Assembly (NCBI GenBank): GCA_023703655.1
Contig: CP097973.1
Coordinates: 478,170-542,169, forward strand
Origin: SAR86 cluster bacterium
GTDB lineage: Bacteria > Pseudomonadota > Gammaproteobacteria > Magnimaribacterales > D2472
Length of the DNA stretch: 64,000 bases
Direction: 5' to 3'
The notes under the pieces were generated by a model. It saw only the letters and a program-made list of their open reading frames with translations, did no database searches and was not told where the DNA came from. Made by a program: the position numbers and the translations under genes. Shown one piece after another: positions 1 through 64,000 of the stretch; position 1 is the stretch's first letter; each line of letters opens with the position of its first letter.

Positions 1-258
1 CTCTTCGACAGAAGAGGTCCGTTTAATAATTTGTTGCGTATTTTGATAATTTAAAGCGTTATTGGCTTTTTCAAACACATAGTAATAATCATTTTTTGAT
101 CTCTCCAAAGCTTTGCTTTGATAAGCAATTGAGCCATATGTTTTGTTAAAATATGTGCCTAATAACACCAATACAACAATTGCAAGAACTGTCAGAAGCA
201 AGAATCTCTCTCTTCGCTCACGAGCATTCCAAAATTCTAATAGGATACTAAGTTTCAT
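1..258 (-). CDS. gspM: GspM-like type II secretion inner-membrane protein (partial, C-terminus off window)
   Basis: The frame starts at an ATG at 258 and is open to the window edge, so only about 86 N-terminal residues are seen. They show a short cytoplasmic stretch with the W-N-A-R-E-R-R-E-R pattern common in GspM, then one membrane segment (about residues 19-37). GspM normally pairs with GspL in the inner-membrane platform. The start overlaps the end of gspL by 11 bp, so the two are probably translationally coupled. Assignment rests on position at the end of the C-to-L operon and on the N-terminal pattern. Confidence 0.8.
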   Translation of the reverse strand, partial: MKLSILLEFWNARERRERFLLLTVLAIVVLVLLGTYFNKTYGSIAYQSKALERSKNDYYYVFEKANNALNYQNTQQIIKRTSSVEE

Positions 259-1417
259 ATTGCACCCGTAAGTTTCCATAGAAGGCTTTATCTTTTTCTG
301 TCAAATCAGATTCTATAAAATTGAGCTCTTCTGATTTCAATATTTGTTTTAACAAATTTAATTTGAAAAGCGGTAGCCCCTCCAACTGAATAATAATTTC
401 TTGATCTATAAGATTAATAGCAATCCTTTGAATTGAATCATCCTTGAATGCATCTAAATAATTCAACACACCTAGATCTTGCTTCGAAATATTATTTTGC
501 TTAGGAATATTTCTTGTTAAATCATCAATCTGAGCACGCGCATTAACCAATCTTTGAAAATTAGGGTTGAGTTGTTCAAAGATTTTTACAGTGCTTTGTT
601 TGTAGGTATTAACAGATGAATTTAAATTGTAGGAAATAACTAATGGTGCTATTAAAAATATGAGAACTGAGATATTTAGAGCCCAGAATTCAAAAAAGTT
701 AAATTTCAGTTTCTGTTTGACATAGTGAAATGAGAGTTTTCTTTTAAAGAAATTTACATTGCTAAACTTAAGACTGTTTATAAAACTAATATGAAAATCA
801 GAAAATTGTATTTTTTGAAAATTTAAATCTTTGAATTTATCTAAAAGTTTTGGCTCTGATTTACCTAAAACTTGCAATGTTTTTAGATCTACGCCAGCAG
901 ATGCCAAAATTTGAAGGTAATCTTCTAGCAAATCATTGGAGCCGCTGAAACCAGTTAAATCATTAAATGAGGATATGAAACTATTCTCAGCTATGTAAAT
1001 AGAATTAATTCCCTCGGGTAGTAAAAAATGTTCTGGATAAAAATAAACATCTCCCTCAAACTGATTAAAATGCTCGGCAATAGAATCATAGGTAGTGCAA
1101 TCAATCCAAGATGCTAGATTAATACTGGGATGAAAAAAGAATTTTAGATCTGAAACATTGCTGATAAGGCCATCCTCAGACTCGCTAAAAATATTTGCTT
1201 TTAAAATTTCATCTTTTAATCCAATCTCGTTTTTGGTGACCTTGAATCCAAATAGTGCAGATGGGATCATGATATAAAGATTATTGCCAGGCATCAGAGC
1301 TTCCTTTGCATCTATTAAACTGTATTTCTTAACTTGCTTTTTACTACCCTCGTCATATGTAAAAAGCCTAACAGTAGATAAGCTTAGATCGTCAAATTTA
1401 ATAAAGTAATTGATCAT
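248..1417 (-). CDS. gspL: Type II secretion protein GspL
   Basis: This is a 389-aa protein of the usual GspL size. A long N-terminal cytoplasmic part (an actin-like fold in the family) binds the GspE ATPase. A single membrane helix follows at about residues 245-265, then a periplasmic ferredoxin-like tail that pairs with GspM. Sequence similarity in this family is low, so the call rests on topology, length and its place between gspK and gspM. It begins 5 bp after gspK ends. Confidence 0.82.
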   Translation of the reverse strand: MINYFIKFDDLSLSTVRLFTYDEGSKKQVKKYSLIDAKEALMPGNNLYIMIPSALFGFKVTKNEIGLKDEILKANIFSESEDGLISNVSDLKFFFHPSINLASWIDCTTYDSIAEHFNQFEGDVYFYPEHFLLPEGINSIYIAENSFISSFNDLTGFSGSNDLLEDYLQILASAGVDLKTLQVLGKSEPKLLDKFKDLNFQKIQFSDFHISFINSLKFSNVNFFKRKLSFHYVKQKLKFNFFEFWALNISVLIFLIAPLVISYNLNSSVNTYKQSTVKIFEQLNPNFQRLVNARAQIDDLTRNIPKQNNISKQDLGVLNYLDAFKDDSIQRIAINLIDQEIIIQLEGLPLFKLNLLKQILKSEELNFIESDLTEKDKAFYGNLRVQYET

Positions 1418-1422
1418 ATGTA

Positions 1423-2379
1423 TTATAAACTAAAATCTCTATTCAAAACTTTTGCTGAATTAGAATTGTCTAATATAACAAGACTATCCAATTGATTGGA
1501 ATAAGTTTGATTGTATATTTTGATAGATATAAGCAAGGTTTTTGAGTTAATACTTAGAACCTGTGATGGCCAAGAGACTGATTGGGTTATTTTCTTAGCA
1601 AATTCATTAGCAGAATCATAGCCATTTTCTGGAGTATCTAATATCTGGCTTTCAATAAATTCTAAATTTTCTTCATCAAAAAATGATGCCATTAAATTTT
1701 TATGAGTATTATTTAATGTGTTGACATTAATTAATTGATTTGAAATTCCTGGTAAGACACATAAATTATTAGATATTTTGCTAAAGTCCATTTGATCTAA
1801 AACAGGAAAACTTTTGATCTCTGAAAGATTCGATAATAATCTTTTGGGAGTATATTGATTGATTGGAGATAAGGGCCCAATGTAAAAATAGTTTTCTGCG
1901 CCAAAATTTAATGGCTGATTATCAGGATCAACCCAGTCAATTAATTGATCAATAAATGATTCTGTCTCCGGGGTATCAAAACCTTTTAATCTTAATAAAC
2001 GCTCTAACCATTCTTTATTGTCTTTTTTGATTTGAACTCCATCACCAGTTTTAATAAAAATACTATTTAGGTTAAAACAATTAGAGGCATCGGAAACGTC
2101 CACTTGAATGGTGGCTAATTCATTTGCAAAGAAATAGCTCTGATTAAGAACTGGATCTTTATTCGTTAACTTCTCATTTGAGGAGTTAATTTCTTTTTGG
2201 ATAGACGCAATGGCTTCTTTCTCTGAGCTCAACAAGAGTTGCAAACTGTGGTTCTTAAAATCTATATATGAATCTCTTTGAATAGAAAGAAAAAAATTTT
2301 TACTGATCTGAATGCTGATAATAGCCATGACCATCACAATTAATAATGTTGAAATCAATACTACGCCTGGCTTATTCAT
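1423..2379 (-). CDS. gspK: Type II secretion minor pseudopilin GspK
   Basis: At 318 aa this is the largest pseudopilin of the operon. It has a very short leader ending in Gly (M-N-K-P-G) and then a hydrophobic helix. It lacks the Glu at mature position 5 that other pseudopilins carry, which is the known GspK signature. The large globular domain fits a cap protein that sits with GspI and GspJ at the pseudopilus tip. It overlaps gspJ by 8 bp. The leader would be processed by the peptidase encoded at 15419. Confidence 0.88.
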   Translation of the reverse strand: MNKPGVVLISTLLIVMVMAIISIQISKNFFLSIQRDSYIDFKNHSLQLLLSSEKEAIASIQKEINSSNEKLTNKDPVLNQSYFFANELATIQVDVSDASNCFNLNSIFIKTGDGVQIKKDNKEWLERLLRLKGFDTPETESFIDQLIDWVDPDNQPLNFGAENYFYIGPLSPINQYTPKRLLSNLSEIKSFPVLDQMDFSKISNNLCVLPGISNQLINVNTLNNTHKNLMASFFDEENLEFIESQILDTPENGYDSANEFAKKITQSVSWPSQVLSINSKTLLISIKIYNQTYSNQLDSLVILDNSNSAKVLNRDFSL

Positions 2380-2983
2380 ATACAGTATTGATATTGGGGT
2401 TTACTATCCATACAAATGATTCATCTTGATTGTTAGTTATTGAGACTTTTATTAAGTTAGGAATCTGTCTTTGCGTGATTGGCCCTTGAGGCCATGCATA
2501 AAACCATCGAGTTTTGTCAGCAAATTCTAATTGAAAATTATTTATATCTTCAAACAACATAGTTTCAATGTATTCCAAGGGGTTTGCAGGCGAGGCAGCA
2601 TAATATTGCCTTCTCAACAATGATTGATTTTCTAAAACATATTCAACCCTTACTAGGTCTTTGGACGATATATCTTTAGTAATGGCTTTGGTTATAAAGG
2701 AGAAACTATCAGAGTTGGCGCCACCGATAAAAGTAGCCTTTTCTATATCACCTCTAAAATTTATTAAAGGAATGTTTGCAGCATTGATTAGATCATTAGT
2801 AAGAGTGCTGGTCAGTAAATTAAATTCATAAATAGCTTGAGATTTTCCTGACACTAAATCCCTTGATTGAATTGAAGATTTTAAAAAGTTTGATGTGATG
2901 ACTGCTATGAGGCTCAAAATGACAATAGATATCAAGACTTCAATTAGAGTAAAGCCTTTTTTGTGGTCCTTATTTTTTTTCAA
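2372..2983 (-). CDS. gspJ: Type II secretion minor pseudopilin GspJ
   Basis: The 203-aa protein has a type III signal with the K-K-G/F-T-L-I-E-V motif at about residues 8-15, including the conserved Glu at mature position 5, followed by a hydrophobic helix. The rest is a globular pseudopilin domain. GspJ joins GspI and GspK in the pseudopilus tip complex. The gene overlaps gspI by 14 bp and gspK by 8 bp. Confidence 0.88.
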   Translation of the reverse strand: MKKNKDHKKGFTLIEVLISIVILSLIAVITSNFLKSSIQSRDLVSGKSQAIYEFNLLTSTLTNDLINAANIPLINFRGDIEKATFIGGANSDSFSFITKAITKDISSKDLVRVEYVLENQSLLRRQYYAASPANPLEYIETMLFEDINNFQLEFADKTRWFYAWPQGPITQRQIPNLIKVSITNNQDESFVWIVNPNINTVYE

Positions 2984-3326
2984 TGAATACTCTCAATTCA
3001 TATAATATTGCTTGCTGATTTTTGCCAACTAAAATTCTAATTTCATTCATCCGATCAGAACTTTGATTGATTCTTTCTGACCAAAAAAAAGTTTTTCCAC
3101 CAAAATCTATTTGACCATCTCTTTCATTAGTTCCAATCATTGGCTCTAGTGTCTGGACTAGCGCCAATCTATTGTTTGCAATTTGTCTTGCATAAGCTCT
3201 ATCTTCCAAGTCAAAGGCAGATAATGTAGTCGATGAAATAAATTGAAAGATAGAAGTAACTGCCAAGCCAAGAATTAGCAGAGCTACACCAACCTCTAGA
3301 AGACTAAAGCCCTTTTGAATAAACAT
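2970..3326 (-). CDS. gspI: Type II secretion minor pseudopilin GspI
   Basis: The 118-aa protein has the short leader Q-K-G followed by F-S-L-L-E-V and a hydrophobic helix, the prepilin peptidase recognition site. The small size and order between gspH and gspJ match GspI, a component of the tip complex. It overlaps gspH by 23 bp, typical of the compaction in this operon. Confidence 0.88.
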   Translation of the reverse strand: MFIQKGFSLLEVGVALLILGLAVTSIFQFISSTTLSAFDLEDRAYARQIANNRLALVQTLEPMIGTNERDGQIDFGGKTFFWSERINQSSDRMNEIRILVGKNQQAILYELRVFIEKK

Positions 3327-3813
3327 AATTATTTTTAGAGTCTATGACTTTACCAAAGGTATCTATGATGATAACTCTTGCTGAGTTATCTTCATTAAAA
3401 TGAATTTCGCCACCTGAAGATTGACCAGATGGATAAAAAATTAAAAAAGGTAATTTAGTTTCATCTGAAAATAAGAGCGTCTGACCGCGAGCATCTTTAA
3501 AAAGAGTTTGATTGCTTATATTTGGGAAGTACGAAGAATCAAAATCCTGCAATTGCCACTCATTTTTTTTTAAAGTATAAATAGTTTGAGTATTCTCTCC
3601 AATAAACCATGCAAGAGTTTTTTTAGTTAAGGCGCTTTCTTCAGAAAGAAAGTTAAGAAATTCTTTATAGGGCTCCACTTGATCGGATTGGTACCTATCA
3701 ACAAAAGATGTATTGGTAATAACGACAGTTGAAATAAAGCCCATTAAAATTAAAACAACTAAAAGCTCTAAAAGAGTGAAGCCTTGAGATAAATTTAGTT
3801 TTCTGAAATCCAA
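3304..3813 (-). CDS. gspH: Type II secretion minor pseudopilin GspH
   Basis: The 169-aa protein has a 10-residue basic leader ending in Gly, then F-T-L-L-E-L and a hydrophobic segment. The C-terminal part is a beta-rich globular domain as in GspH/FimT. GspH lies below the tip complex in the pseudopilus. It overlaps gspG by 19 bp and gspI by 23 bp. Confidence 0.85.
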   Translation of the reverse strand: MDFRKLNLSQGFTLLELLVVLILMGFISTVVITNTSFVDRYQSDQVEPYKEFLNFLSEESALTKKTLAWFIGENTQTIYTLKKNEWQLQDFDSSYFPNISNQTLFKDARGQTLLFSDETKLPFLIFYPSGQSSGGEIHFNEDNSARVIIIDTFGKVIDSKNNYVYSKGL

Positions 3814-4229
3814 TTACCTATATCGGCATCGTCTCCAAAGCCGCCCTCTAAACCATCTGCACCAAGACTATAAAGATCATATTTTTTAGTTTTTTGACCT
3901 GGTTGAATATATAAATATTCTCGACCCCATGGATCTAAAGGAGTTGTATTAATATACCCATTCTCAGGATACAAGTAAGGACGTTTAAGCTCATTATGGG
4001 GGGTTATTAATGCTTGAAGTCCCTGATCTGTTGAGGGGTATGTTAGCTCGTTAAATTTATATAACTCAAGGGCTTTCTCAATTTGAGAGAGATCTGCGCG
4101 TATCTTTTCAAGATTGGCTCTTTGCAAAAAGGGTGAGACATTTACAGCAACGATAGTGGCTAAAATACCCAATATGACTATCACGGCCATAAGTTCAATT
4201 AACGTAAAACCAGGTTTATTTTTTTTCAT
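3795..4229 (-). CDS. gspG: Type II secretion major pseudopilin GspG
   Basis: The 144-aa protein is highly typical. It has leader K-K-N-K-P-G, then F-T-L-I-E-L-M-A-V-I-V-I-L-G-I-L-A, then the conserved central D-Q-G-L-Q-A-L and D-P-W-G-R-E-Y blocks and an acidic calcium-binding C-terminal loop. GspG polymerises into the pseudopilus that pushes substrate through the GspD channel. It begins 2 bp after gspF ends. Confidence 0.96.
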   Translation of the reverse strand: MKKNKPGFTLIELMAVIVILGILATIVAVNVSPFLQRANLEKIRADLSQIEKALELYKFNELTYPSTDQGLQALITPHNELKRPYLYPENGYINTTPLDPWGREYLYIQPGQKTKKYDLYSLGADGLEGGFGDDADIGNWISEN

Positions 4230-4231
4230 AT

Positions 4232-5428
4232 CTATCCTAAAGCCATGCTGTTCATCTGCATGATGGGTAATAAAATTGCTAAAACAATTAATAAAATAAT
4301 GCCGCCACCAAAAATTATAACCAAAGGTTCAAGCAAAGATAAAACAGTTGATCTTTTGCTTTCTATTTCCCCTTTCATATATTGCGCTACTTTTTCAAAC
4401 ATGAATGTTAAATTTCCTGACTTATAGCCACTTGAAAGAAGTTGTAAAAATAGGGATGGAAAAATACTGGCCTCTCTGAGTGATTGAATAAAATCTTTGC
4501 CCTCAACCAACTCAACCCTGGCATCTTTAACAGATTTAGCGATGTATTTGTTGCCTATGACAACGCTAGCTTGCTGCATAGAAACATCCAAGTTTAAACC
4601 TGATTTCATCATCAGATGCATCACTCTAGAAAAACGCTCAACCTCTGCATTTAATATAAATGAACCAACAAGAGGGATTTTTAAAAATCTTCTATGAATT
4701 GTGATTGCTTTTTGATCATTTTGAATAAGATGTTTGTAATAAAAAAAACCACCTAAAATCAGCAAAAAAAATGATAGAAGAATTAATACAGAATAATTTG
4801 ATACGCCCATTAAGACTGCTGTCAAAGTTGGTAGTTGTGTGCCTGCACGAACAAATTGATCAACAACTTGAGGCATAACAAATGTTAATAGAGCAAAAAC
4901 CACTCCCACTGAAAAGACCATTAAAATCACAGGATATGATAATGCTGAAATGACTTGCTGCCTTACCAATGCAGATTCTTCAAGATAATCTGCAAGATTG
5001 CTAAAAGCAATATGTAGGTTCCCTGCAGTATCTCCAGCTGCAACAAGCGATCTATAGGTTTCATTGAAGATGGATGGATGCGAGGACATTGCTTCAGCAA
5101 TTCTAGACCCTTGAAGAATCTCATCTCTTACTGCATGCAATGCTGAAGAAAGAGACTTATCTTCAACCTCAAGAGCAATAGATTTTAAAGTTTCATCAAT
5201 TGATATACTAGAATCAAGCAAAGTTGCAATTTGTCTAGTAGCAAACAGTAATTGCTTTTGGGATACCCTAACCTTTAAAAAATGATTTCTATTAGTTTTA
5301 CCTAAAGATAATGGTGTTAAGTTTGATGCTTTGATTTGCTGTCTCGCAGCACGTTCTGATTCAGAGCTTAAAATCCCATTAACTTTTTTTCCAGATTCAT
5401 TGATTGCAATGTATTTATAAGTTGGCAT
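4232..5428 (-). CDS. gspF: Type II secretion inner-membrane platform protein GspF
   Basis: The 398-aa polytopic protein contains two GspF domains (about residues 70-195 and 270-395), each with the hydrophobic hairpins of the T2SF family, and a short N-terminal cytoplasmic region with P-T-Y-K-Y. It is the central platform protein that couples the GspE motor to pseudopilus assembly. It overlaps gspE by 14 bp. Confidence 0.95.
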   Translation of the reverse strand: MPTYKYIAINESGKKVNGILSSESERAARQQIKASNLTPLSLGKTNRNHFLKVRVSQKQLLFATRQIATLLDSSISIDETLKSIALEVEDKSLSSALHAVRDEILQGSRIAEAMSSHPSIFNETYRSLVAAGDTAGNLHIAFSNLADYLEESALVRQQVISALSYPVILMVFSVGVVFALLTFVMPQVVDQFVRAGTQLPTLTAVLMGVSNYSVLILLSFFLLILGGFFYYKHLIQNDQKAITIHRRFLKIPLVGSFILNAEVERFSRVMHLMMKSGLNLDVSMQQASVVIGNKYIAKSVKDARVELVEGKDFIQSLREASIFPSLFLQLLSSGYKSGNLTFMFEKVAQYMKGEIESKRSTVLSLLEPLVIIFGGGIILLIVLAILLPIMQMNSMALG

Positions 5429-6911
5429 CTTGATTGTTTTGAACTCTTAAAAGTTCTTCATATGAAGTTAAACCATCACGTAAAAGTTGTGACGAGGACA
5501 GGTCTAAGGATAGGTTTTCTTTAAAAGCTGATTCAGCTAACTTTGCCTCTGAGGCTTCGTCATGTATCAGAGCTTTTAATTCATCAGAGATATTAATGCA
5601 CTCGGCAAGAGCAATCCTGCCTTTGAAGCCTGTGTTATTGCAGTTTGTACATCCAACGGCCTGATAAATATTTTCATTTTTATCAAGTTGAAACTCTTTT
5701 TGAATTGTAGCTGACGGCTTAACGGGGGTTTTACAATCTTCACACAGTCTTCGAACAAGTCTTTGAGCGATAACCACTCGTAAACTTGATGCTAAAAGAT
5801 ATGACTCAATACCCATGTCCCTCAATCTAGCAATAGCGCCAATAGCACTGTTGGTATGAATGGTAGAGAGAACTAAATGTCCTGTTAAACTTGCTTGGAT
5901 AGCAATTTTAGCTGTTTCAATATCTCTAATTTCTCCTACCATGACTATATCAGGATCTTGACGCAGAATTGATCTTAGACCTGAAGCAAAATCATATCCA
6001 GCTTTATTATTAACTTGAGTTTGTCCAATTCCTGGCAGAGTGTATTCAATAGGATCCTCAACAGTAAGGATGTTTTGTGAAGTATCACTTATATGTCGAA
6101 GGCCTGAATATAATGTTGTAGTTTTTCCAGAGCCGGTTGGGCCGGTAACTAAGATAATACCTTCCGAAAGTTGCAAAGCATTTTTATAGTTTCTTAAGAT
6201 AGAGTTTGGCAAACCCAAATCACCAACATTGATTTGCGCCGCCTGTTTATCCAATAACCTTAAAACAACTCTTTCACCATAAGATGATGGCAGTGTAGAA
6301 ACTCGAACATCAATTTTTTTTGCGCCCAATGATAGGGAGACTCTGCCATCCTGAGGCTTTCTTCTTTCAGCAATATCCAAACGAGCAATAATTTTTAAGC
6401 GCGAAATTATAGGCGCTGAAAGCCTTGAATCATGAGTTAAGACTTGTTGCAAAATTCCATCAACTCTATGCCTGATAATAAAGTTTTCTTCATAAGGTTC
6501 AAAATGTATATCTGATGCTCTCTCTTTGATAGCTTGGCTGATAACTCCATTGATAAGTTTGATAATTGGAGCATCATTTGCTCCACTTAATAAATCCTCA
6601 GTGGGAGCCAATGTATTTGCGAATGATTGCAAATCAAAGTCCTCCGAAAGACTGGTACTACCCAATACACCATCATCATCAGCGGAATAATATTCTGTTA
6701 ACAGTTGATCAAAATCAGTTGGCGAGCATGTTTCAGATTTAAAATGATTGGTCAGAAAGCGATATAGCTCTTGAAATAGATCTTTTGAAAGGGGTTGCTC
6801 AGATATAACTTGAGCTTGTTGATTTTTTTTAAACGCTATGACTCTTTGAGTTTTTGCAAATTCATAAGGTAGCAAAGGGCTCTTTGAGGTATCAGTCTGA
6901 TTCTTCGTCAT
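5415..6911 (-). CDS. gspE: Type II secretion ATPase GspE
   Basis: This 498-aa hexameric secretion ATPase has Walker A G-P-T-G-S-G-K-T-T at about residue 257, a Walker B-like V-M-V-G-E-I-R-D near 325, and Asp and His boxes. A zinc-binding pair of CxxC motifs (C-E-D-C near 390, C-T-N-C near 420) is typical of GspE/PilB. It powers pseudopilus polymerisation on the cytoplasmic face, docked to GspL. It starts 3 bp downstream of gspD and overlaps gspF by 14 bp. Confidence 0.97.
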   Translation of the reverse strand: MTKNQTDTSKSPLLPYEFAKTQRVIAFKKNQQAQVISEQPLSKDLFQELYRFLTNHFKSETCSPTDFDQLLTEYYSADDDGVLGSTSLSEDFDLQSFANTLAPTEDLLSGANDAPIIKLINGVISQAIKERASDIHFEPYEENFIIRHRVDGILQQVLTHDSRLSAPIISRLKIIARLDIAERRKPQDGRVSLSLGAKKIDVRVSTLPSSYGERVVLRLLDKQAAQINVGDLGLPNSILRNYKNALQLSEGIILVTGPTGSGKTTTLYSGLRHISDTSQNILTVEDPIEYTLPGIGQTQVNNKAGYDFASGLRSILRQDPDIVMVGEIRDIETAKIAIQASLTGHLVLSTIHTNSAIGAIARLRDMGIESYLLASSLRVVIAQRLVRRLCEDCKTPVKPSATIQKEFQLDKNENIYQAVGCTNCNNTGFKGRIALAECINISDELKALIHDEASEAKLAESAFKENLSLDLSSSQLLRDGLTSYEELLRVQNNQDANL

Positions 6912-6914
6912 ATA

Positions 6915-8756
6915 CTATTGCGTGAGATCTAAAATATCTTTATTGGATGATTCTATGATTTTTTCAGCATTGATATAATTGTATTTTTCCCCTGAAAGAG
7001 AAGCAACATCAGCTGAATCCATTAATATTGTAGGCCTTAAAAATACCATTAGATTTCTTTGCACCCTAGATTCAGCAGAGGATCTAAAGAGTCTCCCAAA
7101 AACTGGAATGGAGCCAAGCAGAGGAACTTTAGAGACGCTTTCCTGGAGATCATCTTCGTTTAAACCTCCTAAAACTATCATTTGATTATTATCTACCAAG
7201 ACAGTCGTTTCGATGCTTCTTTTGTTTGTAATAAGATCCACTGTTCCTGTTAAGGGGCCAACCACACCAGAAACTTCTTGTTTTATCTCTAAAATTACAG
7301 AATTGCCTTCATTAATTTGTGGCGTGATAGAAAGTTTTATACCAACTTCTTGACGTGAAGTAGTTCTAAAAGGATTGGCATTATTTGAACCAAGGCTCTC
7401 GCCAGTTGTAATTGGTATCTCTTGGCCTATAACTAAATTTGCAGGCTCATTATCCATTGCAATAACTGTATGCGTTGAAAGGATATCTGAATTTTGGTCC
7501 TCAGCGACTGCATTTATGATGCCAGCAAAACTATCTCCACCGCTTAAATCTCCAAACCCTGAAACTAAGCCAGAAGACTGCAATAATGAGGAGGATGCAA
7601 CATTGCTCAAAGTAGCATTTTCACCATCTTCAATCAATGATCCTGCCAAGGCAACTAAATCAGGATTCGATCCATTTTGGAATCTGGTAATACCAACGGG
7701 AACATTGCCATCTTGTGCGCCAACAAAAATTGTCTCAACGCCCAAACTCTTTGCAGCTGTTTCAGACAACTCAACAATGATTGCTTCTACAAGCACCTGT
7801 GCTCTCCTAATATCTAATTTAGATACCAAATTGCGAATGACCTCAAAATTTGTTTCTTCTGAAGAGACAATCAGTGAATTAGTTTCACGATGATGGGTAA
7901 CAATTGGTTTTTCATTATCATCACCTGCAAACCTAGATGAGACAGTGTTAATAATAGTGGCAACTTCTTCTGCTTTTGCATATTTAAGATACAAAACAGC
8001 GATCGAGCCTCCAGTCAAAGCATCTTTATCCAACGCATTCAAAGTTTCAGTAATGTTATTTATAACTAACTGACCTGCCGAAAGAATAACTGAATTTGAT
8101 GGTGTGAAAGGTACAGCTATAAAGTTGTTTATAGTTGGGTTATTTTGTGCTTTTAATCGATTAAGAATTCTTACCGCTTCAACTGATGAAAGATTATTTA
8201 ATTTAATAATCTTGATTGCTGCGCTATCGTTCTGATCAATTTTCTCAAGCAATTGGGCAATCCTTTCAATGTTTGATTTTTTATCAACCAAAAGGATTGA
8301 GTTAATCGATGGGATGCTCGAAAGATGAGATTGCCTTCCAGTAATAGGTTTGATTTGACTGAGAATTTCTGCTGCCGATCGATTTTTTAGCGTAAATATT
8401 TTTGTTTCTATAGAAGACTGACCAAGGGTTTCGTTGAAATCTCTGGTAGCCTCATTCTCAGGGACAATTCTAACCACCCCACCATCTGAAAGGGCTGCAA
8501 AGCCATGCACCTGAATAGTTTGCAAATAAACATCCCATACTTGATTAGATGTGAGAATTGAATCAGAAAAGATTGAAATTCTGCCTTTGACTCTTGGATC
8601 AAGTATCAAAGTTTTTTTAGAAAATTTAGAAATATCTTGGGTAACTTTTGCTATATCAACATCTTGGTAATTTAGTAAGAAGGTTTCTTGTGCGTGAGAT
8701 TGGATAGATAAAAGAATAAAAGGAATAAAAATTATGGATTTAATTTTTTTAATCAC
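6915..8756 (-). CDS. gspD: Type II secretion outer-membrane secretin GspD
   Basis: The 613-aa protein has a signal peptide (about residues 1-22), N0 and N1-N3 periplasmic ring domains and a C-terminal secretin domain. The secretin end carries the conserved V-P-L-L-G-S-I-P-V-F-G-x-L-F block. It forms the outer-membrane channel for folded exoproteins. It is slightly shorter than enterobacterial GspD, and no S-domain for a pilotin is obvious. It lies 1 bp after gspC. Confidence 0.96.
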   Translation of the reverse strand: MIKKIKSIIFIPFILLSIQSHAQETFLLNYQDVDIAKVTQDISKFSKKTLILDPRVKGRISIFSDSILTSNQVWDVYLQTIQVHGFAALSDGGVVRIVPENEATRDFNETLGQSSIETKIFTLKNRSAAEILSQIKPITGRQSHLSSIPSINSILLVDKKSNIERIAQLLEKIDQNDSAAIKIIKLNNLSSVEAVRILNRLKAQNNPTINNFIAVPFTPSNSVILSAGQLVINNITETLNALDKDALTGGSIAVLYLKYAKAEEVATIINTVSSRFAGDDNEKPIVTHHRETNSLIVSSEETNFEVIRNLVSKLDIRRAQVLVEAIIVELSETAAKSLGVETIFVGAQDGNVPVGITRFQNGSNPDLVALAGSLIEDGENATLSNVASSSLLQSSGLVSGFGDLSGGDSFAGIINAVAEDQNSDILSTHTVIAMDNEPANLVIGQEIPITTGESLGSNNANPFRTTSRQEVGIKLSITPQINEGNSVILEIKQEVSGVVGPLTGTVDLITNKRSIETTVLVDNNQMIVLGGLNEDDLQESVSKVPLLGSIPVFGRLFRSSAESRVQRNLMVFLRPTILMDSADVASLSGEKYNYINAEKIIESSNKDILDLTQ

Positions 8757-8757
8757 T

Positions 8758-9162
8758 CTAATTATCTACTGTTAACTTTGTGCTTAGCTGGAAAATATTT
8801 CCATTATATTCAAATGTAGCATATTCACTGTTCACACTGAATAATTTATATTTATTTTCCAATAATGCACCCTGTTGTACAACAAATGTTTGGTTATTTC
8901 TTTCAACAATTACTGAAGCTCTTGAAGAGCTAGCTCTGAATCCTACAACTTTGTAATCAAAATTTGGTGATGGGCTGGATTCTAGTTGGCTCACTTCAAC
9001 ACTAGAACTGAATTGAGCGGATCCTTTAATAGGACTGAAATCTATATTCATTTTATCAGGTCGAGATACAAAGGATAAAATTAGTAAATATAGGAGATAT
9101 CCCGCTAATAAAACCGCTAGACCAACAAAGGCTTTTTTAATAAAGAGATAATTTATATTCAT
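8758..9162 (-). CDS. gspC: Type II secretion protein GspC (short)
   Basis: The 134-aa protein has one N-terminal membrane helix (about residues 10-32) and a periplasmic HR-like domain (K-V-V-G-F-R-A near 71), but no C-terminal PDZ or coiled-coil domain. It is about half the length of classical GspC. It would link the GspD N0 ring to the inner-membrane platform. First gene of the gsp operon; identity rests on position and the HR-like domain. Confidence 0.82.
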   Translation of the reverse strand: MNINYLFIKKAFVGLAVLLAGYLLYLLILSFVSRPDKMNIDFSPIKGSAQFSSSVEVSQLESSPSPNFDYKVVGFRASSSRASVIVERNNQTFVVQQGALLENKYKLFSVNSEYATFEYNGNIFQLSTKLTVDN

Positions 9163-9169
9163 ATAAATA

Positions 9170-9195
9170 AAATGAGCAACATAGTGTACTCATTT
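9170..9195 (-). terminator. Weak hairpin between TonB receptor and gspC
   Basis: Inverted arms AAATGAG (9170-9176) and CTCATTT (9189-9195) flank a 12-nt loop. On the minus strand they are followed by TTTTATTT. This could attenuate read-through from the receptor gene into the gsp operon, but the 7-bp stem is weak. Confidence 0.4.
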
Positions 9196-9213
9196 ATTTT
9201 TCTAATTGAAAAT

Positions 9214-11853
9214 TTAAAAATTCAGTTTAAATCCAAGAGATATTGAGGTCCCTAATTCGTATTGATCATAGAAAATATTTGAATTTGCCATTGTTGCCTC
9301 GTACTCTTCATTTAAAAGGTTCCTTACTTCTAATGAAATCTTTAGCATAGATGAATCAAGCTCAATCTCTCTGCTATAGACAAAATCAATCGTTAGTGGG
9401 ATTTGCTCAATAATATCTGGAAGAATATCCAAACCTCTAGCTCTAACCCTATCATCAACATAATTAACAATCACAGTGGCTTGAGAATTAACTGAATAAT
9501 CATCATAGCCAAATTGAAGATTGAATATATTCTCTGCTTGGCCTTGAAGCCTGGGATCTCTGCCATTGGCTAAGAGTGAGGCTGCAGATGTAACGACCCC
9601 ACCAGAATTAATATAAGTATCACTACTGCCAATAATAATTTCTGAATCTGTAAAAGTATAATTAACTTTTAACATGAATTCTTTTGAAGAAGCCCAGTCT
9701 GACTCAAAACCATCAAAGATTCTCTCATATTCAAATTCAAAACCCGAAAGCTCTGCTTTTGGAACATTTTGAAAAGTTGTAACTATTAAGTCACCAATTT
9801 CATTAACAGTTTCTTCAATAGGCTTATCGATTTCTTTATAAAAAGCACCGATCGTTAGGAATTGGTTAAGATCAAAGTAATATTCAGCCCTAAGATCTAT
9901 ATTATCAATTTCTGAATTTTCTAAATACAAAGAACCGGCCACAACCCTATCAGTATCTGGATCTATAAATAAGGTTGGCGATAATTCTCTAAATGTAGGC
10001 CTTGCGATCGTTTTAGAGACACCAAGTCTAATTTGAAGATTTTCTGAGCCATCAGGCAGATAAGTCAATGTGAATGCTGGTAGTGCATAATCCTCATCAA
10101 GAGTTTTTTCTGCAACATTATCCTTGCCAAGAAATAAGTCATATGTATTTATTTCTTGTTTACCATTTTCTTGTCTCACGCCAGCTGACAATCTTACTTG
10201 TTCGGAGAGCAGTGCATCCATGGATACATATGCAGCTGATGTCTCCAAGATACCTTCGTAGCCTGCAGGCGAAGAAGAAGCAGTATTTTCAATTACAAGC
10301 AATCTGTTCGGATCAAAGTTTTGATCTGCAAAAATATAATCAACTCTTTGATTCAAAGCTTCTGCTGGAAGCGGGCCACCGGCAGGGCTAAATCTGAAAC
10401 TTCTAACCTCAGCATCACGATTATTATCTCTATAATCAATACCAGCTTTAAGCTCAATATCCATTGTTTCCAATTCCAATGGGATAGAAACATCTAATCC
10501 AAAATTAAAGTCATTGTCATCGACACTGCTAAACTGAGTTTGATTTTTACCAGTATTCACGTCGTATAACCAAGAATCAGGAGTTGAGGTGCCTACAACG
10601 CCTGATGAATCTTGATAAAATATCTCCCTTTCATATGGCGCATCTCTGGTTGCTTTACCGTTTGCAAGTCTTACATCAAGAGTAGAGCCGTTATCAAACA
10701 GTTGAGAATAATTGAATTGATGGTTAAAAAGTGATCTCTCAAAGAACGCTAAATAATCTTCTCTGATATCCTGAGCATCACTAGGATCATATCCATAAAT
10801 GATTCTGGTTTTTTTTGTTCCTTTATGAATATATAAACCAGTATATTTGAGCTCAGTGGCATCAGTCTCTATACCAAACACACCCATTGCATAGGTGCTA
10901 ACATCGTTAGATGTTGACTTAGTTTGCTTATTTTCAGCAATGATAACGTCGGCCCCACCTCCTGCTTGAGCTTGCAAATCACCGGTTTGTCTCAAGCCTT
11001 CTTGGGTTTGCCAATCACTTTTCATGCCAGCAGTAAAGAATACACCTGCCTTTGCTGAATTAAGACCAAGAGCAGAATTTAGATCCCAGTCTAACTCATT
11101 ACCATAAGTAAAGTTAAATGAATTGTTAACTGGAACGTCACCTTCTTGAATTACCCACAGTTTTGAGTTTTCAAATTCACGTCCAAAATTTGCAAGTTCA
11201 TAAGTCGCATAATTAGATCTATCAACTTTAGTGCCTGAAGCAATGCTTTGACCTAAAAGGGCTGGATAATTTCTGGTTCCGTCATCGTAACCGAAATCAT
11301 CATCTCCACCACCATCATACAAAAGACCATCAGACAAAGAAGTACCATCATTGTAACCAGAAGAAAATGACAATGATAAAACCCTTTCTAAAGGTACCGC
11401 TTTAGTTTTGATGGCTATCATGCCTCCACCAAACTCACCTGCCATTTCAGCTGAATAAGTTTTTTGCACTATGGCAGATTCAATAGCTGCGGTTGGAAAG
11501 ATGTCTAAGGGTACGACCCTTTTCAAAGGTTCTGGACTGGGCAAAGATGAGCCGTTAAGAGTAGCGGAAGAGTATCTTTCACCCAAGCCTCTTACATAAA
11601 CATATTTACCTCTAACCAAACTTAAGCCTGTAAGTCTGGTTAGTGCTATAGCAATGTTATCATCGCCTGTTCGTTCAATATCAGAACTATCAAGGACAAC
11701 ATTGATTTCGGCCGTATCTCTTTTTTCATCAGGAATAAAGGATCCACTGACCACCACTTCCTCTAGCTCTTGAGCTTGTATGTTCAAGGTTAAAGCAACT
11801 ATTGGTAATGCAAGAGCCCTAAAACCTTTGTTAAGTTTAGTTTTATTTTTCAT
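9214..11853 (-). CDS. TonB-dependent outer-membrane receptor
   Basis: The 879-aa protein has a signal peptide (about 1-27), a TonB-box-like E-E-V-V-V-S-G, a plug domain (about 45-155) and a long beta-barrel ending in aromatic F-K-L-N-F. Such receptors import scarce large nutrients using the TonB/ExbBD proton-motive system. The substrate is not identifiable from sequence. It starts 28 bp downstream of the lipoprotein gene (11882-14758) in the same direction, so they probably share the promoter near 14850. The PhoB-box-like site there suggests induction by phosphate starvation (inference). Confidence 0.92.
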   Translation of the reverse strand: MKNKTKLNKGFRALALPIVALTLNIQAQELEEVVVSGSFIPDEKRDTAEINVVLDSSDIERTGDDNIAIALTRLTGLSLVRGKYVYVRGLGERYSSATLNGSSLPSPEPLKRVVPLDIFPTAAIESAIVQKTYSAEMAGEFGGGMIAIKTKAVPLERVLSLSFSSGYNDGTSLSDGLLYDGGGDDDFGYDDGTRNYPALLGQSIASGTKVDRSNYATYELANFGREFENSKLWVIQEGDVPVNNSFNFTYGNELDWDLNSALGLNSAKAGVFFTAGMKSDWQTQEGLRQTGDLQAQAGGGADVIIAENKQTKSTSNDVSTYAMGVFGIETDATELKYTGLYIHKGTKKTRIIYGYDPSDAQDIREDYLAFFERSLFNHQFNYSQLFDNGSTLDVRLANGKATRDAPYEREIFYQDSSGVVGTSTPDSWLYDVNTGKNQTQFSSVDDNDFNFGLDVSIPLELETMDIELKAGIDYRDNNRDAEVRSFRFSPAGGPLPAEALNQRVDYIFADQNFDPNRLLVIENTASSSPAGYEGILETSAAYVSMDALLSEQVRLSAGVRQENGKQEINTYDLFLGKDNVAEKTLDEDYALPAFTLTYLPDGSENLQIRLGVSKTIARPTFRELSPTLFIDPDTDRVVAGSLYLENSEIDNIDLRAEYYFDLNQFLTIGAFYKEIDKPIEETVNEIGDLIVTTFQNVPKAELSGFEFEYERIFDGFESDWASSKEFMLKVNYTFTDSEIIIGSSDTYINSGGVVTSAASLLANGRDPRLQGQAENIFNLQFGYDDYSVNSQATVIVNYVDDRVRARGLDILPDIIEQIPLTIDFVYSREIELDSSMLKISLEVRNLLNEEYEATMANSNIFYDQYELGTSISLGFKLNF

Positions 11854-11881
11854 TTGTAACTCCGTTGATTATTAACAGTTA

Positions 11882-14758
11882 TTAATCCAAGCTTCCTGGT
11901 ACAGTCCAACCCTTGTACCAAGTATCAGTGGAGTCTTCTACAGCTCCAATATATGAAGTTGTTGTGAAGAAACTATCAGTTTCAGCAGTTACAGTAACAG
12001 CATTTTCAGCAGTACCATTGATTACACCAGTAACGGTAGGAACATAAGCTCCACCACCGGAATCTGCAGAGTAAAGGTTATTAGACCCAGCGGTTGCTAA
12101 GGCAGCGACTTGAGCTGCAGTAGCAGAATCATCTCCAGCAGCACCCAATGCTTTACAGTCAAATGCTACAGAATTGAAAGTTACTTTTGGTGTTGAAGCA
12201 CCATCTTGAAGGGTCTCTACTTTTGTATGCTCTAAGCAGGCTTTAGAATTGCTTGCCTCAAGCACTATTCCATTTTTGTAAATACCAGACACACCTTCTT
12301 TTAACTTAATAACATCGTCTAATCCGCTTGAAATAAATGTAAAGTTAGATATTTGAGGCTGGGATCTTGGTTCTGTAAGATACCCAACTGCAGCATCGTT
12401 ATTAACATTATCAGATTCAACAATATGGTCACCACGATCGCTAGATTGCTTAACAATTACAAATTGCATTTTGCCTCTGTAACCCCAATCAATATCAAGG
12501 TTATCATCGCCAGCACCTGTGCAGATTAAATATTTGACATTTACAGTTCCGCCAAAGAATTCAACACAGTCATCTTCATTGTTGTGAACTTGGATATATT
12601 CAACAGTGGTTCCAGTTCCAACGCCTCCAAAAGTAATACCGTTTAACTCATTACCTTCAAAGATTTCATACCCAGCATATTGGACTCTCAAGTATTTTAA
12701 GGTTCCAGAGTTGTCATCGTTTATTTCACCGCCCATATAATCTCCAGCAGAACCTTCAACGACCCTTTCGCAAGGAAGTGTTCTAACGCTATTAACAAAT
12801 GAGCATTTGTTCAATTGAGCTTTACCAAGGATGACTAAACCACCCCACAATCCTCTTGAGGAAGAAGTGACTTGGCCCATAACATCAGCTCTTGCTGTCA
12901 TAATGATTGGAGCAGATTTTGTACCAATCGCATTAATTTTTGAGCCTCTCATAACAACCAAGTAATCAGAACCAGATTCACCAAAGACGGTTACACCAGC
13001 TTCGATGGTTAAAGTAGCTGAAGCTCCGCCAGCTTTAGTGCCATCTGATCCCATATCATTACCAATTTGAATTTTTCCATCTAATGCATAGTAGTTACCT
13101 CTTTGTAGAGTCACATCGGTTGTATAGGTTCCATTCAATGTGCAAACTTTTTTACCCTCAATGCTTCCAGTTTCAACTGTCCCAGAAGGGCACTCTGGCG
13201 GAGTGAATAGTCCAGTGGTCCATCCTGCAGCCCAATTATTATCTTCGTCTGATCCAGGGGCAAAAGCACCAACATAATTTGTTGCAGAAAAGAATGAATC
13301 TATTTGAGTCCCATTTGGACACAAAGGATTTGTCTGAGCAGTCCCACTTCCAGTTGCGCATACGGCGGCTTCATTATTATGGGCTGAAACCACAGCTGAT
13401 TCATTAGTACCAAGGAAGTAACTTCCCACCAATGTTTGATCGCCATAAGTAAGCTTTGTCGATCTTGCTTCAATTGAAGCTCCCAATTCAGCATCAGTTG
13501 CAGAATCATCTCCAGCATTATATTTATTTGGAGTTGAAACGAATACTGAATGTGTTGCAACTTTATCAAAACCAGGTGCATCTTGAGTGGTTTCTAAAAA
13601 TGTATGCTCAAAAGCTGCTTTAGACGAGGAAGATGGAACAGACACTATGCCGTTCATATAGACTCCAGAAACTCCTTCTTTTAATTTAATCGCATCATCT
13701 TGCCCGTTAGAGATAAAGGTAAAATTTGCAATTTTTGGAGAAGAGCGAGGAGTCGTTAAATATCCAACTGCAGCATCACTATTAACATTATCAGATTCAA
13801 CAATATGATCACCTCTAGAATCTACCGTAGATTGAGCCACCAATACATATTGCATTTTCCCTGTGTAACCCCAATCAATATCTAAATTGTCATCACCTGC
13901 ATTGGTACAAACTAGATGTTTAACATTGACTGTACCGCCAAAAAACTCGACACAATCATCTTCATTGTTATGAACCTGAACATAATCGACTGTTGTACCT
14001 GATCCAACAGCACCAAAAGTAATACCATTTAATTCATTTCCTGGAAAAATTTCATAACCTGCGTGCTCAACTCTAACAAACCTAAGAGTTCCGGAATTAT
14101 CTCCTGGTAAAGCCCCGCCCATTATTGCATCTGTGCTACCCTCAACAGCTCTCTCACATCCAGCCGTGCCACGAAGTTCATTAGAACATCTATTTATTGG
14201 AGCCCTGCCAAGTATCACTACTCCACCCCATAAACCACGAGCTGTTGATGCGTTTGTGATTGTTCCATCAAGAACAGTTGAATGAGTAAATACAATTGGT
14301 TTGGAAGCGGTTCCAGCAGCTTCTATTTTTGAACCCCTATGAACAACAATATAATCATCAGTGGTTTTAGCAACTACAGTAACACCAGCTGGTATTGTTA
14401 GTACTGCAGGGTCGCCACCTGCTTTTGAACCATCGCCACCAACATCAGCTCCGATTTCTACTTTTCCTAAAAGTCTCCAAATCACATCATTGGTGAGACT
14501 AAGATCATCTTTAACAACCCCGGATATAGCACATACGGTATTGCCCGCTATTGAAGAGTCTGTAGATACATTTGTTCCAGAGGGACAACTTCCTGTTAAA
14601 ACTGAACCACCAACAGTAGCAGTTGTGGTAGTGGCAGTAGGAGGTGCAACTTGTGAAAGTTCTCCAGGTGATGAGATTGCAGTATCAGAACCACCACCAC
14701 ATGAAGCTAAAAATATAAGTGAAAATGAAATTATGAAAATTTTTTTGTTTGTAAGCAT
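11882..14758 (-). CDS. Large tandem-duplicated surface lipoprotein
   Basis: The 958-aa protein has a lipoprotein signal (L-I-F-L-A-S-C, Cys at about residue 20) followed by a Ser/Gly/Thr-rich linker. Two homologous halves of about 430 residues follow (about 55-510 and 525-955). Each contains A-G-V-T-V, R-G-S-K-I and G-L-W-G-G-(V/L)-V-I-L-G motifs, then E-L-N-G-I-T-F-G and H-N-N-E-D-D-C-V-E-F-F-G-G-T-V-N-V-K. The regular short strands suggest a right-handed parallel beta-helix. Each half carries conserved Cys residues and acidic clusters (D-N-L-D-I-D-W-G). No enzyme family is recognised. Co-transcription with the receptor suggests a surface binding partner, or a T2SS-exported protein (inference). 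Confidence 0.8.
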   Translation of the reverse strand: MLTNKKIFIISFSLIFLASCGGGSDTAISSPGELSQVAPPTATTTTATVGGSVLTGSCPSGTNVSTDSSIAGNTVCAISGVVKDDLSLTNDVIWRLLGKVEIGADVGGDGSKAGGDPAVLTIPAGVTVVAKTTDDYIVVHRGSKIEAAGTASKPIVFTHSTVLDGTITNASTARGLWGGVVILGRAPINRCSNELRGTAGCERAVEGSTDAIMGGALPGDNSGTLRFVRVEHAGYEIFPGNELNGITFGAVGSGTTVDYVQVHNNEDDCVEFFGGTVNVKHLVCTNAGDDNLDIDWGYTGKMQYVLVAQSTVDSRGDHIVESDNVNSDAAVGYLTTPRSSPKIANFTFISNGQDDAIKLKEGVSGVYMNGIVSVPSSSSKAAFEHTFLETTQDAPGFDKVATHSVFVSTPNKYNAGDDSATDAELGASIEARSTKLTYGDQTLVGSYFLGTNESAVVSAHNNEAAVCATGSGTAQTNPLCPNGTQIDSFFSATNYVGAFAPGSDEDNNWAAGWTTGLFTPPECPSGTVETGSIEGKKVCTLNGTYTTDVTLQRGNYYALDGKIQIGNDMGSDGTKAGGASATLTIEAGVTVFGESGSDYLVVMRGSKINAIGTKSAPIIMTARADVMGQVTSSSRGLWGGLVILGKAQLNKCSFVNSVRTLPCERVVEGSAGDYMGGEINDDNSGTLKYLRVQYAGYEIFEGNELNGITFGGVGTGTTVEYIQVHNNEDDCVEFFGGTVNVKYLICTGAGDDNLDIDWGYRGKMQFVIVKQSSDRGDHIVESDNVNNDAAVGYLTEPRSQPQISNFTFISSGLDDVIKLKEGVSGIYKNGIVLEASNSKACLEHTKVETLQDGASTPKVTFNSVAFDCKALGAAGDDSATAAQVAALATAGSNNLYSADSGGGAYVPTVTGVINGTAENAVTVTAETDSFFTTTSYIGAVEDSTDTWYKGWTVPGSLD

Positions 14759-14844
14759 GAACTTCTCCGATTAACAATCTTTTCATTTAACACATATAAA
14801 AAAAACTTCCTATAGATTTTATGCAAACACTTTTAAAACTTTGA

Positions 14845-14862
14845 GTAACAGATATGTAACAA
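14845..14862 (-). promoter_or_regulatory. Candidate PhoB box
   Basis: On the minus strand the site reads TTGTTACATATCTGTTAC. It is two 7-mers (TTGTTAC, CTGTTAC) spaced by 4 bp, the 11-bp period of Pho boxes, with 12 of 18 matches to the enteric consensus CTGTCATAAAACTGTCAC as I recall it. It lies about 87 bp upstream of the lipoprotein start and next to PhoB/PhoR-like remnants. Binding is untested. Confidence 0.55.
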
Positions 14863-14879
14863 AAATTTTATTTTAATAA

Positions 14880-15029
14880 TTAAGATGCAGGCAAGGTAAA
14901 CCAAAATTCTGAACCATTTCCTTGTCTTGAATTAACGCCTACCTCACCATGTAAATTATTTACAAGGTTTCTTACGATCGCAAGACCCAGTCCACTGCCT
15001 TGCTGAGTATTAGCTCGTGCTGCTGCAGT
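14880..15029 (-). pseudogene. C-terminal fragment of a PhoR-like sensor histidine kinase
   Basis: The minus-strand frame ending at the TAA 14880-14882 encodes about 49 residues with the ATP-binding G2 box ([11 protein letters not shown]) and a typical kinase end ([12 protein letters not shown]). No HisKA, N box or sensor part is present. The frame fuses out of phase to the PhoB-like fragment near 15026-15030, so an internal deletion seems to have joined the two genes. Product cannot be functional. Confidence 0.8.
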
Positions 15030-15352
15030 TCTATATTCATCCTTAAATCACCTGCCTCTATATCGGAGATATCATTTTCTTGCTGTGTACTAGCAGTACC
15101 TCTTTTTATGATAGCTTTTAACCTTAAGATTAATTCTCTAACACTAAAGGGTTTAGTGACATAGTCATCGGCACCCAATTCAAAACCGACGATTCTATCC
15201 ACTTCTTCTGTTTTAGCCGTTAGGATTATTATAGGAATATGTTTTGTTTTAGCATCAGATTTAATATCTCGACATAAAGTAAGACCTGAACCATCTGGTA
15301 ACATTAAATCTAAAATGATTACATCTATCTTATTTGCATGAATGATGGAATC
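15026..15352 (-). pseudogene. PhoB-like response regulator fragment
   Basis: From an in-frame stop at 15353-15355 the frame encodes most of a receiver domain. It has [10 protein letters not shown] with the phospho-acceptor Asp, the Thr of I-I-L-T-A-K, and the Lys of [11 protein letters not shown]. The linker follows to D-L-R-M-N-I-E-L, where the frame runs into the out-of-phase kinase fragment and stops at 14972. The N-terminal strand with the acidic pocket and the whole DNA-binding domain are missing. The receiver resembles PhoB. The adjacent Pho box fits an old phosphate regulator at this locus. Confidence 0.8.
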
Positions 15353-15418
15353 TTAAATGCAGCTGATTTATATTGATCGTATGCTTCTTAATTTTTTGCA
15401 AAAAATAAAATACTGAGC

Positions 15419-16174
15419 ATGGAATTAGTTTTAACAAATTTATTGTTGATCTGTATAGGTGGTTGTTTTGGGAGTTTTGCTTCATCATTAATTTATAGAT
15501 TGCCGCTACAAGAAAACGAAATTAATATCTTAAAACCTAGATCATTTTGCCCTCAATGCAAAACTCAGCTAAGCATTATTCAGCTAATTCCATTTATTGG
15601 ATTTTTGTACAGCAGAGGAGTATGTTTGTCATGCAATGCAAAAATAAACCGTTTATACTTTTATAATGAGGTAATAATTGCTGCATTTATTTTATATATA
15701 TTTAGTAAATTAGCTTTAACAGACTTATCTTCATGGCTAATTGTTTTGATTGTCATTAGTTTATACATTCAATCAATAATAGATTTTCAGACACTGCATT
15801 TATCTCAACCTATAAGTGCCATTTTAATTTTTTCAGGATTGATGCTAAATATATCAATTGAATTTTTTACGGTTCCATTGGACTCATTCCTAGGATTAAC
15901 TTTAGGCTATGGATTATTATTCTGCATCAATGAGGTTTATAAAATGATCAGATCTAGAGATGGAATTGGATCTGGTGATTTCTTATTACTAGGTGGAATT
16001 GGATCTATTTTTGGCGCCTCAGCAATTGGGCCAATTCTCTTAATTGGGTCAAGCATCTCTTTATGTCTATACGCCGTTAATAAAAATAAAGAGGAGGAGC
16101 TTCCGTTGGGTTTTGGTTTGGGCATTGGAGCTATATTTTATTGCTTTTTGTTTATATTTTTCTCTATTGCATAA
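15419..16174 (+). CDS. pilD: Prepilin peptidase / N-methyltransferase (A24)
   Basis: The 251-aa polytopic enzyme cleaves the short leaders of the GspG-K pseudopilins and methylates the new N-terminus. The N-terminal half has G-S-F-A-S-S-L-I-Y-R-L-P and two CxxC pairs (C-P-Q-C and C-L-S-C, about 40 and 67) for zinc. The catalytic aspartates are visible in I-I-D-F-Q-T-L (about 121) and in G-S-G-D-F (about 184). It is about 35 residues shorter than E. coli GspO but complete in motifs. It diverges from the PhoBR remnants. Confidence 0.93.
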   Translation: MELVLTNLLLICIGGCFGSFASSLIYRLPLQENEINILKPRSFCPQCKTQLSIIQLIPFIGFLYSRGVCLSCNAKINRLYFYNEVIIAAFILYIFSKLALTDLSSWLIVLIVISLYIQSIIDFQTLHLSQPISAILIFSGLMLNISIEFFTVPLDSFLGLTLGYGLLFCINEVYKMIRSRDGIGSGDFLLLGGIGSIFGASAIGPILLIGSSISLCLYAVNKNKEEELPLGFGLGIGAIFYCFLFIFFSIA

Positions 16175-16176
16175 AA

Positions 16177-16195
16177 AAGGCGCTATTAGCGCCTT
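16177..16195. terminator. Hairpin terminator after prepilin peptidase
   Basis: Perfect 8-bp arms AAGGCGCT (16177-16184) and AGCGCCTT (16188-16195) enclose a 3-nt loop. An A-run precedes it, giving a U-run on the minus strand. The convergent position between 15419-16174 (+) and 16216-16500 (-) fits a shared bidirectional terminator. Confidence 0.75.
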
Positions 16196-16215
16196 ATAGA
16201 TTAACCATCAAAAGA

Positions 16216-16500
16216 TTATAAAGATACTAGAATCTTTCCTTTATGAGGAGTGTTAAATTGACCCTGATAAAGGTTGGCTAAATGACTTTCACCCTCATTT
16301 TGCAAAAATTTTACTTTTGACTCACAAGTATAATTGGAGTCAATCACTCGATAATCCTCGTATTGAATATAGTCTGTAAAAAGACCAAACAATACAACAT
16401 CATGGTGATGTGCAGGTATATCTGTTGAAAGATAAATACTTCCACCATTTGCCGATGAAAAGCAACCAGCAGAGCCTTTTGGACAAATAGTTGCTACCAA
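16216..16500 (-). CDS. Small hypothetical protein, probably 5'-truncated
   Basis: With a TTG start at 16500 the product is 94 aa, with no recognised family. It contains C-P-K-G-S-A-G-C-F and a His-rich A-H-H-H-D-V, plus one further Cys. The reading frame stays open upstream to a stop at 16570-16572. That upstream part encodes a hydrophobic, signal-like stretch (L-K-S-L-L-H-L-C-L-L-F) but has no ATG, GTG or TTG. The natural start was probably lost where core DNA meets the integration-site region. Confidence 0.45.
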   Translation of the reverse strand: MVATICPKGSAGCFSSANGGSIYLSTDIPAHHHDVVLFGLFTDYIQYEDYRVIDSNYTCESKVKFLQNEGESHLANLYQGQFNTPHKGKILVSL

Positions 16501-16725
16501 AGAGGAGTCATAGAAAAGAAGACATAAATGAAGAAGACTCTTTAATGTGCGTGGATTTATACTGTAATATCAGTATCTAACAGGAGTTTTAGACAGGGTA
16601 AAAGGGAACTCTATAGAATAGTCATAGGTACGAAGTAGGTACAGTAGTTAATCTAATAGATACAATAGACAGTAAGAATGTTATATTATCAGTACTTACA
16701 GAGCATCTATAAAGCAGTACCTAAA
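16501..16725. other. Non-coding left flank of the tRNA-Gly fragment
   Basis: No credible gene is seen. The stretch has several short related words: CAGTATCTAACAG near 16571, GGTACGAAGTAGGTACAGTAG near 16628, CAGTACTTACAG near 16690 and CAGTACCTAAA near 16715. Such repeats beside a tRNA end could be integrase arm sites, but they may also be low-complexity coincidence. Confidence 0.4.
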
Positions 16726-16774
16726 AACCTTGCCAAGGTTGAGGTCGCGAGTTCGAACCTCGTTTCCCGCTCCA
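16726..16774 (+). tRNA. tRNA-Gly(GCC) 3' half only (attachment-site remnant)
   Basis: The sequence holds the anticodon stem-loop AACC-TTGCCAA-GGTT (GCC at 16732-16734), the variable loop, a T arm (GCGAG-TTCGAAC-CTCGT), the acceptor strand TTCCCGC, discriminator T and an encoded CCA. The D arm and the 5' acceptor strand (GCGGGAA expected) are absent, so it cannot make a tRNA. Such displaced 3' halves are left where a tyrosine-integrase element enters a tRNA gene. Confidence 0.85.
16756..16774 (+). repeat. tRNA-end att-like repeat, copy 1
   Basis: AACCTCGTTTCCCGCTCCA, the 3' end of the tRNA-Gly remnant. It matches 21431-21449 and 24877-24895 at 18 of 19 positions; the last 14 bases are identical. 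Confidence 0.85.
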
Positions 16775-16790
16775 GTTTCTTAGATTTCAA

Positions 16791-16846
16791 AACTCTTAGA
16801 TGTAGCACTTTTGTAGCACTTTGATCTAATTCTCATTTTAAGAGTT
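16791..16846. promoter_or_regulatory. Direct and inverted repeats at the island left end
   Basis: TGTAGCACTT occurs twice with an 11-bp period (16801-16810 and 16812-16821). The pair is bracketed by the inverted words AACTCTTA (16791-16798) and TAAGAGTT (16839-16846). The spacing and place, just inside the tRNA end, resemble integrase or excisionase arm sites. They could equally be operator sites for the helicase gene that starts 41 bp further on. Confidence 0.45.
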
Positions 16847-16886
16847 AGAATATAAGGTATGGAAAATCTTTAAGGTTTGATTAAAA

Positions 16887-19800
16887 ATGGCTAGAAAGTA
16901 TTTTAAATTAGGTATTCAGCAGCTTAAAGACATCTGTAACGAAAATAGAAATGATATTGCTATTTTAAAAGAAGTTCACCATGAACTTACCCACAGGAAA
17001 ACTCGCTCTGCTGTCGAACTGAGAGGAAACCTAGAGGCTTACTTTAAAAAAAATAATGCAGATAAACCAGCCACAGGAAAAACTGAAAAGGCTGGATCTT
17101 CAGGGGGTTCAAAGCCCAAGGCACCAAAAGGAAAATCAGATAAGAAAAAAAAATCTGATCAAGAAAACAAAGAGGATCCAAAGCCTAAGAAATCAAAAAT
17201 AAAAAAACCAGGTGATTTCTCTCAAGATTCATTATTTGAAGAACCTGCTCCGCAAAGTTACGATCGCAATTTTTCGCTTGTTGATTCTGCAGAAAATGCC
17301 CAATCAAAAAATACAAAATGGGTTACAAAACTCAGAGATAATAAAAAATATTTTTTAAATCTTGCACAGAATTCAAGCATCCTAGAAAGACAAATAGAAG
17401 CTTTAGATAAGTATATTCTTGAGCTCAAAAATTTTGGTAAAAGTAATACTTTTACAACTCTTTTGAATGGCTCTCATCTAAAAGAAAATCCTGGTTTATA
17501 TGTTTATAGTTTTGAGCTGGAAGATCCGCTCGAAGTTTTTGAGGGAGCCAAGGTAGAAATAACCATTGGAACTTCCCAAGACGAGGCTAAGGTTGCAGGG
17601 ATAGATGATAAAACTGTATTTCTTGAATTTGAAAAATATCAAGGCAAGGTTATTGAGTCCTGCATAGTAAAAATTGATAGAACACAATTATTACGAGCAC
17701 TGCATGAAAAGTTAACTGATGTGAGTAATGGGGAGATAGAGTCTTTCAATCACGACCTTGTTAAAAGTGTTTTTAATAATGATTCTGACTCCAAAGAGCC
17801 TGAGCTTAAGAAAAATGTTATCGGTCTTGATGGTCTTAATGACGAGCAAAGCTTAGCTGTAAGATATGCCATCGCTAACGAGGTTTCATATATTTGGGGA
17901 CCCCCGGGCACGGGTAAAACTAAAACTCTGGGAGTTTTAATAGAGAATTTTTTTGCAAAAGAAGAAAGATCACTTATTGCCTCAAATACCAATCAAGCTG
18001 TAGATCAAGTTTTATTAAAACTTTGCGAACAACTTGGAAAGGATCATGAGGCTATTCAGGAGGGTTATATTCTAAGGCGAGGAAAAATTAATCTAAAAGA
18101 ATTAAATCAAGGCTGGGGTGATTATGTTGATTTAGATAAAATCGTTGCTCGCAAATCCGAAGCACTTGTTTTGCAAGCAGATGAGTTGGAAGCGAAAATC
18201 AATAAATATAAAAATGAACTCGAGAAAGTAGAAAAAATTCTTTCTGCATTTAAAAACCTTGATGAAAAACATGCCTCATTAGCAGAAGCAAAATCTCTCT
18301 TTAAATCAACAAAAAAAGAAAAGCAGTCTAACTCTTCAAGGATTAAAGATCTTACTCAGACAGTAAAAGATTTAAAGCAAGAAGCCGAAGATAGAAAAGC
18401 TGCAGGCGCGTTAAGAAGATTATTACTTCGCAATGAACAACAAATTGAAAGTGATATATCTTATACAAAGTACTCGATAGAGCAGTTGGAGGAAAAGAAA
18501 ACCAATCTTCCAAAACTAATAAGTTCTCAGGAGAAGCAAATAAAAAGTCTTGAGGATGATCTAGAAATAATCTCCAAAAGAACGAAAGGTAAAGACAGGG
18601 ATAAAGCAGAGTCAGATCTTCAAGGAATTATTAAAGAGATGGGTCCATTGGAGGGTGAGCTGGCTAAAGTAAGAGAGGAGCTTGAAGGCATCAAGGAGAC
18701 TGTCATAAACAATGCAAAGATTGTTGGAGCAACAGTAACAAGAACCTACCTCAAGCAGGACGAGTATCTTGGATTTAATAATGTAATTATCGATGAAGCA
18801 TCGATGGTACTGCTACCTTCTTTATATAACGTTTTGGGGTTTGCCTCTGATAGATGCATTATCTCTGGGGACTTTAGGCAGCTTGCCCCAATCGTGGAGA
18901 CAAAGCAGAAAGAAATACACGAAGAAATTTCGAAGGATATTTTTTCCTTTTCAGGCGTCGAGGAGCTCAGCCAAAAGGGTAGAAACACTAAAAATTTAAT
19001 CATGCTCAAAAATCAATATCGCATGCAGAGCAATATATGTAATCTAGTAAATTCTTTTATGTATCAAGGAAATCTTGAAACAGCAAAGGATCAAGAGGTA
19101 GAAAACATCATCCCAGATTTTTATGAAAACATAGTAATTATTGATACATCTAAAGTATTTCCATTTTCGCAAAAGAAGGGTACTTCTTATTACAATCTCA
19201 TGCATGCCATGATCACGCGCAACCTGATTAATATATTTAATAAGCATTCAAAAAAAGAACTATCGATAGGTATTTGTTCACCTTATACAGCCCAAGCCAG
19301 AATGCATAGCTCCCTCAATCAAGATACTAATAATGTAACTGCTGGAACTGTCCATAGGTTTCAGGGTGATGAGAAAGACATCATGATTCTTGATACAGTT
19401 GATTCCCTTGGAGAAACTCAAGTTGGTTATTGGGCTTTATCTGATTTGCCTAGTGAGGATGGAAGCAAACTTTGGAATGTTGCAATCAGTCGCTCAAAAG
19501 ACCACTTATTTTTTATTGGCAATTTAACACACCTTAACTCTCATTTACCTAGAGCAAGCTTCTTAAGAAACATACTACATAGCGCTCAAAACTCAGGACA
19601 GGTTGTTCCGGTAGAGGAGATACTTAAACTTAGTGACCTCAAGGAGGAGCTCAAGCCATTGATTAAAAAATTTGAGCTCGATGATGCAACGGTTGAAAAG
19701 GGTTTATTTAATAATCAAGACTTTGAAAAAGTTTTTCTCGATGATATTCAAAACGCAAAATCAAATATAGCAATATTTTCAGGTTTCATTACTCCAAATC

Positions 19801-20414
19801 GAGTAGCACATTACGGTGATATTTTTAGAACTAAGATTGCTGAAGGTGTCCAGATAAGATGCGTTACTAGACCCCCAAAGAACAACGGTAGCATGAGAGT
19901 TGAGCTTGGAACTCAGGCTCTTGATTCACTTGAAGCTATTGGATGTGTAGTGGATACCAGAACAACCATTCATCAAAAAGCTGCAATCATTGATGACGAA
20001 ATCTCATGGTTTGGATCACTGAATCCGTTATCACATACATCTCTCACAGAAGAAACCATGGCACGAATTAATAATAAGGGATTTGCATCGCAACTTATTC
20101 AAAATCTCTCACTGAAGTTCGTAAAAGATACAAGAGGGGCAGCAGTTGCGAAAGAAAATCCTGAATGTGAATATTGCGGATCAAGGACTTCATATAACTT
20201 TGGTACTTACGGAAAGCCTGATTATTGGCGTTGTGAGAGCTGCAATAAGACAAAATCATTATTTGCTAGAGGTAAGAAAATAAAAGATAGATCTAAAGTG
20301 GGAGAGGATTGCCCAACAGGCTGTGGTGGAAAGTTAAGAATATCAAACGGCAGTAATGGAGAATTTTACGGCTGCAACAATTATCCAAGTTGCGGACACA
20401 CAGAGAACGGTTAG
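16887..20414 (+). CDS. SF1 helicase-PLD nuclease-zinc ribbon protein, Mokosh type II-like
   Basis: Domains of this 1175-aa protein in order: an N-terminal helical module (1-55); a Lys-rich linker; a COG1112/UPF1-like SF1 helicase with Walker A G-P-P-G-T-G-K-T (about 338), a long coiled-coil insertion (about 420-620), motif II D-E-A-S-M (636), G-D-F-R-Q-L, Q-Y-R-M (about 712), H-R-F-Q-G-D-E (about 822) and A-I-S-R-S (about 865); a PLD phosphodiesterase domain with one H-x-K-x4-D...G-S motif (about 1028); and two C-terminal zinc ribbons, the last like topoisomerase C4 fingers. A single HKD motif implies dimerisation. Helicase plus PLD in one chain is the described make-up of type II Mokosh anti-phage proteins (from memory; assignment inferred). 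All ATPase motifs look intact. ATG start follows an AAGG-like site; the WYL-like gene starts 2 bp after the stop. Confidence 0.85.
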   Translation: MARKYFKLGIQQLKDICNENRNDIAILKEVHHELTHRKTRSAVELRGNLEAYFKKNNADKPATGKTEKAGSSGGSKPKAPKGKSDKKKKSDQENKEDPKPKKSKIKKPGDFSQDSLFEEPAPQSYDRNFSLVDSAENAQSKNTKWVTKLRDNKKYFLNLAQNSSILERQIEALDKYILELKNFGKSNTFTTLLNGSHLKENPGLYVYSFELEDPLEVFEGAKVEITIGTSQDEAKVAGIDDKTVFLEFEKYQGKVIESCIVKIDRTQLLRALHEKLTDVSNGEIESFNHDLVKSVFNNDSDSKEPELKKNVIGLDGLNDEQSLAVRYAIANEVSYIWGPPGTGKTKTLGVLIENFFAKEERSLIASNTNQAVDQVLLKLCEQLGKDHEAIQEGYILRRGKINLKELNQGWGDYVDLDKIVARKSEALVLQADELEAKINKYKNELEKVEKILSAFKNLDEKHASLAEAKSLFKSTKKEKQSNSSRIKDLTQTVKDLKQEAEDRKAAGALRRLLLRNEQQIESDISYTKYSIEQLEEKKTNLPKLISSQEKQIKSLEDDLEIISKRTKGKDRDKAESDLQGIIKEMGPLEGELAKVREELEGIKETVINNAKIVGATVTRTYLKQDEYLGFNNVIIDEASMVLLPSLYNVLGFASDRCIISGDFRQLAPIVETKQKEIHEEISKDIFSFSGVEELSQKGRNTKNLIMLKNQYRMQSNICNLVNSFMYQGNLETAKDQEVENIIPDFYENIVIIDTSKVFPFSQKKGTSYYNLMHAMITRNLINIFNKHSKKELSIGICSPYTAQARMHSSLNQDTNNVTAGTVHRFQGDEKDIMILDTVDSLGETQVGYWALSDLPSEDGSKLWNVAISRSKDHLFFIGNLTHLNSHLPRASFLRNILHSAQNSGQVVPVEEILKLSDLKEELKPLIKKFELDDATVEKGLFNNQDFEKVFLDDIQNAKSNIAIFSGFITPNRVAHYGDIFRTKIAEGVQIRCVTRPPKNNGSMRVELGTQALDSLEAIGCVVDTRTTIHQKAAIIDDEISWFGSLNPLSHTSLTEETMARINNKGFASQLIQNLSLKFVKDTRGAAVAKENPECEYCGSRTSYNFGTYGKPDYWRCESCNKTKSLFARGKKIKDRSKVGEDCPTGCGGKLRISNGSNGEFYGCNNYPSCGHTENG

Positions 20415-20416
20415 TT

Positions 20417-21271
20417 ATGTCTTTAATTAAAAGCTGTGATCATTGTGGACAAAAAATCAGCATTAGACAGATGCCCTCAGGTCAATGGGTGGCTTTTGAT
20501 GCTCATACGGATAACCCTCATAAGCATGGAAAAAAAGCTAAACAAGCTTCCAAATCCTCGGTAGTAGATAGTAATTTTGCAAGAACAAATCAGTCGCTTG
20601 ATGATCAACACATAATTGATCGCAATAATGAGGTTTTCAGTCTAAAAAGAATCCCATCAGAGTGGCTTGATTTAACACCCTTGAATATTAAAAAACTCTT
20701 AAATAAATTAATGGAGAAAAACAGATCAGCCCACATCGGCTATCTAGATCGCAATGGTGATGGTTCAAGTAGGGAGATTTATCCTTTAAGTGTGGTGGAG
20801 GGTTTAGCTAGTAATCGAAGTAAATCAAAATCATTAAAAATAGTTAGCTACTGCAAATTAAGAGAAGACTATAGAACATTTTTATTATCAAGCATTGAGG
20901 AGATAAGGGCAGGAGAAAAAATACCTCAATCGTTTCTAACTAGTTTTGCTAACCTTGATGAGGATGAAAAAGAAGAAATTCTATCTGGGTCAAGTTTCTT
21001 TGGCTCAAACTCAAGACATATAGAGGAAATGCCAGATGATTATTTTGATAATGATATTAGTCATCAAAAGCCAGCCGATTCAACTAAATCTGTTTATGCC
21101 AAGAAAATTGAGCATGAAGTTAGCAATGACATAGAGGAAACAATAGTACCTCCTGAATTAACTTACACAAGCAATCAGCCAGAGAATTCATCATCCTCTG
21201 AAGGCTCTGGTTGGTCTACTGTAATATTTTGGATCATCCTTGTAATGTTCGCAGTTTTCTCATGTGGCTAA
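20417..21271 (+). CDS. Zinc-ribbon/WYL-like tail-anchored membrane protein (copy 1)
   Basis: The start at 20417 is 2 bp after the helicase stop; an upstream in-frame ATG (20390) lies inside the helicase and is less likely. The 284-aa product has an N-terminal zinc-finger-like C-D-H-C-G-Q...H-x3-N-P-H-K-H. A WYL-like domain follows (about 70-165) with R-E-I-Y-P-L-S-V-V-E-G and S-Y-C-K-L-R-E-D-Y-R-T-F, close to the Y-C-x-L-R-x-x-Y-R-x-F pattern of WYL proteins though the W-Y-L triad itself is changed. An acidic disordered linker leads to one C-terminal membrane helix (about 265-282). WYL domains sense nucleotide ligands and often regulate defence loci. A membrane-anchored partner or sensor for the helicase is my inference. 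Confidence 0.75.
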   Translation: MSLIKSCDHCGQKISIRQMPSGQWVAFDAHTDNPHKHGKKAKQASKSSVVDSNFARTNQSLDDQHIIDRNNEVFSLKRIPSEWLDLTPLNIKKLLNKLMEKNRSAHIGYLDRNGDGSSREIYPLSVVEGLASNRSKSKSLKIVSYCKLREDYRTFLLSSIEEIRAGEKIPQSFLTSFANLDEDEKEEILSGSSFFGSNSRHIEEMPDDYFDNDISHQKPADSTKSVYAKKIEHEVSNDIEETIVPPELTYTSNQPENSSSSEGSGWSTVIFWIILVMFAVFSCG

Positions 21272-21333
21272 AAAACATAACAATCTTATAAATCTCAATT
21301 GTTTTCATTTTCGTAATATGCAACTATGAGTAA

Positions 21334-21471
21334 ATGTCTCTTGAAACTAAATTAGATCAAATTTTAGAAAGATTGGATGTTATTAAAAGCTCATTAGGAA
21401 TCAAAAAACCTTCTCTTTGGGACAACCTAAAACCACGTTTCCCGCTCCATTTTAGATGTTATTTTTTGTAG
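21334..21471 (+). CDS. 45-codon ORF reading through the att-like site
   Basis: ATG at 21334 opens M-S-L-E-T-K-L-D-Q-I-L-E-R-L-D-V-I-K-S-S-L, an amphipathic coiled-coil-like helix, then runs through the tRNA-end repeat (R-F-P-L) and stops 22 bp beyond it. In copy 2 the same start fuses to the amidase fragment. Its C-terminus thus depends on what the element sits next to. Whether it is expressed is unknown; the heptad-like helix suggests a true small protein or the start of a lost gene. Confidence 0.4.
   Translation: MSLETKLDQILERLDVIKSSLGIKKPSLWDNLKPRFPLHFRCYFL
21431..21449 (+). repeat. tRNA-end att-like repeat, copy 2
   Basis: AACCACGTTTCCCGCTCCA differs from the tRNA-Gly remnant end (16756-16774) at one base. 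No T arm or anticodon arm lies upstream, so this is the short-homology end of the island rather than a tRNA gene. Confidence 0.85.
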
Positions 21472-22836
21472 CGTTCAAACCAAGCAATAATATGATCTAC
21501 CTTAGTAATCAATCTGGATGGCACACTTGCAATGCCATGAGAAGCACCAGGGATTCTTATCATCGCGCTTTCAACTCCCTTAAGTCTTAATGCTTGATAA
21601 AATTGTTCAGTTTCAGATATCGGTGTTCTCCTATCATCCTCACCAGTAATTAAAAGTGTTGGGGTGGTTACATTGCCTACCAATGAAAGGGGAGAACGTT
21701 CCCAATAATGTTCAAGATGCTCCCATGGAGGACCAGGAAATTGATGATAAATCTGACTTACCATAGAATCAGCTGTCAGCGTTTTGCTAAGCCAATTTAT
21801 TACAGGTTTAGCACTCACAGCAGCATTAAAACGATCGGTAAGACCAATTGCATAAGCAGTTGCGATACCTCCCGCACTACCTCCAGTAATAAACAAATTG
21901 TTTTCATCAACAAATCCCATACCAATTAGTGCATCAATTCCCGACATATGATCTTCAAAATCCTCTGGGCTTGAATATTTATATTGAAGCAAAAGGGCAA
22001 AATCCTCACCATATGACAGGCTTCCGCGGTAGTTGTCATAGAAAACAATATATCCTGCTGCAGCCATTGCTTGCATTTCCGCTGAGAAATATGGTCCATA
22101 TGCAAGATGAGGTCCACCATGAATTTCTAAAATTAAGGGATATTTCTTTGATGGATCAAAATCAGGCGGGGTAATATACCAACCCTGAATTTCTTGACCA
22201 TCAAACGATGATTCATAAATGATTTCGTTGACCTGACCAAGTCTTTTATAACCAAGCAAATCATCATTTAAGGCAGTTAACGCTAAAGGCTTACCATTTT
22301 TAACAATAGCCACATTGGATGGGCGATCTGGTTTGCCGTAAGTAAAAGCAATGGTATTTGCCGACATATGAAATCCACCTGACAAATAAGGTCTACCCAG
22401 AGATGTTCCACCAAGACCACTTACAATTTCTTTTATCGAACCATTCAAATTAACTTGACCTATTTTTCTAATACCACGCTCGTCGTAAGCAAAATAAATG
22501 GATCGATTATCATCAGCCCAAATAATGTCGTTGGCATCACCATCCAAATTTTTTGTTAACAACCTGCTTTTGCCACCATCAACACTTACAATTGCAATGC
22601 GATCGGGTGTATATGCAAGAGGTCTACGTTCTTCTTTAATAAATGCTAATGTTTTACCGTTTGGTGAAATAGATGGTGAGCGTTCCGCACCTGGCTCGGA
22701 AGTAATTTGTTTGAGTTCTTTGGTATCAATATTAATTGCATAAATATCAGCTTCATCGCTGACTAGTTCCCAGTCATTGGAACGATAGGCTGAGAAATAA
22801 ATCTCTTTACTGTCTACTGTCCATGCCAGAGAACCA
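21459..22836 (-). pseudogene. S9 prolyl oligopeptidase-family peptidase, 5'-truncated
   Basis: The frame is open from the repeat junction at 22836/22837 to the stop at 21459, about 458 residues. The first part holds beta-propeller repeats (S-I-S-P-N-G-K-T-L-A-F, D-I-I-W-A-D-D-N). The C-terminal part is a complete alpha/beta hydrolase domain with nucleophile G-G-S-A-G-G, Asp in G-E-D-D-R-R-T-P and His in G-A-S-H-G-I. An acylaminoacyl-peptidase-like enzyme normally has 600-700 residues, so about 200 N-terminal residues with the signal and start codon are missing. An internal ATG at 22562 would give 367 aa, but the homologous frame clearly extends upstream of it. The break coincides exactly with the start of repeat copy 2. 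Confidence 0.85.
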
Positions 22837-23860
22837 TGATACAGTTGATTCCCTTGGAGAAACTCAAGTTGGTTATTGGGCTTTATCTGATTTGCCTAGT
22901 GAGGATGGAAGCAAACTTTGGAATGTTGCAATCAGTCGCTCAAAAGACCACTTATTTTTTATTGGCAATTTAACACACCTTAACTCTCATTTACCTAGAG
23001 CAAGCTTCTTAAGAAACATACTACATAGCGCTCAAAACTCAGGACAGGTTGTTCCGGTAGAGGAGATACTTAAACTTAGTGACCTCAAGGAGGAGCTCAA
23101 GCCATTGATTAAAAAATTTGAGCTCGATGATGCAACGGTTGAAAAGGGTTTATTTAATAATCAAGACTTTGAAAAAGTTTTTCTCGATGATATTCAAAAC
23201 GCAAAATCAAATATAGCAATATTTTCAGGTTTCATTACTCCAAATCGAGTAGCACATTACGGTGATATTTTTAGAACTAAGATTGCTGAAGGTGTCCAGA
23301 TAAGATGCGTTACTAGACCCCCAAAGAACAACGGTAGCATGAGAGTTGAGCTTGGAACTCAGGCTCTTGATTCACTTGAAGCTATTGGATGTGTAGTGGA
23401 TACCAGAACAACCATTCATCAAAAAGCTGCAATCATTGATGACGAAATCTCATGGTTTGGATCACTGAATCCGTTATCACATACATCTCTCACAGAAGAA
23501 ACCATGGCACGAATTAATAATAAGGGATTTGCATCGCAACTTATTCAAAATCTCTCACTGAAGTTCGTAAAAGATACAAGAGGGGCAGCAGTTGCGAAAG
23601 AAAATCCTGAATGTGAATATTGCGGATCAAGGACTTCATATAACTTTGGTACTTACGGAAAGCCTGATTATTGGCGTTGTGAGAGCTGCAATAAGACAAA
23701 ATCATTATTTGCTAGAGGTAAGAAAATAAAAGATAGATCTAAAGTGGGAGAGGATTGCCCAACAGGCTGTGGTGGAAAGTTAAGAATATCAAACGGCAGT
23801 AATGGAGAATTTTACGGCTGCAACAATTATCCAAGTTGCGGACACACAGAGAACGGTTAG
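22837..23860 (+). pseudogene. Helicase-PLD 3' fragment (duplicate)
   Basis: This is identical to residues about 836-1175 of the protein at 16887-20414. It keeps helicase motif VI, the PLD domain and both zinc ribbons but lacks Walker A, motif II and the N-terminus. The first ATG in frame (22823) lies in DNA antisense to the S9 peptidase, so there is no native start. If translated it would yield a free-standing PLD-zinc ribbon protein. Confidence 0.88.
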
Positions 23861-23862
23861 TT

Positions 23863-24717
23863 ATGTCTTTAATTAAAAGCTGTGATCATTGTGGACAAAA
23901 AATCAGCATTAGACAGATGCCCTCAGGTCAATGGGTGGCTTTTGATGCTCATACGGATAACCCTCATAAGCATGGAAAAAAAGCTAAACAAGCTTCCAAA
24001 TCCTCGGTAGTAGATAGTAATTTTGCAAGAACAAATCAGTCGCTTGATGATCAACACATAATTGATCGCAATAATGAGGTTTTCAGTCTAAAAAGAATCC
24101 CATCAGAGTGGCTTGATTTAACACCCTTGAATATTAAAAAACTCTTAAATAAATTAATGGAGAAAAACAGATCAGCCCACATCGGCTATCTAGATCGCAA
24201 TGGTGATGGTTCAAGTAGGGAGATTTATCCTTTAAGTGTGGTGGAGGGTTTAGCTAGTAATCGAAGTAAATCAAAATCATTAAAAATAGTTAGCTACTGC
24301 AAATTAAGAGAAGACTATAGAACATTTTTATTATCAAGCATTGAGGAGATAAGGGCAGGAGAAAAAATACCTCAATCGTTTCTAACTAGTTTTGCTAACC
24401 TTGATGAGGATGAAAAAGAAGAAATTCTATCTGGGTCAAGTTTCTTTGGCTCAAACTCAAGACATATAGAGGAAATGCCAGATGATTATTTTGATAATGA
24501 TATTAGTCATCAAAAGCCAGCCGATTCAACTAAATCTGTTTATGCCAAGAAAATTGAGCATGAAGTTAGCAATGACATAGAGGAAACAATAGTACCTCCT
24601 GAATTAACTTACACAAGCAATCAGCCAGAGAATTCATCATCCTCTGAAGGCTCTGGTTGGTCTACTGTAATATTTTGGATCATCCTTGTAATGTTCGCAG
24701 TTTTCTCATGTGGCTAA
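23863..24717 (+). CDS. Zinc-ribbon/WYL-like tail-anchored membrane protein (copy 2)
   Basis: The 284-aa product is identical to the protein at 20417-21271 (same zinc finger, WYL-like domain, acidic linker and C-terminal helix). The gene is complete. Its native upstream partner is reduced here to a promoterless 3' fragment, so expression is uncertain unless a promoter lies inside the helicase fragment. Confidence 0.75.
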   Translation: MSLIKSCDHCGQKISIRQMPSGQWVAFDAHTDNPHKHGKKAKQASKSSVVDSNFARTNQSLDDQHIIDRNNEVFSLKRIPSEWLDLTPLNIKKLLNKLMEKNRSAHIGYLDRNGDGSSREIYPLSVVEGLASNRSKSKSLKIVSYCKLREDYRTFLLSSIEEIRAGEKIPQSFLTSFANLDEDEKEEILSGSSFFGSNSRHIEEMPDDYFDNDISHQKPADSTKSVYAKKIEHEVSNDIEETIVPPELTYTSNQPENSSSSEGSGWSTVIFWIILVMFAVFSCG

Positions 24718-24779
24718 AAAACATAACAATCTTATAAATCTCAATTGTTTTCATTTTCGTAATATGCAACTATGAGTAA

Positions 24780-26030
24780 ATGTCTCTTGAAACTAAATTA
24801 GATCAAATTTTAGAAAGATTGGATGTTATTAAAAGCTCATTAGGAATCAAAAAACCTTCTCTTTGGGACAACCTAAAACCACGTTTCCCGCTCCAACTCA
24901 AGCAAAATAACTACTTTATAATTGGCAAAACTAATTTATCTGAGTGGGCAAACTTCAGATCAACTGGGTCTGTTTCTGGATGGTCAAGTTTGGGAGGACA
25001 AACGTTAAATTCATATGGAAGGAATTTAAATCCATGTGGCTCAAGTTCAGGATCTGCGGTAGCTGTTAAAGATGGTTTGGTTGAAGTTGCCATTGGCACT
25101 GAAACCAATGGATCTATTTCATGTCCAGCATCTGTGAATGGTATTGTTGGTATTAAACCAACTGTTGGTCTAGTAAGTCGTCATGGTATTGTCCCAATTT
25201 CATCAACTCAAGATACTGCTGGACCAATGACAAAAAGTGTTGCACTTGCAGCACAAGTGTTGTCTGCGATCTCAGGATTTGATCCAAAAGATAAAGCAAC
25301 CTATAACATTCCTAGTACCATGACATTTAATTTTGCTGATGATTTAAGTCTTGATGGATTGCAAAACAAAAGACTTGGATTGTTAGTAAGCGGTCAAGAG
25401 TATGAAATTGGTCAAAAATTATTAGATAAAATTAAGAATACGATTGCAGCACTTGGTGGTGAAGTAGTGATGATTGAGGATAATAGGGAGTATCCTGGCA
25501 ATGACGAGTATTTTCTTTTACTTTACGAATTTAAATACGGTATTGATAAATATTTGCAGTCTAAAAAGAATCTCAATGTAAGCTCTTTGGATGATCTTAT
25601 TATATTTAACGAGGCTAACAAAGATGAGGTAATGCAACATTTTGATCAAGATATTTTTTATCAAAGTGTAGAAGCTTCATTGGATCAAGAGAGATACGAA
25701 GATGCAAAAAAAATTGTCATAGAGGCGCAAAATGATATCCAATATCTCTTAAATCAAAACAATCTAGACGCTTTAGTTGGTCTTACCAGAAATCCTGCAT
25801 GGGAAATAAATTATGTTGGTGGAGATGATAAAGCAATGGACAAACAACTATCATGGGGTAATGGTGGGTTTGCAGCAATAGCAGGATTCCCACACATAAC
25901 AGTACCTTTGTCATTGGTAAATGGATTACCCGTTGGTGTATCATTTATCGGTGGTGCATGGTCTGAAAAATCATTATTAGAAATGGCGTATGCATTCGAA
26001 CAATTTAATCAAGTTGGAGAGATTGAATGA
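24780..26030 (+). pseudogene. Amidase fragment fused to the island small ORF
   Basis: The first 38 or so codons are the island small ORF (M-S-L-E-T-K-L-D...) and the tRNA-end repeat. From 24896 the frame continues as an amidase-signature enzyme with the cis-Ser G-S-S-S-G-S, the nucleophile region G-T-E-T-N-G-S-I-S-C-P-A-S and G-I-K-P-T-V-G. The N-terminal 100-150 residues with the catalytic Lys (the K-D-N motif) are gone, so activity is not expected. The downstream cyclase-family gene overlaps by 4 bp, so the original amidase was its operon partner. Confidence 0.85.
24877..24895 (+). repeat. tRNA-end att-like repeat, copy 3
   Basis: Identical to 21431-21449 as part of the large duplication. 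It joins directly to amidase coding sequence in frame. Confidence 0.85.
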
Positions 26031-26965
26031 AAAGTAATTTTTGCGCGTATTTATTTGCGAGTTTGGTGAGTATAAATTTGTTTGCCGATGATCAATGCAT
26101 GTCATCAAAATGGGGAGATACAGATGAGATTGGCAATGCTAACTTAATGAATGCAAGTTCAGTGCTAAAAGCATCAAAACTCATAAAAAAAGGCAAGACA
26201 TACAGTCTCGGTATTACCATCGATAGTTCCACTCCAGCATATCCTCCTAGAAGTTTAAGTCTACAAGTAGTGCAACCTACTCAACAGTTTGGCAAGCTTG
26301 CCTTCCCAAATGCTACATACAATGATGATATTTTTCAGGGTTGGTTCGGAATTGGTTCTCAAATTGATGGACTAGGCCATATTGGTGATAGCAATGCAGA
26401 GTTCTACAATTGCTTTGATGGAAAAGAGATCTCACATATCAATGGATTAACCAAGCTTGGGATTGAAAAGATACCACCTATCGTTGCCAGAGGTGTGCTC
26501 TTAAATATTGCGAAAGTATTTGATAAAGATTTTCTTGATGCAGGAGAGACGTTTGATGTAAACGATGTAAGAATGGCTATGGCGAATCAAAATGTATCAA
26601 TTAATCCTGGTGATGTTGTAATTTTTCATACGGGTTGGACACAACACAAATATGAGTCTGCACCTGCAGAGTGGGGTTCAGGTGCACCAGGCTTAACTCC
26701 AGAGGTTGCATCATACTTAGCTGAAATGGATGTAATAGCTGTTGGTGCTGATACTTGGTCTTTAGATGTAGTCCCATCTATCGATCCTATGGAACCATAT
26801 CCAGGACATGTTATTTTAATCAAAGAGCATGGAATTTATATTTTAGAAAGTATGAACACTGGTGCACTTGCTGATGATGATGTGAATGAGTTTTTATTTG
26901 TCCTTGGGCAGGCAAAAATTAGAGGAGCTGTTCAAATGATTATTAATCCTATAGCAATACATTAA
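26027..26965 (+). CDS. Cyclase-family (kynurenine formamidase-like) metal-dependent hydrolase, exported
   Basis: The 312-aa protein has a signal peptide (about 1-20) and the cyclase-family (PF04199) layout. The metal-site region appears as D-G-L-G-H-I-G-D (about 125) rather than the strict H-x-G-T-H-x-D, followed by G-D-V-V-I-F-H-T-G-W and G-A-D-T-W-S-L-D. Members hydrolyse amides or lactones; the substrate here is not evident. The ATG overlaps the amidase stop (ATGA), linking the two in one amide-hydrolysing operon. Confidence 0.8.
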   Translation: MKSNFCAYLFASLVSINLFADDQCMSSKWGDTDEIGNANLMNASSVLKASKLIKKGKTYSLGITIDSSTPAYPPRSLSLQVVQPTQQFGKLAFPNATYNDDIFQGWFGIGSQIDGLGHIGDSNAEFYNCFDGKEISHINGLTKLGIEKIPPIVARGVLLNIAKVFDKDFLDAGETFDVNDVRMAMANQNVSINPGDVVIFHTGWTQHKYESAPAEWGSGAPGLTPEVASYLAEMDVIAVGADTWSLDVVPSIDPMEPYPGHVILIKEHGIYILESMNTGALADDDVNEFLFVLGQAKIRGAVQMIINPIAIH

Positions 26966-26972
26966 AAATCAA

Positions 26973-27653
26973 ATGTTAAAATTTTGGACGGTATACATTA
27001 TAAGAATTGTTCCGATATTTTTTGTTATTTCTGTTGGCATTGCTATGCTGCTTTACCCAGGTGGTAATATTCATGATCCTAATCAAGTTGGTTATGTTTT
27101 TACACATAATTTCTTAAGTGAGTTAGGAAGGTATGTTACAAATTCAGGAGATATAAACTTTTTTTCACAAATATTATTTAACCAAGCAATGATCTCTTAT
27201 TTGCTTGTTGGAATTGGCTTTTTGTTTGTCCCTCAGTATTTTAAGGATGATCCTTTTTCATACTCCGTCGCTTGGATTGGTTCGATATTTATTTTTATTG
27301 GATCATTATTTTTTGCTGGCGTTGGATTTACTCCAGCTGATTTATATTTTGAGCCCCATGTATTTTTTGCACTTAATGCATTTAGGCTTTTGGTACCAGG
27401 AACATTTTTCTATTTGATAGTACTACTTAGGCAAAAAATGCCTACATTTGAAATTGCTAGCTTAGGCTTTTTGTGCCTGAGCACTATTGCATATGTTATT
27501 TTTCAAATAGTTAGCGGAGGTCCATATGGTAGTGCTGAGAGCATGGTCCAACAAGCTACTGCGCAAAAGATTATTGTTATTATCAATGTTGCATCTATGC
27601 TGATATTGTCAAATTCATTCAACAGAATAAATAAACGTTTGATACTCAGCTGA
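26973..27653 (+). CDS. DUF998-like integral membrane protein
   Basis: The 226-aa protein has six predicted membrane helices. It has the P-G-G...N-F-L-S-E-L-G pattern in the first loop that is common in DUF998 proteins, and a G-G-P-Y-G turn near residue 187. Function is unknown. It starts 7 bp after the cyclase gene and converges with the threonine synthase gene, overlapping it by 8 bp. Confidence 0.65.
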   Translation: MLKFWTVYIIRIVPIFFVISVGIAMLLYPGGNIHDPNQVGYVFTHNFLSELGRYVTNSGDINFFSQILFNQAMISYLLVGIGFLFVPQYFKDDPFSYSVAWIGSIFIFIGSLFFAGVGFTPADLYFEPHVFFALNAFRLLVPGTFFYLIVLLRQKMPTFEIASLGFLCLSTIAYVIFQIVSGGPYGSAESMVQQATAQKIIVIINVASMLILSNSFNRINKRLILS

Positions 27654-28863
27654 AATCTTTATTTGAAAGATTATTTTTATCAATTTTTTTGGTAATTTTT
27701 GGCATTGGATATTTAAGTCCAGATGCGCAATTGAATAGTACAACTTGATCATTTTCATTAATCAGATTCTTGGATAGAGCTTTTATATAGCCTGCTGCTG
27801 TTGCAGCACCCTCGGGACACATTAGTAAGCCTGTTTCATTAGCGATCTCATCCCTGCAATCAATTATGGATTCTTCACTGACTGCGATTGCAGAACCTTC
27901 GGATTCACGAATCGCATCCAAAATAAGAAAATCACCGATTGCAGCAGGCACTCTAATGCCAGAAGCAATTGTGCTTGCGTTTTCCCAAAGTTCAGCATGA
28001 CGTTGATTATTTTCAAATGCTTTAACTATTGGAGCACATGTTTCTGATTGAACGGCAAACATCTTTGGTAATTTACAATTTAACCAACCAAGTTCTCTCA
28101 GTTCTTGAAAAGCTTTCCACATACCTATAAGTCCAGTTCCACCACCGGTGGGGTAAAAAATTGCATCAGGTAGGTTTTGGTTAAATTGTTCAAATAATTC
28201 AAGACCCATAGTTTTTTTTCCTTCAATTCTATAGGGTTCTTTGAGTGTAGAGACATCAAACCATCCCATTTTATCTTTTAAGTCACCAATAATTTTGCCA
28301 CATTCATTAATAAGGCCATTTACTATTATTGTATTAGCTCCCTGAAGTGCTGCCTCATTGATATTTATTGTTGGTGTATCTTCAGGACATAAGACTATTG
28401 ATTCAATATTAGCCTTTGAAGCATATGCTGCAAGTGCCGCACCAGCATTCCCATTAGTTGGTATTGCCATCTTTTGAATACCAAATTCCTTTGCTTTGGC
28501 AACAGCTAAGGCTAACCCTCTTGCCTTAAAAGATCCTGTTGGCAGTCTTCCCTCATCTTTTACGAATATTTCCGAATTCTTAGAAAATTTACTTACGTTT
28601 ATTTTAATTAATGGTGTTATCAATTCTCCAAGATCAATAATTGACTTTGATGAATTTATTGGAAGTAGGGGCAAATATTTCCAAAATCCTGGACAGTCAG
28701 CATGTCGATTTACAAAATCGCTATATGAATAGTCACTTGATATTTTTTTGAAGTCATATCTAACAAGAAGAGGTTTACTTAAGTCAGATAAATTATAAAC
28801 TTTGTTTTTTACATATTTCTTTTGTGAATATGAGCATTCAAGATGGGTAACATAATTAGACAT
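27646..28863 (-). CDS. thrC: Threonine synthase (PLP-dependent, fold type II)
   Basis: The 405-aa protein has the PLP-lysine motif G-S-F-K-A-R-G (about 118), the P-T-N-G-N-A-G-A-A-L phosphate or substrate loop, and the glycine-rich P-T-G-G-G-T-G-L-I-G PLP-phosphate loop. The N-terminal block with E-C-S-Y-S-Q and the F-W-K-Y-L-P-L-L-P segment match the plant-type/short bacterial threonine synthases, which convert O-phosphohomoserine to threonine. A related fold-type-II lyase cannot be fully excluded. Confidence 0.82.
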   Translation of the reverse strand: MSNYVTHLECSYSQKKYVKNKVYNLSDLSKPLLVRYDFKKISSDYSYSDFVNRHADCPGFWKYLPLLPINSSKSIIDLGELITPLIKINVSKFSKNSEIFVKDEGRLPTGSFKARGLALAVAKAKEFGIQKMAIPTNGNAGAALAAYASKANIESIVLCPEDTPTININEAALQGANTIIVNGLINECGKIIGDLKDKMGWFDVSTLKEPYRIEGKKTMGLELFEQFNQNLPDAIFYPTGGGTGLIGMWKAFQELRELGWLNCKLPKMFAVQSETCAPIVKAFENNQRHAELWENASTIASGIRVPAAIGDFLILDAIRESEGSAIAVSEESIIDCRDEIANETGLLMCPEGAATAAGYIKALSKNLINENDQVVLFNCASGLKYPMPKITKKIDKNNLSNKDFS

Positions 28864-28874
28864 AAAAAATTATT

Positions 28875-28903
28875 TTTACATATATCTTGCATATTTTTAA
28901 TAT
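28875..28903 (+). promoter_or_regulatory. Sigma70-like promoter for malate synthase
   Basis: -35 TTTACA (28875-28880) and -10 TAATAT (28898-28903) are separated by 17 bp, placing transcription start about 25 nt before the GTG start of 28936. An AAAGGAT ribosome-binding site follows at 28924-28930. Confidence 0.6.
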
Positions 28904-28935
28904 TACTTTGTTATATTTATATTAAAGGATATTAA

Positions 28936-31104
28936 GTGAGCCAATATAAAACTTCATACGATATAAAATATACAAATGAGCTTGATGAATTTCTGCAAAA
29001 TGAAGTTTTGTCAGGATTAGATATTTCTGTCGATGAATTTTGGAAATTAACTAGCGAGATCATTACTGAATTCTCTGATCGTAACAAATCCCTCCTGGAA
29101 AAACGCAAGGATATTCAAAAATCAATTAATGATTGGCATTTAAATAATGATTTTGATGTAGATAATTTATCAACATACAAAGAATTTTTAAGATCAATAG
29201 ATTATTTAGTTGATGAGGGCAATGATTTTGAAATCTCTACATCTAATGTTGATAAAGAAATAGCTATCACTGCAGGACCTCAATTAGTTGTGCCAGTTAT
29301 GAATGCAAGATTTGCTCTTAATGCAGCGAATGCCAGATGGGGCAGTTTGTATGATGCTTTGTATGGCACAGATATGATTGATGAGAGTGATGATGCAGAA
29401 AAAACAGGCGCTTATAATCCGATTCGTGGAGATAAAGTTATTGCTTTTGCCAAGCAATTTCTAGATCAATACTTTCAGTTACAAGATGGATCATTTACAG
29501 ATGTAGTAAGTTTTTCGATTGAAAATAAAGCGTTAAATTTACATTTAGATAATGCAACCATAACAATGCTTGATGATGAATCAAAATTTGTTGGATTTAC
29601 TGGATCTGCAAATTCCCCGCAAAGTGTTTTACTCACAAATAATAATCTTCATGTTGAGATACTGATAGATCAATCTCACAGTGTAGGTGCAACAGATAAA
29701 GCTGGAATAAAAGATATTTTATTGGAATCAGCAATTACTACAATTATGGACTGCGAAGATTCTGTTGCTGCGGTAGATTCAGCAGATAAATTAGAGGTCT
29801 ATCGAAACTGGTTAGGATTAATGAAGGGCGATCTTGAGGAGCAATTCATGAAAGGTGGCAGGAAGGTTAATCGAAAACTAAATCCTGATAGAGAATACGT
29901 ATCGCCTGATCTTGCTGAATTCAAACTTTCTGGCAGAAGTTTAATGTTAGTAAGGAATGTTGGATTATTGATGACTAATTCAGCTGTACTTGATAAGCAT
30001 AATAATGAAATTCCAGAGGGAATATTAGATGCATTATTTACTATTTGTATTGCAAAACATGATCTCAAAAATACCAATGCATTTAATAATTCTAAGTCTG
30101 GAAGCATTTATATTGTTAAACCTAAATTACATGGTCCTGACGAAGTCAAATTCGTTTGCGATCTATTCAGTGCCATTGAGAATGGGCTTAATATTAAAAA
30201 GAATACTGTAAAAATTGGGATCATGGATGAGGAAAGACGCACAACTGTAAATTTAAAAGAATGCATTAGAGTAGCAAAAGATAGAGTGATATTTATTAAC
30301 ACAGGATTTCTTGATAGAACAGGAGATGAAATTCATACATCTATGGAGGCAGGCCCAGTTGTTCCTAAATCTGAAATGAAAATGCAGAAATGGATCAATG
30401 CTTACGAGGATTGGAATGTTGATGTCGGTCTTGAGTGTGGATTTAAAGGTAAAGCCCAAATCGGTAAAGGCATGTGGCCAATGCCTGATGAAATGTTAAA
30501 AATGTATCAAGCAAAAATTGAACATCCATCGGCAGGAGCAAATTGCGCATGGGTACCTTCACCAACAGCAGCTACATTGCATGCCATGCATTATCACGAA
30601 ATGTTAGTTTCAAACCAACAAGAAATATTGCTAAGCAGAGATAAGATCAATCTAGATGATATTTTATGCATTCCGCTAGCTCAAGATATTCAAACCCTTG
30701 ATCAAAATACTATTGAACTTGAATTGGATAACAACTGTCAGGGAATTTTAGGATATGTTGTTAGATGGGTTAATCAAGGCATAGGATGCTCAAAAGTGCC
30801 CGATATAAATAATATTGGTTTAATGGAGGACAGAGCAACTTGTAGAATTTCTTCTCAACATGTTGCTAATTGGCTACATCATGACGTAATTAGCAAAGAA
30901 GAAGTTATTGCATCAATGAAGAAAATGGCAGAGATTGTTGACCAACAAAATGCTGGAGATCCAAATTATTTACCAATGTCACCATCTTTTGACGGACATG
31001 CTTTTAATGCAGCTTTGAAGCTTGCTATAGAGGGAAAAGATCAACCAAGTGGATATACTGAGCCAATTCTTCATCAAGAAAGACTCAAATTCAAAGCAAA
31101 ATGA
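28936..31104 (+). CDS. glcB: Malate synthase G
   Basis: The 722-aa protein starts at GTG 28936 after a clear AAAGGAT. The length and motifs fit isoform G. They include M-D-C-E-D-S-V-A-A-V-D (acid/metal site), L-M-V-R-N-V-G, G-I-M-D-E-E-R-R-T, G-F-L-D-R-T-G-D-E-I-H-T-S and the C-terminal E-D-R-A-T-C-R-I-S-S-Q-H-V-A-N-W-L-H-H. It condenses glyoxylate with acetyl-CoA to malate. No isocitrate lyase is nearby, so it may serve glycolate/glyoxylate use. It overlaps the next gene by 4 bp. Confidence 0.96.
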   Translation: MSQYKTSYDIKYTNELDEFLQNEVLSGLDISVDEFWKLTSEIITEFSDRNKSLLEKRKDIQKSINDWHLNNDFDVDNLSTYKEFLRSIDYLVDEGNDFEISTSNVDKEIAITAGPQLVVPVMNARFALNAANARWGSLYDALYGTDMIDESDDAEKTGAYNPIRGDKVIAFAKQFLDQYFQLQDGSFTDVVSFSIENKALNLHLDNATITMLDDESKFVGFTGSANSPQSVLLTNNNLHVEILIDQSHSVGATDKAGIKDILLESAITTIMDCEDSVAAVDSADKLEVYRNWLGLMKGDLEEQFMKGGRKVNRKLNPDREYVSPDLAEFKLSGRSLMLVRNVGLLMTNSAVLDKHNNEIPEGILDALFTICIAKHDLKNTNAFNNSKSGSIYIVKPKLHGPDEVKFVCDLFSAIENGLNIKKNTVKIGIMDEERRTTVNLKECIRVAKDRVIFINTGFLDRTGDEIHTSMEAGPVVPKSEMKMQKWINAYEDWNVDVGLECGFKGKAQIGKGMWPMPDEMLKMYQAKIEHPSAGANCAWVPSPTAATLHAMHYHEMLVSNQQEILLSRDKINLDDILCIPLAQDIQTLDQNTIELELDNNCQGILGYVVRWVNQGIGCSKVPDINNIGLMEDRATCRISSQHVANWLHHDVISKEEVIASMKKMAEIVDQQNAGDPNYLPMSPSFDGHAFNAALKLAIEGKDQPSGYTEPILHQERLKFKAK

Positions 31105-31385
31105 GTGCATATTGGATTACACGTTGCCACATTAATGATCAAGAAATCTATGAAAAATATTTAGAATTAGCTGGTCCAGCTATTCTTGAGTATGGTGGAA
31201 AATTTCTTGTTCGTGGCGGTAGGCAAATAGAAAAAGAAGGTACTGGATTTGAAAGGACCGTGCTTGTTGAATTTGAAGATTTAACGGCGGCTCAAAAATG
31301 TTATGACTCAGATGCTTATAAAGCAGCTCTAGAGTTCTCAAAACAATCATCTAATAGATTAGTAGTTTTAGTAGATGGCATTTAG
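31101..31385 (+). CDS. DUF1330 family protein
   Basis: This 94-aa small dimeric alpha/beta-barrel protein shows the family pattern A-Y-W...Y-x-x-Y-x-x-L-A-G-P, G-G-K-F-L-V-R-G-G, V-L-V-E-F and A-x-x-C-Y-x-S-x-x-Y. Function in the family is not established. The start overlaps malate synthase by 4 bp, suggesting coupled expression. Confidence 0.88.
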   Translation: MSAYWITRCHINDQEIYEKYLELAGPAILEYGGKFLVRGGRQIEKEGTGFERTVLVEFEDLTAAQKCYDSDAYKAALEFSKQSSNRLVVLVDGI

Positions 31386-33393
31386 GTTTTGTTCTTGTAT
31401 TTTGCTAACTTTATGTTTGGTGCATGCAAATTTTATTTTTGCTCAAGCTGAATCAGCTGAAGATTTTTTTTCTCAAAAACCTCCAGAGTATGCGAAACCA
31501 TCTAGCCTAATCGGATGGATTGACAATAGAGAATATTTATCATTAAACGGTCAATGGAAATATATTGTTGATCCTATGAATAATGGCTTACCAGAGACGT
31601 CATTTTTTGGCGGTTTCCCTGAAAATAAAACACAAAAAGATGGTTATGAACTAATTGAATACAATTTTGATCAAGCAGACGTAATCAACGTGCCAGGAGC
31701 ATGGAATGAACAAAAGGATGAGCTATTCTTTTACCAAGGCTCCATTTGGCTATTTAAAAAATTCAATTTTAATATTGACCCAAACAAATTAAATCATTTG
31801 TATATTGGAGCCAGTAATTTTTTTACAAAGATTTTCTTAAATGGCGAAAGAGTAGGGCAATTTAACTCTGGCTATACAGCGTTCAATTTTGATATTTCAG
31901 ATTATTTGATTGATGGAGAGAATGTCTTGCTTGTGCAGATCAATGCTAATTTGTCTGAAGATTCAGTTCCAACAAAAAAAACTGACTGGTGGCCTTATGG
32001 TGGATTAGTGGGTGACGTGCTTATAGTTAACACTCCTAAAATCTTTATTGAAAATGCGTATGTACAAATATCAGATCTCCAAAAAAAACAACTGAATTTT
32101 AGAGCGAAGCTTAATTTAAACAAAAATATGAATATTAAATTGATAATTGATGAGCTTAACTTTCAAAGGTCATTTACCACAAATAAGAATGGCGAGATTG
32201 ACGAATTAATTAAATTTAAAAACATTGATCTTTGGTCTCCAGAAAATCCAAAGCTTTACAATGTTACTGTGAAAATAGAAGGTGATGAGATAGTTGATCA
32301 AATTGGTTTTAGAGAAATTAAGACTAAAGGGAAGCAGATATTTTTAAATGGAACACCCATAAAGTTCAAAGGTATATCAATGCATGCTGAGCCAATTGGT
32401 GAGAAAGGAGTTGCATTTTCAAAGGCTCATTTTGAAAGTTTAGTCACTACATCTAAAGAATTAAATATCAATTTTATAAGAGCTGCTCATTATCCATATA
32501 CCAGACATATGGCAAAAGTATGTGATGAGTTAGGCATTATGTTGTGGGAAGAAATTCCAGTATATTGGAATATAAATTGGACAAATAGGCAGACAAAGGA
32601 AGATGCCTTAAATATGCTTTCTAACCTTGTGACTCGTGATTGGAATCGAGCATCAGTTGTTGTTTGGTCTCTTGGAAATGAAACTCCATTCTCGAAAGAT
32701 AGAATGACCTTTATGAATGATTTAAAGGAACGATTAGGCGAACTAGATGTATCAAGGCTTACATCAGCAGCAATATTATCTGGTGATGCTCAAACATTTT
32801 CAAAACTAATTAGTATCATTGCAAAAGCAGGGCTAGAAACAAAAGATTTAACGGCTAAGGAAAGATACACATTTGAGGAGATTGTTAATAGTGTTCCTGT
32901 TCCAGTTGAAAAACTTCTTCCATTTGAGATCAATATAAATGACCCACTCGCAAATGAATTAGATCTCATCGCATACAATGAATATTTTGGTTGGTATTAC
33001 ACCTCATTTTTTTCAGCACAAATAGGAATAAGAGAATCCTTATTGAGAGAAATTATGTTTGAACTAATGCCATCATTTATTATCAGGTCAGAATTTAATA
33101 AACCCATACACATATCTGAGTTTGGAGCAGGAGCAAAGCACTCTTTCAAAAAAACTAATCAAGTTTGGTCCGAAGAATATCAGGCGAAGGTTTACTTGAA
33201 GCAACTAGAAATGTTAAAGAGTAATCCTCAGGTTCAAGGTATAAGTCCATGGATTCTTAAAGATTTTAGATCAATGATGCGTCCCTTAAATAATGTTCAG
33301 GATTTTTATAATAGAAAAGGACTAATTGATGAAAATGGAAACAAAAAACAAGCATTTTCAGTTTTGAGTAATTTTTATGATAATGAGTGGTAA
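31375..33393 (+). CDS. Glycoside hydrolase family 2 enzyme, exported
   Basis: The 672-aa protein has a signal peptide (about 1-25), a GH2 sugar-binding jelly roll (D-W-W-P-Y-G-G-L-V-G-D), an immunoglobulin-like domain and a TIM barrel. Acid/base Glu sits in W-S-L-G-N-E-T (about 430) and nucleophile Glu in H-I-S-E-F-G-A-G (about 580). A hydrophilic insertion of about 60 residues precedes the final barrel strands. Activity is probably beta-galactosidase or beta-glucuronidase type, in the periplasm. It overlaps the DUF1330 gene by 11 bp. Confidence 0.88.
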   Translation: MAFRFCSCILLTLCLVHANFIFAQAESAEDFFSQKPPEYAKPSSLIGWIDNREYLSLNGQWKYIVDPMNNGLPETSFFGGFPENKTQKDGYELIEYNFDQADVINVPGAWNEQKDELFFYQGSIWLFKKFNFNIDPNKLNHLYIGASNFFTKIFLNGERVGQFNSGYTAFNFDISDYLIDGENVLLVQINANLSEDSVPTKKTDWWPYGGLVGDVLIVNTPKIFIENAYVQISDLQKKQLNFRAKLNLNKNMNIKLIIDELNFQRSFTTNKNGEIDELIKFKNIDLWSPENPKLYNVTVKIEGDEIVDQIGFREIKTKGKQIFLNGTPIKFKGISMHAEPIGEKGVAFSKAHFESLVTTSKELNINFIRAAHYPYTRHMAKVCDELGIMLWEEIPVYWNINWTNRQTKEDALNMLSNLVTRDWNRASVVVWSLGNETPFSKDRMTFMNDLKERLGELDVSRLTSAAILSGDAQTFSKLISIIAKAGLETKDLTAKERYTFEEIVNSVPVPVEKLLPFEININDPLANELDLIAYNEYFGWYYTSFFSAQIGIRESLLREIMFELMPSFIIRSEFNKPIHISEFGAGAKHSFKKTNQVWSEEYQAKVYLKQLEMLKSNPQVQGISPWILKDFRSMMRPLNNVQDFYNRKGLIDENGNKKQAFSVLSNFYDNEW

Positions 33394-33418
33394 TATCAAC
33401 ATTTTATTTTACTAAGAA

Positions 33419-34786
33419 ATGAAATATAAGTACTTTCTAATTCTTTTAACTGCATTTTCTATATTTAATGCTGCAAATGAGCTTGATCCATTAGAGATCC
33501 TGAAAGAATATGTATCGATTGATACAGTGAACCCGCCTGGTAATGAGTCAAATGCAGTTGAATTTCTGGGGGATATTCTCGAGGATTTTGGAATTGAATA
33601 TAAGGCGTACGAAAGTGCACCTGGCAGAGGAAATTTAATCGCAAGAATTAATGGTGGTGATATGCCAGCTCTCATACTGATGCACCATACAGATGTTGTT
33701 CCATTTAATGCCGAGTATTGGATTTCAGATCCAATGGTTGCCGAGGAAATTGACGGTTATTTATATGGACGTGGTGTAATTGATATGAAGGGTTTGGGTG
33801 TGCAACATTTAATGGCATTCTTGGATGCATTCAAAAATAAAGAAAAATTAAATCGAGATATTATTTTCATGGCAACTGCTGATGAAGAAGCTGGAGGTTT
33901 ATTTGGTGTAGGTTGGTTAATTGATAACCATCCCGAGGTATTTGATGGTGCCGGTTACGTTTTAAATGAAGGTGGCAGCGGTTTAGATATTGATGGACAA
34001 AAAATATTTAATGTAGAAGTAACTCAAAAGGTTCCTGTTTGGTTGAAACTAACTGCTGAGGGTGTGCCAGGGCATGGATCAATGCCAAGAAAATCTTCCG
34101 CAGTTATTAAAATTCTCAAAGCGCTCAATGCACTCAATGACAATCCATTTACTCCAAGAATCATTCCTCCTGTTGATGAATATTTCAAATCGCTTGCAAT
34201 GGATATGAATGAGCCTGAGGCCTCATTATTTAAAAATCTTGCTAGATCTGTTAAAAATAAAAAATTTATTGATGATTTGCAAGATGAAAATGCAGCACTT
34301 CATGCACTTACACGAGATACATGCTCGATAACAATGCTAAAGGGATCATCAAAAATAAATGTTATCCCACCTACAGCATCAGCAGAGGTAGATTGTAGGA
34401 TGCTTCCTGATCGTGAAGTAAAAGAATTTCTAGCTGATTTTAAAAATATTGTTGAACCATTTGATGTAGATGTAGAAGTACTCCTGTCTTTTAAAAGAGG
34501 CGTATCAAGTCGTGATTCCTCACTATATAAGACTATTGAGAAAGTGACATCAGAATTGTATAAAAATTCTAAAGTCATTCCTTCAGTTGCAACAGGATTT
34601 ACTGATAGTCACTTTACAAGAGACCTTGGTATTGAGAGTTATGGTTTTAATCCAACTTTATATCCTGCTGGAGAAGTAAGGGGAATTCATGGAAATAATG
34701 AAAGAGTAAGCATCAAATTATTTAGACAATCCACTGCTGACTTAACTCAAATTGTTCAGGAATTTACGCAGAAAAAAAATAAGTGA
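33419..34786 (+). CDS. M20-family metallopeptidase, exported
   Basis: The 455-aa protein has a signal peptide (about 1-19). Metal and catalytic motifs are visible: H-H-T-D-V-V-P (about 90), G-R-G-V-I-D-M-K-G (about 118), catalytic A-D-E-E-A-G-G (about 154), and a distal His in G-I-H-G-N-N-E near the C-terminus. The dimerisation lid lies between about 205 and 325. It would release amino acids or dipeptides in the periplasm. It follows GH2 by 25 bp. Confidence 0.92.
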   Translation: MKYKYFLILLTAFSIFNAANELDPLEILKEYVSIDTVNPPGNESNAVEFLGDILEDFGIEYKAYESAPGRGNLIARINGGDMPALILMHHTDVVPFNAEYWISDPMVAEEIDGYLYGRGVIDMKGLGVQHLMAFLDAFKNKEKLNRDIIFMATADEEAGGLFGVGWLIDNHPEVFDGAGYVLNEGGSGLDIDGQKIFNVEVTQKVPVWLKLTAEGVPGHGSMPRKSSAVIKILKALNALNDNPFTPRIIPPVDEYFKSLAMDMNEPEASLFKNLARSVKNKKFIDDLQDENAALHALTRDTCSITMLKGSSKINVIPPTASAEVDCRMLPDREVKEFLADFKNIVEPFDVDVEVLLSFKRGVSSRDSSLYKTIEKVTSELYKNSKVIPSVATGFTDSHFTRDLGIESYGFNPTLYPAGEVRGIHGNNERVSIKLFRQSTADLTQIVQEFTQKKNK

Positions 34787-34815
34787 AAAAAAGTATATTT
34801 TTTTTAATAAAAGTG

Positions 34816-34843
34816 TTGACAGATTTAAGAAGTATAGTATTAT
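34816..34843 (+). promoter_or_regulatory. Strong sigma70-like promoter of the leader RNA
   Basis: -35 TTGACA (34816-34821, perfect consensus) and -10 TATTAT (34838-34843) with a 16-bp spacer. Transcription would start near 34850. Confidence 0.7.
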
Positions 34844-34849
34844 TAAATG

Positions 34850-35069
34850 TACCTGCTGAAACCGACCAGGGACCAACTGCAGACGGGAGCTGGAGAGAAT
34901 CAGAAGGAAGAGACCGAAGGGCGAAAGCGTTACTAAGAGTCGACGATAAAAAATAGCTTAGTGACCCACCAAGAGGAAAAGAGAGAATCCTCAAGGAGCT
35001 AAAGAGAATCTCACTTTAGACCCCTTCGAACCTCGACTTAAGAACAGAGCTGATGCTCTGTTTTTTTTT
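34850..35069 (+). ncRNA. Candidate structured RNA / leader upstream of the sugar symporter
   Basis: The stretch is purine- and GC-rich against an AT-rich background and has no credible ORF. It sits between a consensus promoter and a strong intrinsic terminator, giving about 220 nt. A 9-bp stem pairs GTTACTAAG (34929-34937) with CTTAGTGAC (34957-34965). The word AGAGAATC occurs three times (34894, 34982, 35003). It ends just before the symporter start, so it may be a riboswitch-like attenuator or a free sRNA. No Rfam family is recognised with confidence. Confidence 0.65.
35043..35069 (+). terminator. Intrinsic terminator of the leader RNA
   Basis: Perfect 8-bp arms AACAGAGC (35043-35050) and GCTCTGTT (35055-35062) with loop TGAT, followed by an uninterrupted T run to 35069. 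It lies 16 bp before the symporter ATG. Confidence 0.9.
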
Positions 35070-35084
35070 GGGGAAATTAAAAAT

Positions 35085-36659
35085 ATGTATTTCAATAACC
35101 TAGATTTTGTAATTGTTATTACATATTGCATTCTACTCATTTCAATTGCTTTATTTATATCAAAAACTCCCAAGGGCACTAAAAAAAATACTGAAGATTA
35201 TTTTTTGGCTAGTAGATCATTGCCATGGTGGGCAATTGGCGCATCCTTAATCGCAGCTAATATATCTGCTGAGCAAATAATTGGAATGTCAGGACAAGGA
35301 TTTGTTGTTGGTATGGCAATTGCCACTTATGAGCTGACAGCAGCAGTTGCCTTGATTGTAATGGCAAAGTATTTCCTTCCAATTTTTTTAAAAAAACAAA
35401 TTTATACAATGCCACAGTTTCTTGAATATCGTTTTGATAAAAGAGTCAGTCTTGTATTGGCTTTTTTTTGGCTAGCAGTTTATGTTTTTATAAACCTTAC
35501 CAGTGTTTTATGGTTAGGTTCACTCGCAATAAATTCTCTTACGGGTTTTGATTTAACTTTTGGATTGGTTTTTCTTGCCCTTTTGTCACTTTCGTATTCC
35601 TTGTGGGGTGGGTTAAAAGCAGTTGCACTTACAGATATATTACAAGTTGTATTGCTTATATTTGGTGGATTAACAGTATCAGTTCTTGCCCTACATGAAA
35701 TAGCTTCTATGCATGATGGGTCTGGAGTAATTTATGGAGCAGTAAAAGTATTTGAATTGTTACCGGAAAAATTTGACATGATACTTTCCGTTGAGAATCC
35801 TTCTTATAGAGATCTTCCAGGTGTTTGGGTATTGATTGGAGGTTTATGGATAGCACATTTTGCTTATTGGGGTTTTAATCAGTACATTACACAAAGAGCT
35901 CTTGCAGCAAAATCATTGCCTGAAGCACAAAAAGGAGTAATGTTTGCTGCATATTTAAAATTATTAATGCCTTTTGTAGTTGTGTTACCAGGTATTTGTG
36001 CAGCAGTCATTTTTCCTTCTCTTGAAAGATCAGATCAGGCATATCCAATGATGATGTCACTATTGCCAAATGGTTTATTAGGATTAACATTTGCCGCATT
36101 AATTGCTGCAATTATTTCTTCACTTGCCTCAATGACAAATAGTATCAGCACAATTTTTACGATTGATGTTTACAGGAATCTTTCAAGTAAAGAAGTATCT
36201 GAAGCATCTCTAGTAAAAATTGGAAGAAATGTTGCTTGGATAAGTGTTTTAATTGCAGTAATTTGTGCAAAACCTTTATTGGGTAGCATGGAATCTGCAT
36301 TTCAATATATTCAAAACTTCACCGGATTTTTTACTCCAGGAATCCTAGTAATTTTTCTAGTTGCCCTTTTTTGGAATCGAGCAACCACTTTAAGTGTCCT
36401 TATTGCTGCAATCACATCATTGGTTTTATCGTTCTTAATTTTTTTGTTTGCCCCTGATTTACCATTCATACATAGAATGGCAATTGTATTTTTATTCTCA
36501 GGTCTAATGTGCTTCATTACAGTTCAATTTCAAAGGGCGAAAATACATAACAATGCTATATTTCTCAATGATATAAACTTTGTTACTTCCAAAAGCTTCA
36601 ATGTAAATACCATCGTGATTGTTGGATTATTGGTTATCTTTTATTTTTTACTATGGTAA
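35085..36659 (+). CDS. Sodium:solute symporter (SSS family), probable sugar transporter
   Basis: The 524-aa protein has 13-14 membrane helices. SSS signatures include the D-Y-F-L-A-S-R-S-L-P-W-W start of the fold, I-A-A-N-I-S-A-E-Q-I-I-G and the later A-A-I-I-S-S-L-A-S-M-T-N-S sodium-site helix. The SGLT-like pattern and the glucokinase directly downstream (10-bp gap) point to Na+-driven uptake of glucose or a similar sugar. The ribosome site GGGGA lies directly after the terminator of the leader RNA, so translation requires terminator read-through. Confidence 0.92.
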   Translation: MYFNNLDFVIVITYCILLISIALFISKTPKGTKKNTEDYFLASRSLPWWAIGASLIAANISAEQIIGMSGQGFVVGMAIATYELTAAVALIVMAKYFLPIFLKKQIYTMPQFLEYRFDKRVSLVLAFFWLAVYVFINLTSVLWLGSLAINSLTGFDLTFGLVFLALLSLSYSLWGGLKAVALTDILQVVLLIFGGLTVSVLALHEIASMHDGSGVIYGAVKVFELLPEKFDMILSVENPSYRDLPGVWVLIGGLWIAHFAYWGFNQYITQRALAAKSLPEAQKGVMFAAYLKLLMPFVVVLPGICAAVIFPSLERSDQAYPMMMSLLPNGLLGLTFAALIAAIISSLASMTNSISTIFTIDVYRNLSSKEVSEASLVKIGRNVAWISVLIAVICAKPLLGSMESAFQYIQNFTGFFTPGILVIFLVALFWNRATTLSVLIAAITSLVLSFLIFLFAPDLPFIHRMAIVFLFSGLMCFITVQFQRAKIHNNAIFLNDINFVTSKSFNVNTIVIVGLLVIFYFLLW

Positions 36660-36669
36660 TTGCTGGGTA

Positions 36670-37593
36670 ATGCCGAAAGTTGGTTCAAAAGTTCTACTAA
36701 TTGATATAGGCGGTACAAATATTAGAACCTGTACAGCATTTGTTGGAAGCTCAGAACTTCATAATGAAAATAAAGAAAAGATAAGTGCGAATAATAATAT
36801 TGACGACTATCTAAAAAGTATAGCATCTGTCGAAACCAATCTGGATCATGTTGTTTGCTCTGTAGCTGGACCTAAAATGAATGATCAGATCAATATGACA
36901 AACCGTAATTATCAAATTAATTCTCAACTGATGCAATCTATGCTTGGCGTACAAAATTTTTATTTGCTTAATGATTGGGAATCAATTGGATATTTTTTTA
37001 ATTCAAGATCTGAAAATGATATTCATTATTTAAATGACGCAAAACCTTTTAACGAAACCGCTTTAATTATTGGTCCTGGTACTGGATTGGGAGCAGCATT
37101 AATATCTAAGAATAATACTGTGTTATCAACTGAAATAGGTAATGTCGCAATATCATCCAAAATTTTAAAATTTTTAGAAAATAAATTTCATCAAGACAGT
37201 TTTCATATTAATGAGGACTTAATTTCAGGCAGGGGCCTCAGTTCGATTTATAAGTATTTAACTGGAGATGATTTATCACCTGAAAATATTCTATTAAACT
37301 CAAATAATACTGAGTCGGTGCAATCGATATCTATCTTTCTTCAATCATTCGCTTATTTACTAAAAGAACTTGCATTGAGTTATTTACCTGGTAATGGGAT
37401 TTTTATTTTAGGTGGGTTATGTCGTTCTTTACTTGAATTTATGAATGAAAAAAACTTCATTGAACAATTTTTAGATGATCTAAAACCAATGCATCATAAT
37501 CTATTAAGTAATATCAGAATTGGTGTTATAAAGAAGGAGATGACACCATTAATTGGCAACTTAAATTTTATTAATTCAATCCATTTACATTAA
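36670..37593 (+). CDS. glk: Glucokinase (Glk family, PF02685-like)
   Basis: The start is set at ATG 36670, 10 bp after the symporter stop; an earlier in-frame ATG lies inside that gene. The 307-aa product has the phosphate-1 motif L-I-D-I-G-G-T-N-I-R-T, the substrate region L-N-D-W-E-S-I-G (catalytic Asp), the adenosine loop G-P-G-T-G-L-G-A-A-L and E-I-G-N in place of the usual E-G-G-H. It would phosphorylate glucose brought in by the adjacent symporter. Confidence 0.87.
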   Translation: MPKVGSKVLLIDIGGTNIRTCTAFVGSSELHNENKEKISANNNIDDYLKSIASVETNLDHVVCSVAGPKMNDQINMTNRNYQINSQLMQSMLGVQNFYLLNDWESIGYFFNSRSENDIHYLNDAKPFNETALIIGPGTGLGAALISKNNTVLSTEIGNVAISSKILKFLENKFHQDSFHINEDLISGRGLSSIYKYLTGDDLSPENILLNSNNTESVQSISIFLQSFAYLLKELALSYLPGNGIFILGGLCRSLLEFMNEKNFIEQFLDDLKPMHHNLLSNIRIGVIKKEMTPLIGNLNFINSIHLH

Positions 37594-37657
37594 GAAATTA
37601 ATAATTGACATTAAACTAGATAAAACATATCGTAGTGATGTCTTTTTAGGGGAAATT

Positions 37658-40621
37658 ATGAATTTGACTAAACTATTCGCACTTTTTGGTGCAACCATCC
37701 TTTTATCTAATTATCTTCCAGCTCAAGATGATGTCGACATTGAAGATGCAGATGAAGTTGAAGAAGTTGTTGTTACAGGTATTAAGAGGAGCCTTTTAGA
37801 TGCTATTGACATAAAAAGAAGCAACACAGGTATTGTTGATGCTATCACTACAGAGGATTTTGGAAAATTCCCAGATAATAATTTAGCTGAATCGCTTGCA
37901 AGATTAGTTGGTGTAGGTATTGATAGAAGTAATTTGGAGGGTGAAAGAGTTGCGGTAAGAGGTTTTGGTCCTGACTTAAACCTTGTTACTTTAAATGGTA
38001 GGCAAATGCCAACTGCTCCTACTTTATATGAGGGAGGAAGATCATTTAACTTTGGTGATGTCACTTCACTTGGAATTCAAGCAGTAGAGGTGTACAAATC
38101 TACTAATAGTAGATTACCATCTGGAGGGATTGGATCTACTATCAATATTGTCACAACAAAACCCCTTTCAGTAGATGGTCAAATAAATGCCTTGAATGTA
38201 AATGTTGTAGATGATTCAACAAGTAATGAAGGGCAAACTGGTGAGATTCAGTATTTGCATGCTGTTAATAAAGGTTCATGGGGTTATTCAGTATCGCTTT
38301 CACATCAAGATAGAAATAATGTTGAGGAAGGAACAAGAGAATCTAATTGGATAACAGTTGAGGAGCAATTTCTTACTGAAGGCTATTATCGAGTAGATAA
38401 GAATGCAGCTGGTATAACCAATAATAATGCTAGACCTGATGGCAGAACTTTTTATCAAGAGCCTAGCGCTTATTTAATCAAAGATAACAATCGTTACAGA
38501 GAAAATTATCAAGCAACACTTCAATTTATTCCTGTTGAAAGTATTTTGGTCACAACAGACTGGACAAGATCAAATGTAGATTTTGACTCAACGGGTCAGC
38601 TATTTGGCTCATGGCTTGGAGGTTGGACAACTCAATCTGGCACTATCAATCCTAACGGTGTATACACTGACGTTGTAGTTGGAGAAAGAGGATATGATCA
38701 TACCTTTATTTGGGGTGATACAAAAACTACCAATGAATCAGTAGGTATAAACATTGAATTTACCTTAAGTGATTCTTTAAGTTTTGATTTTGATTATCAT
38801 GACTCATTTGCAAGGGTTGACGGAACAACATTACCAAATGAAATGGGTTTTGTTACTCCAGCAGACGCAAATGTAACTCACACGAATGGTGGAGCCTCAG
38901 GTATTCATACTTTTACATATGATAGAGAATTTACTGCTAGTGATTTTAGTCACTCCGGTTTGCTTTATCGTGATCAATACAAAGAAAATGAAATGCATCA
39001 AATACAAATTAATGGTACATGGACAAACCTTGGTGATGGATTCATTAAAACAATTGAGTTCGGAATAAGTGATGTAGAGTCAGCATTTACTGATACCAGA
39101 TCTGAACTTAATACTCCATTAGCTCCAGTTGTTGCTGCAGATTCCTCTATATTTAAGAAAGTTCTGTTTGGAGATTTCATGGATGGATTTAATCCTAATT
39201 TTGGTACTAATTATTACTTTGAAATAGATCCTTCAGCTGCAATTAATGCTTGGACAACAAATGTGGGACCATTTAGTGCTGGACCAATAGATACTAACGA
39301 TAGAGTTGTTGAGCAATTGAAGTCAGCATTTGTGCAGGCAAATATGGAGTTTATTGTTGATGATAGACCTCTAAATGTTGTTGCAGGATTAAGATATGAA
39401 GAAAGCGATACGACTTCTGTAGGCCTTGAAGCTGTTCCATCTCGTATTAGATGGGACATGATTGAGGGACTCACATATTTAAGCGGTGGAATAATAGATT
39501 CTCCAAAAAAAGGAAGTAATGATATTTTATTGCCTCAAATTGCGATGGCATACTCTCTTGACGACCAACAAGTATTGAGATTTTCTATAGGTAAATCTAT
39601 GGGTCGTCCAAGCCTAGGTGATTTACGATCATCATTGTTTTTCTCTAATCGTAATTACTTAACACCTACAGCATCCGGAGGAAATCCTAATTTAGAACCG
39701 CTTGTTTCAGAAAATCTTGATCTTGCATATGAGTACTATTATGACGAAGGAAGCTACTTGGCTATTAATTACTTTATGAAAGAAATTGAAGATTTCACAA
39801 GCAGCGGAACTTCAACAAGCTCTTTATATGGTCTAACTAACCCAGCTCAATCAGAAATTGGATTGTATGCACAGTCATGTGTCCAAGCTTGGGATGTAGC
39901 GGGTAGACCTGATCCAGGATTTCCCGGCGAGTGGGGTTCAGCTCATTGTGTTTCTCAGCAAGCTTTGTGGAGTCAATCATGGATGAATTTGTATCAGCAT
40001 ATGGGATGGGTGGCTGTTGCAATGTCAAGAGGCGTGGATGTTTCTAACGGATTCCCATATGGTCAATGTGAATATGGAGGATGGTGGAGATGTGAGCCAG
40101 GATATGTTGATGGCGGTCCAAATGACCCACTGGCTTTATTTGAAATTACTAGACCATTAAACCTTGAAGCTGGTGAAGTTGACGGTTTTGAAGTAGTTGT
40201 TCAACATCTTTTTGCTGATACTGGATTTGGTATAGTTTTCAATGCAACTTTTGTAGAAAGTGGAGATGTTGAGGTAGATCGATATCAAATTGGCAGACAA
40301 TTTTTACTACCAGGTCTTGGCGATTCAGGTAATTTATCTGTTTTCTATGAAGATGAAAAGATTACTGCAAGAATTGCACTTAATCATCGTGGTGAGACTG
40401 TTGTAGGCTTTGGAAATTATGATCAGCCATTATTTGTAGAAGAGCGTGATCAAATAGATGCTTCATTTTCTTATAGATTGAATGAAAATGCATCAGTGTA
40501 TCTTGAAGTACAAAACTTAAATGATGAACCTACTCGATTACATGTACGTTATCCTGAAATGCTATTTTTAGCTCAGGATCATGGTCCTATTTCGAGATTA
40601 GGTTTTAGATATAAATTCTAA
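37658..40621 (+). CDS. TonB-dependent receptor, Xanthomonas/Caulobacter-type oligosaccharide receptor
   Basis: The 987-aa protein has a signal peptide (about 1-22), TonB box E-E-V-V-V-T-G-I-K-R-S-L and a plug with K-F-P-D-N-N-L-A-E-S-L-A-R-L-V-G-V and V-R-G-F. A long barrel follows, ending G-F-R-Y-K-F. This matches the TIGR01782-type receptors usually linked to glycan uptake. Four Cys occur in one extracellular loop (about 740-820), probably disulfide-linked. Position between glucokinase and GH3 supports an oligosaccharide substrate. A TTGACA-like -35 lies near 37604 with TATCGT 17 bp on. Confidence 0.94.
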   Translation: MNLTKLFALFGATILLSNYLPAQDDVDIEDADEVEEVVVTGIKRSLLDAIDIKRSNTGIVDAITTEDFGKFPDNNLAESLARLVGVGIDRSNLEGERVAVRGFGPDLNLVTLNGRQMPTAPTLYEGGRSFNFGDVTSLGIQAVEVYKSTNSRLPSGGIGSTINIVTTKPLSVDGQINALNVNVVDDSTSNEGQTGEIQYLHAVNKGSWGYSVSLSHQDRNNVEEGTRESNWITVEEQFLTEGYYRVDKNAAGITNNNARPDGRTFYQEPSAYLIKDNNRYRENYQATLQFIPVESILVTTDWTRSNVDFDSTGQLFGSWLGGWTTQSGTINPNGVYTDVVVGERGYDHTFIWGDTKTTNESVGINIEFTLSDSLSFDFDYHDSFARVDGTTLPNEMGFVTPADANVTHTNGGASGIHTFTYDREFTASDFSHSGLLYRDQYKENEMHQIQINGTWTNLGDGFIKTIEFGISDVESAFTDTRSELNTPLAPVVAADSSIFKKVLFGDFMDGFNPNFGTNYYFEIDPSAAINAWTTNVGPFSAGPIDTNDRVVEQLKSAFVQANMEFIVDDRPLNVVAGLRYEESDTTSVGLEAVPSRIRWDMIEGLTYLSGGIIDSPKKGSNDILLPQIAMAYSLDDQQVLRFSIGKSMGRPSLGDLRSSLFFSNRNYLTPTASGGNPNLEPLVSENLDLAYEYYYDEGSYLAINYFMKEIEDFTSSGTSTSSLYGLTNPAQSEIGLYAQSCVQAWDVAGRPDPGFPGEWGSAHCVSQQALWSQSWMNLYQHMGWVAVAMSRGVDVSNGFPYGQCEYGGWWRCEPGYVDGGPNDPLALFEITRPLNLEAGEVDGFEVVVQHLFADTGFGIVFNATFVESGDVEVDRYQIGRQFLLPGLGDSGNLSVFYEDEKITARIALNHRGETVVGFGNYDQPLFVEERDQIDASFSYRLNENASVYLEVQNLNDEPTRLHVRYPEMLFLAQDHGPISRLGFRYKF

Positions 40622-40656
40622 TATTTGATTGGGGATCATTGACCCCCAAATTAATT

Positions 40657-42468
40657 ATGCACATTAGAATTCTTTACATTGGCTTGCTTTTTATTTGCAT
40701 AAATGTAGATGCAAATATTTGGACTAGAGATAATTCTTGCAGTTATCCAAATTTTCCCATTGTTGACACGCTCATTGACAATATGACCATCGAACAAAAA
40801 GTTGGTCAAATCATTCAGCCTGATCTAGGCTCAATTACACTAGAAGAAATACAAGAAAATCAATTGGGATTTGTTCTAAATGGTGGTGATACAGCGCCCT
40901 ATAATAATAAATATGCAACCGTAGATGATTGGAAACGATTATCGAAAGAAATATATGATGCATCGCCAGTTATTAATGGAATCAAAGTGCCAATCTTGTG
41001 GGGTACTGATGCAGTACATGGTCATAATAATGTAATTGGAGCAACAATCTTTCCACACAATATTGGTCTTGGTGCTACACGAAATGCTGATTTAGTTCGA
41101 GATATTGGTAAAGCTACCGCTTTAGAGGTAATAAGCACTGGAGTTATTTGGACTTTTGCTCCTGCGATAACGGCTCCACAGGACTTAAAATGGGGAAGGA
41201 CATATGAAGGTTACTCTGAGGATTCAAATATTGTTAGTGTTATGGGAGGAGCCTTGATAGAGGGCCTGCAGGGCAGAAATAAAGATTTTCTGAGTAATAA
41301 TCATATCTTAGCAACTGCTAAACACTTCATAGGGGATGGCGGTACATTTGATGGTATTGATCGCGGCAATACTAAACTTTCTGAGGAAGAGTTAAAACGT
41401 GTTCATGGCATTCAATATTTCACCGCATTAGATGTATGCTCTCAATCTGTGATGGCAAGTTTTAATTCATGGAATGGAAAAAAACTTCATGGGCATAAGT
41501 ATTTATTGACCGATATACTAAAAAAGCAAATGAATTTCGATGGTTTTATAATTGGTGATTGGAACGGACATGAAGAACTTTGGTTTTGTTCTACAAAAAA
41601 TTGTCCCCGTGCATTCAATGCAGGTGTTGACGTATATATGGTTCCTGAGGATTGGAAGGAGTTAAGAGAAAATTTAATCAAACAAATCAAATCAGGAAGA
41701 ATTTCTAAAGCAAGACTAGATGAAGCTGTGAGAAGGGTTCTAAATGTAAAAGCTAGGATTGGTTTGTTTTCAGATCGAAAACCTCATCTTGTTGAGGAAA
41801 ATTTTGTTGGCAGTAGTCAACACAAGGAATTAGCAAGACAAGCTGTTCAGGAATCCTTAGTGCTTTTAAAAAACACCAATTCAGTTTTACCTATTAATTC
41901 GGCTGTACACATTGGAGTTATTGGTTCAGCATCTCAAGATAAACGCCAACAAATGGGAGGATGGACTATCACATGGCAAAACAATGATAATTCAAATGAG
42001 GATTTTTATTGGGTATCAAGTATTCTTGATGTAATGAAAAAAGCTACTATCGCAACTGATAACACAATAGAGTTTTCCTCAGATGGATTATTTAAAAATA
42101 AGCCAGACATTGTAATTGCGGTATATGGTGAAAAACCTTATGCAGAAATGTTTGGTGATATTGAAGATATTAAATTTTCTGATCATGCTGTTTTAGATCA
42201 GATTAAATTTATTAAATCAAAAAATATTCCAGTTGTTTCAATATTTATTAGTGGAAGACCATTGATAGTTGATGAATATATTGAACTTTCAGATGCATTT
42301 ATTGCAGCATGGCTGCCGGGATCAGAAGTCATTGGCATTAGTGATCTATTATTTGAAGAATTTAATTTTAATTTTAAAGGGAAATTAGGATTTTCGTGGC
42401 CACAAGATAACAATGATGAACCAATCAAGTATCCTGTTGGCTATGGTTTAAGCTATTCTTCAGAATGA
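40657..42468 (+). CDS. Glycoside hydrolase family 3 beta-glucosidase/exo-glucanase, exported
   Basis: ATG 40657 is preferred over an upstream TTG because it begins a good signal peptide (M-H-I-R-I-L-Y-I-G-L-L-F-I). The 603-aa product has the GH3 N-terminal barrel (T-D-A-V-H-G-H, A-K-H-F-I-G-D-G-G) with nucleophile Asp in I-I-G-D-W-N-G-H. The C-terminal alpha/beta-sandwich carries the substrate loop and ends Y-P-V-G-Y-G-L-S-Y. It probably trims beta-glucan oligomers for the receptor, symporter and glucokinase encoded just upstream. Confidence 0.93.
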   Translation: MHIRILYIGLLFICINVDANIWTRDNSCSYPNFPIVDTLIDNMTIEQKVGQIIQPDLGSITLEEIQENQLGFVLNGGDTAPYNNKYATVDDWKRLSKEIYDASPVINGIKVPILWGTDAVHGHNNVIGATIFPHNIGLGATRNADLVRDIGKATALEVISTGVIWTFAPAITAPQDLKWGRTYEGYSEDSNIVSVMGGALIEGLQGRNKDFLSNNHILATAKHFIGDGGTFDGIDRGNTKLSEEELKRVHGIQYFTALDVCSQSVMASFNSWNGKKLHGHKYLLTDILKKQMNFDGFIIGDWNGHEELWFCSTKNCPRAFNAGVDVYMVPEDWKELRENLIKQIKSGRISKARLDEAVRRVLNVKARIGLFSDRKPHLVEENFVGSSQHKELARQAVQESLVLLKNTNSVLPINSAVHIGVIGSASQDKRQQMGGWTITWQNNDNSNEDFYWVSSILDVMKKATIATDNTIEFSSDGLFKNKPDIVIAVYGEKPYAEMFGDIEDIKFSDHAVLDQIKFIKSKNIPVVSIFISGRPLIVDEYIELSDAFIAAWLPGSEVIGISDLLFEEFNFNFKGKLGFSWPQDNNDEPIKYPVGYGLSYSSE

Positions 42469-42473
42469 GATAG

Positions 42474-44657
42474 CTAGTAGCGAAAGAAGTATTGATACTT
42501 TATATATATCTGAGAAAGCATGATTTTAAAATTATCATTATTTTCGTCAAAATATTGAGATCCACCAGCATAAAAAATCGTATAGGGATCTGGCTTCCAC
42601 TGAAATAGACTTTCAAGAAAATAGTTATCATTGAATTCATTTTTTTCAATATTGACTCTAAAACTTAAAGCATTTGAGAAAGAATATTTTGTTGCTAGGC
42701 GAACAATAGAGCCTTCAAAAAAGATGTTATTATTTTCTTTTGATTTTAATTCAGCATCATCATAATTTAGATCAAATCTTAATTGGTCGGTGGGTTTATA
42801 TCGTAGGGTAAAACCAAGAGAGCTAAAATCGCCAATAACTGGATTATCAAGGTTGTATCCAATTCTATCGCCAATCTCTCCATTTATTGAAAAACTAAAT
42901 CTTTCACTTGGAGAAAAGTTTAGCCAGAATTCATTACTTTCTTGTTTGCCAAATTGGTAAACTTTGAATTTTTCAGAAAAATCTCTCTTAATTTCAAAAT
43001 TACCTTTAATATTTATATCTGTTTCAAAAAAGAGTTGCATTTCAAGCCTATCCCTAATTTTTTTGTTAGTGTGATCGTACCTATTTTGATTGCTTGCTCG
43101 AAAATAGATTTTTCTAAATCCTGTTTCATTTCTAAAGGTAAGTGATTGCCAATAATTTAAATCTTTAAATCCTGTTCTTGTAATAAGTCCAAGATCAGCT
43201 CTAAATTCTGGATCAATTTCTTTATATCTAAAGCCAGTTTGACTTCCGTTAGTTACTCTTCTTATTTTGAGTTGTTTTGCATATCCTGAGAATGATTCAC
43301 CATCAAGGGCATAAGTATAATTTTTAAATATTTGTGTAGTATCAAAAATGTCTGAGATGGGTTCTTCGGAGTCCGACTTAGAAAGATCAAACTCTATAAT
43401 ATAATCAGTCTTCACATTAAAAATACCATCAATTCCAATGACTCGACCATGTCCTCCAACATCATAATCTCTGTTCGTTACTAATAATCCTATCGATGAT
43501 TGATTACCTAAATTTAGATCATTTTTAACAAGTAAAACTTTACTTTTACCAATATTTTTCAAAAATGAGTTATATGTTCCACCTGCTAAATATGGGGAGT
43601 TTTCGTCACTAGCATATAACGCATAAGTTGTATTTTTTTCACCTTGGTTTATATATTTAAATGCATTATTAGGATCATTGATTGATCGTGTATATACAAA
43701 ATCAATTTCATTTTTGAGCATATCAGATCCCTCTAAAAAGAATGTTCTCTTTTCGGGAAAAGAAATAGCAAACGTATCATTGATTTGGATTTGCGATTCA
43801 TCTGCTTCTATTTGCGAGAAATCAGGATTAATCGCATATTCTATTGAAGAGCTCTGATTTAAATCTATTAACCCACTGATACCAATTTCATTGTCTGGAC
43901 TATCGGAGCTGAATTCATCATCTTGTCTTGATGCATTTTGTTTAAGAGTAAGATATGGATATATATTATTACGCTTTATTTTTTTAATTTTGCCAAGATT
44001 AAATTCTTTATCAGATGCACAAAAAAAACATTGATCTGAAGGATCATTTTTGAAATCAGCAAAAATGGTTTCTAGGCCAGGTTCAAATGATTTTCTGGTG
44101 AATCCAATTACCCAATTTTGTTCATCTTTATTAGGATATTGCAATTCTGAAAAAGGTATTTTTAGTTCTACTACGTATCCATTTAAATTTATTTTGGCTG
44201 CTGAATAAAAAAATATATTCCATGACCGATCTTCATCATCTGAACCAGGCGATTGTTTAAGATCTAATTGAGAACCCATAGCATTTGTTCCAATTGCTAT
44301 TGCATATCGGTCATCACGAAATGGATCTAAAACAACAAGAACATAATCCTCATTCCATGCAGTATCTCTTACCCTTGTTGTTGCTCTTATATTTTTAGGA
44401 TTACCGAATGCTTCAAATGCAACATAAAGATTTTCGTTATCATTATATAAATAAGCATATGTTTTAAGTTTTGCTGGTAGATTTCTACCAGGATCAACTT
44501 CTAAATCAAGCAATACTTTCTTTGCCTGTAACCATTCATTATCTGATAATTCTCCATCAATGGTTGGAGCACTTTGAATATAAACGTTAAAAATTAATAT
44601 TAACAATACAGCAAAAGAATTTTTTATATTAGAAATATATGGGGTAATTAGATGCAT
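42474..44657 (-). CDS. CBM9-like / DUF5916 outer-membrane-associated protein
   Basis: ATG 44657 gives a signal peptide followed by P-T-I-D-G-E-L-S-D-N-E-W, the start of a CBM9-like carbohydrate-binding fold. A second ATG 48 bp upstream is possible. The remaining ~500 residues are the DUF5916 region: N-P-D-F-S-Q-I-E-A-D, F-P-E-K-R-T-F-F-L-E-G and Y-T-R-S-I (no R-R), then many amphipathic strands ending Y-Q-Y-F-F-R-Y, so a C-terminal beta-barrel is likely. Function is unknown; glycan handling is an inference from the binding fold and neighbours. It converges on GH3, 5 bp apart. Confidence 0.82.
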   Translation of the reverse strand: MHLITPYISNIKNSFAVLLILIFNVYIQSAPTIDGELSDNEWLQAKKVLLDLEVDPGRNLPAKLKTYAYLYNDNENLYVAFEAFGNPKNIRATTRVRDTAWNEDYVLVVLDPFRDDRYAIAIGTNAMGSQLDLKQSPGSDDEDRSWNIFFYSAAKINLNGYVVELKIPFSELQYPNKDEQNWVIGFTRKSFEPGLETIFADFKNDPSDQCFFCASDKEFNLGKIKKIKRNNIYPYLTLKQNASRQDDEFSSDSPDNEIGISGLIDLNQSSSIEYAINPDFSQIEADESQIQINDTFAISFPEKRTFFLEGSDMLKNEIDFVYTRSINDPNNAFKYINQGEKNTTYALYASDENSPYLAGGTYNSFLKNIGKSKVLLVKNDLNLGNQSSIGLLVTNRDYDVGGHGRVIGIDGIFNVKTDYIIEFDLSKSDSEEPISDIFDTTQIFKNYTYALDGESFSGYAKQLKIRRVTNGSQTGFRYKEIDPEFRADLGLITRTGFKDLNYWQSLTFRNETGFRKIYFRASNQNRYDHTNKKIRDRLEMQLFFETDINIKGNFEIKRDFSEKFKVYQFGKQESNEFWLNFSPSERFSFSINGEIGDRIGYNLDNPVIGDFSSLGFTLRYKPTDQLRFDLNYDDAELKSKENNNIFFEGSIVRLATKYSFSNALSFRVNIEKNEFNDNYFLESLFQWKPDPYTIFYAGGSQYFDENNDNFKIMLSQIYIKYQYFFRY

Positions 44658-44742
44658 GATATTGCAGGTGTTAACACTTATTTTACTGCATTTTATTACT
44701 ATCACGTCTAATTATTTACATTCCAATATTGAATAATTTATG

Positions 44743-44748
44743 TATAAT
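44743..44748 (+). promoter_or_regulatory. -10 element giving a nearly leaderless L33-like mRNA
   Basis: A perfect TATAAT ends 6 nt before the ATG at 44755, so transcription would begin at or next to the start codon. No good -35 lies at 16-18 bp; TTTACA at 44715 is too far away. Confidence 0.45.
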
Positions 44749-44754
44749 CTCGGC

Positions 44755-44955
44755 ATGGCAGACTCTAAGAAAAAACAAACCAAAGTTTATTTAATACCAG
44801 AAGGTGAAACGCGCGATAGTCATACTTATCACTATCTAGCTGTAAAGACAAAAAAGTTAGTACTAGAGAATCAAAAACTTAGAATTAAAAAGTTTAATCC
44901 TGTCAAAAGAGTGCATGAATGGTTTATTGAGGCTAAGCTTCCACCTCACTCTTAA
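44755..44955 (+). CDS. rpmG: Ribosomal protein L33-like protein
   Basis: From ATG 44755 the product has 66 residues. The C-terminal half, K-L-R-I-K-K-F-N-P-V-K-R-V-H-E-W-F-I-E-A-K-L, follows the bacterial L33 pattern (K-L-x-L-K-K-F-D-P-V-x-R-K-H-x-x-x-x-E-A-K). The N-terminal strand has Y-L-I-P-E-G-E-T in place of the usual S-T-G-T-G-x-x-Y and is longer. No rpmB is adjacent, which is unusual. A second, divergent L33 copy or a different small RNA-binding protein is possible. An in-frame ATG at 44740 is unlikely because it precedes the TATAAT. Confidence 0.6.
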   Translation: MADSKKKQTKVYLIPEGETRDSHTYHYLAVKTKKLVLENQKLRIKKFNPVKRVHEWFIEAKLPPHS

Positions 44956-44957
44956 GC

Positions 44958-46076
44958 TTATTCAATTTTTTCCTGTCGCAATATTGTTGATGATATGTCA
45001 TCTCTAAATACGTCTTCCGCAAATCCAGTAAATCTGTTTGCAATATGATCGGGTAGATTTACTTCTGATAGCGTAATAAATTTTTTGCCAATTTTCCTCC
45101 CAAATACTAAAAAATTATTATTGAAGGCATTAAATAAATCTAACTGATTCATCATATCCTTACGGCTTGTATAAAATTTTTCATCAAGAATTCTGACCAA
45201 AGTATCTGCACCAATAATAAATACACAATTTGGAAACATTCTTGCCTTATCAATAAACATTCCTGCTTTTGTTAGCACCCAGTTTTCAGTTTCAGTAAAT
45301 TGCGATAATGTATCTTGAATCTCATGATAACTCATTGGGGGTTTATCAGCATTTTGAATGCATATTTCAAAAGAAACTTGCATGCCTGTTTTATTTTCTG
45401 CTAATTGCTTCATTTCAAAATGTCCAGAATGAATAGGGTTAAATCTTCCTGGAAAAATTATTTCTGGTATCAATTTTGAGGACGAAACAAAATCAATTTT
45501 GTGATCCATTAGTTTAATCCAATCTTTATTCGCTATAACATTGGAAATTTCAGGTGTTTCTTGATGTTTAGGCATTTCATACTTAAGACCAGATACTTCT
45601 GCAACTAAATAGATTACATATTCAGTTATTAATGATTCCTCTTCCTCTCTTGTTCTTAAGCCTTTTTTTAAAATACAAGATATTGATTTAGAAAATTTTT
45701 GACCTTGAATAACAATATGAAATCTATGATCACCTTTTTTATCATCAAGAGTAGCCAGCGATGCTGTGATACCAATTCCGTAAAGCAATGTATTTTTTGA
45801 GGTAGTATCAATTTTTTTTGCAGCACTAAATGCTTTTGCTGCCATGCTTAATGTTGTATCCAAAGAGCAGTATTGTTCTGGCTTTCTTAGTAAGTAATGT
45901 GCAAGTGATTCTCTAGAGTAGGGTATGTAGCTCTCTAAAATAGTATTTGAAGCTCCGGGTTGACGCAAAAAAGATGCTATTGCATTTGTTCCGCCCCCAC
46001 TTGAAACCAAAACAATCTTTATATTTGTTGCGTGTATCGCCTGTATGATTGTATTTAGTGCTGACTGTTTGCTCAT
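44958..46076 (-). CDS. CinA-like domain fused to nucleotidyltransferase-like domain
   Basis: The 372-aa protein has an N-terminal part (1-165) resembling the CinA/PncC C-terminal domain (V-S-S-G-G-G-T-N-A-I-A-S-F, S-R-E-S-L-A-H-Y-L, G-I-G-I-T-A-S-L-A). The C-terminal part (205-372) is a NadD/CTP-transferase Rossmann domain with F-P-G-R-F-N-P-I-H-S-G-H and G-A-D-T-L-V-R. The pairing of NMN deamidase-like and mononucleotide adenylyltransferase-like domains suggests pyridine-nucleotide salvage. Late I-S-S-T-I-L-R is reminiscent of the I-S-S-T-x-I-R of NadD. Confidence 0.75.
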   Translation of the reverse strand: MSKQSALNTIIQAIHATNIKIVLVSSGGGTNAIASFLRQPGASNTILESYIPYSRESLAHYLLRKPEQYCSLDTTLSMAAKAFSAAKKIDTTSKNTLLYGIGITASLATLDDKKGDHRFHIVIQGQKFSKSISCILKKGLRTREEEESLITEYVIYLVAEVSGLKYEMPKHQETPEISNVIANKDWIKLMDHKIDFVSSSKLIPEIIFPGRFNPIHSGHFEMKQLAENKTGMQVSFEICIQNADKPPMSYHEIQDTLSQFTETENWVLTKAGMFIDKARMFPNCVFIIGADTLVRILDEKFYTSRKDMMNQLDLFNAFNNNFLVFGRKIGKKFITLSEVNLPDHIANRFTGFAEDVFRDDISSTILRQEKIE

Positions 46077-46119
46077 ATCTATTTATACTAGCTTATAGAG
46101 TGATAGTGACTTAATTATA

Positions 46120-47733
46120 ATGAAAATAAGCAAATACTTTTTTATTTTTATATTTTCTTTCTTCTCAGCAAGTATTCTTTCAACCTCAAGACCAAATATA
46201 GTAATTATCTTAGTAGACGATTTGGGTTGGGCTGATATTTCGTACAGAGGCGCCCCTTTTAATACTCCAAACATTGATTCTTTATTTAAAGATGGCGTAT
46301 CTTTAAATAGGTTCTACACGACTCCAATATGTAGTCCTACCAGAGCAGCTTTGATGACTGGAAGAGACCCATTAAAGCTTGGTGTAGCCTATAGTGTAAT
46401 CATGCCTTGGATGAATAATGGCATACATACCGATGAACATTTTATGCCACAGTCTTTTAAGCTTAATGGGTACCAAACAGGAATGTTTGGTAAATGGCAT
46501 CTAGGTCACTCACAAGAAAACTTTCATCCAAATCAGAGAGGCTTTGATTACTTTTATGGTCACTTACATACGGAGGTTGGTTACTTTTCTCCATTTTCCA
46601 ATCAAGGGGGCATTGACTTTCAGAGAAATGGCAAAACCATAGATGATAAAGGCTATTCAACCTTTCTTCTTGCAGAAGAAGCATCAAAATGGATTAATTC
46701 TAGAGATAAAGATAAACCTTTTTTTATGTACGTACCTTTCTTAGCTCCGCATACGCCTCTTGAGGCGCCAGAAGATTTATTACAAAAATATAAACATCTT
46801 AAAGATACTAGAAAACCAACAAGAAATATTGAGGCCGACAAAGCTAGAAGCAACTCTCAAACTCTAGGATCTTCTGCAAGGCCTGCATATGCAGCTGTTG
46901 TTGATGCACTTGATCAAGCAATTGGAATTATATTATCGACAATTGAAAAAGCTGGAATAGAAAACGAAACAATCATTTTATTTAGTTCTGACAATGGAGG
47001 AGCTACTTATGGCGGTGGTGGTGCTGATAACTTTCCATTGCGTGGGGGAAAAGGAGATACTTTTGAGGGTAGCATTAGAGTTGTGGCAGCACTCAAGTGG
47101 AAAGGAAAAATACAACCAGACACCTCACTGGATCAAATTATGACAATCATGGATGTTTTCCCAACTTTATCCGCTGCCACAGGAATTAAAATGAAGAATG
47201 TAAAAGAACTTGATGGAAGAAATATGTGGAATGCAATTCTAAATAACAAAAAAATACCCCTAAAAAATGATATTTATTTTGTATCCGAAATTCCTAATTA
47301 TGGTAATTTCCACACCACAGTTTTTAATGAGGAATGGAAGTTAGTGCAGACTATTTCCTCATCATTACTTGAAGTAAGAATTGATAATAAACTATTTAAC
47401 ATTGGTGATGATCCATATGAATATAATGATTTAGCAAGCAAAAACCCAGACATTGTTGAAGAGATGGCAGAAAAAATTAGACGATGGAGAGCGTTACATC
47501 CAATTGCAGGAACTAGAACTTACTTAGTTCCACCACCTGGATGGAGGGCACCAAAAGATTGGACAAACTACACAATTCCAAAGGATGCTTTACAAAATGA
47601 AGTCTCACCTGGTTTTGGTGCTCATGCACATCAAATTTTAGATCGTAATTTAAAAGATCATGGGAGGTTAATTTACGATTGCAAGGATGATCAATGGGAA
47701 CAGGGTAAATGTAATATGGATACAAGCAAGTGA
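46120..47733 (+). CDS. Type I sulfatase (arylsulfatase family), exported
   Basis: The 537-aa protein has a signal peptide (about 1-22), the metal-site D-D-L-G-W-A-D (about 33), and the Cys-type formylglycine motif C-S-P-T-R-A-A-L-M-T-G-R (about 72). F-G-K-W-H-L-G-H and the second metal site S-D-N-G-G-A are also present. It needs formylglycine-generating enzyme, not encoded here. Substrates may be sulfated algal glycans (inference, consistent with the glycosidases upstream). It overlaps the next gene by 4 bp. Confidence 0.93.
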   Translation: MKISKYFFIFIFSFFSASILSTSRPNIVIILVDDLGWADISYRGAPFNTPNIDSLFKDGVSLNRFYTTPICSPTRAALMTGRDPLKLGVAYSVIMPWMNNGIHTDEHFMPQSFKLNGYQTGMFGKWHLGHSQENFHPNQRGFDYFYGHLHTEVGYFSPFSNQGGIDFQRNGKTIDDKGYSTFLLAEEASKWINSRDKDKPFFMYVPFLAPHTPLEAPEDLLQKYKHLKDTRKPTRNIEADKARSNSQTLGSSARPAYAAVVDALDQAIGIILSTIEKAGIENETIILFSSDNGGATYGGGGADNFPLRGGKGDTFEGSIRVVAALKWKGKIQPDTSLDQIMTIMDVFPTLSAATGIKMKNVKELDGRNMWNAILNNKKIPLKNDIYFVSEIPNYGNFHTTVFNEEWKLVQTISSSLLEVRIDNKLFNIGDDPYEYNDLASKNPDIVEEMAEKIRRWRALHPIAGTRTYLVPPPGWRAPKDWTNYTIPKDALQNEVSPGFGAHAHQILDRNLKDHGRLIYDCKDDQWEQGKCNMDTSK

Positions 47734-48425
47734 AACAATTATTCTTTTTAATTTTAAGTTTTGCCCACTTTACCAATGCAAACGAAATCAGTCAGACAAC
47801 GATATCTTTTTTTGAGATGCCTGACTTTCAAGTTTATCATCAACCTGCAAAAGAAGTTAATGACCTTACCCAGCAAATTATTATACTTGACCATTTTTCT
47901 ACTGATGGCAATAAATCAATGCAAGAGTGGGTTGAATCAGCTAAAGGAAAAAATGTTTTGCTAATATTTCCAGTCTTGGAAATGAAACACTTACAATTTT
48001 TAAATAGCAAACAACAAGACTCACATGGCAATTTTGTTAGCCAATTAAATAAAATTTTTAATAAAAAGTACTCACTTAAGAATGATTTATATAGGATTTA
48101 TAGCAACAATAAGTTTGCAAACTTAATTAATAGATATATGTTGCAATTTGTTGATAATGATTTAGAAAAATTTGTGATGAAGAATCCAGCAAATCAAGTT
48201 TTTGATACTAAAGTCATGGATCAGGCCAAGGAAGATGTAATTAAACATTATTTAAGAACAAAAGGATCATATGTTTCATCAGCTATGGATGAAGATGCAA
48301 TCTCAGATTTTCTTAAACTAGTAAACTTTGCGGAAAATAAGAATCTTGCATTTCGTTGGAGATATCAAAATGTAACATTTAGTAAAGATCAATCAGTTCA
48401 GGAATTTATTTTCGAGGATTTATAA
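47730..48425 (+). CDS. Exported hypothetical protein in the sulfatase operon
   Basis: The 231-aa protein has a signal peptide (about 1-17). No family is recognised. The mature part is mixed alpha/beta, rich in Asn/Lys/Phe, with no Cys after the signal and no obvious catalytic motif. The ATGA overlap with the sulfatase stop suggests coupled translation and a related role. Confidence 0.7.
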   Translation: MKQLFFLILSFAHFTNANEISQTTISFFEMPDFQVYHQPAKEVNDLTQQIIILDHFSTDGNKSMQEWVESAKGKNVLLIFPVLEMKHLQFLNSKQQDSHGNFVSQLNKIFNKKYSLKNDLYRIYSNNKFANLINRYMLQFVDNDLEKFVMKNPANQVFDTKVMDQAKEDVIKHYLRTKGSYVSSAMDEDAISDFLKLVNFAENKNLAFRWRYQNVTFSKDQSVQEFIFEDL

Positions 48426-48550
48426 GAATTCTTTTAACAATAAATTTTCTTTAATTCACAGTAAAGTTACCTTATTAACAAATTTACATCACACTTTTAA
48501 ATCATTATAAGTATGCATAGTTCATATTTTCCCTATGACTAGATTATGCA

Positions 48551-48575
48551 GCAGGTGAGTGCCAATCTCACCTGC
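48551..48575. terminator. Hairpin between convergent genes
   Basis: Perfect 9-bp arms GCAGGTGAG (48551-48559) and CTCACCTGC (48567-48575) with a 7-nt loop lie between the operon ending at 48425 (+) and the photolyase-like gene ending at 48578 (-). T-rich sequence follows on the plus strand. Confidence 0.6.
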
Positions 48576-48577
48576 AT

Positions 48578-50068
48578 TTATTCAGTGTTATTTTCTATAA
48601 ATAATTCAGCTTTTGAAAAAATTATACTTTTCCTCTGGCTATCGATCTTTTTAAGCGCATTAACCATTAAAGATAATCGCGGATTTGATTTAAAGAAATC
48701 TAAATTATTTTTTATGAATAACCAATATAAACCATCAACAGTGTCACACCATTCACCTTTTTTGTAATTTGACATTCTTAACATATAACTAGATCCGCAT
48801 ATATATGGTTTCGTAGAAAATATTCCACCATCAGCAAAAGTTCCCATACCATATACATTTGGAACCATTACCCAATCATAAGCATCGATATACATTTCCA
48901 TGAACCAATTATTAATACTTCCTGGATTTATTCTAGACAAGTTCATTAAGTTAGAGATAATCATTAGCCTATTAATGTGATGGGTATATGCTGTCTCATT
49001 GGAATGTGTAATGGCATCATCAAGAGGAGGAATACCTGTACTACCTATATACCAACTATCTTTCATTTTTAAATTATGGTCCCAAAAATTAAGTGTCTTG
49101 TACTTAGGCATATTTGCCCAATACACACCTCGAATAAATTCCCTCCATCCAATGAGTTGTCTGATAAAACCTTCTACAGAATTAATTGGGATCAGATTTG
49201 ATTGTCGAAACCTTATCTCTGTTTGCTCAATACATTTAGTTGGATCTAATGTACCAATATTAAAATATCCTGATAATAGGGAATGAAATAAAAATTGATT
49301 TTTTTGATCTATCGCATCTTGAAAGCTTCCAAAATTTTCAAAACAGTGATCCAAAAAGAAATTAAACTGTTGTTCTGCATCTTGATGAGTTACAGCCCAA
49401 TTAAATGTTTTTGCATCACCAATATTTTTAGGAAAGTAAAGATCTATATCCTTTATAACTTGTTTTGTTATTGTATCCTTCTGTATTATATTTCTCTGAG
49501 GAATGTCGGATTTTAGTTTTGAAATGCTGTTACGATTCTCTTTGTCAAAGTTCCACTTATCTCCAATTGGTTTTCCATCATCCATAAAAACATCATATTT
49601 TTTTCGCATCCAGCGATAAAAATATTCCATGACTAAAGTTTTTTTATTTAAAGACCATTGCTTGAAATCATCTTGATTACCAATAAATTTTTTATCATCA
49701 TGAATGTTTAACTCAATCTTTAGTTTTGACGCTAACAGCGTTATATCCATTAATGTTTGGTGATCACTTGGGTGGGTCATTGATATTGAGCCTATGTTAT
49801 TGGAAGTGATGAAATTACTTAATAATTCTGTCATTTTATGGCTTCCACCTTCTGCAATAGTTATTAACGTGGATTGAGGATGTTTTGTGCTTTTATAAAG
49901 ATGCCTAATTGATGATATTAACAATACTAGCTTGTGCTTATGATGCTTAAACTCATATAAATAATTAACTGGCTCAAAAAATACTAGAAAATCATATTTT
50001 TTAGAGTTTTTTATCACTTCGTTTTCCAATGATAATTGGTCTGGCAACACTATTGAGGCTGTATTCAC
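48578..50068 (-). CDS. Cryptochrome/photolyase-related protein (FeS-BCP/CryPro group)
   Basis: The 496-aa protein has the DPRP Rossmann domain at the N-terminus (P-D-Q-L-S, F-F-E-P, H-K-H-K-L-V-L-L-I-S-S-I-R-H). The C-terminal helical FAD domain has F-I-R-Q-L-I-G-W-R-E-F-I-R-G-V-Y and D-A-Y-D-W-V-M-V-P-N-V-Y-G-M-G. In the FeS-BCP family three Cys near the end bind a 4Fe4S cluster. Here the stretch R-M-S-N-Y-K-K-G-E-W-C-D-T is shortened and keeps only one, so the cluster is probably absent. It may repair 6-4 photoproducts or act as a light sensor. It overlaps the PhoD-like gene by 4 bp. Confidence 0.88.
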   Translation of the reverse strand: MNTASIVLPDQLSLENEVIKNSKKYDFLVFFEPVNYLYEFKHHKHKLVLLISSIRHLYKSTKHPQSTLITIAEGGSHKMTELLSNFITSNNIGSISMTHPSDHQTLMDITLLASKLKIELNIHDDKKFIGNQDDFKQWSLNKKTLVMEYFYRWMRKKYDVFMDDGKPIGDKWNFDKENRNSISKLKSDIPQRNIIQKDTITKQVIKDIDLYFPKNIGDAKTFNWAVTHQDAEQQFNFFLDHCFENFGSFQDAIDQKNQFLFHSLLSGYFNIGTLDPTKCIEQTEIRFRQSNLIPINSVEGFIRQLIGWREFIRGVYWANMPKYKTLNFWDHNLKMKDSWYIGSTGIPPLDDAITHSNETAYTHHINRLMIISNLMNLSRINPGSINNWFMEMYIDAYDWVMVPNVYGMGTFADGGIFSTKPYICGSSYMLRMSNYKKGEWCDTVDGLYWLFIKNNLDFFKSNPRLSLMVNALKKIDSQRKSIIFSKAELFIENNTE

Positions 50069-51060
50069 GTTGTAACCTTTATGTTGTTTAAACTTGATAT
50101 CATCAATTCAGCACTTTCTAAAATCTTCCCATCAATATTTTTTAAATATATCAAAACACTTTTATCGATAATTTTGATAATGCCGTAATTTTCTTCTGGA
50201 TGTGTTTCACCATCTAAATATTGATCAGTTTCATAATCTATATTGCTCGGTTTATTCATGCTAGATGATGTAAGTTCAATTAGGTTATCTTTTTTATATA
50301 TGCCTCCTCTATGTCTATCACCAGAAACAATAAGGAGATTAGAATTTGAGCCTGCCTTTGAAAGCAAACTCAATAATTTAGATCTTTCATTTGGAAAATT
50401 GCTCCATTTTTCAAATCTATGTTCCTCAGCAAGTACTTGAATTGATGAGGCAATAATCCTAATGTCTGCTTCTTTTTCAAGCTGATCCTCAAGCCATAGC
50501 CATTGCTGTTCTCCTAAGATAGTAGCGTCAATATCCGTATTAGGTCGATAGGATTTTTTAAACCCTTTTAAATTGCTTCTGTGATATCGAGTATCTAGAC
50601 CAATAAATTGAATTATTTTTCCATTATGATTAACAAATTTACTAAAAAAGACTCCTGCTTGATTTCTTCGCTGATCATCTTGTGGAATGCCCCAAAAGTT
50701 TAGGTAAATTTCCTGTGACATCTCTTTGTGTCGATAATTTTTACCCCCATCATTCAGTCCATAATCGTGGTCATCCCATATCTGAAGAATTTTTACAGTC
50801 TCTAGCCAATTAGGTAGTTTATTTTTTTGAATTTCATACGCTCTTCTTAGTTTAGTCATGCTGAAGAAGCGTGAGTCACCATATACATTATCTCCAAGAA
50901 AAAAAAATACATCTAATTGTTCTTTCTGTATTGCATTCCATATAGGTTGATCAAGATCTTGATCTAGGCATGACCCAACACCAATAATAAAATTTGCTTG
51001 AGAAAATACAGCGAAATTTATTAAGATTGTTACTAATATACTTTTTAGGCAATTTTTCAT
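50065..51060 (-). CDS. PhoD-like alkaline phosphatase/phosphodiesterase, exported
   Basis: The 331-aa protein has a signal peptide (about 1-22) and metal-binding motifs typical of PhoD-like metallophosphoesterases: G-S-C (about 30), F-L-G-D-N-V-Y-G-D (about 55), W-D-D-H-D-Y-G (about 95) and S-G-D-R-H-R-G-G (about 245). It is shorter than Bacillus PhoD. Likely acts on phosphate mono- or diesters in the periplasm. No Pho-box-like sequence was noticed upstream. Confidence 0.87.
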   Translation of the reverse strand: MKNCLKSILVTILINFAVFSQANFIIGVGSCLDQDLDQPIWNAIQKEQLDVFFFLGDNVYGDSRFFSMTKLRRAYEIQKNKLPNWLETVKILQIWDDHDYGLNDGGKNYRHKEMSQEIYLNFWGIPQDDQRRNQAGVFFSKFVNHNGKIIQFIGLDTRYHRSNLKGFKKSYRPNTDIDATILGEQQWLWLEDQLEKEADIRIIASSIQVLAEEHRFEKWSNFPNERSKLLSLLSKAGSNSNLLIVSGDRHRGGIYKKDNLIELTSSSMNKPSNIDYETDQYLDGETHPEENYGIIKIIDKSVLIYLKNIDGKILESAELMISSLNNIKVTT

Positions 51061-51087
51061 ATATCTTGCATATAAGATTAACTTATT

Positions 51088-51888
51088 ATGATATTGTCAA
51101 ACAAAAAAAACATGAAAACTTTAATATTAATTTCATCATTATTTTTATTTAGCTGTGCAACTGTTGATTTTGCTGTAGAGGAATTACCATATGAAGAAAT
51201 TAAAGAGGCTCAAATATTAATTCGTACTACGGAATTTCAAAAACCAACTAATAAAACAACTCAAGAAATAGAAGAGTATTTTAATGATGTAATTGAACGC
51301 CTTACACCTTATGCATCTAAATTTTGTGAAATTTATGCAGATAACCCACTTCCATGCAATTGGAGAATTACCCTTGAAAATAACGAAATTTTTAATGCAT
51401 ATGCATTTGGTGATAATCAAATTGTTATATTTTCAGGGCTTATAAACGCAGTTGAATCACGAGATGAGTTAGCCTTTGTTGTTGCTCATGAAATGGCGCA
51501 TCACATTGCTAATCACATAACTGAGGGTAGAAGGAATATTATTCTTGGCCAATTAGCTGGTGCGACCATTGGTGCATTGGTCTATGGAAGCAATGCTGCT
51601 TCTGCCGATATACAACAAGCTGCAGATATAGGTGGGCTTGTAGGCAATTTGAGGTACTCACGCTCTCAAGAAAATGAAGCTGATTTATTTTCGTTAGCCA
51701 TTCTTTATCATTCAGGATTTGATCTTGATCAAGCAAAATTTACACTCTTAAGAATGGCAAATCTGAGTAAACAAAAAGAAAAAAGGTCATCTTTTTTTGA
51801 TTCTCACCCCAGCAACCCAGAAAGAATAGCTTATTTTGATAAGCATAGAGAGCTTATAGAAAATGGTGAATTATTTATCTTGGATTAG
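51088..51888 (+). CDS. M48-family metalloprotease, lipoprotein
   Basis: The lipoprotein signal L-F-L-F-S-C-A places Cys at about residue 23. ATG 51112 is an equally good start, eight codons later. The 266-aa product has zinc motif H-E-M-A-H-H (about 135), third ligand region S-R-S-Q-E-N-E-A-D and late S-H-P-S-N-P-E-R-I-A, all standard for M48/BepA/LoiP-type proteases. It is likely a periplasmic, membrane-anchored quality-control protease. It diverges from the PhoD-like gene. Confidence 0.92.
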   Translation: MILSNKKNMKTLILISSLFLFSCATVDFAVEELPYEEIKEAQILIRTTEFQKPTNKTTQEIEEYFNDVIERLTPYASKFCEIYADNPLPCNWRITLENNEIFNAYAFGDNQIVIFSGLINAVESRDELAFVVAHEMAHHIANHITEGRRNIILGQLAGATIGALVYGSNAASADIQQAADIGGLVGNLRYSRSQENEADLFSLAILYHSGFDLDQAKFTLLRMANLSKQKEKRSSFFDSHPSNPERIAYFDKHRELIENGELFILD

Positions 51889-52079
51889 AACTCTTTTGTC
51901 TCATTATGTAGTTTTTTGATACCTTCACTCACATTCTTTAGAAATAGAAAAGGAAGAATTGCATGTATTATGCCGATAAGAGCAAGAATAAACAGTCGAA
52001 ATGAGATAAAAATAACCCTAAAACCGTGGGTGAAGTAGTTCATTTTGGCTTTCTCAAGATGGTTAAAATCAATTTTCAT
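51885..52079 (-). CDS. DUF6356-like small membrane protein
   Basis: The 64-aa protein has M-N-Y-F-T-H-G-F near the start, one long hydrophobic stretch with I-I-H-A-I-L-P-F-L-F, then a polar tail. The order M-x-Y-x-x-H...I-H-x-x-x-P-F-L-F matches DUF6356 proteins as I recall them. Function is unknown. It ends 4 bp into the convergent M48 gene and lies directly after the SnoaL-like gene. Confidence 0.7.
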   Translation of the reverse strand: MKIDFNHLEKAKMNYFTHGFRVIFISFRLFILALIGIIHAILPFLFLKNVSEGIKKLHNETKEF

Positions 52080-52538
52080 TTAAAAAATTTCTTCTACATT
52101 TGACCACAATAAATTGAATCGTCTTTCTGAAAATTTCATCGACCCATCTTTTTTTACAATGGTATCCTCATACACTATACCCATATCTAGTTTTTTTTTA
52201 ATTCCGTTTTCAGAGTAAATGTGACTAGCTACACAATAGGTCTTACCCTTGTAAACATTATTACTCCAATTACCATCAATATTTCCAATAAAGTGCATTG
52301 TCGAATCGTATGTAGAGGCAAGTTGTTGCATTGCTCCCAGAAATTCACTTAAGCTATTTATTTCATAGCCTCCTGTCATTTTAAAGTCTTCCCACATTAT
52401 GGTTTGGAGTTCATCAAATTTTCTTGTATCTATGAGCTCTGCATATTGATAAATTATTTGTTCAACAGTTTTGGCAGACACTATTAGTGGGCTGAGCATA
52501 CTAATAAGTAAGAAAGAACCGAAAAATATTTTTTTCAT
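52080..52538 (-). CDS. SnoaL/NTF2-like exported protein
   Basis: The 152-aa protein has a signal peptide (about 1-22), then a cone-shaped NTF2 fold typical of SnoaL_4-like proteins (I-Y-Q-Y-A-E-L-I-D-T-R-K-F-D-E-L, H-F-I-G-N, Y-C-V-A-S-H). The family includes isomerases, dehydratases and binding proteins; export is uncommon and the substrate is unknown. It sits 1 bp after the luciferase-like gene in the same direction. Confidence 0.8.
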   Translation of the reverse strand: MKKIFFGSFLLISMLSPLIVSAKTVEQIIYQYAELIDTRKFDELQTIMWEDFKMTGGYEINSLSEFLGAMQQLASTYDSTMHFIGNIDGNWSNNVYKGKTYCVASHIYSENGIKKKLDMGIVYEDTIVKKDGSMKFSERRFNLLWSNVEEIF

Positions 52539-52539
52539 G

Positions 52540-53421
52540 CTATTTAAAATTTCTACTAATTTCTTTAAGTGACTTCTTCAAATCATCGGGAGACTGAGCA
52601 AAATTTATTGGAAAAAATTCAACCTCATTTAAACCTGCCTCAGCAGATTTTTCTAAATTTTCGATTGTTAAATTTAGATTGGGGCCGTTTTCATCAACCT
52701 CAGTTGTTAGTTGTCCACGAATTCTAGGATATTCTTCTCTATCATTTTCTTTAAAAGCTTCGCAAAGCTTTTTTGCACCTTCATTAATAAAATCTGTAGA
52801 TGTCTTTATTGGAATCCAACCATGCCCATACGTTGCAATTTTTTTTGCATTTTCATCATTCATTTTGAGACCAAAAAACAATGGAAGATCCTTTTGATCC
52901 GGTTTTGGCACACACCAAATATCCTCGAATTCAAAATTTTCACCCTTATACGAGATTGGATTAGCTCCCCATAGCTTTTTAATAATATCAATTGTTTCCC
53001 AAAATATACTTGCTCTATTTTTGAAAGAAATTCCACTTGCATGATATTCCTCCTCTTGCCACCCTGTGCCAAGCCCTAACTCTAATCTTCCTTGTGAAAT
53101 TGTATCCAGTGTTGCAGCTGTTTTTGCAAGCAATGCCGGACTTCTAAGCGGAGCAATTAAAATAGCAGTTGCTAGTTTTATTTTTTTAGTATTTGAAGCA
53201 ATCATAGTAAGTATGCTTAAGGGTTCATACCAATTAGAATCAGAAGGAAGGGGAAAATTACCAAATGGATATTTGTGAAGATTTTTTCCCATCACAACAT
53301 GATCTGTAACGCTAATCGAGTCAAATCCAAAATCTTCAGCCATTTTAGCGATATCAATATAAGAAGTTATATCACCTCCATAAAGGTTTTCTAAACCAAA
53401 AAGACCACAAACCAATTTCAT
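52540..53421 (-). CDS. Luciferase-like (LLM class) flavin/F420-type oxidoreductase
   Basis: ATG 53421 starts at the conserved first strand (M-K-L-V-C-G-L-F-G); an ATG nine codons upstream is possible. The 293-aa product has the TIM-barrel luciferase motifs D-S-I-S-V-T-D-H-V, A-T-A-I-L-I-A-P-L-R-S-P-A-L-L-A-K, and R-L-E-L-G-L-G-T-G-W. It resembles the TIGR03619 subgroup called F420-dependent, but cofactor choice cannot be read from the sequence and F420 use in this lineage is doubtful. Confidence 0.88.
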   Translation of the reverse strand: MKLVCGLFGLENLYGGDITSYIDIAKMAEDFGFDSISVTDHVVMGKNLHKYPFGNFPLPSDSNWYEPLSILTMIASNTKKIKLATAILIAPLRSPALLAKTAATLDTISQGRLELGLGTGWQEEEYHASGISFKNRASIFWETIDIIKKLWGANPISYKGENFEFEDIWCVPKPDQKDLPLFFGLKMNDENAKKIATYGHGWIPIKTSTDFINEGAKKLCEAFKENDREEYPRIRGQLTTEVDENGPNLNLTIENLEKSAEAGLNEVEFFPINFAQSPDDLKKSLKEISRNFK

Positions 53422-53483
53422 CATCTTTATTCTACTAATCTTAATCATAAATGTATAATGCTCATCAACATCGTTAACAATTT

Positions 53484-53559
53484 GCGGGTGTGGTGTTAAT
53501 GGCTAGCACAATAGCCTTCCAAGCTATTGGTACGGGTTCGAATCCCGTCACCCGCTCCA
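53484..53559 (+). tRNA. tRNA-Gly(TCC)
   Basis: The 76-nt gene has acceptor GCGGGTG paired with CACCCGC, discriminator T and encoded CCA. The anticodon stem-loop is TAGCC-TTCCAA-type with TCC anticodon, and the T arm is ACGGG-TTCGAAT-CCCGT. It is intact. Its last 9 bases (CCCGCTCCA) match the ends of the att-like repeats, but no island is attached here. Confidence 0.96.
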
Positions 53560-53641
53560 GTTATAATTTTCAAAAACGTCACCTAAAACTGTTGAAATTT
53601 TTTCATTTAATGATCAAATGAAACTTATACCGGAGAAACTT

Positions 53642-54400
53642 ATGAAACAATTATTTACCTTTGTAGTCCTTTTTTTATTTTCATTTGATTCATTAGCTCT
53701 ATCAGATCAATATTATGCTAGGACTGAATTTTCGACCTGCAAACTTGCTGATGGTAAGACTTATGAAGATGTAGTTGCTTATCACAAACAATATGAAGCT
53801 TTTTTAAAAGAAAATAACCTTAAATATGCAAAATATATTCTCACTCCAGTAATTGCTGGCGATGTTGATTATGATTACATTACTTGGGGCACATGGCCTG
53901 GAGGTGTTGAAATGTATGAGGAATACGGAGCTTACTTAAATGATTACACACCACCACCGGGCAATCCTGGTATTTGTAGTGGAACATTTTCTGTACATTT
54001 TAATGCCGCAATTAGGATAAGGCCTCCCGTTTCTGAATATGACAAAAGAATGTTTGTTGAATTTAGAAATTGCAAATTTAAAGGAGAATCAACTGTCGAT
54101 GATTTACTAAAAATTGATGCGGAAAGAGAAGCAATTATGCGAGATGCTGATGCAATGGGTTATGGAAGGAGTTACTTAAGACCATATCGGGGATTTAGTG
54201 ATGATGAATACGATTTTGCGGTAATGACTCATTGGTATAACAGAGACTATAGAGCTGATTCTGTAAAATCATACAGAAAGATGACCACATTATTCAGAGA
54301 AAAAGGAATATTTGATAGTTATAGGGAGCACGTTGAGGGATGCGAAAGAACACCACGAGTATATGCATCCGAGTGGCTATATAGCACAATTTCTGATTAA
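53642..54400 (+). CDS. Exported protein with two related alpha/beta-barrel-like halves
   Basis: Start ATG 53642 is preferred: CGGAG lies 8 bp upstream and a signal peptide begins there. The 252-aa protein is not recognised. Its halves look homologous: F-S-T-C-K-L-A-D-G-K-T-Y-E-D-V and F-R-N-C-K-F-K-G-E-S-T-V-D-D-L, each followed by a helix, Y-A-K-Y-I-L-T-P or Y-G-R-S-Y-L-R-P, then D-Y-D-Y-I-T-W-G-T-W or E-Y-D-F-A-V-M-T-H-W. This is the layout of dimeric ferredoxin-like barrel proteins. Four Cys after the signal may form disulfides. Confidence 0.75.
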   Translation: MKQLFTFVVLFLFSFDSLALSDQYYARTEFSTCKLADGKTYEDVVAYHKQYEAFLKENNLKYAKYILTPVIAGDVDYDYITWGTWPGGVEMYEEYGAYLNDYTPPPGNPGICSGTFSVHFNAAIRIRPPVSEYDKRMFVEFRNCKFKGESTVDDLLKIDAEREAIMRDADAMGYGRSYLRPYRGFSDDEYDFAVMTHWYNRDYRADSVKSYRKMTTLFREKGIFDSYREHVEGCERTPRVYASEWLYSTISD

Positions 54401-54412
54401 TAATTTTGATAA

Positions 54413-54438
54413 AAAGAGGGAATGATTATTCCCTCTTT
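54413..54438. terminator. Bidirectional terminator
   Basis: Perfect 11-bp arms AAAGAGGGAAT (54413-54423) and ATTCCCTCTTT (54428-54438) with loop GATT lie between convergent genes, with A/T runs on both sides. Confidence 0.92.
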
Positions 54439-54440
54439 AT

Positions 54441-54806
54441 TTAATTAAGCTTATATCTAAGATTTATTTGAAATCTGTTAGTCGGGATTTCAAAATTACT
54501 CGAATTGCTATCAAAAGCAAAATATTGATCATTTGAACTATTAAAATCTAATTCAAACTTACTATCACCATCAATATTTATCAGTCCAAATGCATTTTCA
54601 GCATCTTCTTCTGTTTCATCAGTATCTCTATTCAAATAGTAGATCAAACCTCCAAGAAGCAGTAAGCCAGCAACAGCACTTCCGCCGCCACCACCATAAC
54701 CACCGCCACCTGAACTTCCTGATGATGAGCCACCACCACCTTCATGATATGAAGCGAAAGTTAAGGGAGCTGAAACAAGCATAGTTAATAACATGAAAAG
54801 TCTCAT
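54441..54806 (-). CDS. Gly/Ser-rich small exported or membrane protein
   Basis: The 121-aa protein has a signal peptide (about 1-18), a Gly/Ser low-complexity stretch (about 24-43), one hydrophobic segment (A-V-A-G-L-L-L-L-G-G-L-I-Y-Y-L) and an acidic region. The C-terminal end I-N-L-R-Y-K-L-N alternates like a single outer-membrane strand. No function is recognised. It has a plain Shine-Dalgarno (GGAGAA) upstream of 54806 on the minus strand. Confidence 0.75.
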   Translation of the reverse strand: MRLFMLLTMLVSAPLTFASYHEGGGGSSSGSSGGGGYGGGGGSAVAGLLLLGGLIYYLNRDTDETEEDAENAFGLINIDGDSKFELDFNSSNDQYFAFDSNSSNFEIPTNRFQINLRYKLN

Positions 54807-54960
54807 ATTTTTCTCCTAAGTATATTAATTTTGCTGGGCGTCTTAGATTTGTAAGATTATTATGTGCCCATACTAATCAAGATCTAAGCAAAACAACGTT
54901 ATATTGATTTATGGATTTTTATTGATAATTCAATACCTTTTTTAAATCCAATAGTAAAAA

Positions 54961-54988
54961 AATAAAGCGGACAAAAATCCGCTTTATT
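54961..54988 (-). terminator. Terminator of the gamma-glutamyltransferase operon
   Basis: Perfect 11-bp arms AATAAAGCGGA and TCCGCTTTATT with a 6-nt loop. On the minus strand they are followed by a T run, so this ends transcripts from the leftward operon at 55079-64000. Confidence 0.92.
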
Positions 54989-55078
54989 ATGATTGCACTC
55001 TTAGGGAAAAATTTGAGGAGTAAGTAAAGAGGCAACTATCAATTAGACGCTTTTCTTAATTAAAAGTTCAAATTTATT

Positions 55079-55165
55079 TTATTTTTTTGTAATAAAATAA
55101 CAAATCATTAGGAAAAGAAATGTTGGTATTGCATACACAGATATCATTGCTAATTTTTCAATCAT
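55079..55165 (-). CDS. 28-aa single-span membrane peptide coupled to gamma-glutamyltransferase
   Basis: ATG 55165 overlaps the stop of the upstream gene (ATGA) and has GGAG 9 bases before it. The product M-I-E-K-L-A-M-I-S-V-Y-A-I-P-T-F-L-F-L-M-I-C... is almost wholly one membrane helix with a K-K end. It is too short for normal gene finders. Position just before the operon terminator supports translation. Confidence 0.55.
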   Translation of the reverse strand: MIEKLAMISVYAIPTFLFLMICYFITKK

Positions 55166-56853
55166 TGATCAACTCCAATTGCCTTTGAATCAGGTCTTCT
55201 TGTATCTCCATACCCGTAAAATAAATTATTTTTCATTTGAATGCTTTCAAGAGCTGTATTTGGATTTAAGAATATACTTTTTTGCCCAGCCTTATCTAAA
55301 TACTCTGTAAAATTTGGATTCATTCCATATTCTAATGTAACAACATCGGGAAACCATTGTTGATGTATTCTATTAACATTTATGGCGTCAGATATTTCCA
55401 TATTAAAATCGATAACATTTAAAATATTTTGTAATACTGCTGATATGATTCTAGGCCCGCCTGGTGACCCCACTACTAGAAAGGGCTTGTTATCTTTAAA
55501 AACAATTGTTGGAGTCATCGAACTTAATGGCCTTTTAAAAGGTTTGATCTCATTAAATTTTCCACCAATTAAACCAAACTGATTTGGAATACCTGGAGCA
55601 GCTGAAAAATCATCCATCTCGTTATTCATTAGGATACCTGTATCTTTGATAACTACTTTTGATCCATAACCAGAATTTAATGTGTATGTGTTAGAGACAA
55701 TATTGCCAAATTGATCTGCAATTGAGAAATGAGTTGTTTCATCACTCTCTTGTCTAAAAAATTCTCCTGGTAAAATTTTGGAAGAGGGCGTGGCTTCATT
55801 TAATTCAATTTCGCTTGCGATACTATCACTATATTGTTTTGAAATGATCTTTGAGACTGGCACATCAACAAAATCTGGATCTCCAAGATATTTTGATCTA
55901 TCTGCAAAAGCATATTTCATTACCTCAGACAATAACAAAACATATTCAGCTGAATTATGACCCAATAATTTTAGATCATAGCTCTCTAATATATTTAGCA
56001 TCTGGATCAGATGTAAGCCCCCAGATGAGGGTGGTGGCATGGTAATAATTTTATAACCTCTGTAATCTCCAATTAGAGGTTTCCGCCATGATGACCTATA
56101 CTTTTTTAAATCATTGAGAGTGAGTAAGCCATCATTCCTTTTCATATCTGTGACTATTTTCTTAGCTATTTGGCCCTCGTAAAAGCTTTTTCTACCATCT
56201 GTACTTATCAGCTTTAGTGATTTCGCTAAATCTTTTTGAATCAGTACATCATTGAATTTAAATCCATCTTTTTTATAAAAGATTTTTCTTGTTGTTTTAA
56301 ATTTATAAAATCTTTCTTGATATGAATTTAGAGTATCAGCCATGTATGGTGTGACCCTAAATCCTTGTGAAGCTAATTTTATAGCGGGTTGAATGAGATC
56401 TTTCCATGGAAGAGATCCATACTTTTGATGAAGTTCCCACATACCATCTACCGTGCCAGGAACAGCAATTGCTTTATAACCTACTGTTGAAAGCTTTGGA
56501 TCAAACTCATCATTAATTAGATACATATCACGACTAGAATTTTCAGATGCCTTTTCTCGGTAATCTAAAGTCTCAAAGACATTTTCATCTTTGTGATAAA
56601 TTACAGCAAAACCTCCACCTCCAATGTTACCCGCACGAGGCAAAACAACAGCTAATGCAAAAGATACAGCCACAGCAGCATCGAAAGCATTGCCTCCTGA
56701 TTGAAGTACTTCACTACCAACTTTACTTGCAATAAAATGTTGAGTTACAACCATGCCTTTTTTTCCAACGACAGGGTGAACAACGGATCTTGAATTCAAG
56801 ACTTGAGAGTTTAAATTAAGTGCTAAGCAGCACAAAAACAAAAGATTTTTCAT
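55162..56853 (-). CDS. ggt: Gamma-glutamyltransferase, exported
   Basis: The 563-aa proenzyme has a signal peptide (about 1-18). The autocleavage site and nucleophile are D-E-T-T-H-F-S (about 370), followed by D-Q-F-G-N-I-V-S-N-T-Y-T-L-N-S-G-Y-G-S. The large-subunit motifs G-G-N-A-F-D-A-A-V-A and G-G-G-F-A-V-I and the later G-S-P-G-G-P-R-I are present. It hydrolyses or transfers the gamma-glutamyl group of glutathione and similar peptides in the periplasm. It shares one base with the SDR gene upstream. Confidence 0.95.
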   Translation of the reverse strand: MKNLLFLCCLALNLNSQVLNSRSVVHPVVGKKGMVVTQHFIASKVGSEVLQSGGNAFDAAVAVSFALAVVLPRAGNIGGGGFAVIYHKDENVFETLDYREKASENSSRDMYLINDEFDPKLSTVGYKAIAVPGTVDGMWELHQKYGSLPWKDLIQPAIKLASQGFRVTPYMADTLNSYQERFYKFKTTRKIFYKKDGFKFNDVLIQKDLAKSLKLISTDGRKSFYEGQIAKKIVTDMKRNDGLLTLNDLKKYRSSWRKPLIGDYRGYKIITMPPPSSGGLHLIQMLNILESYDLKLLGHNSAEYVLLLSEVMKYAFADRSKYLGDPDFVDVPVSKIISKQYSDSIASEIELNEATPSSKILPGEFFRQESDETTHFSIADQFGNIVSNTYTLNSGYGSKVVIKDTGILMNNEMDDFSAAPGIPNQFGLIGGKFNEIKPFKRPLSSMTPTIVFKDNKPFLVVGSPGGPRIISAVLQNILNVIDFNMEISDAINVNRIHQQWFPDVVTLEYGMNPNFTEYLDKAGQKSIFLNPNTALESIQMKNNLFYGYGDTRRPDSKAIGVDQ

Positions 56854-57605
56854 TATGAGAGTAATCCGCCGTCTACTCTTAAATTTATGCCATTTATGTG
56901 AACAGCGTCTTCGGATGCTAAAAAAGCTATTGCTGATGCAACATCATCTGGAGATCTATTTACACCATCAACGGGCATTATCTTTTTTAATAATCTCTTA
57001 TCAAATCCATCAGGAAGAGGAGTTTCTGTAGACATCTTTGTTTTTATTGAAGCTGGGCATATACAATTAACATTTAGTCCAAGAACTCCATATTCAACAG
57101 CAAGTGTTTTTGAAAATGCACTAATTCCACCCTTTGAGGCGCTGTAAGCAGCTGTCCATGCATGAGACCCTAGAGCTGCTGTTGAGGACACATTAACAAT
57201 ATTTCCTTTTGAAATCAGCAACATAGGTAGCGCATAACGACACATAAAAAACGTTCCAGTAAGATTAGTATCAATAATTTTCTTCCAGTCTTGCATTTTT
57301 ACATCTTTAGAGTGATCAAAACCAAGTATTCCTGCAACATTTATTAGTGCATCAATTGAGACATATTTATCGCATATCTCTTCAAAAATTTTTTTTGTAC
57401 CTTCTTCATCAGCAATATCATGAACATATGTTTCGAAGATAGATGAATTAAGCTTTTTTTTCAGTGCTTTTATACCATTAGCATCATAATCAATGACAAT
57501 AAGGTTTGCTCCCTCATCAGCTAGTCTTAACGCAGTTGAGTATCCAATTCCGGCAGCAGCTCCACTCAACACAACTAATTTTTCATTAAACCTTTTCATA
57601 ATCAA
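56853..57605 (-). CDS. Short-chain dehydrogenase/reductase
   Basis: The 250-aa classical SDR has cofactor motif G-A-A-A-G-I-G (about 14-20), an Asp after strand 2 (I-V-I-D-Y-D, favouring NAD), catalytic Ser-Tyr-Lys in N-V-S-S-T-A-A...Y-S-A-S-K, and the C-terminal R-V-D-G-G. The substrate is not evident; context with an acyl-CoA synthetase and a KstD-like flavoprotein suggests a lipid or terpenoid/steroid alcohol. It overlaps yqgE by 4 bp and ggt by 1 bp. Confidence 0.9.
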   Translation of the reverse strand: MIMKRFNEKLVVLSGAAAGIGYSTALRLADEGANLIVIDYDANGIKALKKKLNSSIFETYVHDIADEEGTKKIFEEICDKYVSIDALINVAGILGFDHSKDVKMQDWKKIIDTNLTGTFFMCRYALPMLLISKGNIVNVSSTAALGSHAWTAAYSASKGGISAFSKTLAVEYGVLGLNVNCICPASIKTKMSTETPLPDGFDKRLLKKIMPVDGVNRSPDDVASAIAFLASEDAVHINGINLRVDGGLLS

Positions 57606-58171
57606 TGTGAGTTTTCACCGCTTATAATTGTTCTAAGATTATATCCTATCTTCTCAGAAAGCTTATCAACAACTAGATTTGGTAATGTATCAAAAACTAA
57701 ATCCATATCACTAGATATAATATGCCAAGAATTTTGTTTAATTTCAGATTCAAGTTGGCCAGGAGCCCAACCACAATACCCAACAATAATCTTGTATTTA
57801 GCATCAATTTTTTTTCTTGCGATACTCTCTAAAATGTCATTTGAAGTAGTTAAAAAAAGATCATCAGATATTCGAGTTGTTTGCTGAAACTTAGCACCAT
57901 TTGCATTATGTAAAACGAATAATCTATCAGTATCAACTGGACCACCTCTTAATACATGCTTTAAATTTTCATGTTTATTATTTTTATTTAAATTTAATTT
58001 CGATAGCAAAATTGACTCTGATAAATCAGTAGGCTGATTCATTACAAATCCAAATGCACCACTTTTAGAATGCTCACAAAGAAATATGACACTATCATTA
58101 AAAAAATCAGCATTTTCATGTCTTGAGAAGTAAAGAAATTTGTTGTTATAAAATTCAGTATTAGGAAGCAT
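57602..58171 (-). CDS. YqgE/AlgH family protein
   Basis: The start is set at ATG 58171 (189 aa, the usual family length). A longer frame from 58246 would lie 86 bp inside the acyl-CoA synthetase gene and adds residues the family lacks. The F-N-D-S-V-I-F-L-C-E-H-S-K-S-G-A-F-G-F-V-M-N-Q-P signature and G-G-P-V...L-F-V-L-H are clear, as is G-Y-C-G-W-A-P-G-Q-L-E. The biochemical role is unknown; yqgE usually sits with ruvX/yqgF, not in a catabolic operon. Confidence 0.88.
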   Translation of the reverse strand: MLPNTEFYNNKFLYFSRHENADFFNDSVIFLCEHSKSGAFGFVMNQPTDLSESILLSKLNLNKNNKHENLKHVLRGGPVDTDRLFVLHNANGAKFQQTTRISDDLFLTTSNDILESIARKKIDAKYKIIVGYCGWAPGQLESEIKQNSWHIISSDMDLVFDTLPNLVVDKLSEKIGYNLRTIISGENSH

Positions 58172-59771
58172 CAATAGCAATTTCCCTGGCCCACTTGTAG
58201 TTCGCTTTTCCATTTGGCGCTCTCTCAACATGTTCCACAAAAACAATTTTTTTAGGAATCTTATATCCTGCTAAAAAGACTCTTGTCTTATTCTTTAATT
58301 CCTCCTCATCTATATCTGAATCAAGTGAAACAACAGCTGTAACAATTTGTCCAAATCTTTCATCCTTCAATCCTACAACCAAGCAATCATTTACCTCAGA
58401 GTTTTTTTTCATTGCTTCTTCTACTTCTTCAGGATAAATTTTTTCACCTGCAGAATTTATACAGTTACTTCCTCTGCCAAGCAATGTTATGGTTCCATCT
58501 TTCTCTAATCTAGCGTAATCTCCTGGAAAGCTGTATCTAATACCATTTACTTCCTTAAAAGTTTTAGCAGATTTCTCAGGATCTTTATAATACCCAACTG
58601 GTACAAGTCCCGCAGTACCAATAAGTCCAATTTTTTCTGATCCTGGCTCTAAGATTTCACCATCATCTGCCAAAATAATAACACCTGGATTAATATTAAA
58701 TTTTGCTGTTTCTGCTGGATTCTCTCTGCTGGAGGTTGAGCCTCCCATTCCACCTTCCGTAGATCCAATGGTATCCATAAGAATCATGTCATGGTGTTCA
58801 AGTAGACCCGTTTTGACCTCAGCACTCCACATTACCCCACTTGAAATAATTACTTTTACACTGTCAAGATCATATGGTCGATTAGCAGTTTTTGCTTTAT
58901 TAAGAGACTCTAACATTGGCTTTGCAAATGCGTCTCCAACAATAACTATGTTTGAAGCTTTACACCTTTCAACTTCTGACCACATTTGATCTGGATTGAA
59001 TCCTTGGTTGGGCAGGGTAATAACTGATCCTCCAAGATTTAATGATAAAAATGATCCAAGCCACATACCAGTTCCATGCATCAGAGGACATCCCACAAGA
59101 CTTCGAATCAGAGCGTTACTTTCTTTATTTTGTTTAATTCTTTGATCTAATTTATTTATTTCATCTGGTACGTCATACCCCATAGCTTTCAAAGTCTTGA
59201 ATAAAAAAATTAAAAACTCACCTTGTTTATACATTACGCCTTTAGGCATACCAGTAGTACCACCTGTATAAAGCATATAGATAGTATTTGGATCTCTCTC
59301 AATTCGTGCCATTGGTTGATAATTATCAATTATGTTTTGGTAGTTAACTCCTATTGCTGACGATTTTTGGGAACTATCATCTACCTCAACCCAAAGTTTA
59401 ATATTTGGTAACGAACTTTTGATGTTATCAATTCTATTAGAGTATGTTGAATGAAAAAAAACAGCCTCAGAATCAGAGTTTTCTAAAAGATAGGTAAGCT
59501 CATCTTCAACATACCTATAATTAACATTGATTGGACAACCATCAATTTTGAATATTGCATATTGGGCAATTAAATATTCATTTGAATTATTTAAATAAAT
59601 GGCAACTTTTGAATTTTTAGATAAACCATTTTCAATTAGTGCAGATGCTAATTTACTTGCTCTGACATCAAATTCTCTCCAAGACAAAACATCATCACCA
59701 CAGATAAGAGCATCTTCCTCTGGAATTAGATCAGAAATTTTTTCCCATAAAGAAGCAAAACTAAGATTCAT
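58161..59771 (-). CDS. Acyl-CoA synthetase (AMP-forming)
   Basis: The 536-aa protein is an ANL-superfamily member with P-loop-like M-L-Y-T-G-G-T-T-G-M-P-K-G (about 168), D-T-I-G-S-T-E-G (about 320), hinge P-G-D-Y-A-R-L-E-K-D and L-G-R-G-S-N-C-I-N-S-A-G-E-K-I-Y-P-E-E-V. The C-terminal catalytic Lys is in P-N-G-K-A. It activates a carboxylic acid as the CoA ester; substrate unknown. It overlaps both neighbours by 11 bp. Confidence 0.93.
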   Translation of the reverse strand: MNLSFASLWEKISDLIPEEDALICGDDVLSWREFDVRASKLASALIENGLSKNSKVAIYLNNSNEYLIAQYAIFKIDGCPINVNYRYVEDELTYLLENSDSEAVFFHSTYSNRIDNIKSSLPNIKLWVEVDDSSQKSSAIGVNYQNIIDNYQPMARIERDPNTIYMLYTGGTTGMPKGVMYKQGEFLIFLFKTLKAMGYDVPDEINKLDQRIKQNKESNALIRSLVGCPLMHGTGMWLGSFLSLNLGGSVITLPNQGFNPDQMWSEVERCKASNIVIVGDAFAKPMLESLNKAKTANRPYDLDSVKVIISSGVMWSAEVKTGLLEHHDMILMDTIGSTEGGMGGSTSSRENPAETAKFNINPGVIILADDGEILEPGSEKIGLIGTAGLVPVGYYKDPEKSAKTFKEVNGIRYSFPGDYARLEKDGTITLLGRGSNCINSAGEKIYPEEVEEAMKKNSEVNDCLVVGLKDERFGQIVTAVVSLDSDIDEEELKNKTRVFLAGYKIPKKIVFVEHVERAPNGKANYKWAREIAIDAS

Positions 59772-61470
59772 TTTTATTTACTAAAGAAGATCCAACACGT
59801 CTTCCAGAAAATACACAGTCTGCTATTGATAGTCCTGAGACATATATATTCGAACAAACACCAACAGCTGATCTTCCGGCAGCATATAAACCGTTGATAT
59901 CCTCACCATTAATATTTTTAACATTTCCAGTTTCCTCATTGAGTAAAAGACCACCTAAAGTGAGGGTTGGTAATGGAGATAATCTAGAATCAATTGAAAT
60001 ATCCATGATGTAATATGGAGCATTTAGCTCAACAATATCTTCAGCAGATTTACCTAGATTGCAACTCGATGATGCAGAAGCAAAGCCATTGTATTGTTGT
60101 ATTGTATTTTCAAGATTCGATGAGTTGATATTATAAACTGCTGCTAAATCTTGAATATTTTTTTTCTTTACAGCATTGAATAACATTAACATTCTTGCAG
60201 CATCCCTTTGAAATGGGAGCGCTTTCGTTGCTTCCTCTTTAGCTTTTTTAAATAAAGCTTCATCCATCACCAGATAAGATTTACCATTATGATCCTCACA
60301 CATAGCATCACCCAGCGTTGCACCATACACCATCTCATTACAAAATCTTTCACCATTTTTATTCACCACAATACCCTTTGCGAATGACATGGGCGGATTT
60401 AGAAATCTCCATGCAGTTACTCTATCCATATGTTTAGTAGCACCTCCAACTGATTGACCAAGTCTTATACCTGATCCATCATCTTGAGAGGTACCTAATG
60501 GCATACCTTTGATGTATTTTGGCGCATAGTGCTCCACCATTTCTCTATTAAATATGAAGCCGCCTGTTGATATACATACGCCTTTTTTAGCTTTGATATA
60601 TTTAGTTTCTCTGTATTTATCCTCTATTTTTTTGGCTTGATTTAGAAATATTTGACCTATTTTTTGAAAAAAATTTGAACCTGGGTATGAGGGAGGCAAA
60701 ATCATTTGAAATAATTCACCTCTTTTGGTTAATTTCATATGTTTGTCGCTGATCTGGCCACCAGGCAATACTAAAATCTTACAACCGAGTACATCTCCTG
60801 ACTGATTTATCACTAATGATCGAGCTTCTGATTGAGAAAATAATCTCATTCCTTTATTTAATGCAGCCTTCTTTAGAGGATAAAAGATAGTTCCACCAAC
60901 ACCAATTGGCTTGAATGGTCCATCTTCATAGCCTCTGTGTCCACGAGCAGCTGGATAAGCAGTTTCTTTGTATTTTGGAACTAGGGTATTATCTGAGTGA
61001 TATAGATAATATCCCTCACCAGGATAACTTGATTTAGTTGAATAGTATTTAGCATTAAACTGGACTCCATTCTCAATAAGCCATTCTGTATTTTCAGCAG
61101 AGGTGTCGCAAAATTTCCTTAATGTATTTTGATTAACAACATTACCAACTTCTTGGACAAGATAGTTGTACATATTTTCTTTTGTATCTTCTACTCCAGC
61201 CTCTTTTTGAATTGAGGTGCCACCGCCTGCATAAAATACGCCACCACTTCTTGCAGTTGCACCTCCACCACTCGTTTTATCAATAGCGATGACTGAACAT
61301 CCATGATCAAGCGCTTCATTTGCAGCTGAAACTCCTGCACCTCCAAGACCAAGAACTACTAAATCTGCTTCGTCATCCCACTCAATGCTTGTAACATCAG
61401 ATACAATCTCAGGGCTTTCAATCTTTGAAAACCACTGCTCATCATTAACTTTTAGTTCAGTTTCCAGCAT
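59761..61470 (-). CDS. FAD-dependent 3-ketosteroid-delta1-dehydrogenase/fumarate reductase-like protein
   Basis: The 569-aa flavoprotein has a dinucleotide-binding motif G-L-G-G-A-G-V-S-A (about 37), G-G-G-A-T-A-R-S-G-G-V-F-Y, and C-terminal G-L-Y-A-A-G-R-S-A-V-G-V in the FAD fold. The overall order matches the KstD/FrdA-like FAD_binding_2 family. No twin-arginine or export signal is present, so it is cytoplasmic. Steroid or other cyclic ketone oxidation is an inference supported by the adjacent acyl-CoA synthetase and SDRs. It overlaps the SDR upstream by 14 bp. Confidence 0.85.
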   Translation of the reverse strand: MLETELKVNDEQWFSKIESPEIVSDVTSIEWDDEADLVVLGLGGAGVSAANEALDHGCSVIAIDKTSGGGATARSGGVFYAGGGTSIQKEAGVEDTKENMYNYLVQEVGNVVNQNTLRKFCDTSAENTEWLIENGVQFNAKYYSTKSSYPGEGYYLYHSDNTLVPKYKETAYPAARGHRGYEDGPFKPIGVGGTIFYPLKKAALNKGMRLFSQSEARSLVINQSGDVLGCKILVLPGGQISDKHMKLTKRGELFQMILPPSYPGSNFFQKIGQIFLNQAKKIEDKYRETKYIKAKKGVCISTGGFIFNREMVEHYAPKYIKGMPLGTSQDDGSGIRLGQSVGGATKHMDRVTAWRFLNPPMSFAKGIVVNKNGERFCNEMVYGATLGDAMCEDHNGKSYLVMDEALFKKAKEEATKALPFQRDAARMLMLFNAVKKKNIQDLAAVYNINSSNLENTIQQYNGFASASSSCNLGKSAEDIVELNAPYYIMDISIDSRLSPLPTLTLGGLLLNEETGNVKNINGEDINGLYAAGRSAVGVCSNIYVSGLSIADCVFSGRRVGSSLVNKNES

Positions 61471-62218
61471 TTAAATCAGCAGTTTTACCTCCATCGATTA
61501 TTAAATCAGCACCTGTTATATACGATGCAAGGTCGCTTAAAAGAAACATTACTGCATTTGCGACTTCTATTGGTTTTCCTATTCTTTTAAGTGGAATTGT
61601 ATTTTTTGTTGACTCAAGCATTTCATCAGTCATCATCGCTGCACTAAAAGAAGGGGTTTCAATTGCACCAGGTATCACACAATTTACCCTAACATTTGGG
61701 GCAGCTTCAATAGCACATGATTTAGAAAAATTAATCAATGCTGATTTAGCAGCAGCATAAGCCGAAATAAATGAAATACCTTTTGTCCCAGCAACAGAAG
61801 AAATATTTACTATCGATCCTGATTTTTGTTCCATCATTTTTGGTAAAACATAGTTTGTTGTAAGAAAAGCACCTTCAAGGTTAGCTTTAAAATTTGTTTT
61901 CCATTGACTAAGACTCATATCTTTGATCATGCCAGGATGAATAGATGGAGCATTATTAACTAAACCATCAATCTTGCCAAAATGATCATAGACATTATTC
62001 ATAGACTTTTTTAGTTCGTTCTCATCAGAAATATCAAAAGCATGAGCTTGAACATTATTTGAGATTTTTGAAAGTGTATTTTTAGCTTTGTCTAAATTTT
62101 CTTTATTTCTTGCAGTTATCACAACTTTTGCATCTTGTTTGAGAAGCTCACTTGCAATTTCATAACCAATACCAAGACTTGCACCCGTTACGTAAATGAC
62201 TTTATCTTTAAGATTCAA
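61457..62218 (-). CDS. Short-chain dehydrogenase/reductase
   Basis: The 253-aa classical SDR has cofactor motif G-A-S-L-G-I-G (about 12), N-N-A-P in place of the usual N-N-A-G, catalytic S-S-V-A-G-T...Y-A-A-A-K-S, P-G-A-I-E-T-P and C-terminal I-D-G-G. The A-R-N basic residue after strand 2 suggests NADP. It heads the oxidative gene group and lies 15 bp after the subtilase gene. Confidence 0.9.
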   Translation of the reverse strand: MNLKDKVIYVTGASLGIGYEIASELLKQDAKVVITARNKENLDKAKNTLSKISNNVQAHAFDISDENELKKSMNNVYDHFGKIDGLVNNAPSIHPGMIKDMSLSQWKTNFKANLEGAFLTTNYVLPKMMEQKSGSIVNISSVAGTKGISFISAYAAAKSALINFSKSCAIEAAPNVRVNCVIPGAIETPSFSAAMMTDEMLESTKNTIPLKRIGKPIEVANAVMFLLSDLASYITGADLIIDGGKTADLNAGN

Positions 62219-62233
62219 AATAACTTCCCCATA

Positions 62234-64000
62234 TTAGAATTTTACATTCAAATTCACTGAAAAATACCAATAATTATTATATTTCAAAGAGTGGTATGGA
62301 TTATTTTTGTATTCTAAATTATATGCAATATTTAGTTTTTCATATTTGCTCTCTATCATAACTTTTGTATTAGTTTCCACAGCTGATGACTTTAATGAAA
62401 TTGTATTATTTGAAAACAACACATTGCCATTTGGGAACCTATAGGCAGGAAGTTTAAGATTTAAATTTCCAGAATTAATGACTAGTGGTTGATTATGGTA
62501 AAAAGTTATTTTGTGTAAATCATTAAAAATTTTTAAGGATATTCCAATTCCATATGAATTAGACTTAACATCTGATATCGAGGTTATGTAACTACTCTTA
62601 CTGTATTCATTGTCGGAGTAACCAACATAACTACTAGCAAAAATAGACGCGTACTTCATCTCTTTTAAAAGGTTTAAACCAAAGAATCTTGTATTTGAAA
62701 CAATCCCATCTGAAAATTCACCACCGAATGCAATTCCATGATTTCCGTTTTTTTCACTAATCAAGCCTGTTTGAAGTGAAACGCCCATCTTTGGTAAATT
62801 TAAATTAAATGCTGTTATAAGATTTGAGTTTCTCTCTTTAAATATTTTTCTATTAACACCTTCTTTTCCATACGAAATAGATACTAATAACTCCGCAGAG
62901 GGGTATGAGAAAAATCTTCCTAAAGTAATTCCATCTTTTGTAAAATTAGACCACGGATTCACAAAATCTTTGATTATCGATTCGCTGTTAAATATTTGTC
63001 TATCTTTGGTTAATCCAATGTTTCGATCAAATGAAAAACCGTAATTTATATAAATATTGTTATTCCTCATCGAAAAACCTGATATTTTTTCTAAAAAAGT
63101 ATCACGATATCCAATCATTTTTTCTGTTGAGAAATTATTCTTTTCATAGTGTAGATATTCAGCAAAGTTTCCAGCGCTTGAATTATAAAAGTGTTCTTTT
63201 TTTCGCATGTGATGTTGCATTTCTACCAAGTTATAATTGAAATTATTTTGATTAACTAGATTTAACATAGGCATACGAAATGGGGCACCCAACTCATCAA
63301 ATAATATTAAGGACATGTTTGCAAAACCATTAAAGATTGCATCACCAAAAGCATTATTTGATATTGAGAGAAAATTTTGATGCCATGGACTCAACTGATT
63401 AGCGCCTAATGAGACTGCAGATAATTGTCCAACAGGTCTAGTTGCAGCATCTAAGTCAATTAATCCCTGTCCATATGTAAAGGTATCAGCATAAATACCT
63501 GTTTTATTTGCCGTAGAAAATAATCTTTCAACAAGTTCAGTATTCCCAAGTTGGCCTTCAAAATAATCTGCCATTACCGCCAACGCTCCAGAAACAAATG
63601 GAGCAGCAAATGATGTTCCACCACCAACGGCAAAACAAGAATTATCGAATTTACAATCTCTTTCTACATTCTCAAAAATTCCTTGATCATCAAACGACAC
63701 AGGATACGCAAGAGTTATATCTCCACCAGGAGCAGCTACACAAAAACTAGCAACTATTCCACATCTATTTGAGAATTCTGAAATTTGACCTTCTTCATCA
63801 ATTGATACAACGGCTATGGAATGACTTTGGAGTTCATCAATATAAGCTGTAAGGCCGGGAAAAATTTCTGGACTTGAGAAATCCACTCCTTGATCAGCAT
63901 AACCACCCGCGTTGCCTGCTGACCAAACATATATCGTTTTTTGGTAATCAGGGACGTCTTGTTGTGCCATTTCTCTAATAGTCCTAGGAAAAGCACTTCT
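62234..64000 (-). CDS. Subtilisin-like (S8) serine protease autotransporter (partial, N-terminus off window)
   Basis: The frame is open to the window edge; about 588 residues are seen. The oxyanion Asn region is W-S-A-G-N-A-G-G and the catalytic Ser is in G-G-G-T-S-F-A-A-P-F-V-S-G-A-L. The Asp and His motifs lie off the window. After about residue 190 the sequence turns into amphipathic strands ending Y-F-S-V-N-L-N-V-K-F, an outer-membrane barrel ending. It is likely a self-translocating surface protease. Two Cys in the protease domain may pair. Confidence 0.88.
   Translation of the reverse strand, partial: RSAFPRTIREMAQQDVPDYQKTIYVWSAGNAGGYADQGVDFSSPEIFPGLTAYIDELQSHSIAVVSIDEEGQISEFSNRCGIVASFCVAAPGGDITLAYPVSFDDQGIFENVERDCKFDNSCFAVGGGTSFAAPFVSGALAVMADYFEGQLGNTELVERLFSTANKTGIYADTFTYGQGLIDLDAATRPVGQLSAVSLGANQLSPWHQNFLSISNNAFGDAIFNGFANMSLILFDELGAPFRMPMLNLVNQNNFNYNLVEMQHHMRKKEHFYNSSAGNFAEYLHYEKNNFSTEKMIGYRDTFLEKISGFSMRNNNIYINYGFSFDRNIGLTKDRQIFNSESIIKDFVNPWSNFTKDGITLGRFFSYPSAELLVSISYGKEGVNRKIFKERNSNLITAFNLNLPKMGVSLQTGLISEKNGNHGIAFGGEFSDGIVSNTRFFGLNLLKEMKYASIFASSYVGYSDNEYSKSSYITSISDVKSNSYGIGISLKIFNDLHKITFYHNQPLVINSGNLNLKLPAYRFPNGNVLFSNNTISLKSSAVETNTKVMIESKYEKLNIAYNLEYKNNPYHSLKYNNYWYFSVNLNVKF

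Follow-up and report, generated by a model that had tools for sequence, protein, structure and literature searches.

A finger-WYL protein with a predicted C-terminal membrane helix, encoded beside a Mokosh-like helicase-nuclease within a tRNA-bounded island of SAR86

Most WYL domains described so far act as sensors in soluble transcription factors or belong to soluble effector helpers. Fusions of WYL to nucleases, helicases, BRCT and TerB domains have been described (Makarova 2014); in the passages of that survey considered here, the only membrane-associated case is a CARF protein. Membranes are likewise not mentioned in the paper on BrxR (PMC9122601). An accessory function is known for WYL1 of Cas13d, which binds single strands and stimulates its effector (PMC6547453), and the WYL domain of Pif1 similarly binds single strands and stimulates an effector, the single strands in these precedents being ssDNA or ssRNA. 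Among the Mokosh defense proteins, MkoC is described as an RNA helicase whose effector domain is a PLD nuclease (PMC10013915), and the mechanism of Mokosh was still listed as unknown in a 2026 review. Furthermore, recurrent tRNA-end repeats are a hallmark of the additive flexible islands found in Methylophilaceae (PMC10872708).

Here we describe a locus of a SAR86 cluster bacterium, at which a gene for a finger-WYL protein with a predicted membrane tail directly follows a gene for a helicase-nuclease of Mokosh-like layout (Table 1). The window, i.e., the whole stretch of DNA analyzed, comprises 64,000 nucleotides. Its ORF list places the finger-WYL-TM gene, our target, exactly where the sequence-only reading of this DNA had located it. 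The ATG at position 20417 was preferred over an upstream TTG (20390), because both homologs possess the same start, the N-terminus MS[YL]I[KR] being common to all three proteins in the alignment. A single-sequence search of genome contigs for homologs gave no match. By an alignment-based search of the contigs two full-length SAR86 homologs were detected (assemblies AG-390-P05 and AG-893-O10), all other matches being HTH-WYL proteins. The full-length family was found in SAR86 only, where it occurs sporadically (three of 107 genomes of this bacterial family, the window's own included). Outside the window's genome, the 369 genomes of the class disclosed WYL-region matches only and no full-length relative, and a search of IMG/VR for the family returned none. 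The plasmid search gave WYL-region matches only, mostly of the YafY type, and one finger match, again with no full-length relative.

Table 1. Features of the finger-WYL-TM gene and of the surrounding island (positions in the window)
Feature	Position	Strand	Details	Basis
Finger-WYL-TM gene	20417..21271	+	284 aa, stop codon included	ORF, Pfam WYL, homologs, AF2
Cys-Cys-His-His finger	20435..20527	+	residues 7-37; putative zinc binding	
WYL domain	20678..20920	+	residues about 88-168	Pfam, PDB profile, AF2, Foldseek
Conserved two-helix extension after WYL	20921..20989	+	residues 169-191; helices 171-178 and 182-190; conserved IP.SF..F...IL.G	AF2
Disordered linker	21008..21211	+	residues 198-265; pLDDT <50 over 212-263; acidic in target only	
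C-terminal membrane helix (predicted)	21212..21268	+	residues 266-284	AF2, hydrophobicity
Partner gene	16887..20414	+	1175 aa; SF1 helicase (AAA_11/AAA_12), PLD nuclease with one HKD motif, zinc ribbons at the C-terminus	Pfam, PADLOC
Island with helicase-PLD and finger-WYL-TM genes	16775..21449	+	4675 bp, between tRNA 3'-end repeats	
Left island boundary	16726..16774	+	49-bp 3' fragment of tRNA-Gly(GCC); identical to the end of the intact tRNA-Gly	
Right boundary of island copy 1	21436..21449	+	14-bp tRNA-Gly 3'-end repeat CGTTTCCCGCTCCA	
Second copy of 19391-21449	22837..24895	+	2059 bp, 100% identity; C-terminal 340 codons of helicase and whole WYL gene (23863-24717)	

The only Pfam domain recognized in the target was WYL (PF13280, residues 95-164), whose score of 27.1 bits exceeded the curated cut-off of 21.8 bits, as did those of the two homologs (37.7 and 27.1 bits). 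In a PDB search with a profile built from the target, its homologs and distant WYL regions, PafBC (6.4e-9) and Pif1-WYL (7.4e-9) were found. The AF2 model, calculated with nine sequences, contains a helix (residues 88-100) and five subsequent strands up to residue 168, which make up the WYL domain with pLDDT values mostly above 90; this level was reached over nearly all of residues 80-190, the block 131-140 showing a value of 74. BrxR, CapW, PafBC and DriD were the top Foldseek structures (probability 1.00), and in the well-fitting superpositions 79-96 columns matched at 2.4-2.9 Å. The target thus shares the Sm-like beta-barrel known from solved WYL structures. TM-scores were low, because the shared domain accounts for only approximately 80 of the 284 residues. 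WYL proteins encoded by phages likewise match the fold. Thus, the WYL fold is well supported, and the WYL-like core that had been suspected from the letters alone is affirmed. An HTH was not detected by Pfam, and the N-terminal part was modeled as a beta finger and a disordered stretch, which agrees with the previous claim that the protein lacks a DNA-binding HTH.

At the position of the W-Y-L triad (W195-Y196-L197 in PafB of M. smegmatis, whose printed alignment starts at residue 153) the target contains L140-K141-I142. The homologs exhibit I-K-I and L-K-V, so that W-Y-L is absent from all three proteins and the triad is indeed altered, as had been noted. This alteration does not exclude a WYL domain, because accepted members such as Pif1-WYL vary too. 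Three arginines by which PafB contacts ssDNA, R181, R204 and R208, correspond to R119, R149 and R153 of the target in the alignments and are kept in all homologs. The contacts Y196, R211 and R214 are replaced by K141, L156 and S159, the homologs having S/E and L/G at the R211/R214 positions. Consequently, half of the six contacts are kept and half lost, consistently across the finger-WYL-TM family. In PafB, the mutations R181A, R181A/R204A/R208A, Y196A or R211A/R214A abolished ssDNA binding (PMC11804915). Since three of the six contacts are missing, canonical PafB-type binding of ssDNA is not to be assumed. From the aligned residues a nucleic-acid ligand appears plausible, and the earlier suggestion that the ligand may be a different one is reasonable.

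The finger ahead of the WYL domain (C7-x2-C10 ... H35-x-H37, with H-x-C instead in one homolog) was modeled with strands at residues 3-6, 13-18 and 24-28 (pLDDT 77-88), while residues 40-59 are disordered. C7, C10, W24 and H35 are invariant in the alignment of the three SAR86 proteins, which supports the C-x2-C/His-rich finger proposed earlier; judging by these residues, it may bind zinc. The same module recurs in a membrane protein encoded by a Bradyrhizobium plasmid, which begins with MSSYTRPCRHCGRRINLRQMPHGQWVAFE...H-x-C and continues with a stretch rich in proline, followed by several hydrophobic segments, WYL being absent. On this sequence evidence, we regard the finger as a transferable unit. 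A weaker relative of the finger was noticed in a short unannotated frame on plasmids of Rhizobium and Agrobacterium (L085 and L086, around 3000-3230), where it adjoins a nucleotidyltransferase-SLATT gene pair.

Both homologs retain the finger, the WYL domain, the two-helix extension and a C-terminal helix ending on the last residue. The net charge of the linker was -10 in the target and +3 and +5 in the two homologs; hence the acidic linker, which had been regarded as a feature of the protein, is peculiar to the target. The predicted membrane helix (residues 266-282) shows a pLDDT of approximately 89 and a Kyte-Doolittle value of 2.45 over 17 aa, and no second segment of comparable hydrophobicity exists in the rest of the target. 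According to hydrophobicity, all three proteins have the layout of a tail-anchored protein with a single C-terminal TM helix and no other hydrophobic stretch. The single membrane helix predicted at the outset was thus recovered. Of the two findings that would have spoken against the sequence-only reading, a fold unrelated to WYL and homologs devoid of the C-terminal helix, neither was made. By means of this helix the protein probably sits at the inner membrane.

The target's ATG starts 2 bp after the stop of the partner gene (20414). Besides the helicase domains, Pfam identified PLDc_2 and a Top1-type zinc ribbon in the partner, and its motifs are intact: GPPGTGKT (Walker A) at residue 338, DEAS at 636 and one HKD motif, H1029-x-K-x4-D. 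PADLOC gave a higher score for MkoA (188.7 bits) than for MkoC (129.6 bits), the best MkoC stretch spanning residues 634-1058 and not the full length. SF1 helicase and PLD nuclease are fused in one protein, which is the arrangement of MkoC. With only about 25% identity to anything on plasmids, the partner is a distant relative of Mokosh.

A neighborhood analysis of the homologs, which had been proposed as a check, disclosed the helicase-PLD gene next to the WYL gene in two genomes and other defense genes in the third. In the second genome (G001) the two genes are again adjacent, their products being 46% (WYL) and 59% (helicase) identical to those of the window. There, the WYL gene is inverted and convergent with the helicase gene, 2 bp from its stop. 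As the adjacency survives without an operon, a functional pair is supported, albeit by two examples only. The third gene (G038, contig L068) is located between a DUF4420 and a PDDEXK_3 gene (PD-(D/E)XK genes), within a cluster at 318-8546 that comprises HATPase, Z1 (Mza-like), DUF4420, finger-WYL-TM, PDDEXK_3 and a Schlafen-group helicase, the last matching the candidate defense family PDC-S41 with 891.8 bits. The 10-kb contig contains no helicase-PLD gene; therefore, the association of the WYL protein with this partner is not a strict one. Defense genes surround the family at all three loci.

In the window, the gene pair resides on an island flanked by tRNA 3'-end repeats of 49 bp and 14 bp, as is typical of an element integrated at a tRNA site. 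The repeat core TTTCCCGCTCCA is the 3' end of tRNA-Gly(GCC), whose intact gene (G000:C1:477588-477663) lies 506 bp before the window. It occurs three times in the window, compared with 0.07 occurrences expected by chance even when one mismatch is tolerated. The tandem array of these repeats suggests successive insertions, and the mobility of the island is well supported. Among the listed ORFs of 16775-24895 no recombinase-like ORF was present, and thus no tyrosine recombinase as in tycheposons. The related loci agree with this picture. The G001 cassette and the 3' end of a tRNA-Glu lie no more than about 0.7 kb apart. In G048, the end of an intact DPP ortholog (L065, 7853-9883) and a tRNA-Met 3' end are separated by 6 bp, so that the DPP/S9 peptidase gene may itself travel between tRNA sites. 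On the opposite side of the G001 cassette and of the G048 DPP gene, the flanking DNA examined contained no repeat of the tRNA-Glu or the tRNA-Met 3' end, respectively. Some further observations were made in this region. The first array segment (approximately 17.3 kb) contains genes for type II secretion and for a TonB-dependent receptor, which were assigned by inspection of their translations. Apparently truncated genes of a response regulator and a small protein (14972-15304, 16216-16500) occur in the region as well. A Ppx/GppA-like piece, apparently truncated as well, lies just after the intact tRNA-Gly (L095, 7715-7960), and a predicted lipoprotein of 958 aa (11882-14758) harbors an internal repeat of about 484 bp with 72.5% identity (12202-12676 versus 13579-14062).

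The target gene is present twice, as it belongs to an exact direct repeat of 2059 bp. Both copies of the repeat terminate at CGTTTCCCGCTCCA, the second tRNA-Gly 3'-end repeat being located at 24882-24895. The segment 21450-24895 (3446 bp) consists of a DPP/S9 peptidase fragment (21450-22836) and the second copy. Judged by the G048 orthologs, about 210 N-terminal residues are missing from the DPP fragment and about 76 from the amidase that follows copy 2 (24780-26030); the amidase is fused in frame to a short repeat ORF (MSLETKLDQILERLDVIKSS...). The missing part of DPP was not found elsewhere in the genome and the amidase N-terminus not in the window and one further stretch, and the joint at 22836/22837 revealed no long homology to the other flank. 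A plain tandem duplication was rejected, because one copy is bordered on its right by DPP and the other by the amidase, and because copy 2 starts, on its left, within the helicase gene. A deletion after two insertions and a chimera of assembly or amplification both fit the second copy. Since both right ends coincide with a tRNA 3' end, real site-specific insertion is favored for each of them.

Taken together, we propose with a probability of roughly 0.55 that the mobile tRNA-bounded island carries a Mokosh-like anti-phage module of two genes, and that the target serves this module as a nucleic-acid-sensing accessory tethered to the membrane. The defense role, the nucleic-acid ligand and the physical partnership with the helicase-PLD protein are what we infer here. 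The C-terminal helix would hold the protein at the inner membrane, from which a flexible linker would let the finger and the WYL barrel extend into the cytoplasm. Finger and WYL may engage either the partner helicase or nucleic acid of the phage, be it transcripts or DNA that enters at the membrane, and this engagement would recruit or license the SF1 helicase-PLD protein, which could then unwind and cut the phage nucleic acid. The sequence-only reading had regarded the protein as a membrane sensor rather than a repressor. The lack of an HTH and the predicted tail are in line with this, but the stand-alone view is incomplete: an accessory of a defense effector describes the protein better, because the neighborhood is a two-gene helicase-PLD module on a tRNA-bounded island. 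More tentatively, one may think of a new defense module in which the anchored finger-WYL protein detects phage nucleic acid as it arrives at the inner membrane and passes it on to the helicase-PLD protein, the WYL-TM protein being re-used as an exchangeable sensor by the unrelated Z1/PD-(D/E)XK system.

The main rival to the accessory reading is a brake, i.e., a membrane-tethered WYL regulator that keeps the helicase-nuclease inactive until a ligand binds to WYL. It would act by protein contact, unlike the promoter-binding BrxR and CapW, on either activity or expression. WYL proteins commonly restrain defense systems (PMC9122601), the occurrence in two different defense contexts would suit a general regulator, and the finger could bind nucleic acid. 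Yet an HTH is absent, and the gene lies directly downstream of the effector gene, not upstream, and is inverted in G001. The sequence evidence does not separate a brake from an activator; on balance, we consider the brake rather improbable. Still less probable is an effector role, in which the WYL protein would oligomerize via finger or WYL upon infection and perturb the membrane with its tail, independently of the neighboring nuclease. The preservation of the tail in all homologs, their two different defense neighborhoods and the related finger module beside a nucleotidyltransferase-SLATT locus, of a kind associated with membrane effectors, are consistent with such a role, but one short helix at the very C-terminus speaks more for an anchor than for a pore, and WYL is a sensing fold, with neither an enzymatic nor a pore domain present. 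That the gene is an island passenger with a non-defense role, e.g., membrane-anchored RNA handling, and associated with defense by habitat only would agree with the small number of loci (three) and with the many kinds of genes at such sites, the DPP/S9 peptidase fragment in the same array among them, but is unlikely in view of the defense genes at every locus and a helicase-PLD adjacency that outlasts inversion.

If the accessory reading is correct, a membrane-anchored WYL protein together with a helicase-nuclease would put nucleic-acid sensing where phage DNA enters, and WYL-TM would add a component to Mokosh-type defense. Very small tRNA-bounded islands may also be a route by which single defense modules spread in streamlined marine bacteria, SAR86 among them. 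Each of the three elements, i.e., WYL fold, helicase-PLD layout and tRNA-bounded island, is already known by itself; the literature searched contained neither the finger-WYL-tail architecture nor a combination of it with a Mokosh-like effector.

Among the known systems, RspWYL1, the Cas13d accessory of type VI-D CRISPR, is likewise a stand-alone WYL protein with an Sm-like barrel beside a nucleic-acid-targeting effector. However, it has an N-terminal RHH and a C-terminal dimerization domain (PMC6547453), whereas the target exhibits a finger and a membrane tail, with no dimerization domain seen. With BrxR, CapW, PafBC and DriD it shares the WYL fold and a defense or DNA-damage context, and half of the PafB ssDNA contacts are kept; it differs from them by the lack of an HTH and a WCX domain, by the altered triad and by the membrane helix. 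In PADLOC, the family matched the models of RTasWYL-YodC and of CRISPR-associated WYL proteins best, the G001 homolog reaching 3.4e-12, but the match spans only the WYL end of the 354-position model, and no reverse transcriptase was seen near the family genes. As to Mokosh (MkoA and MkoB in type I, MkoC in type II), the partner unites SF1 helicase and PLD nuclease in one protein, as MkoC does, but its helicase core is nearer to MkoA than to MkoC and it carries extra C-terminal zinc ribbons. To our knowledge, a WYL-TM partner is part of no described Mokosh system. The island resembles additive flexible islands and tycheposon-like elements, in which tRNA-end repeats mark successive insertions; it differs from them by its SAR86 host, and no recombinase gene was seen within 16775-24895. 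Finally, Zorya and Kiwa combine a membrane component with a cytoplasmic nucleic-acid effector, the same division of labor as proposed here, by means of unrelated proteins devoid of a WYL domain.
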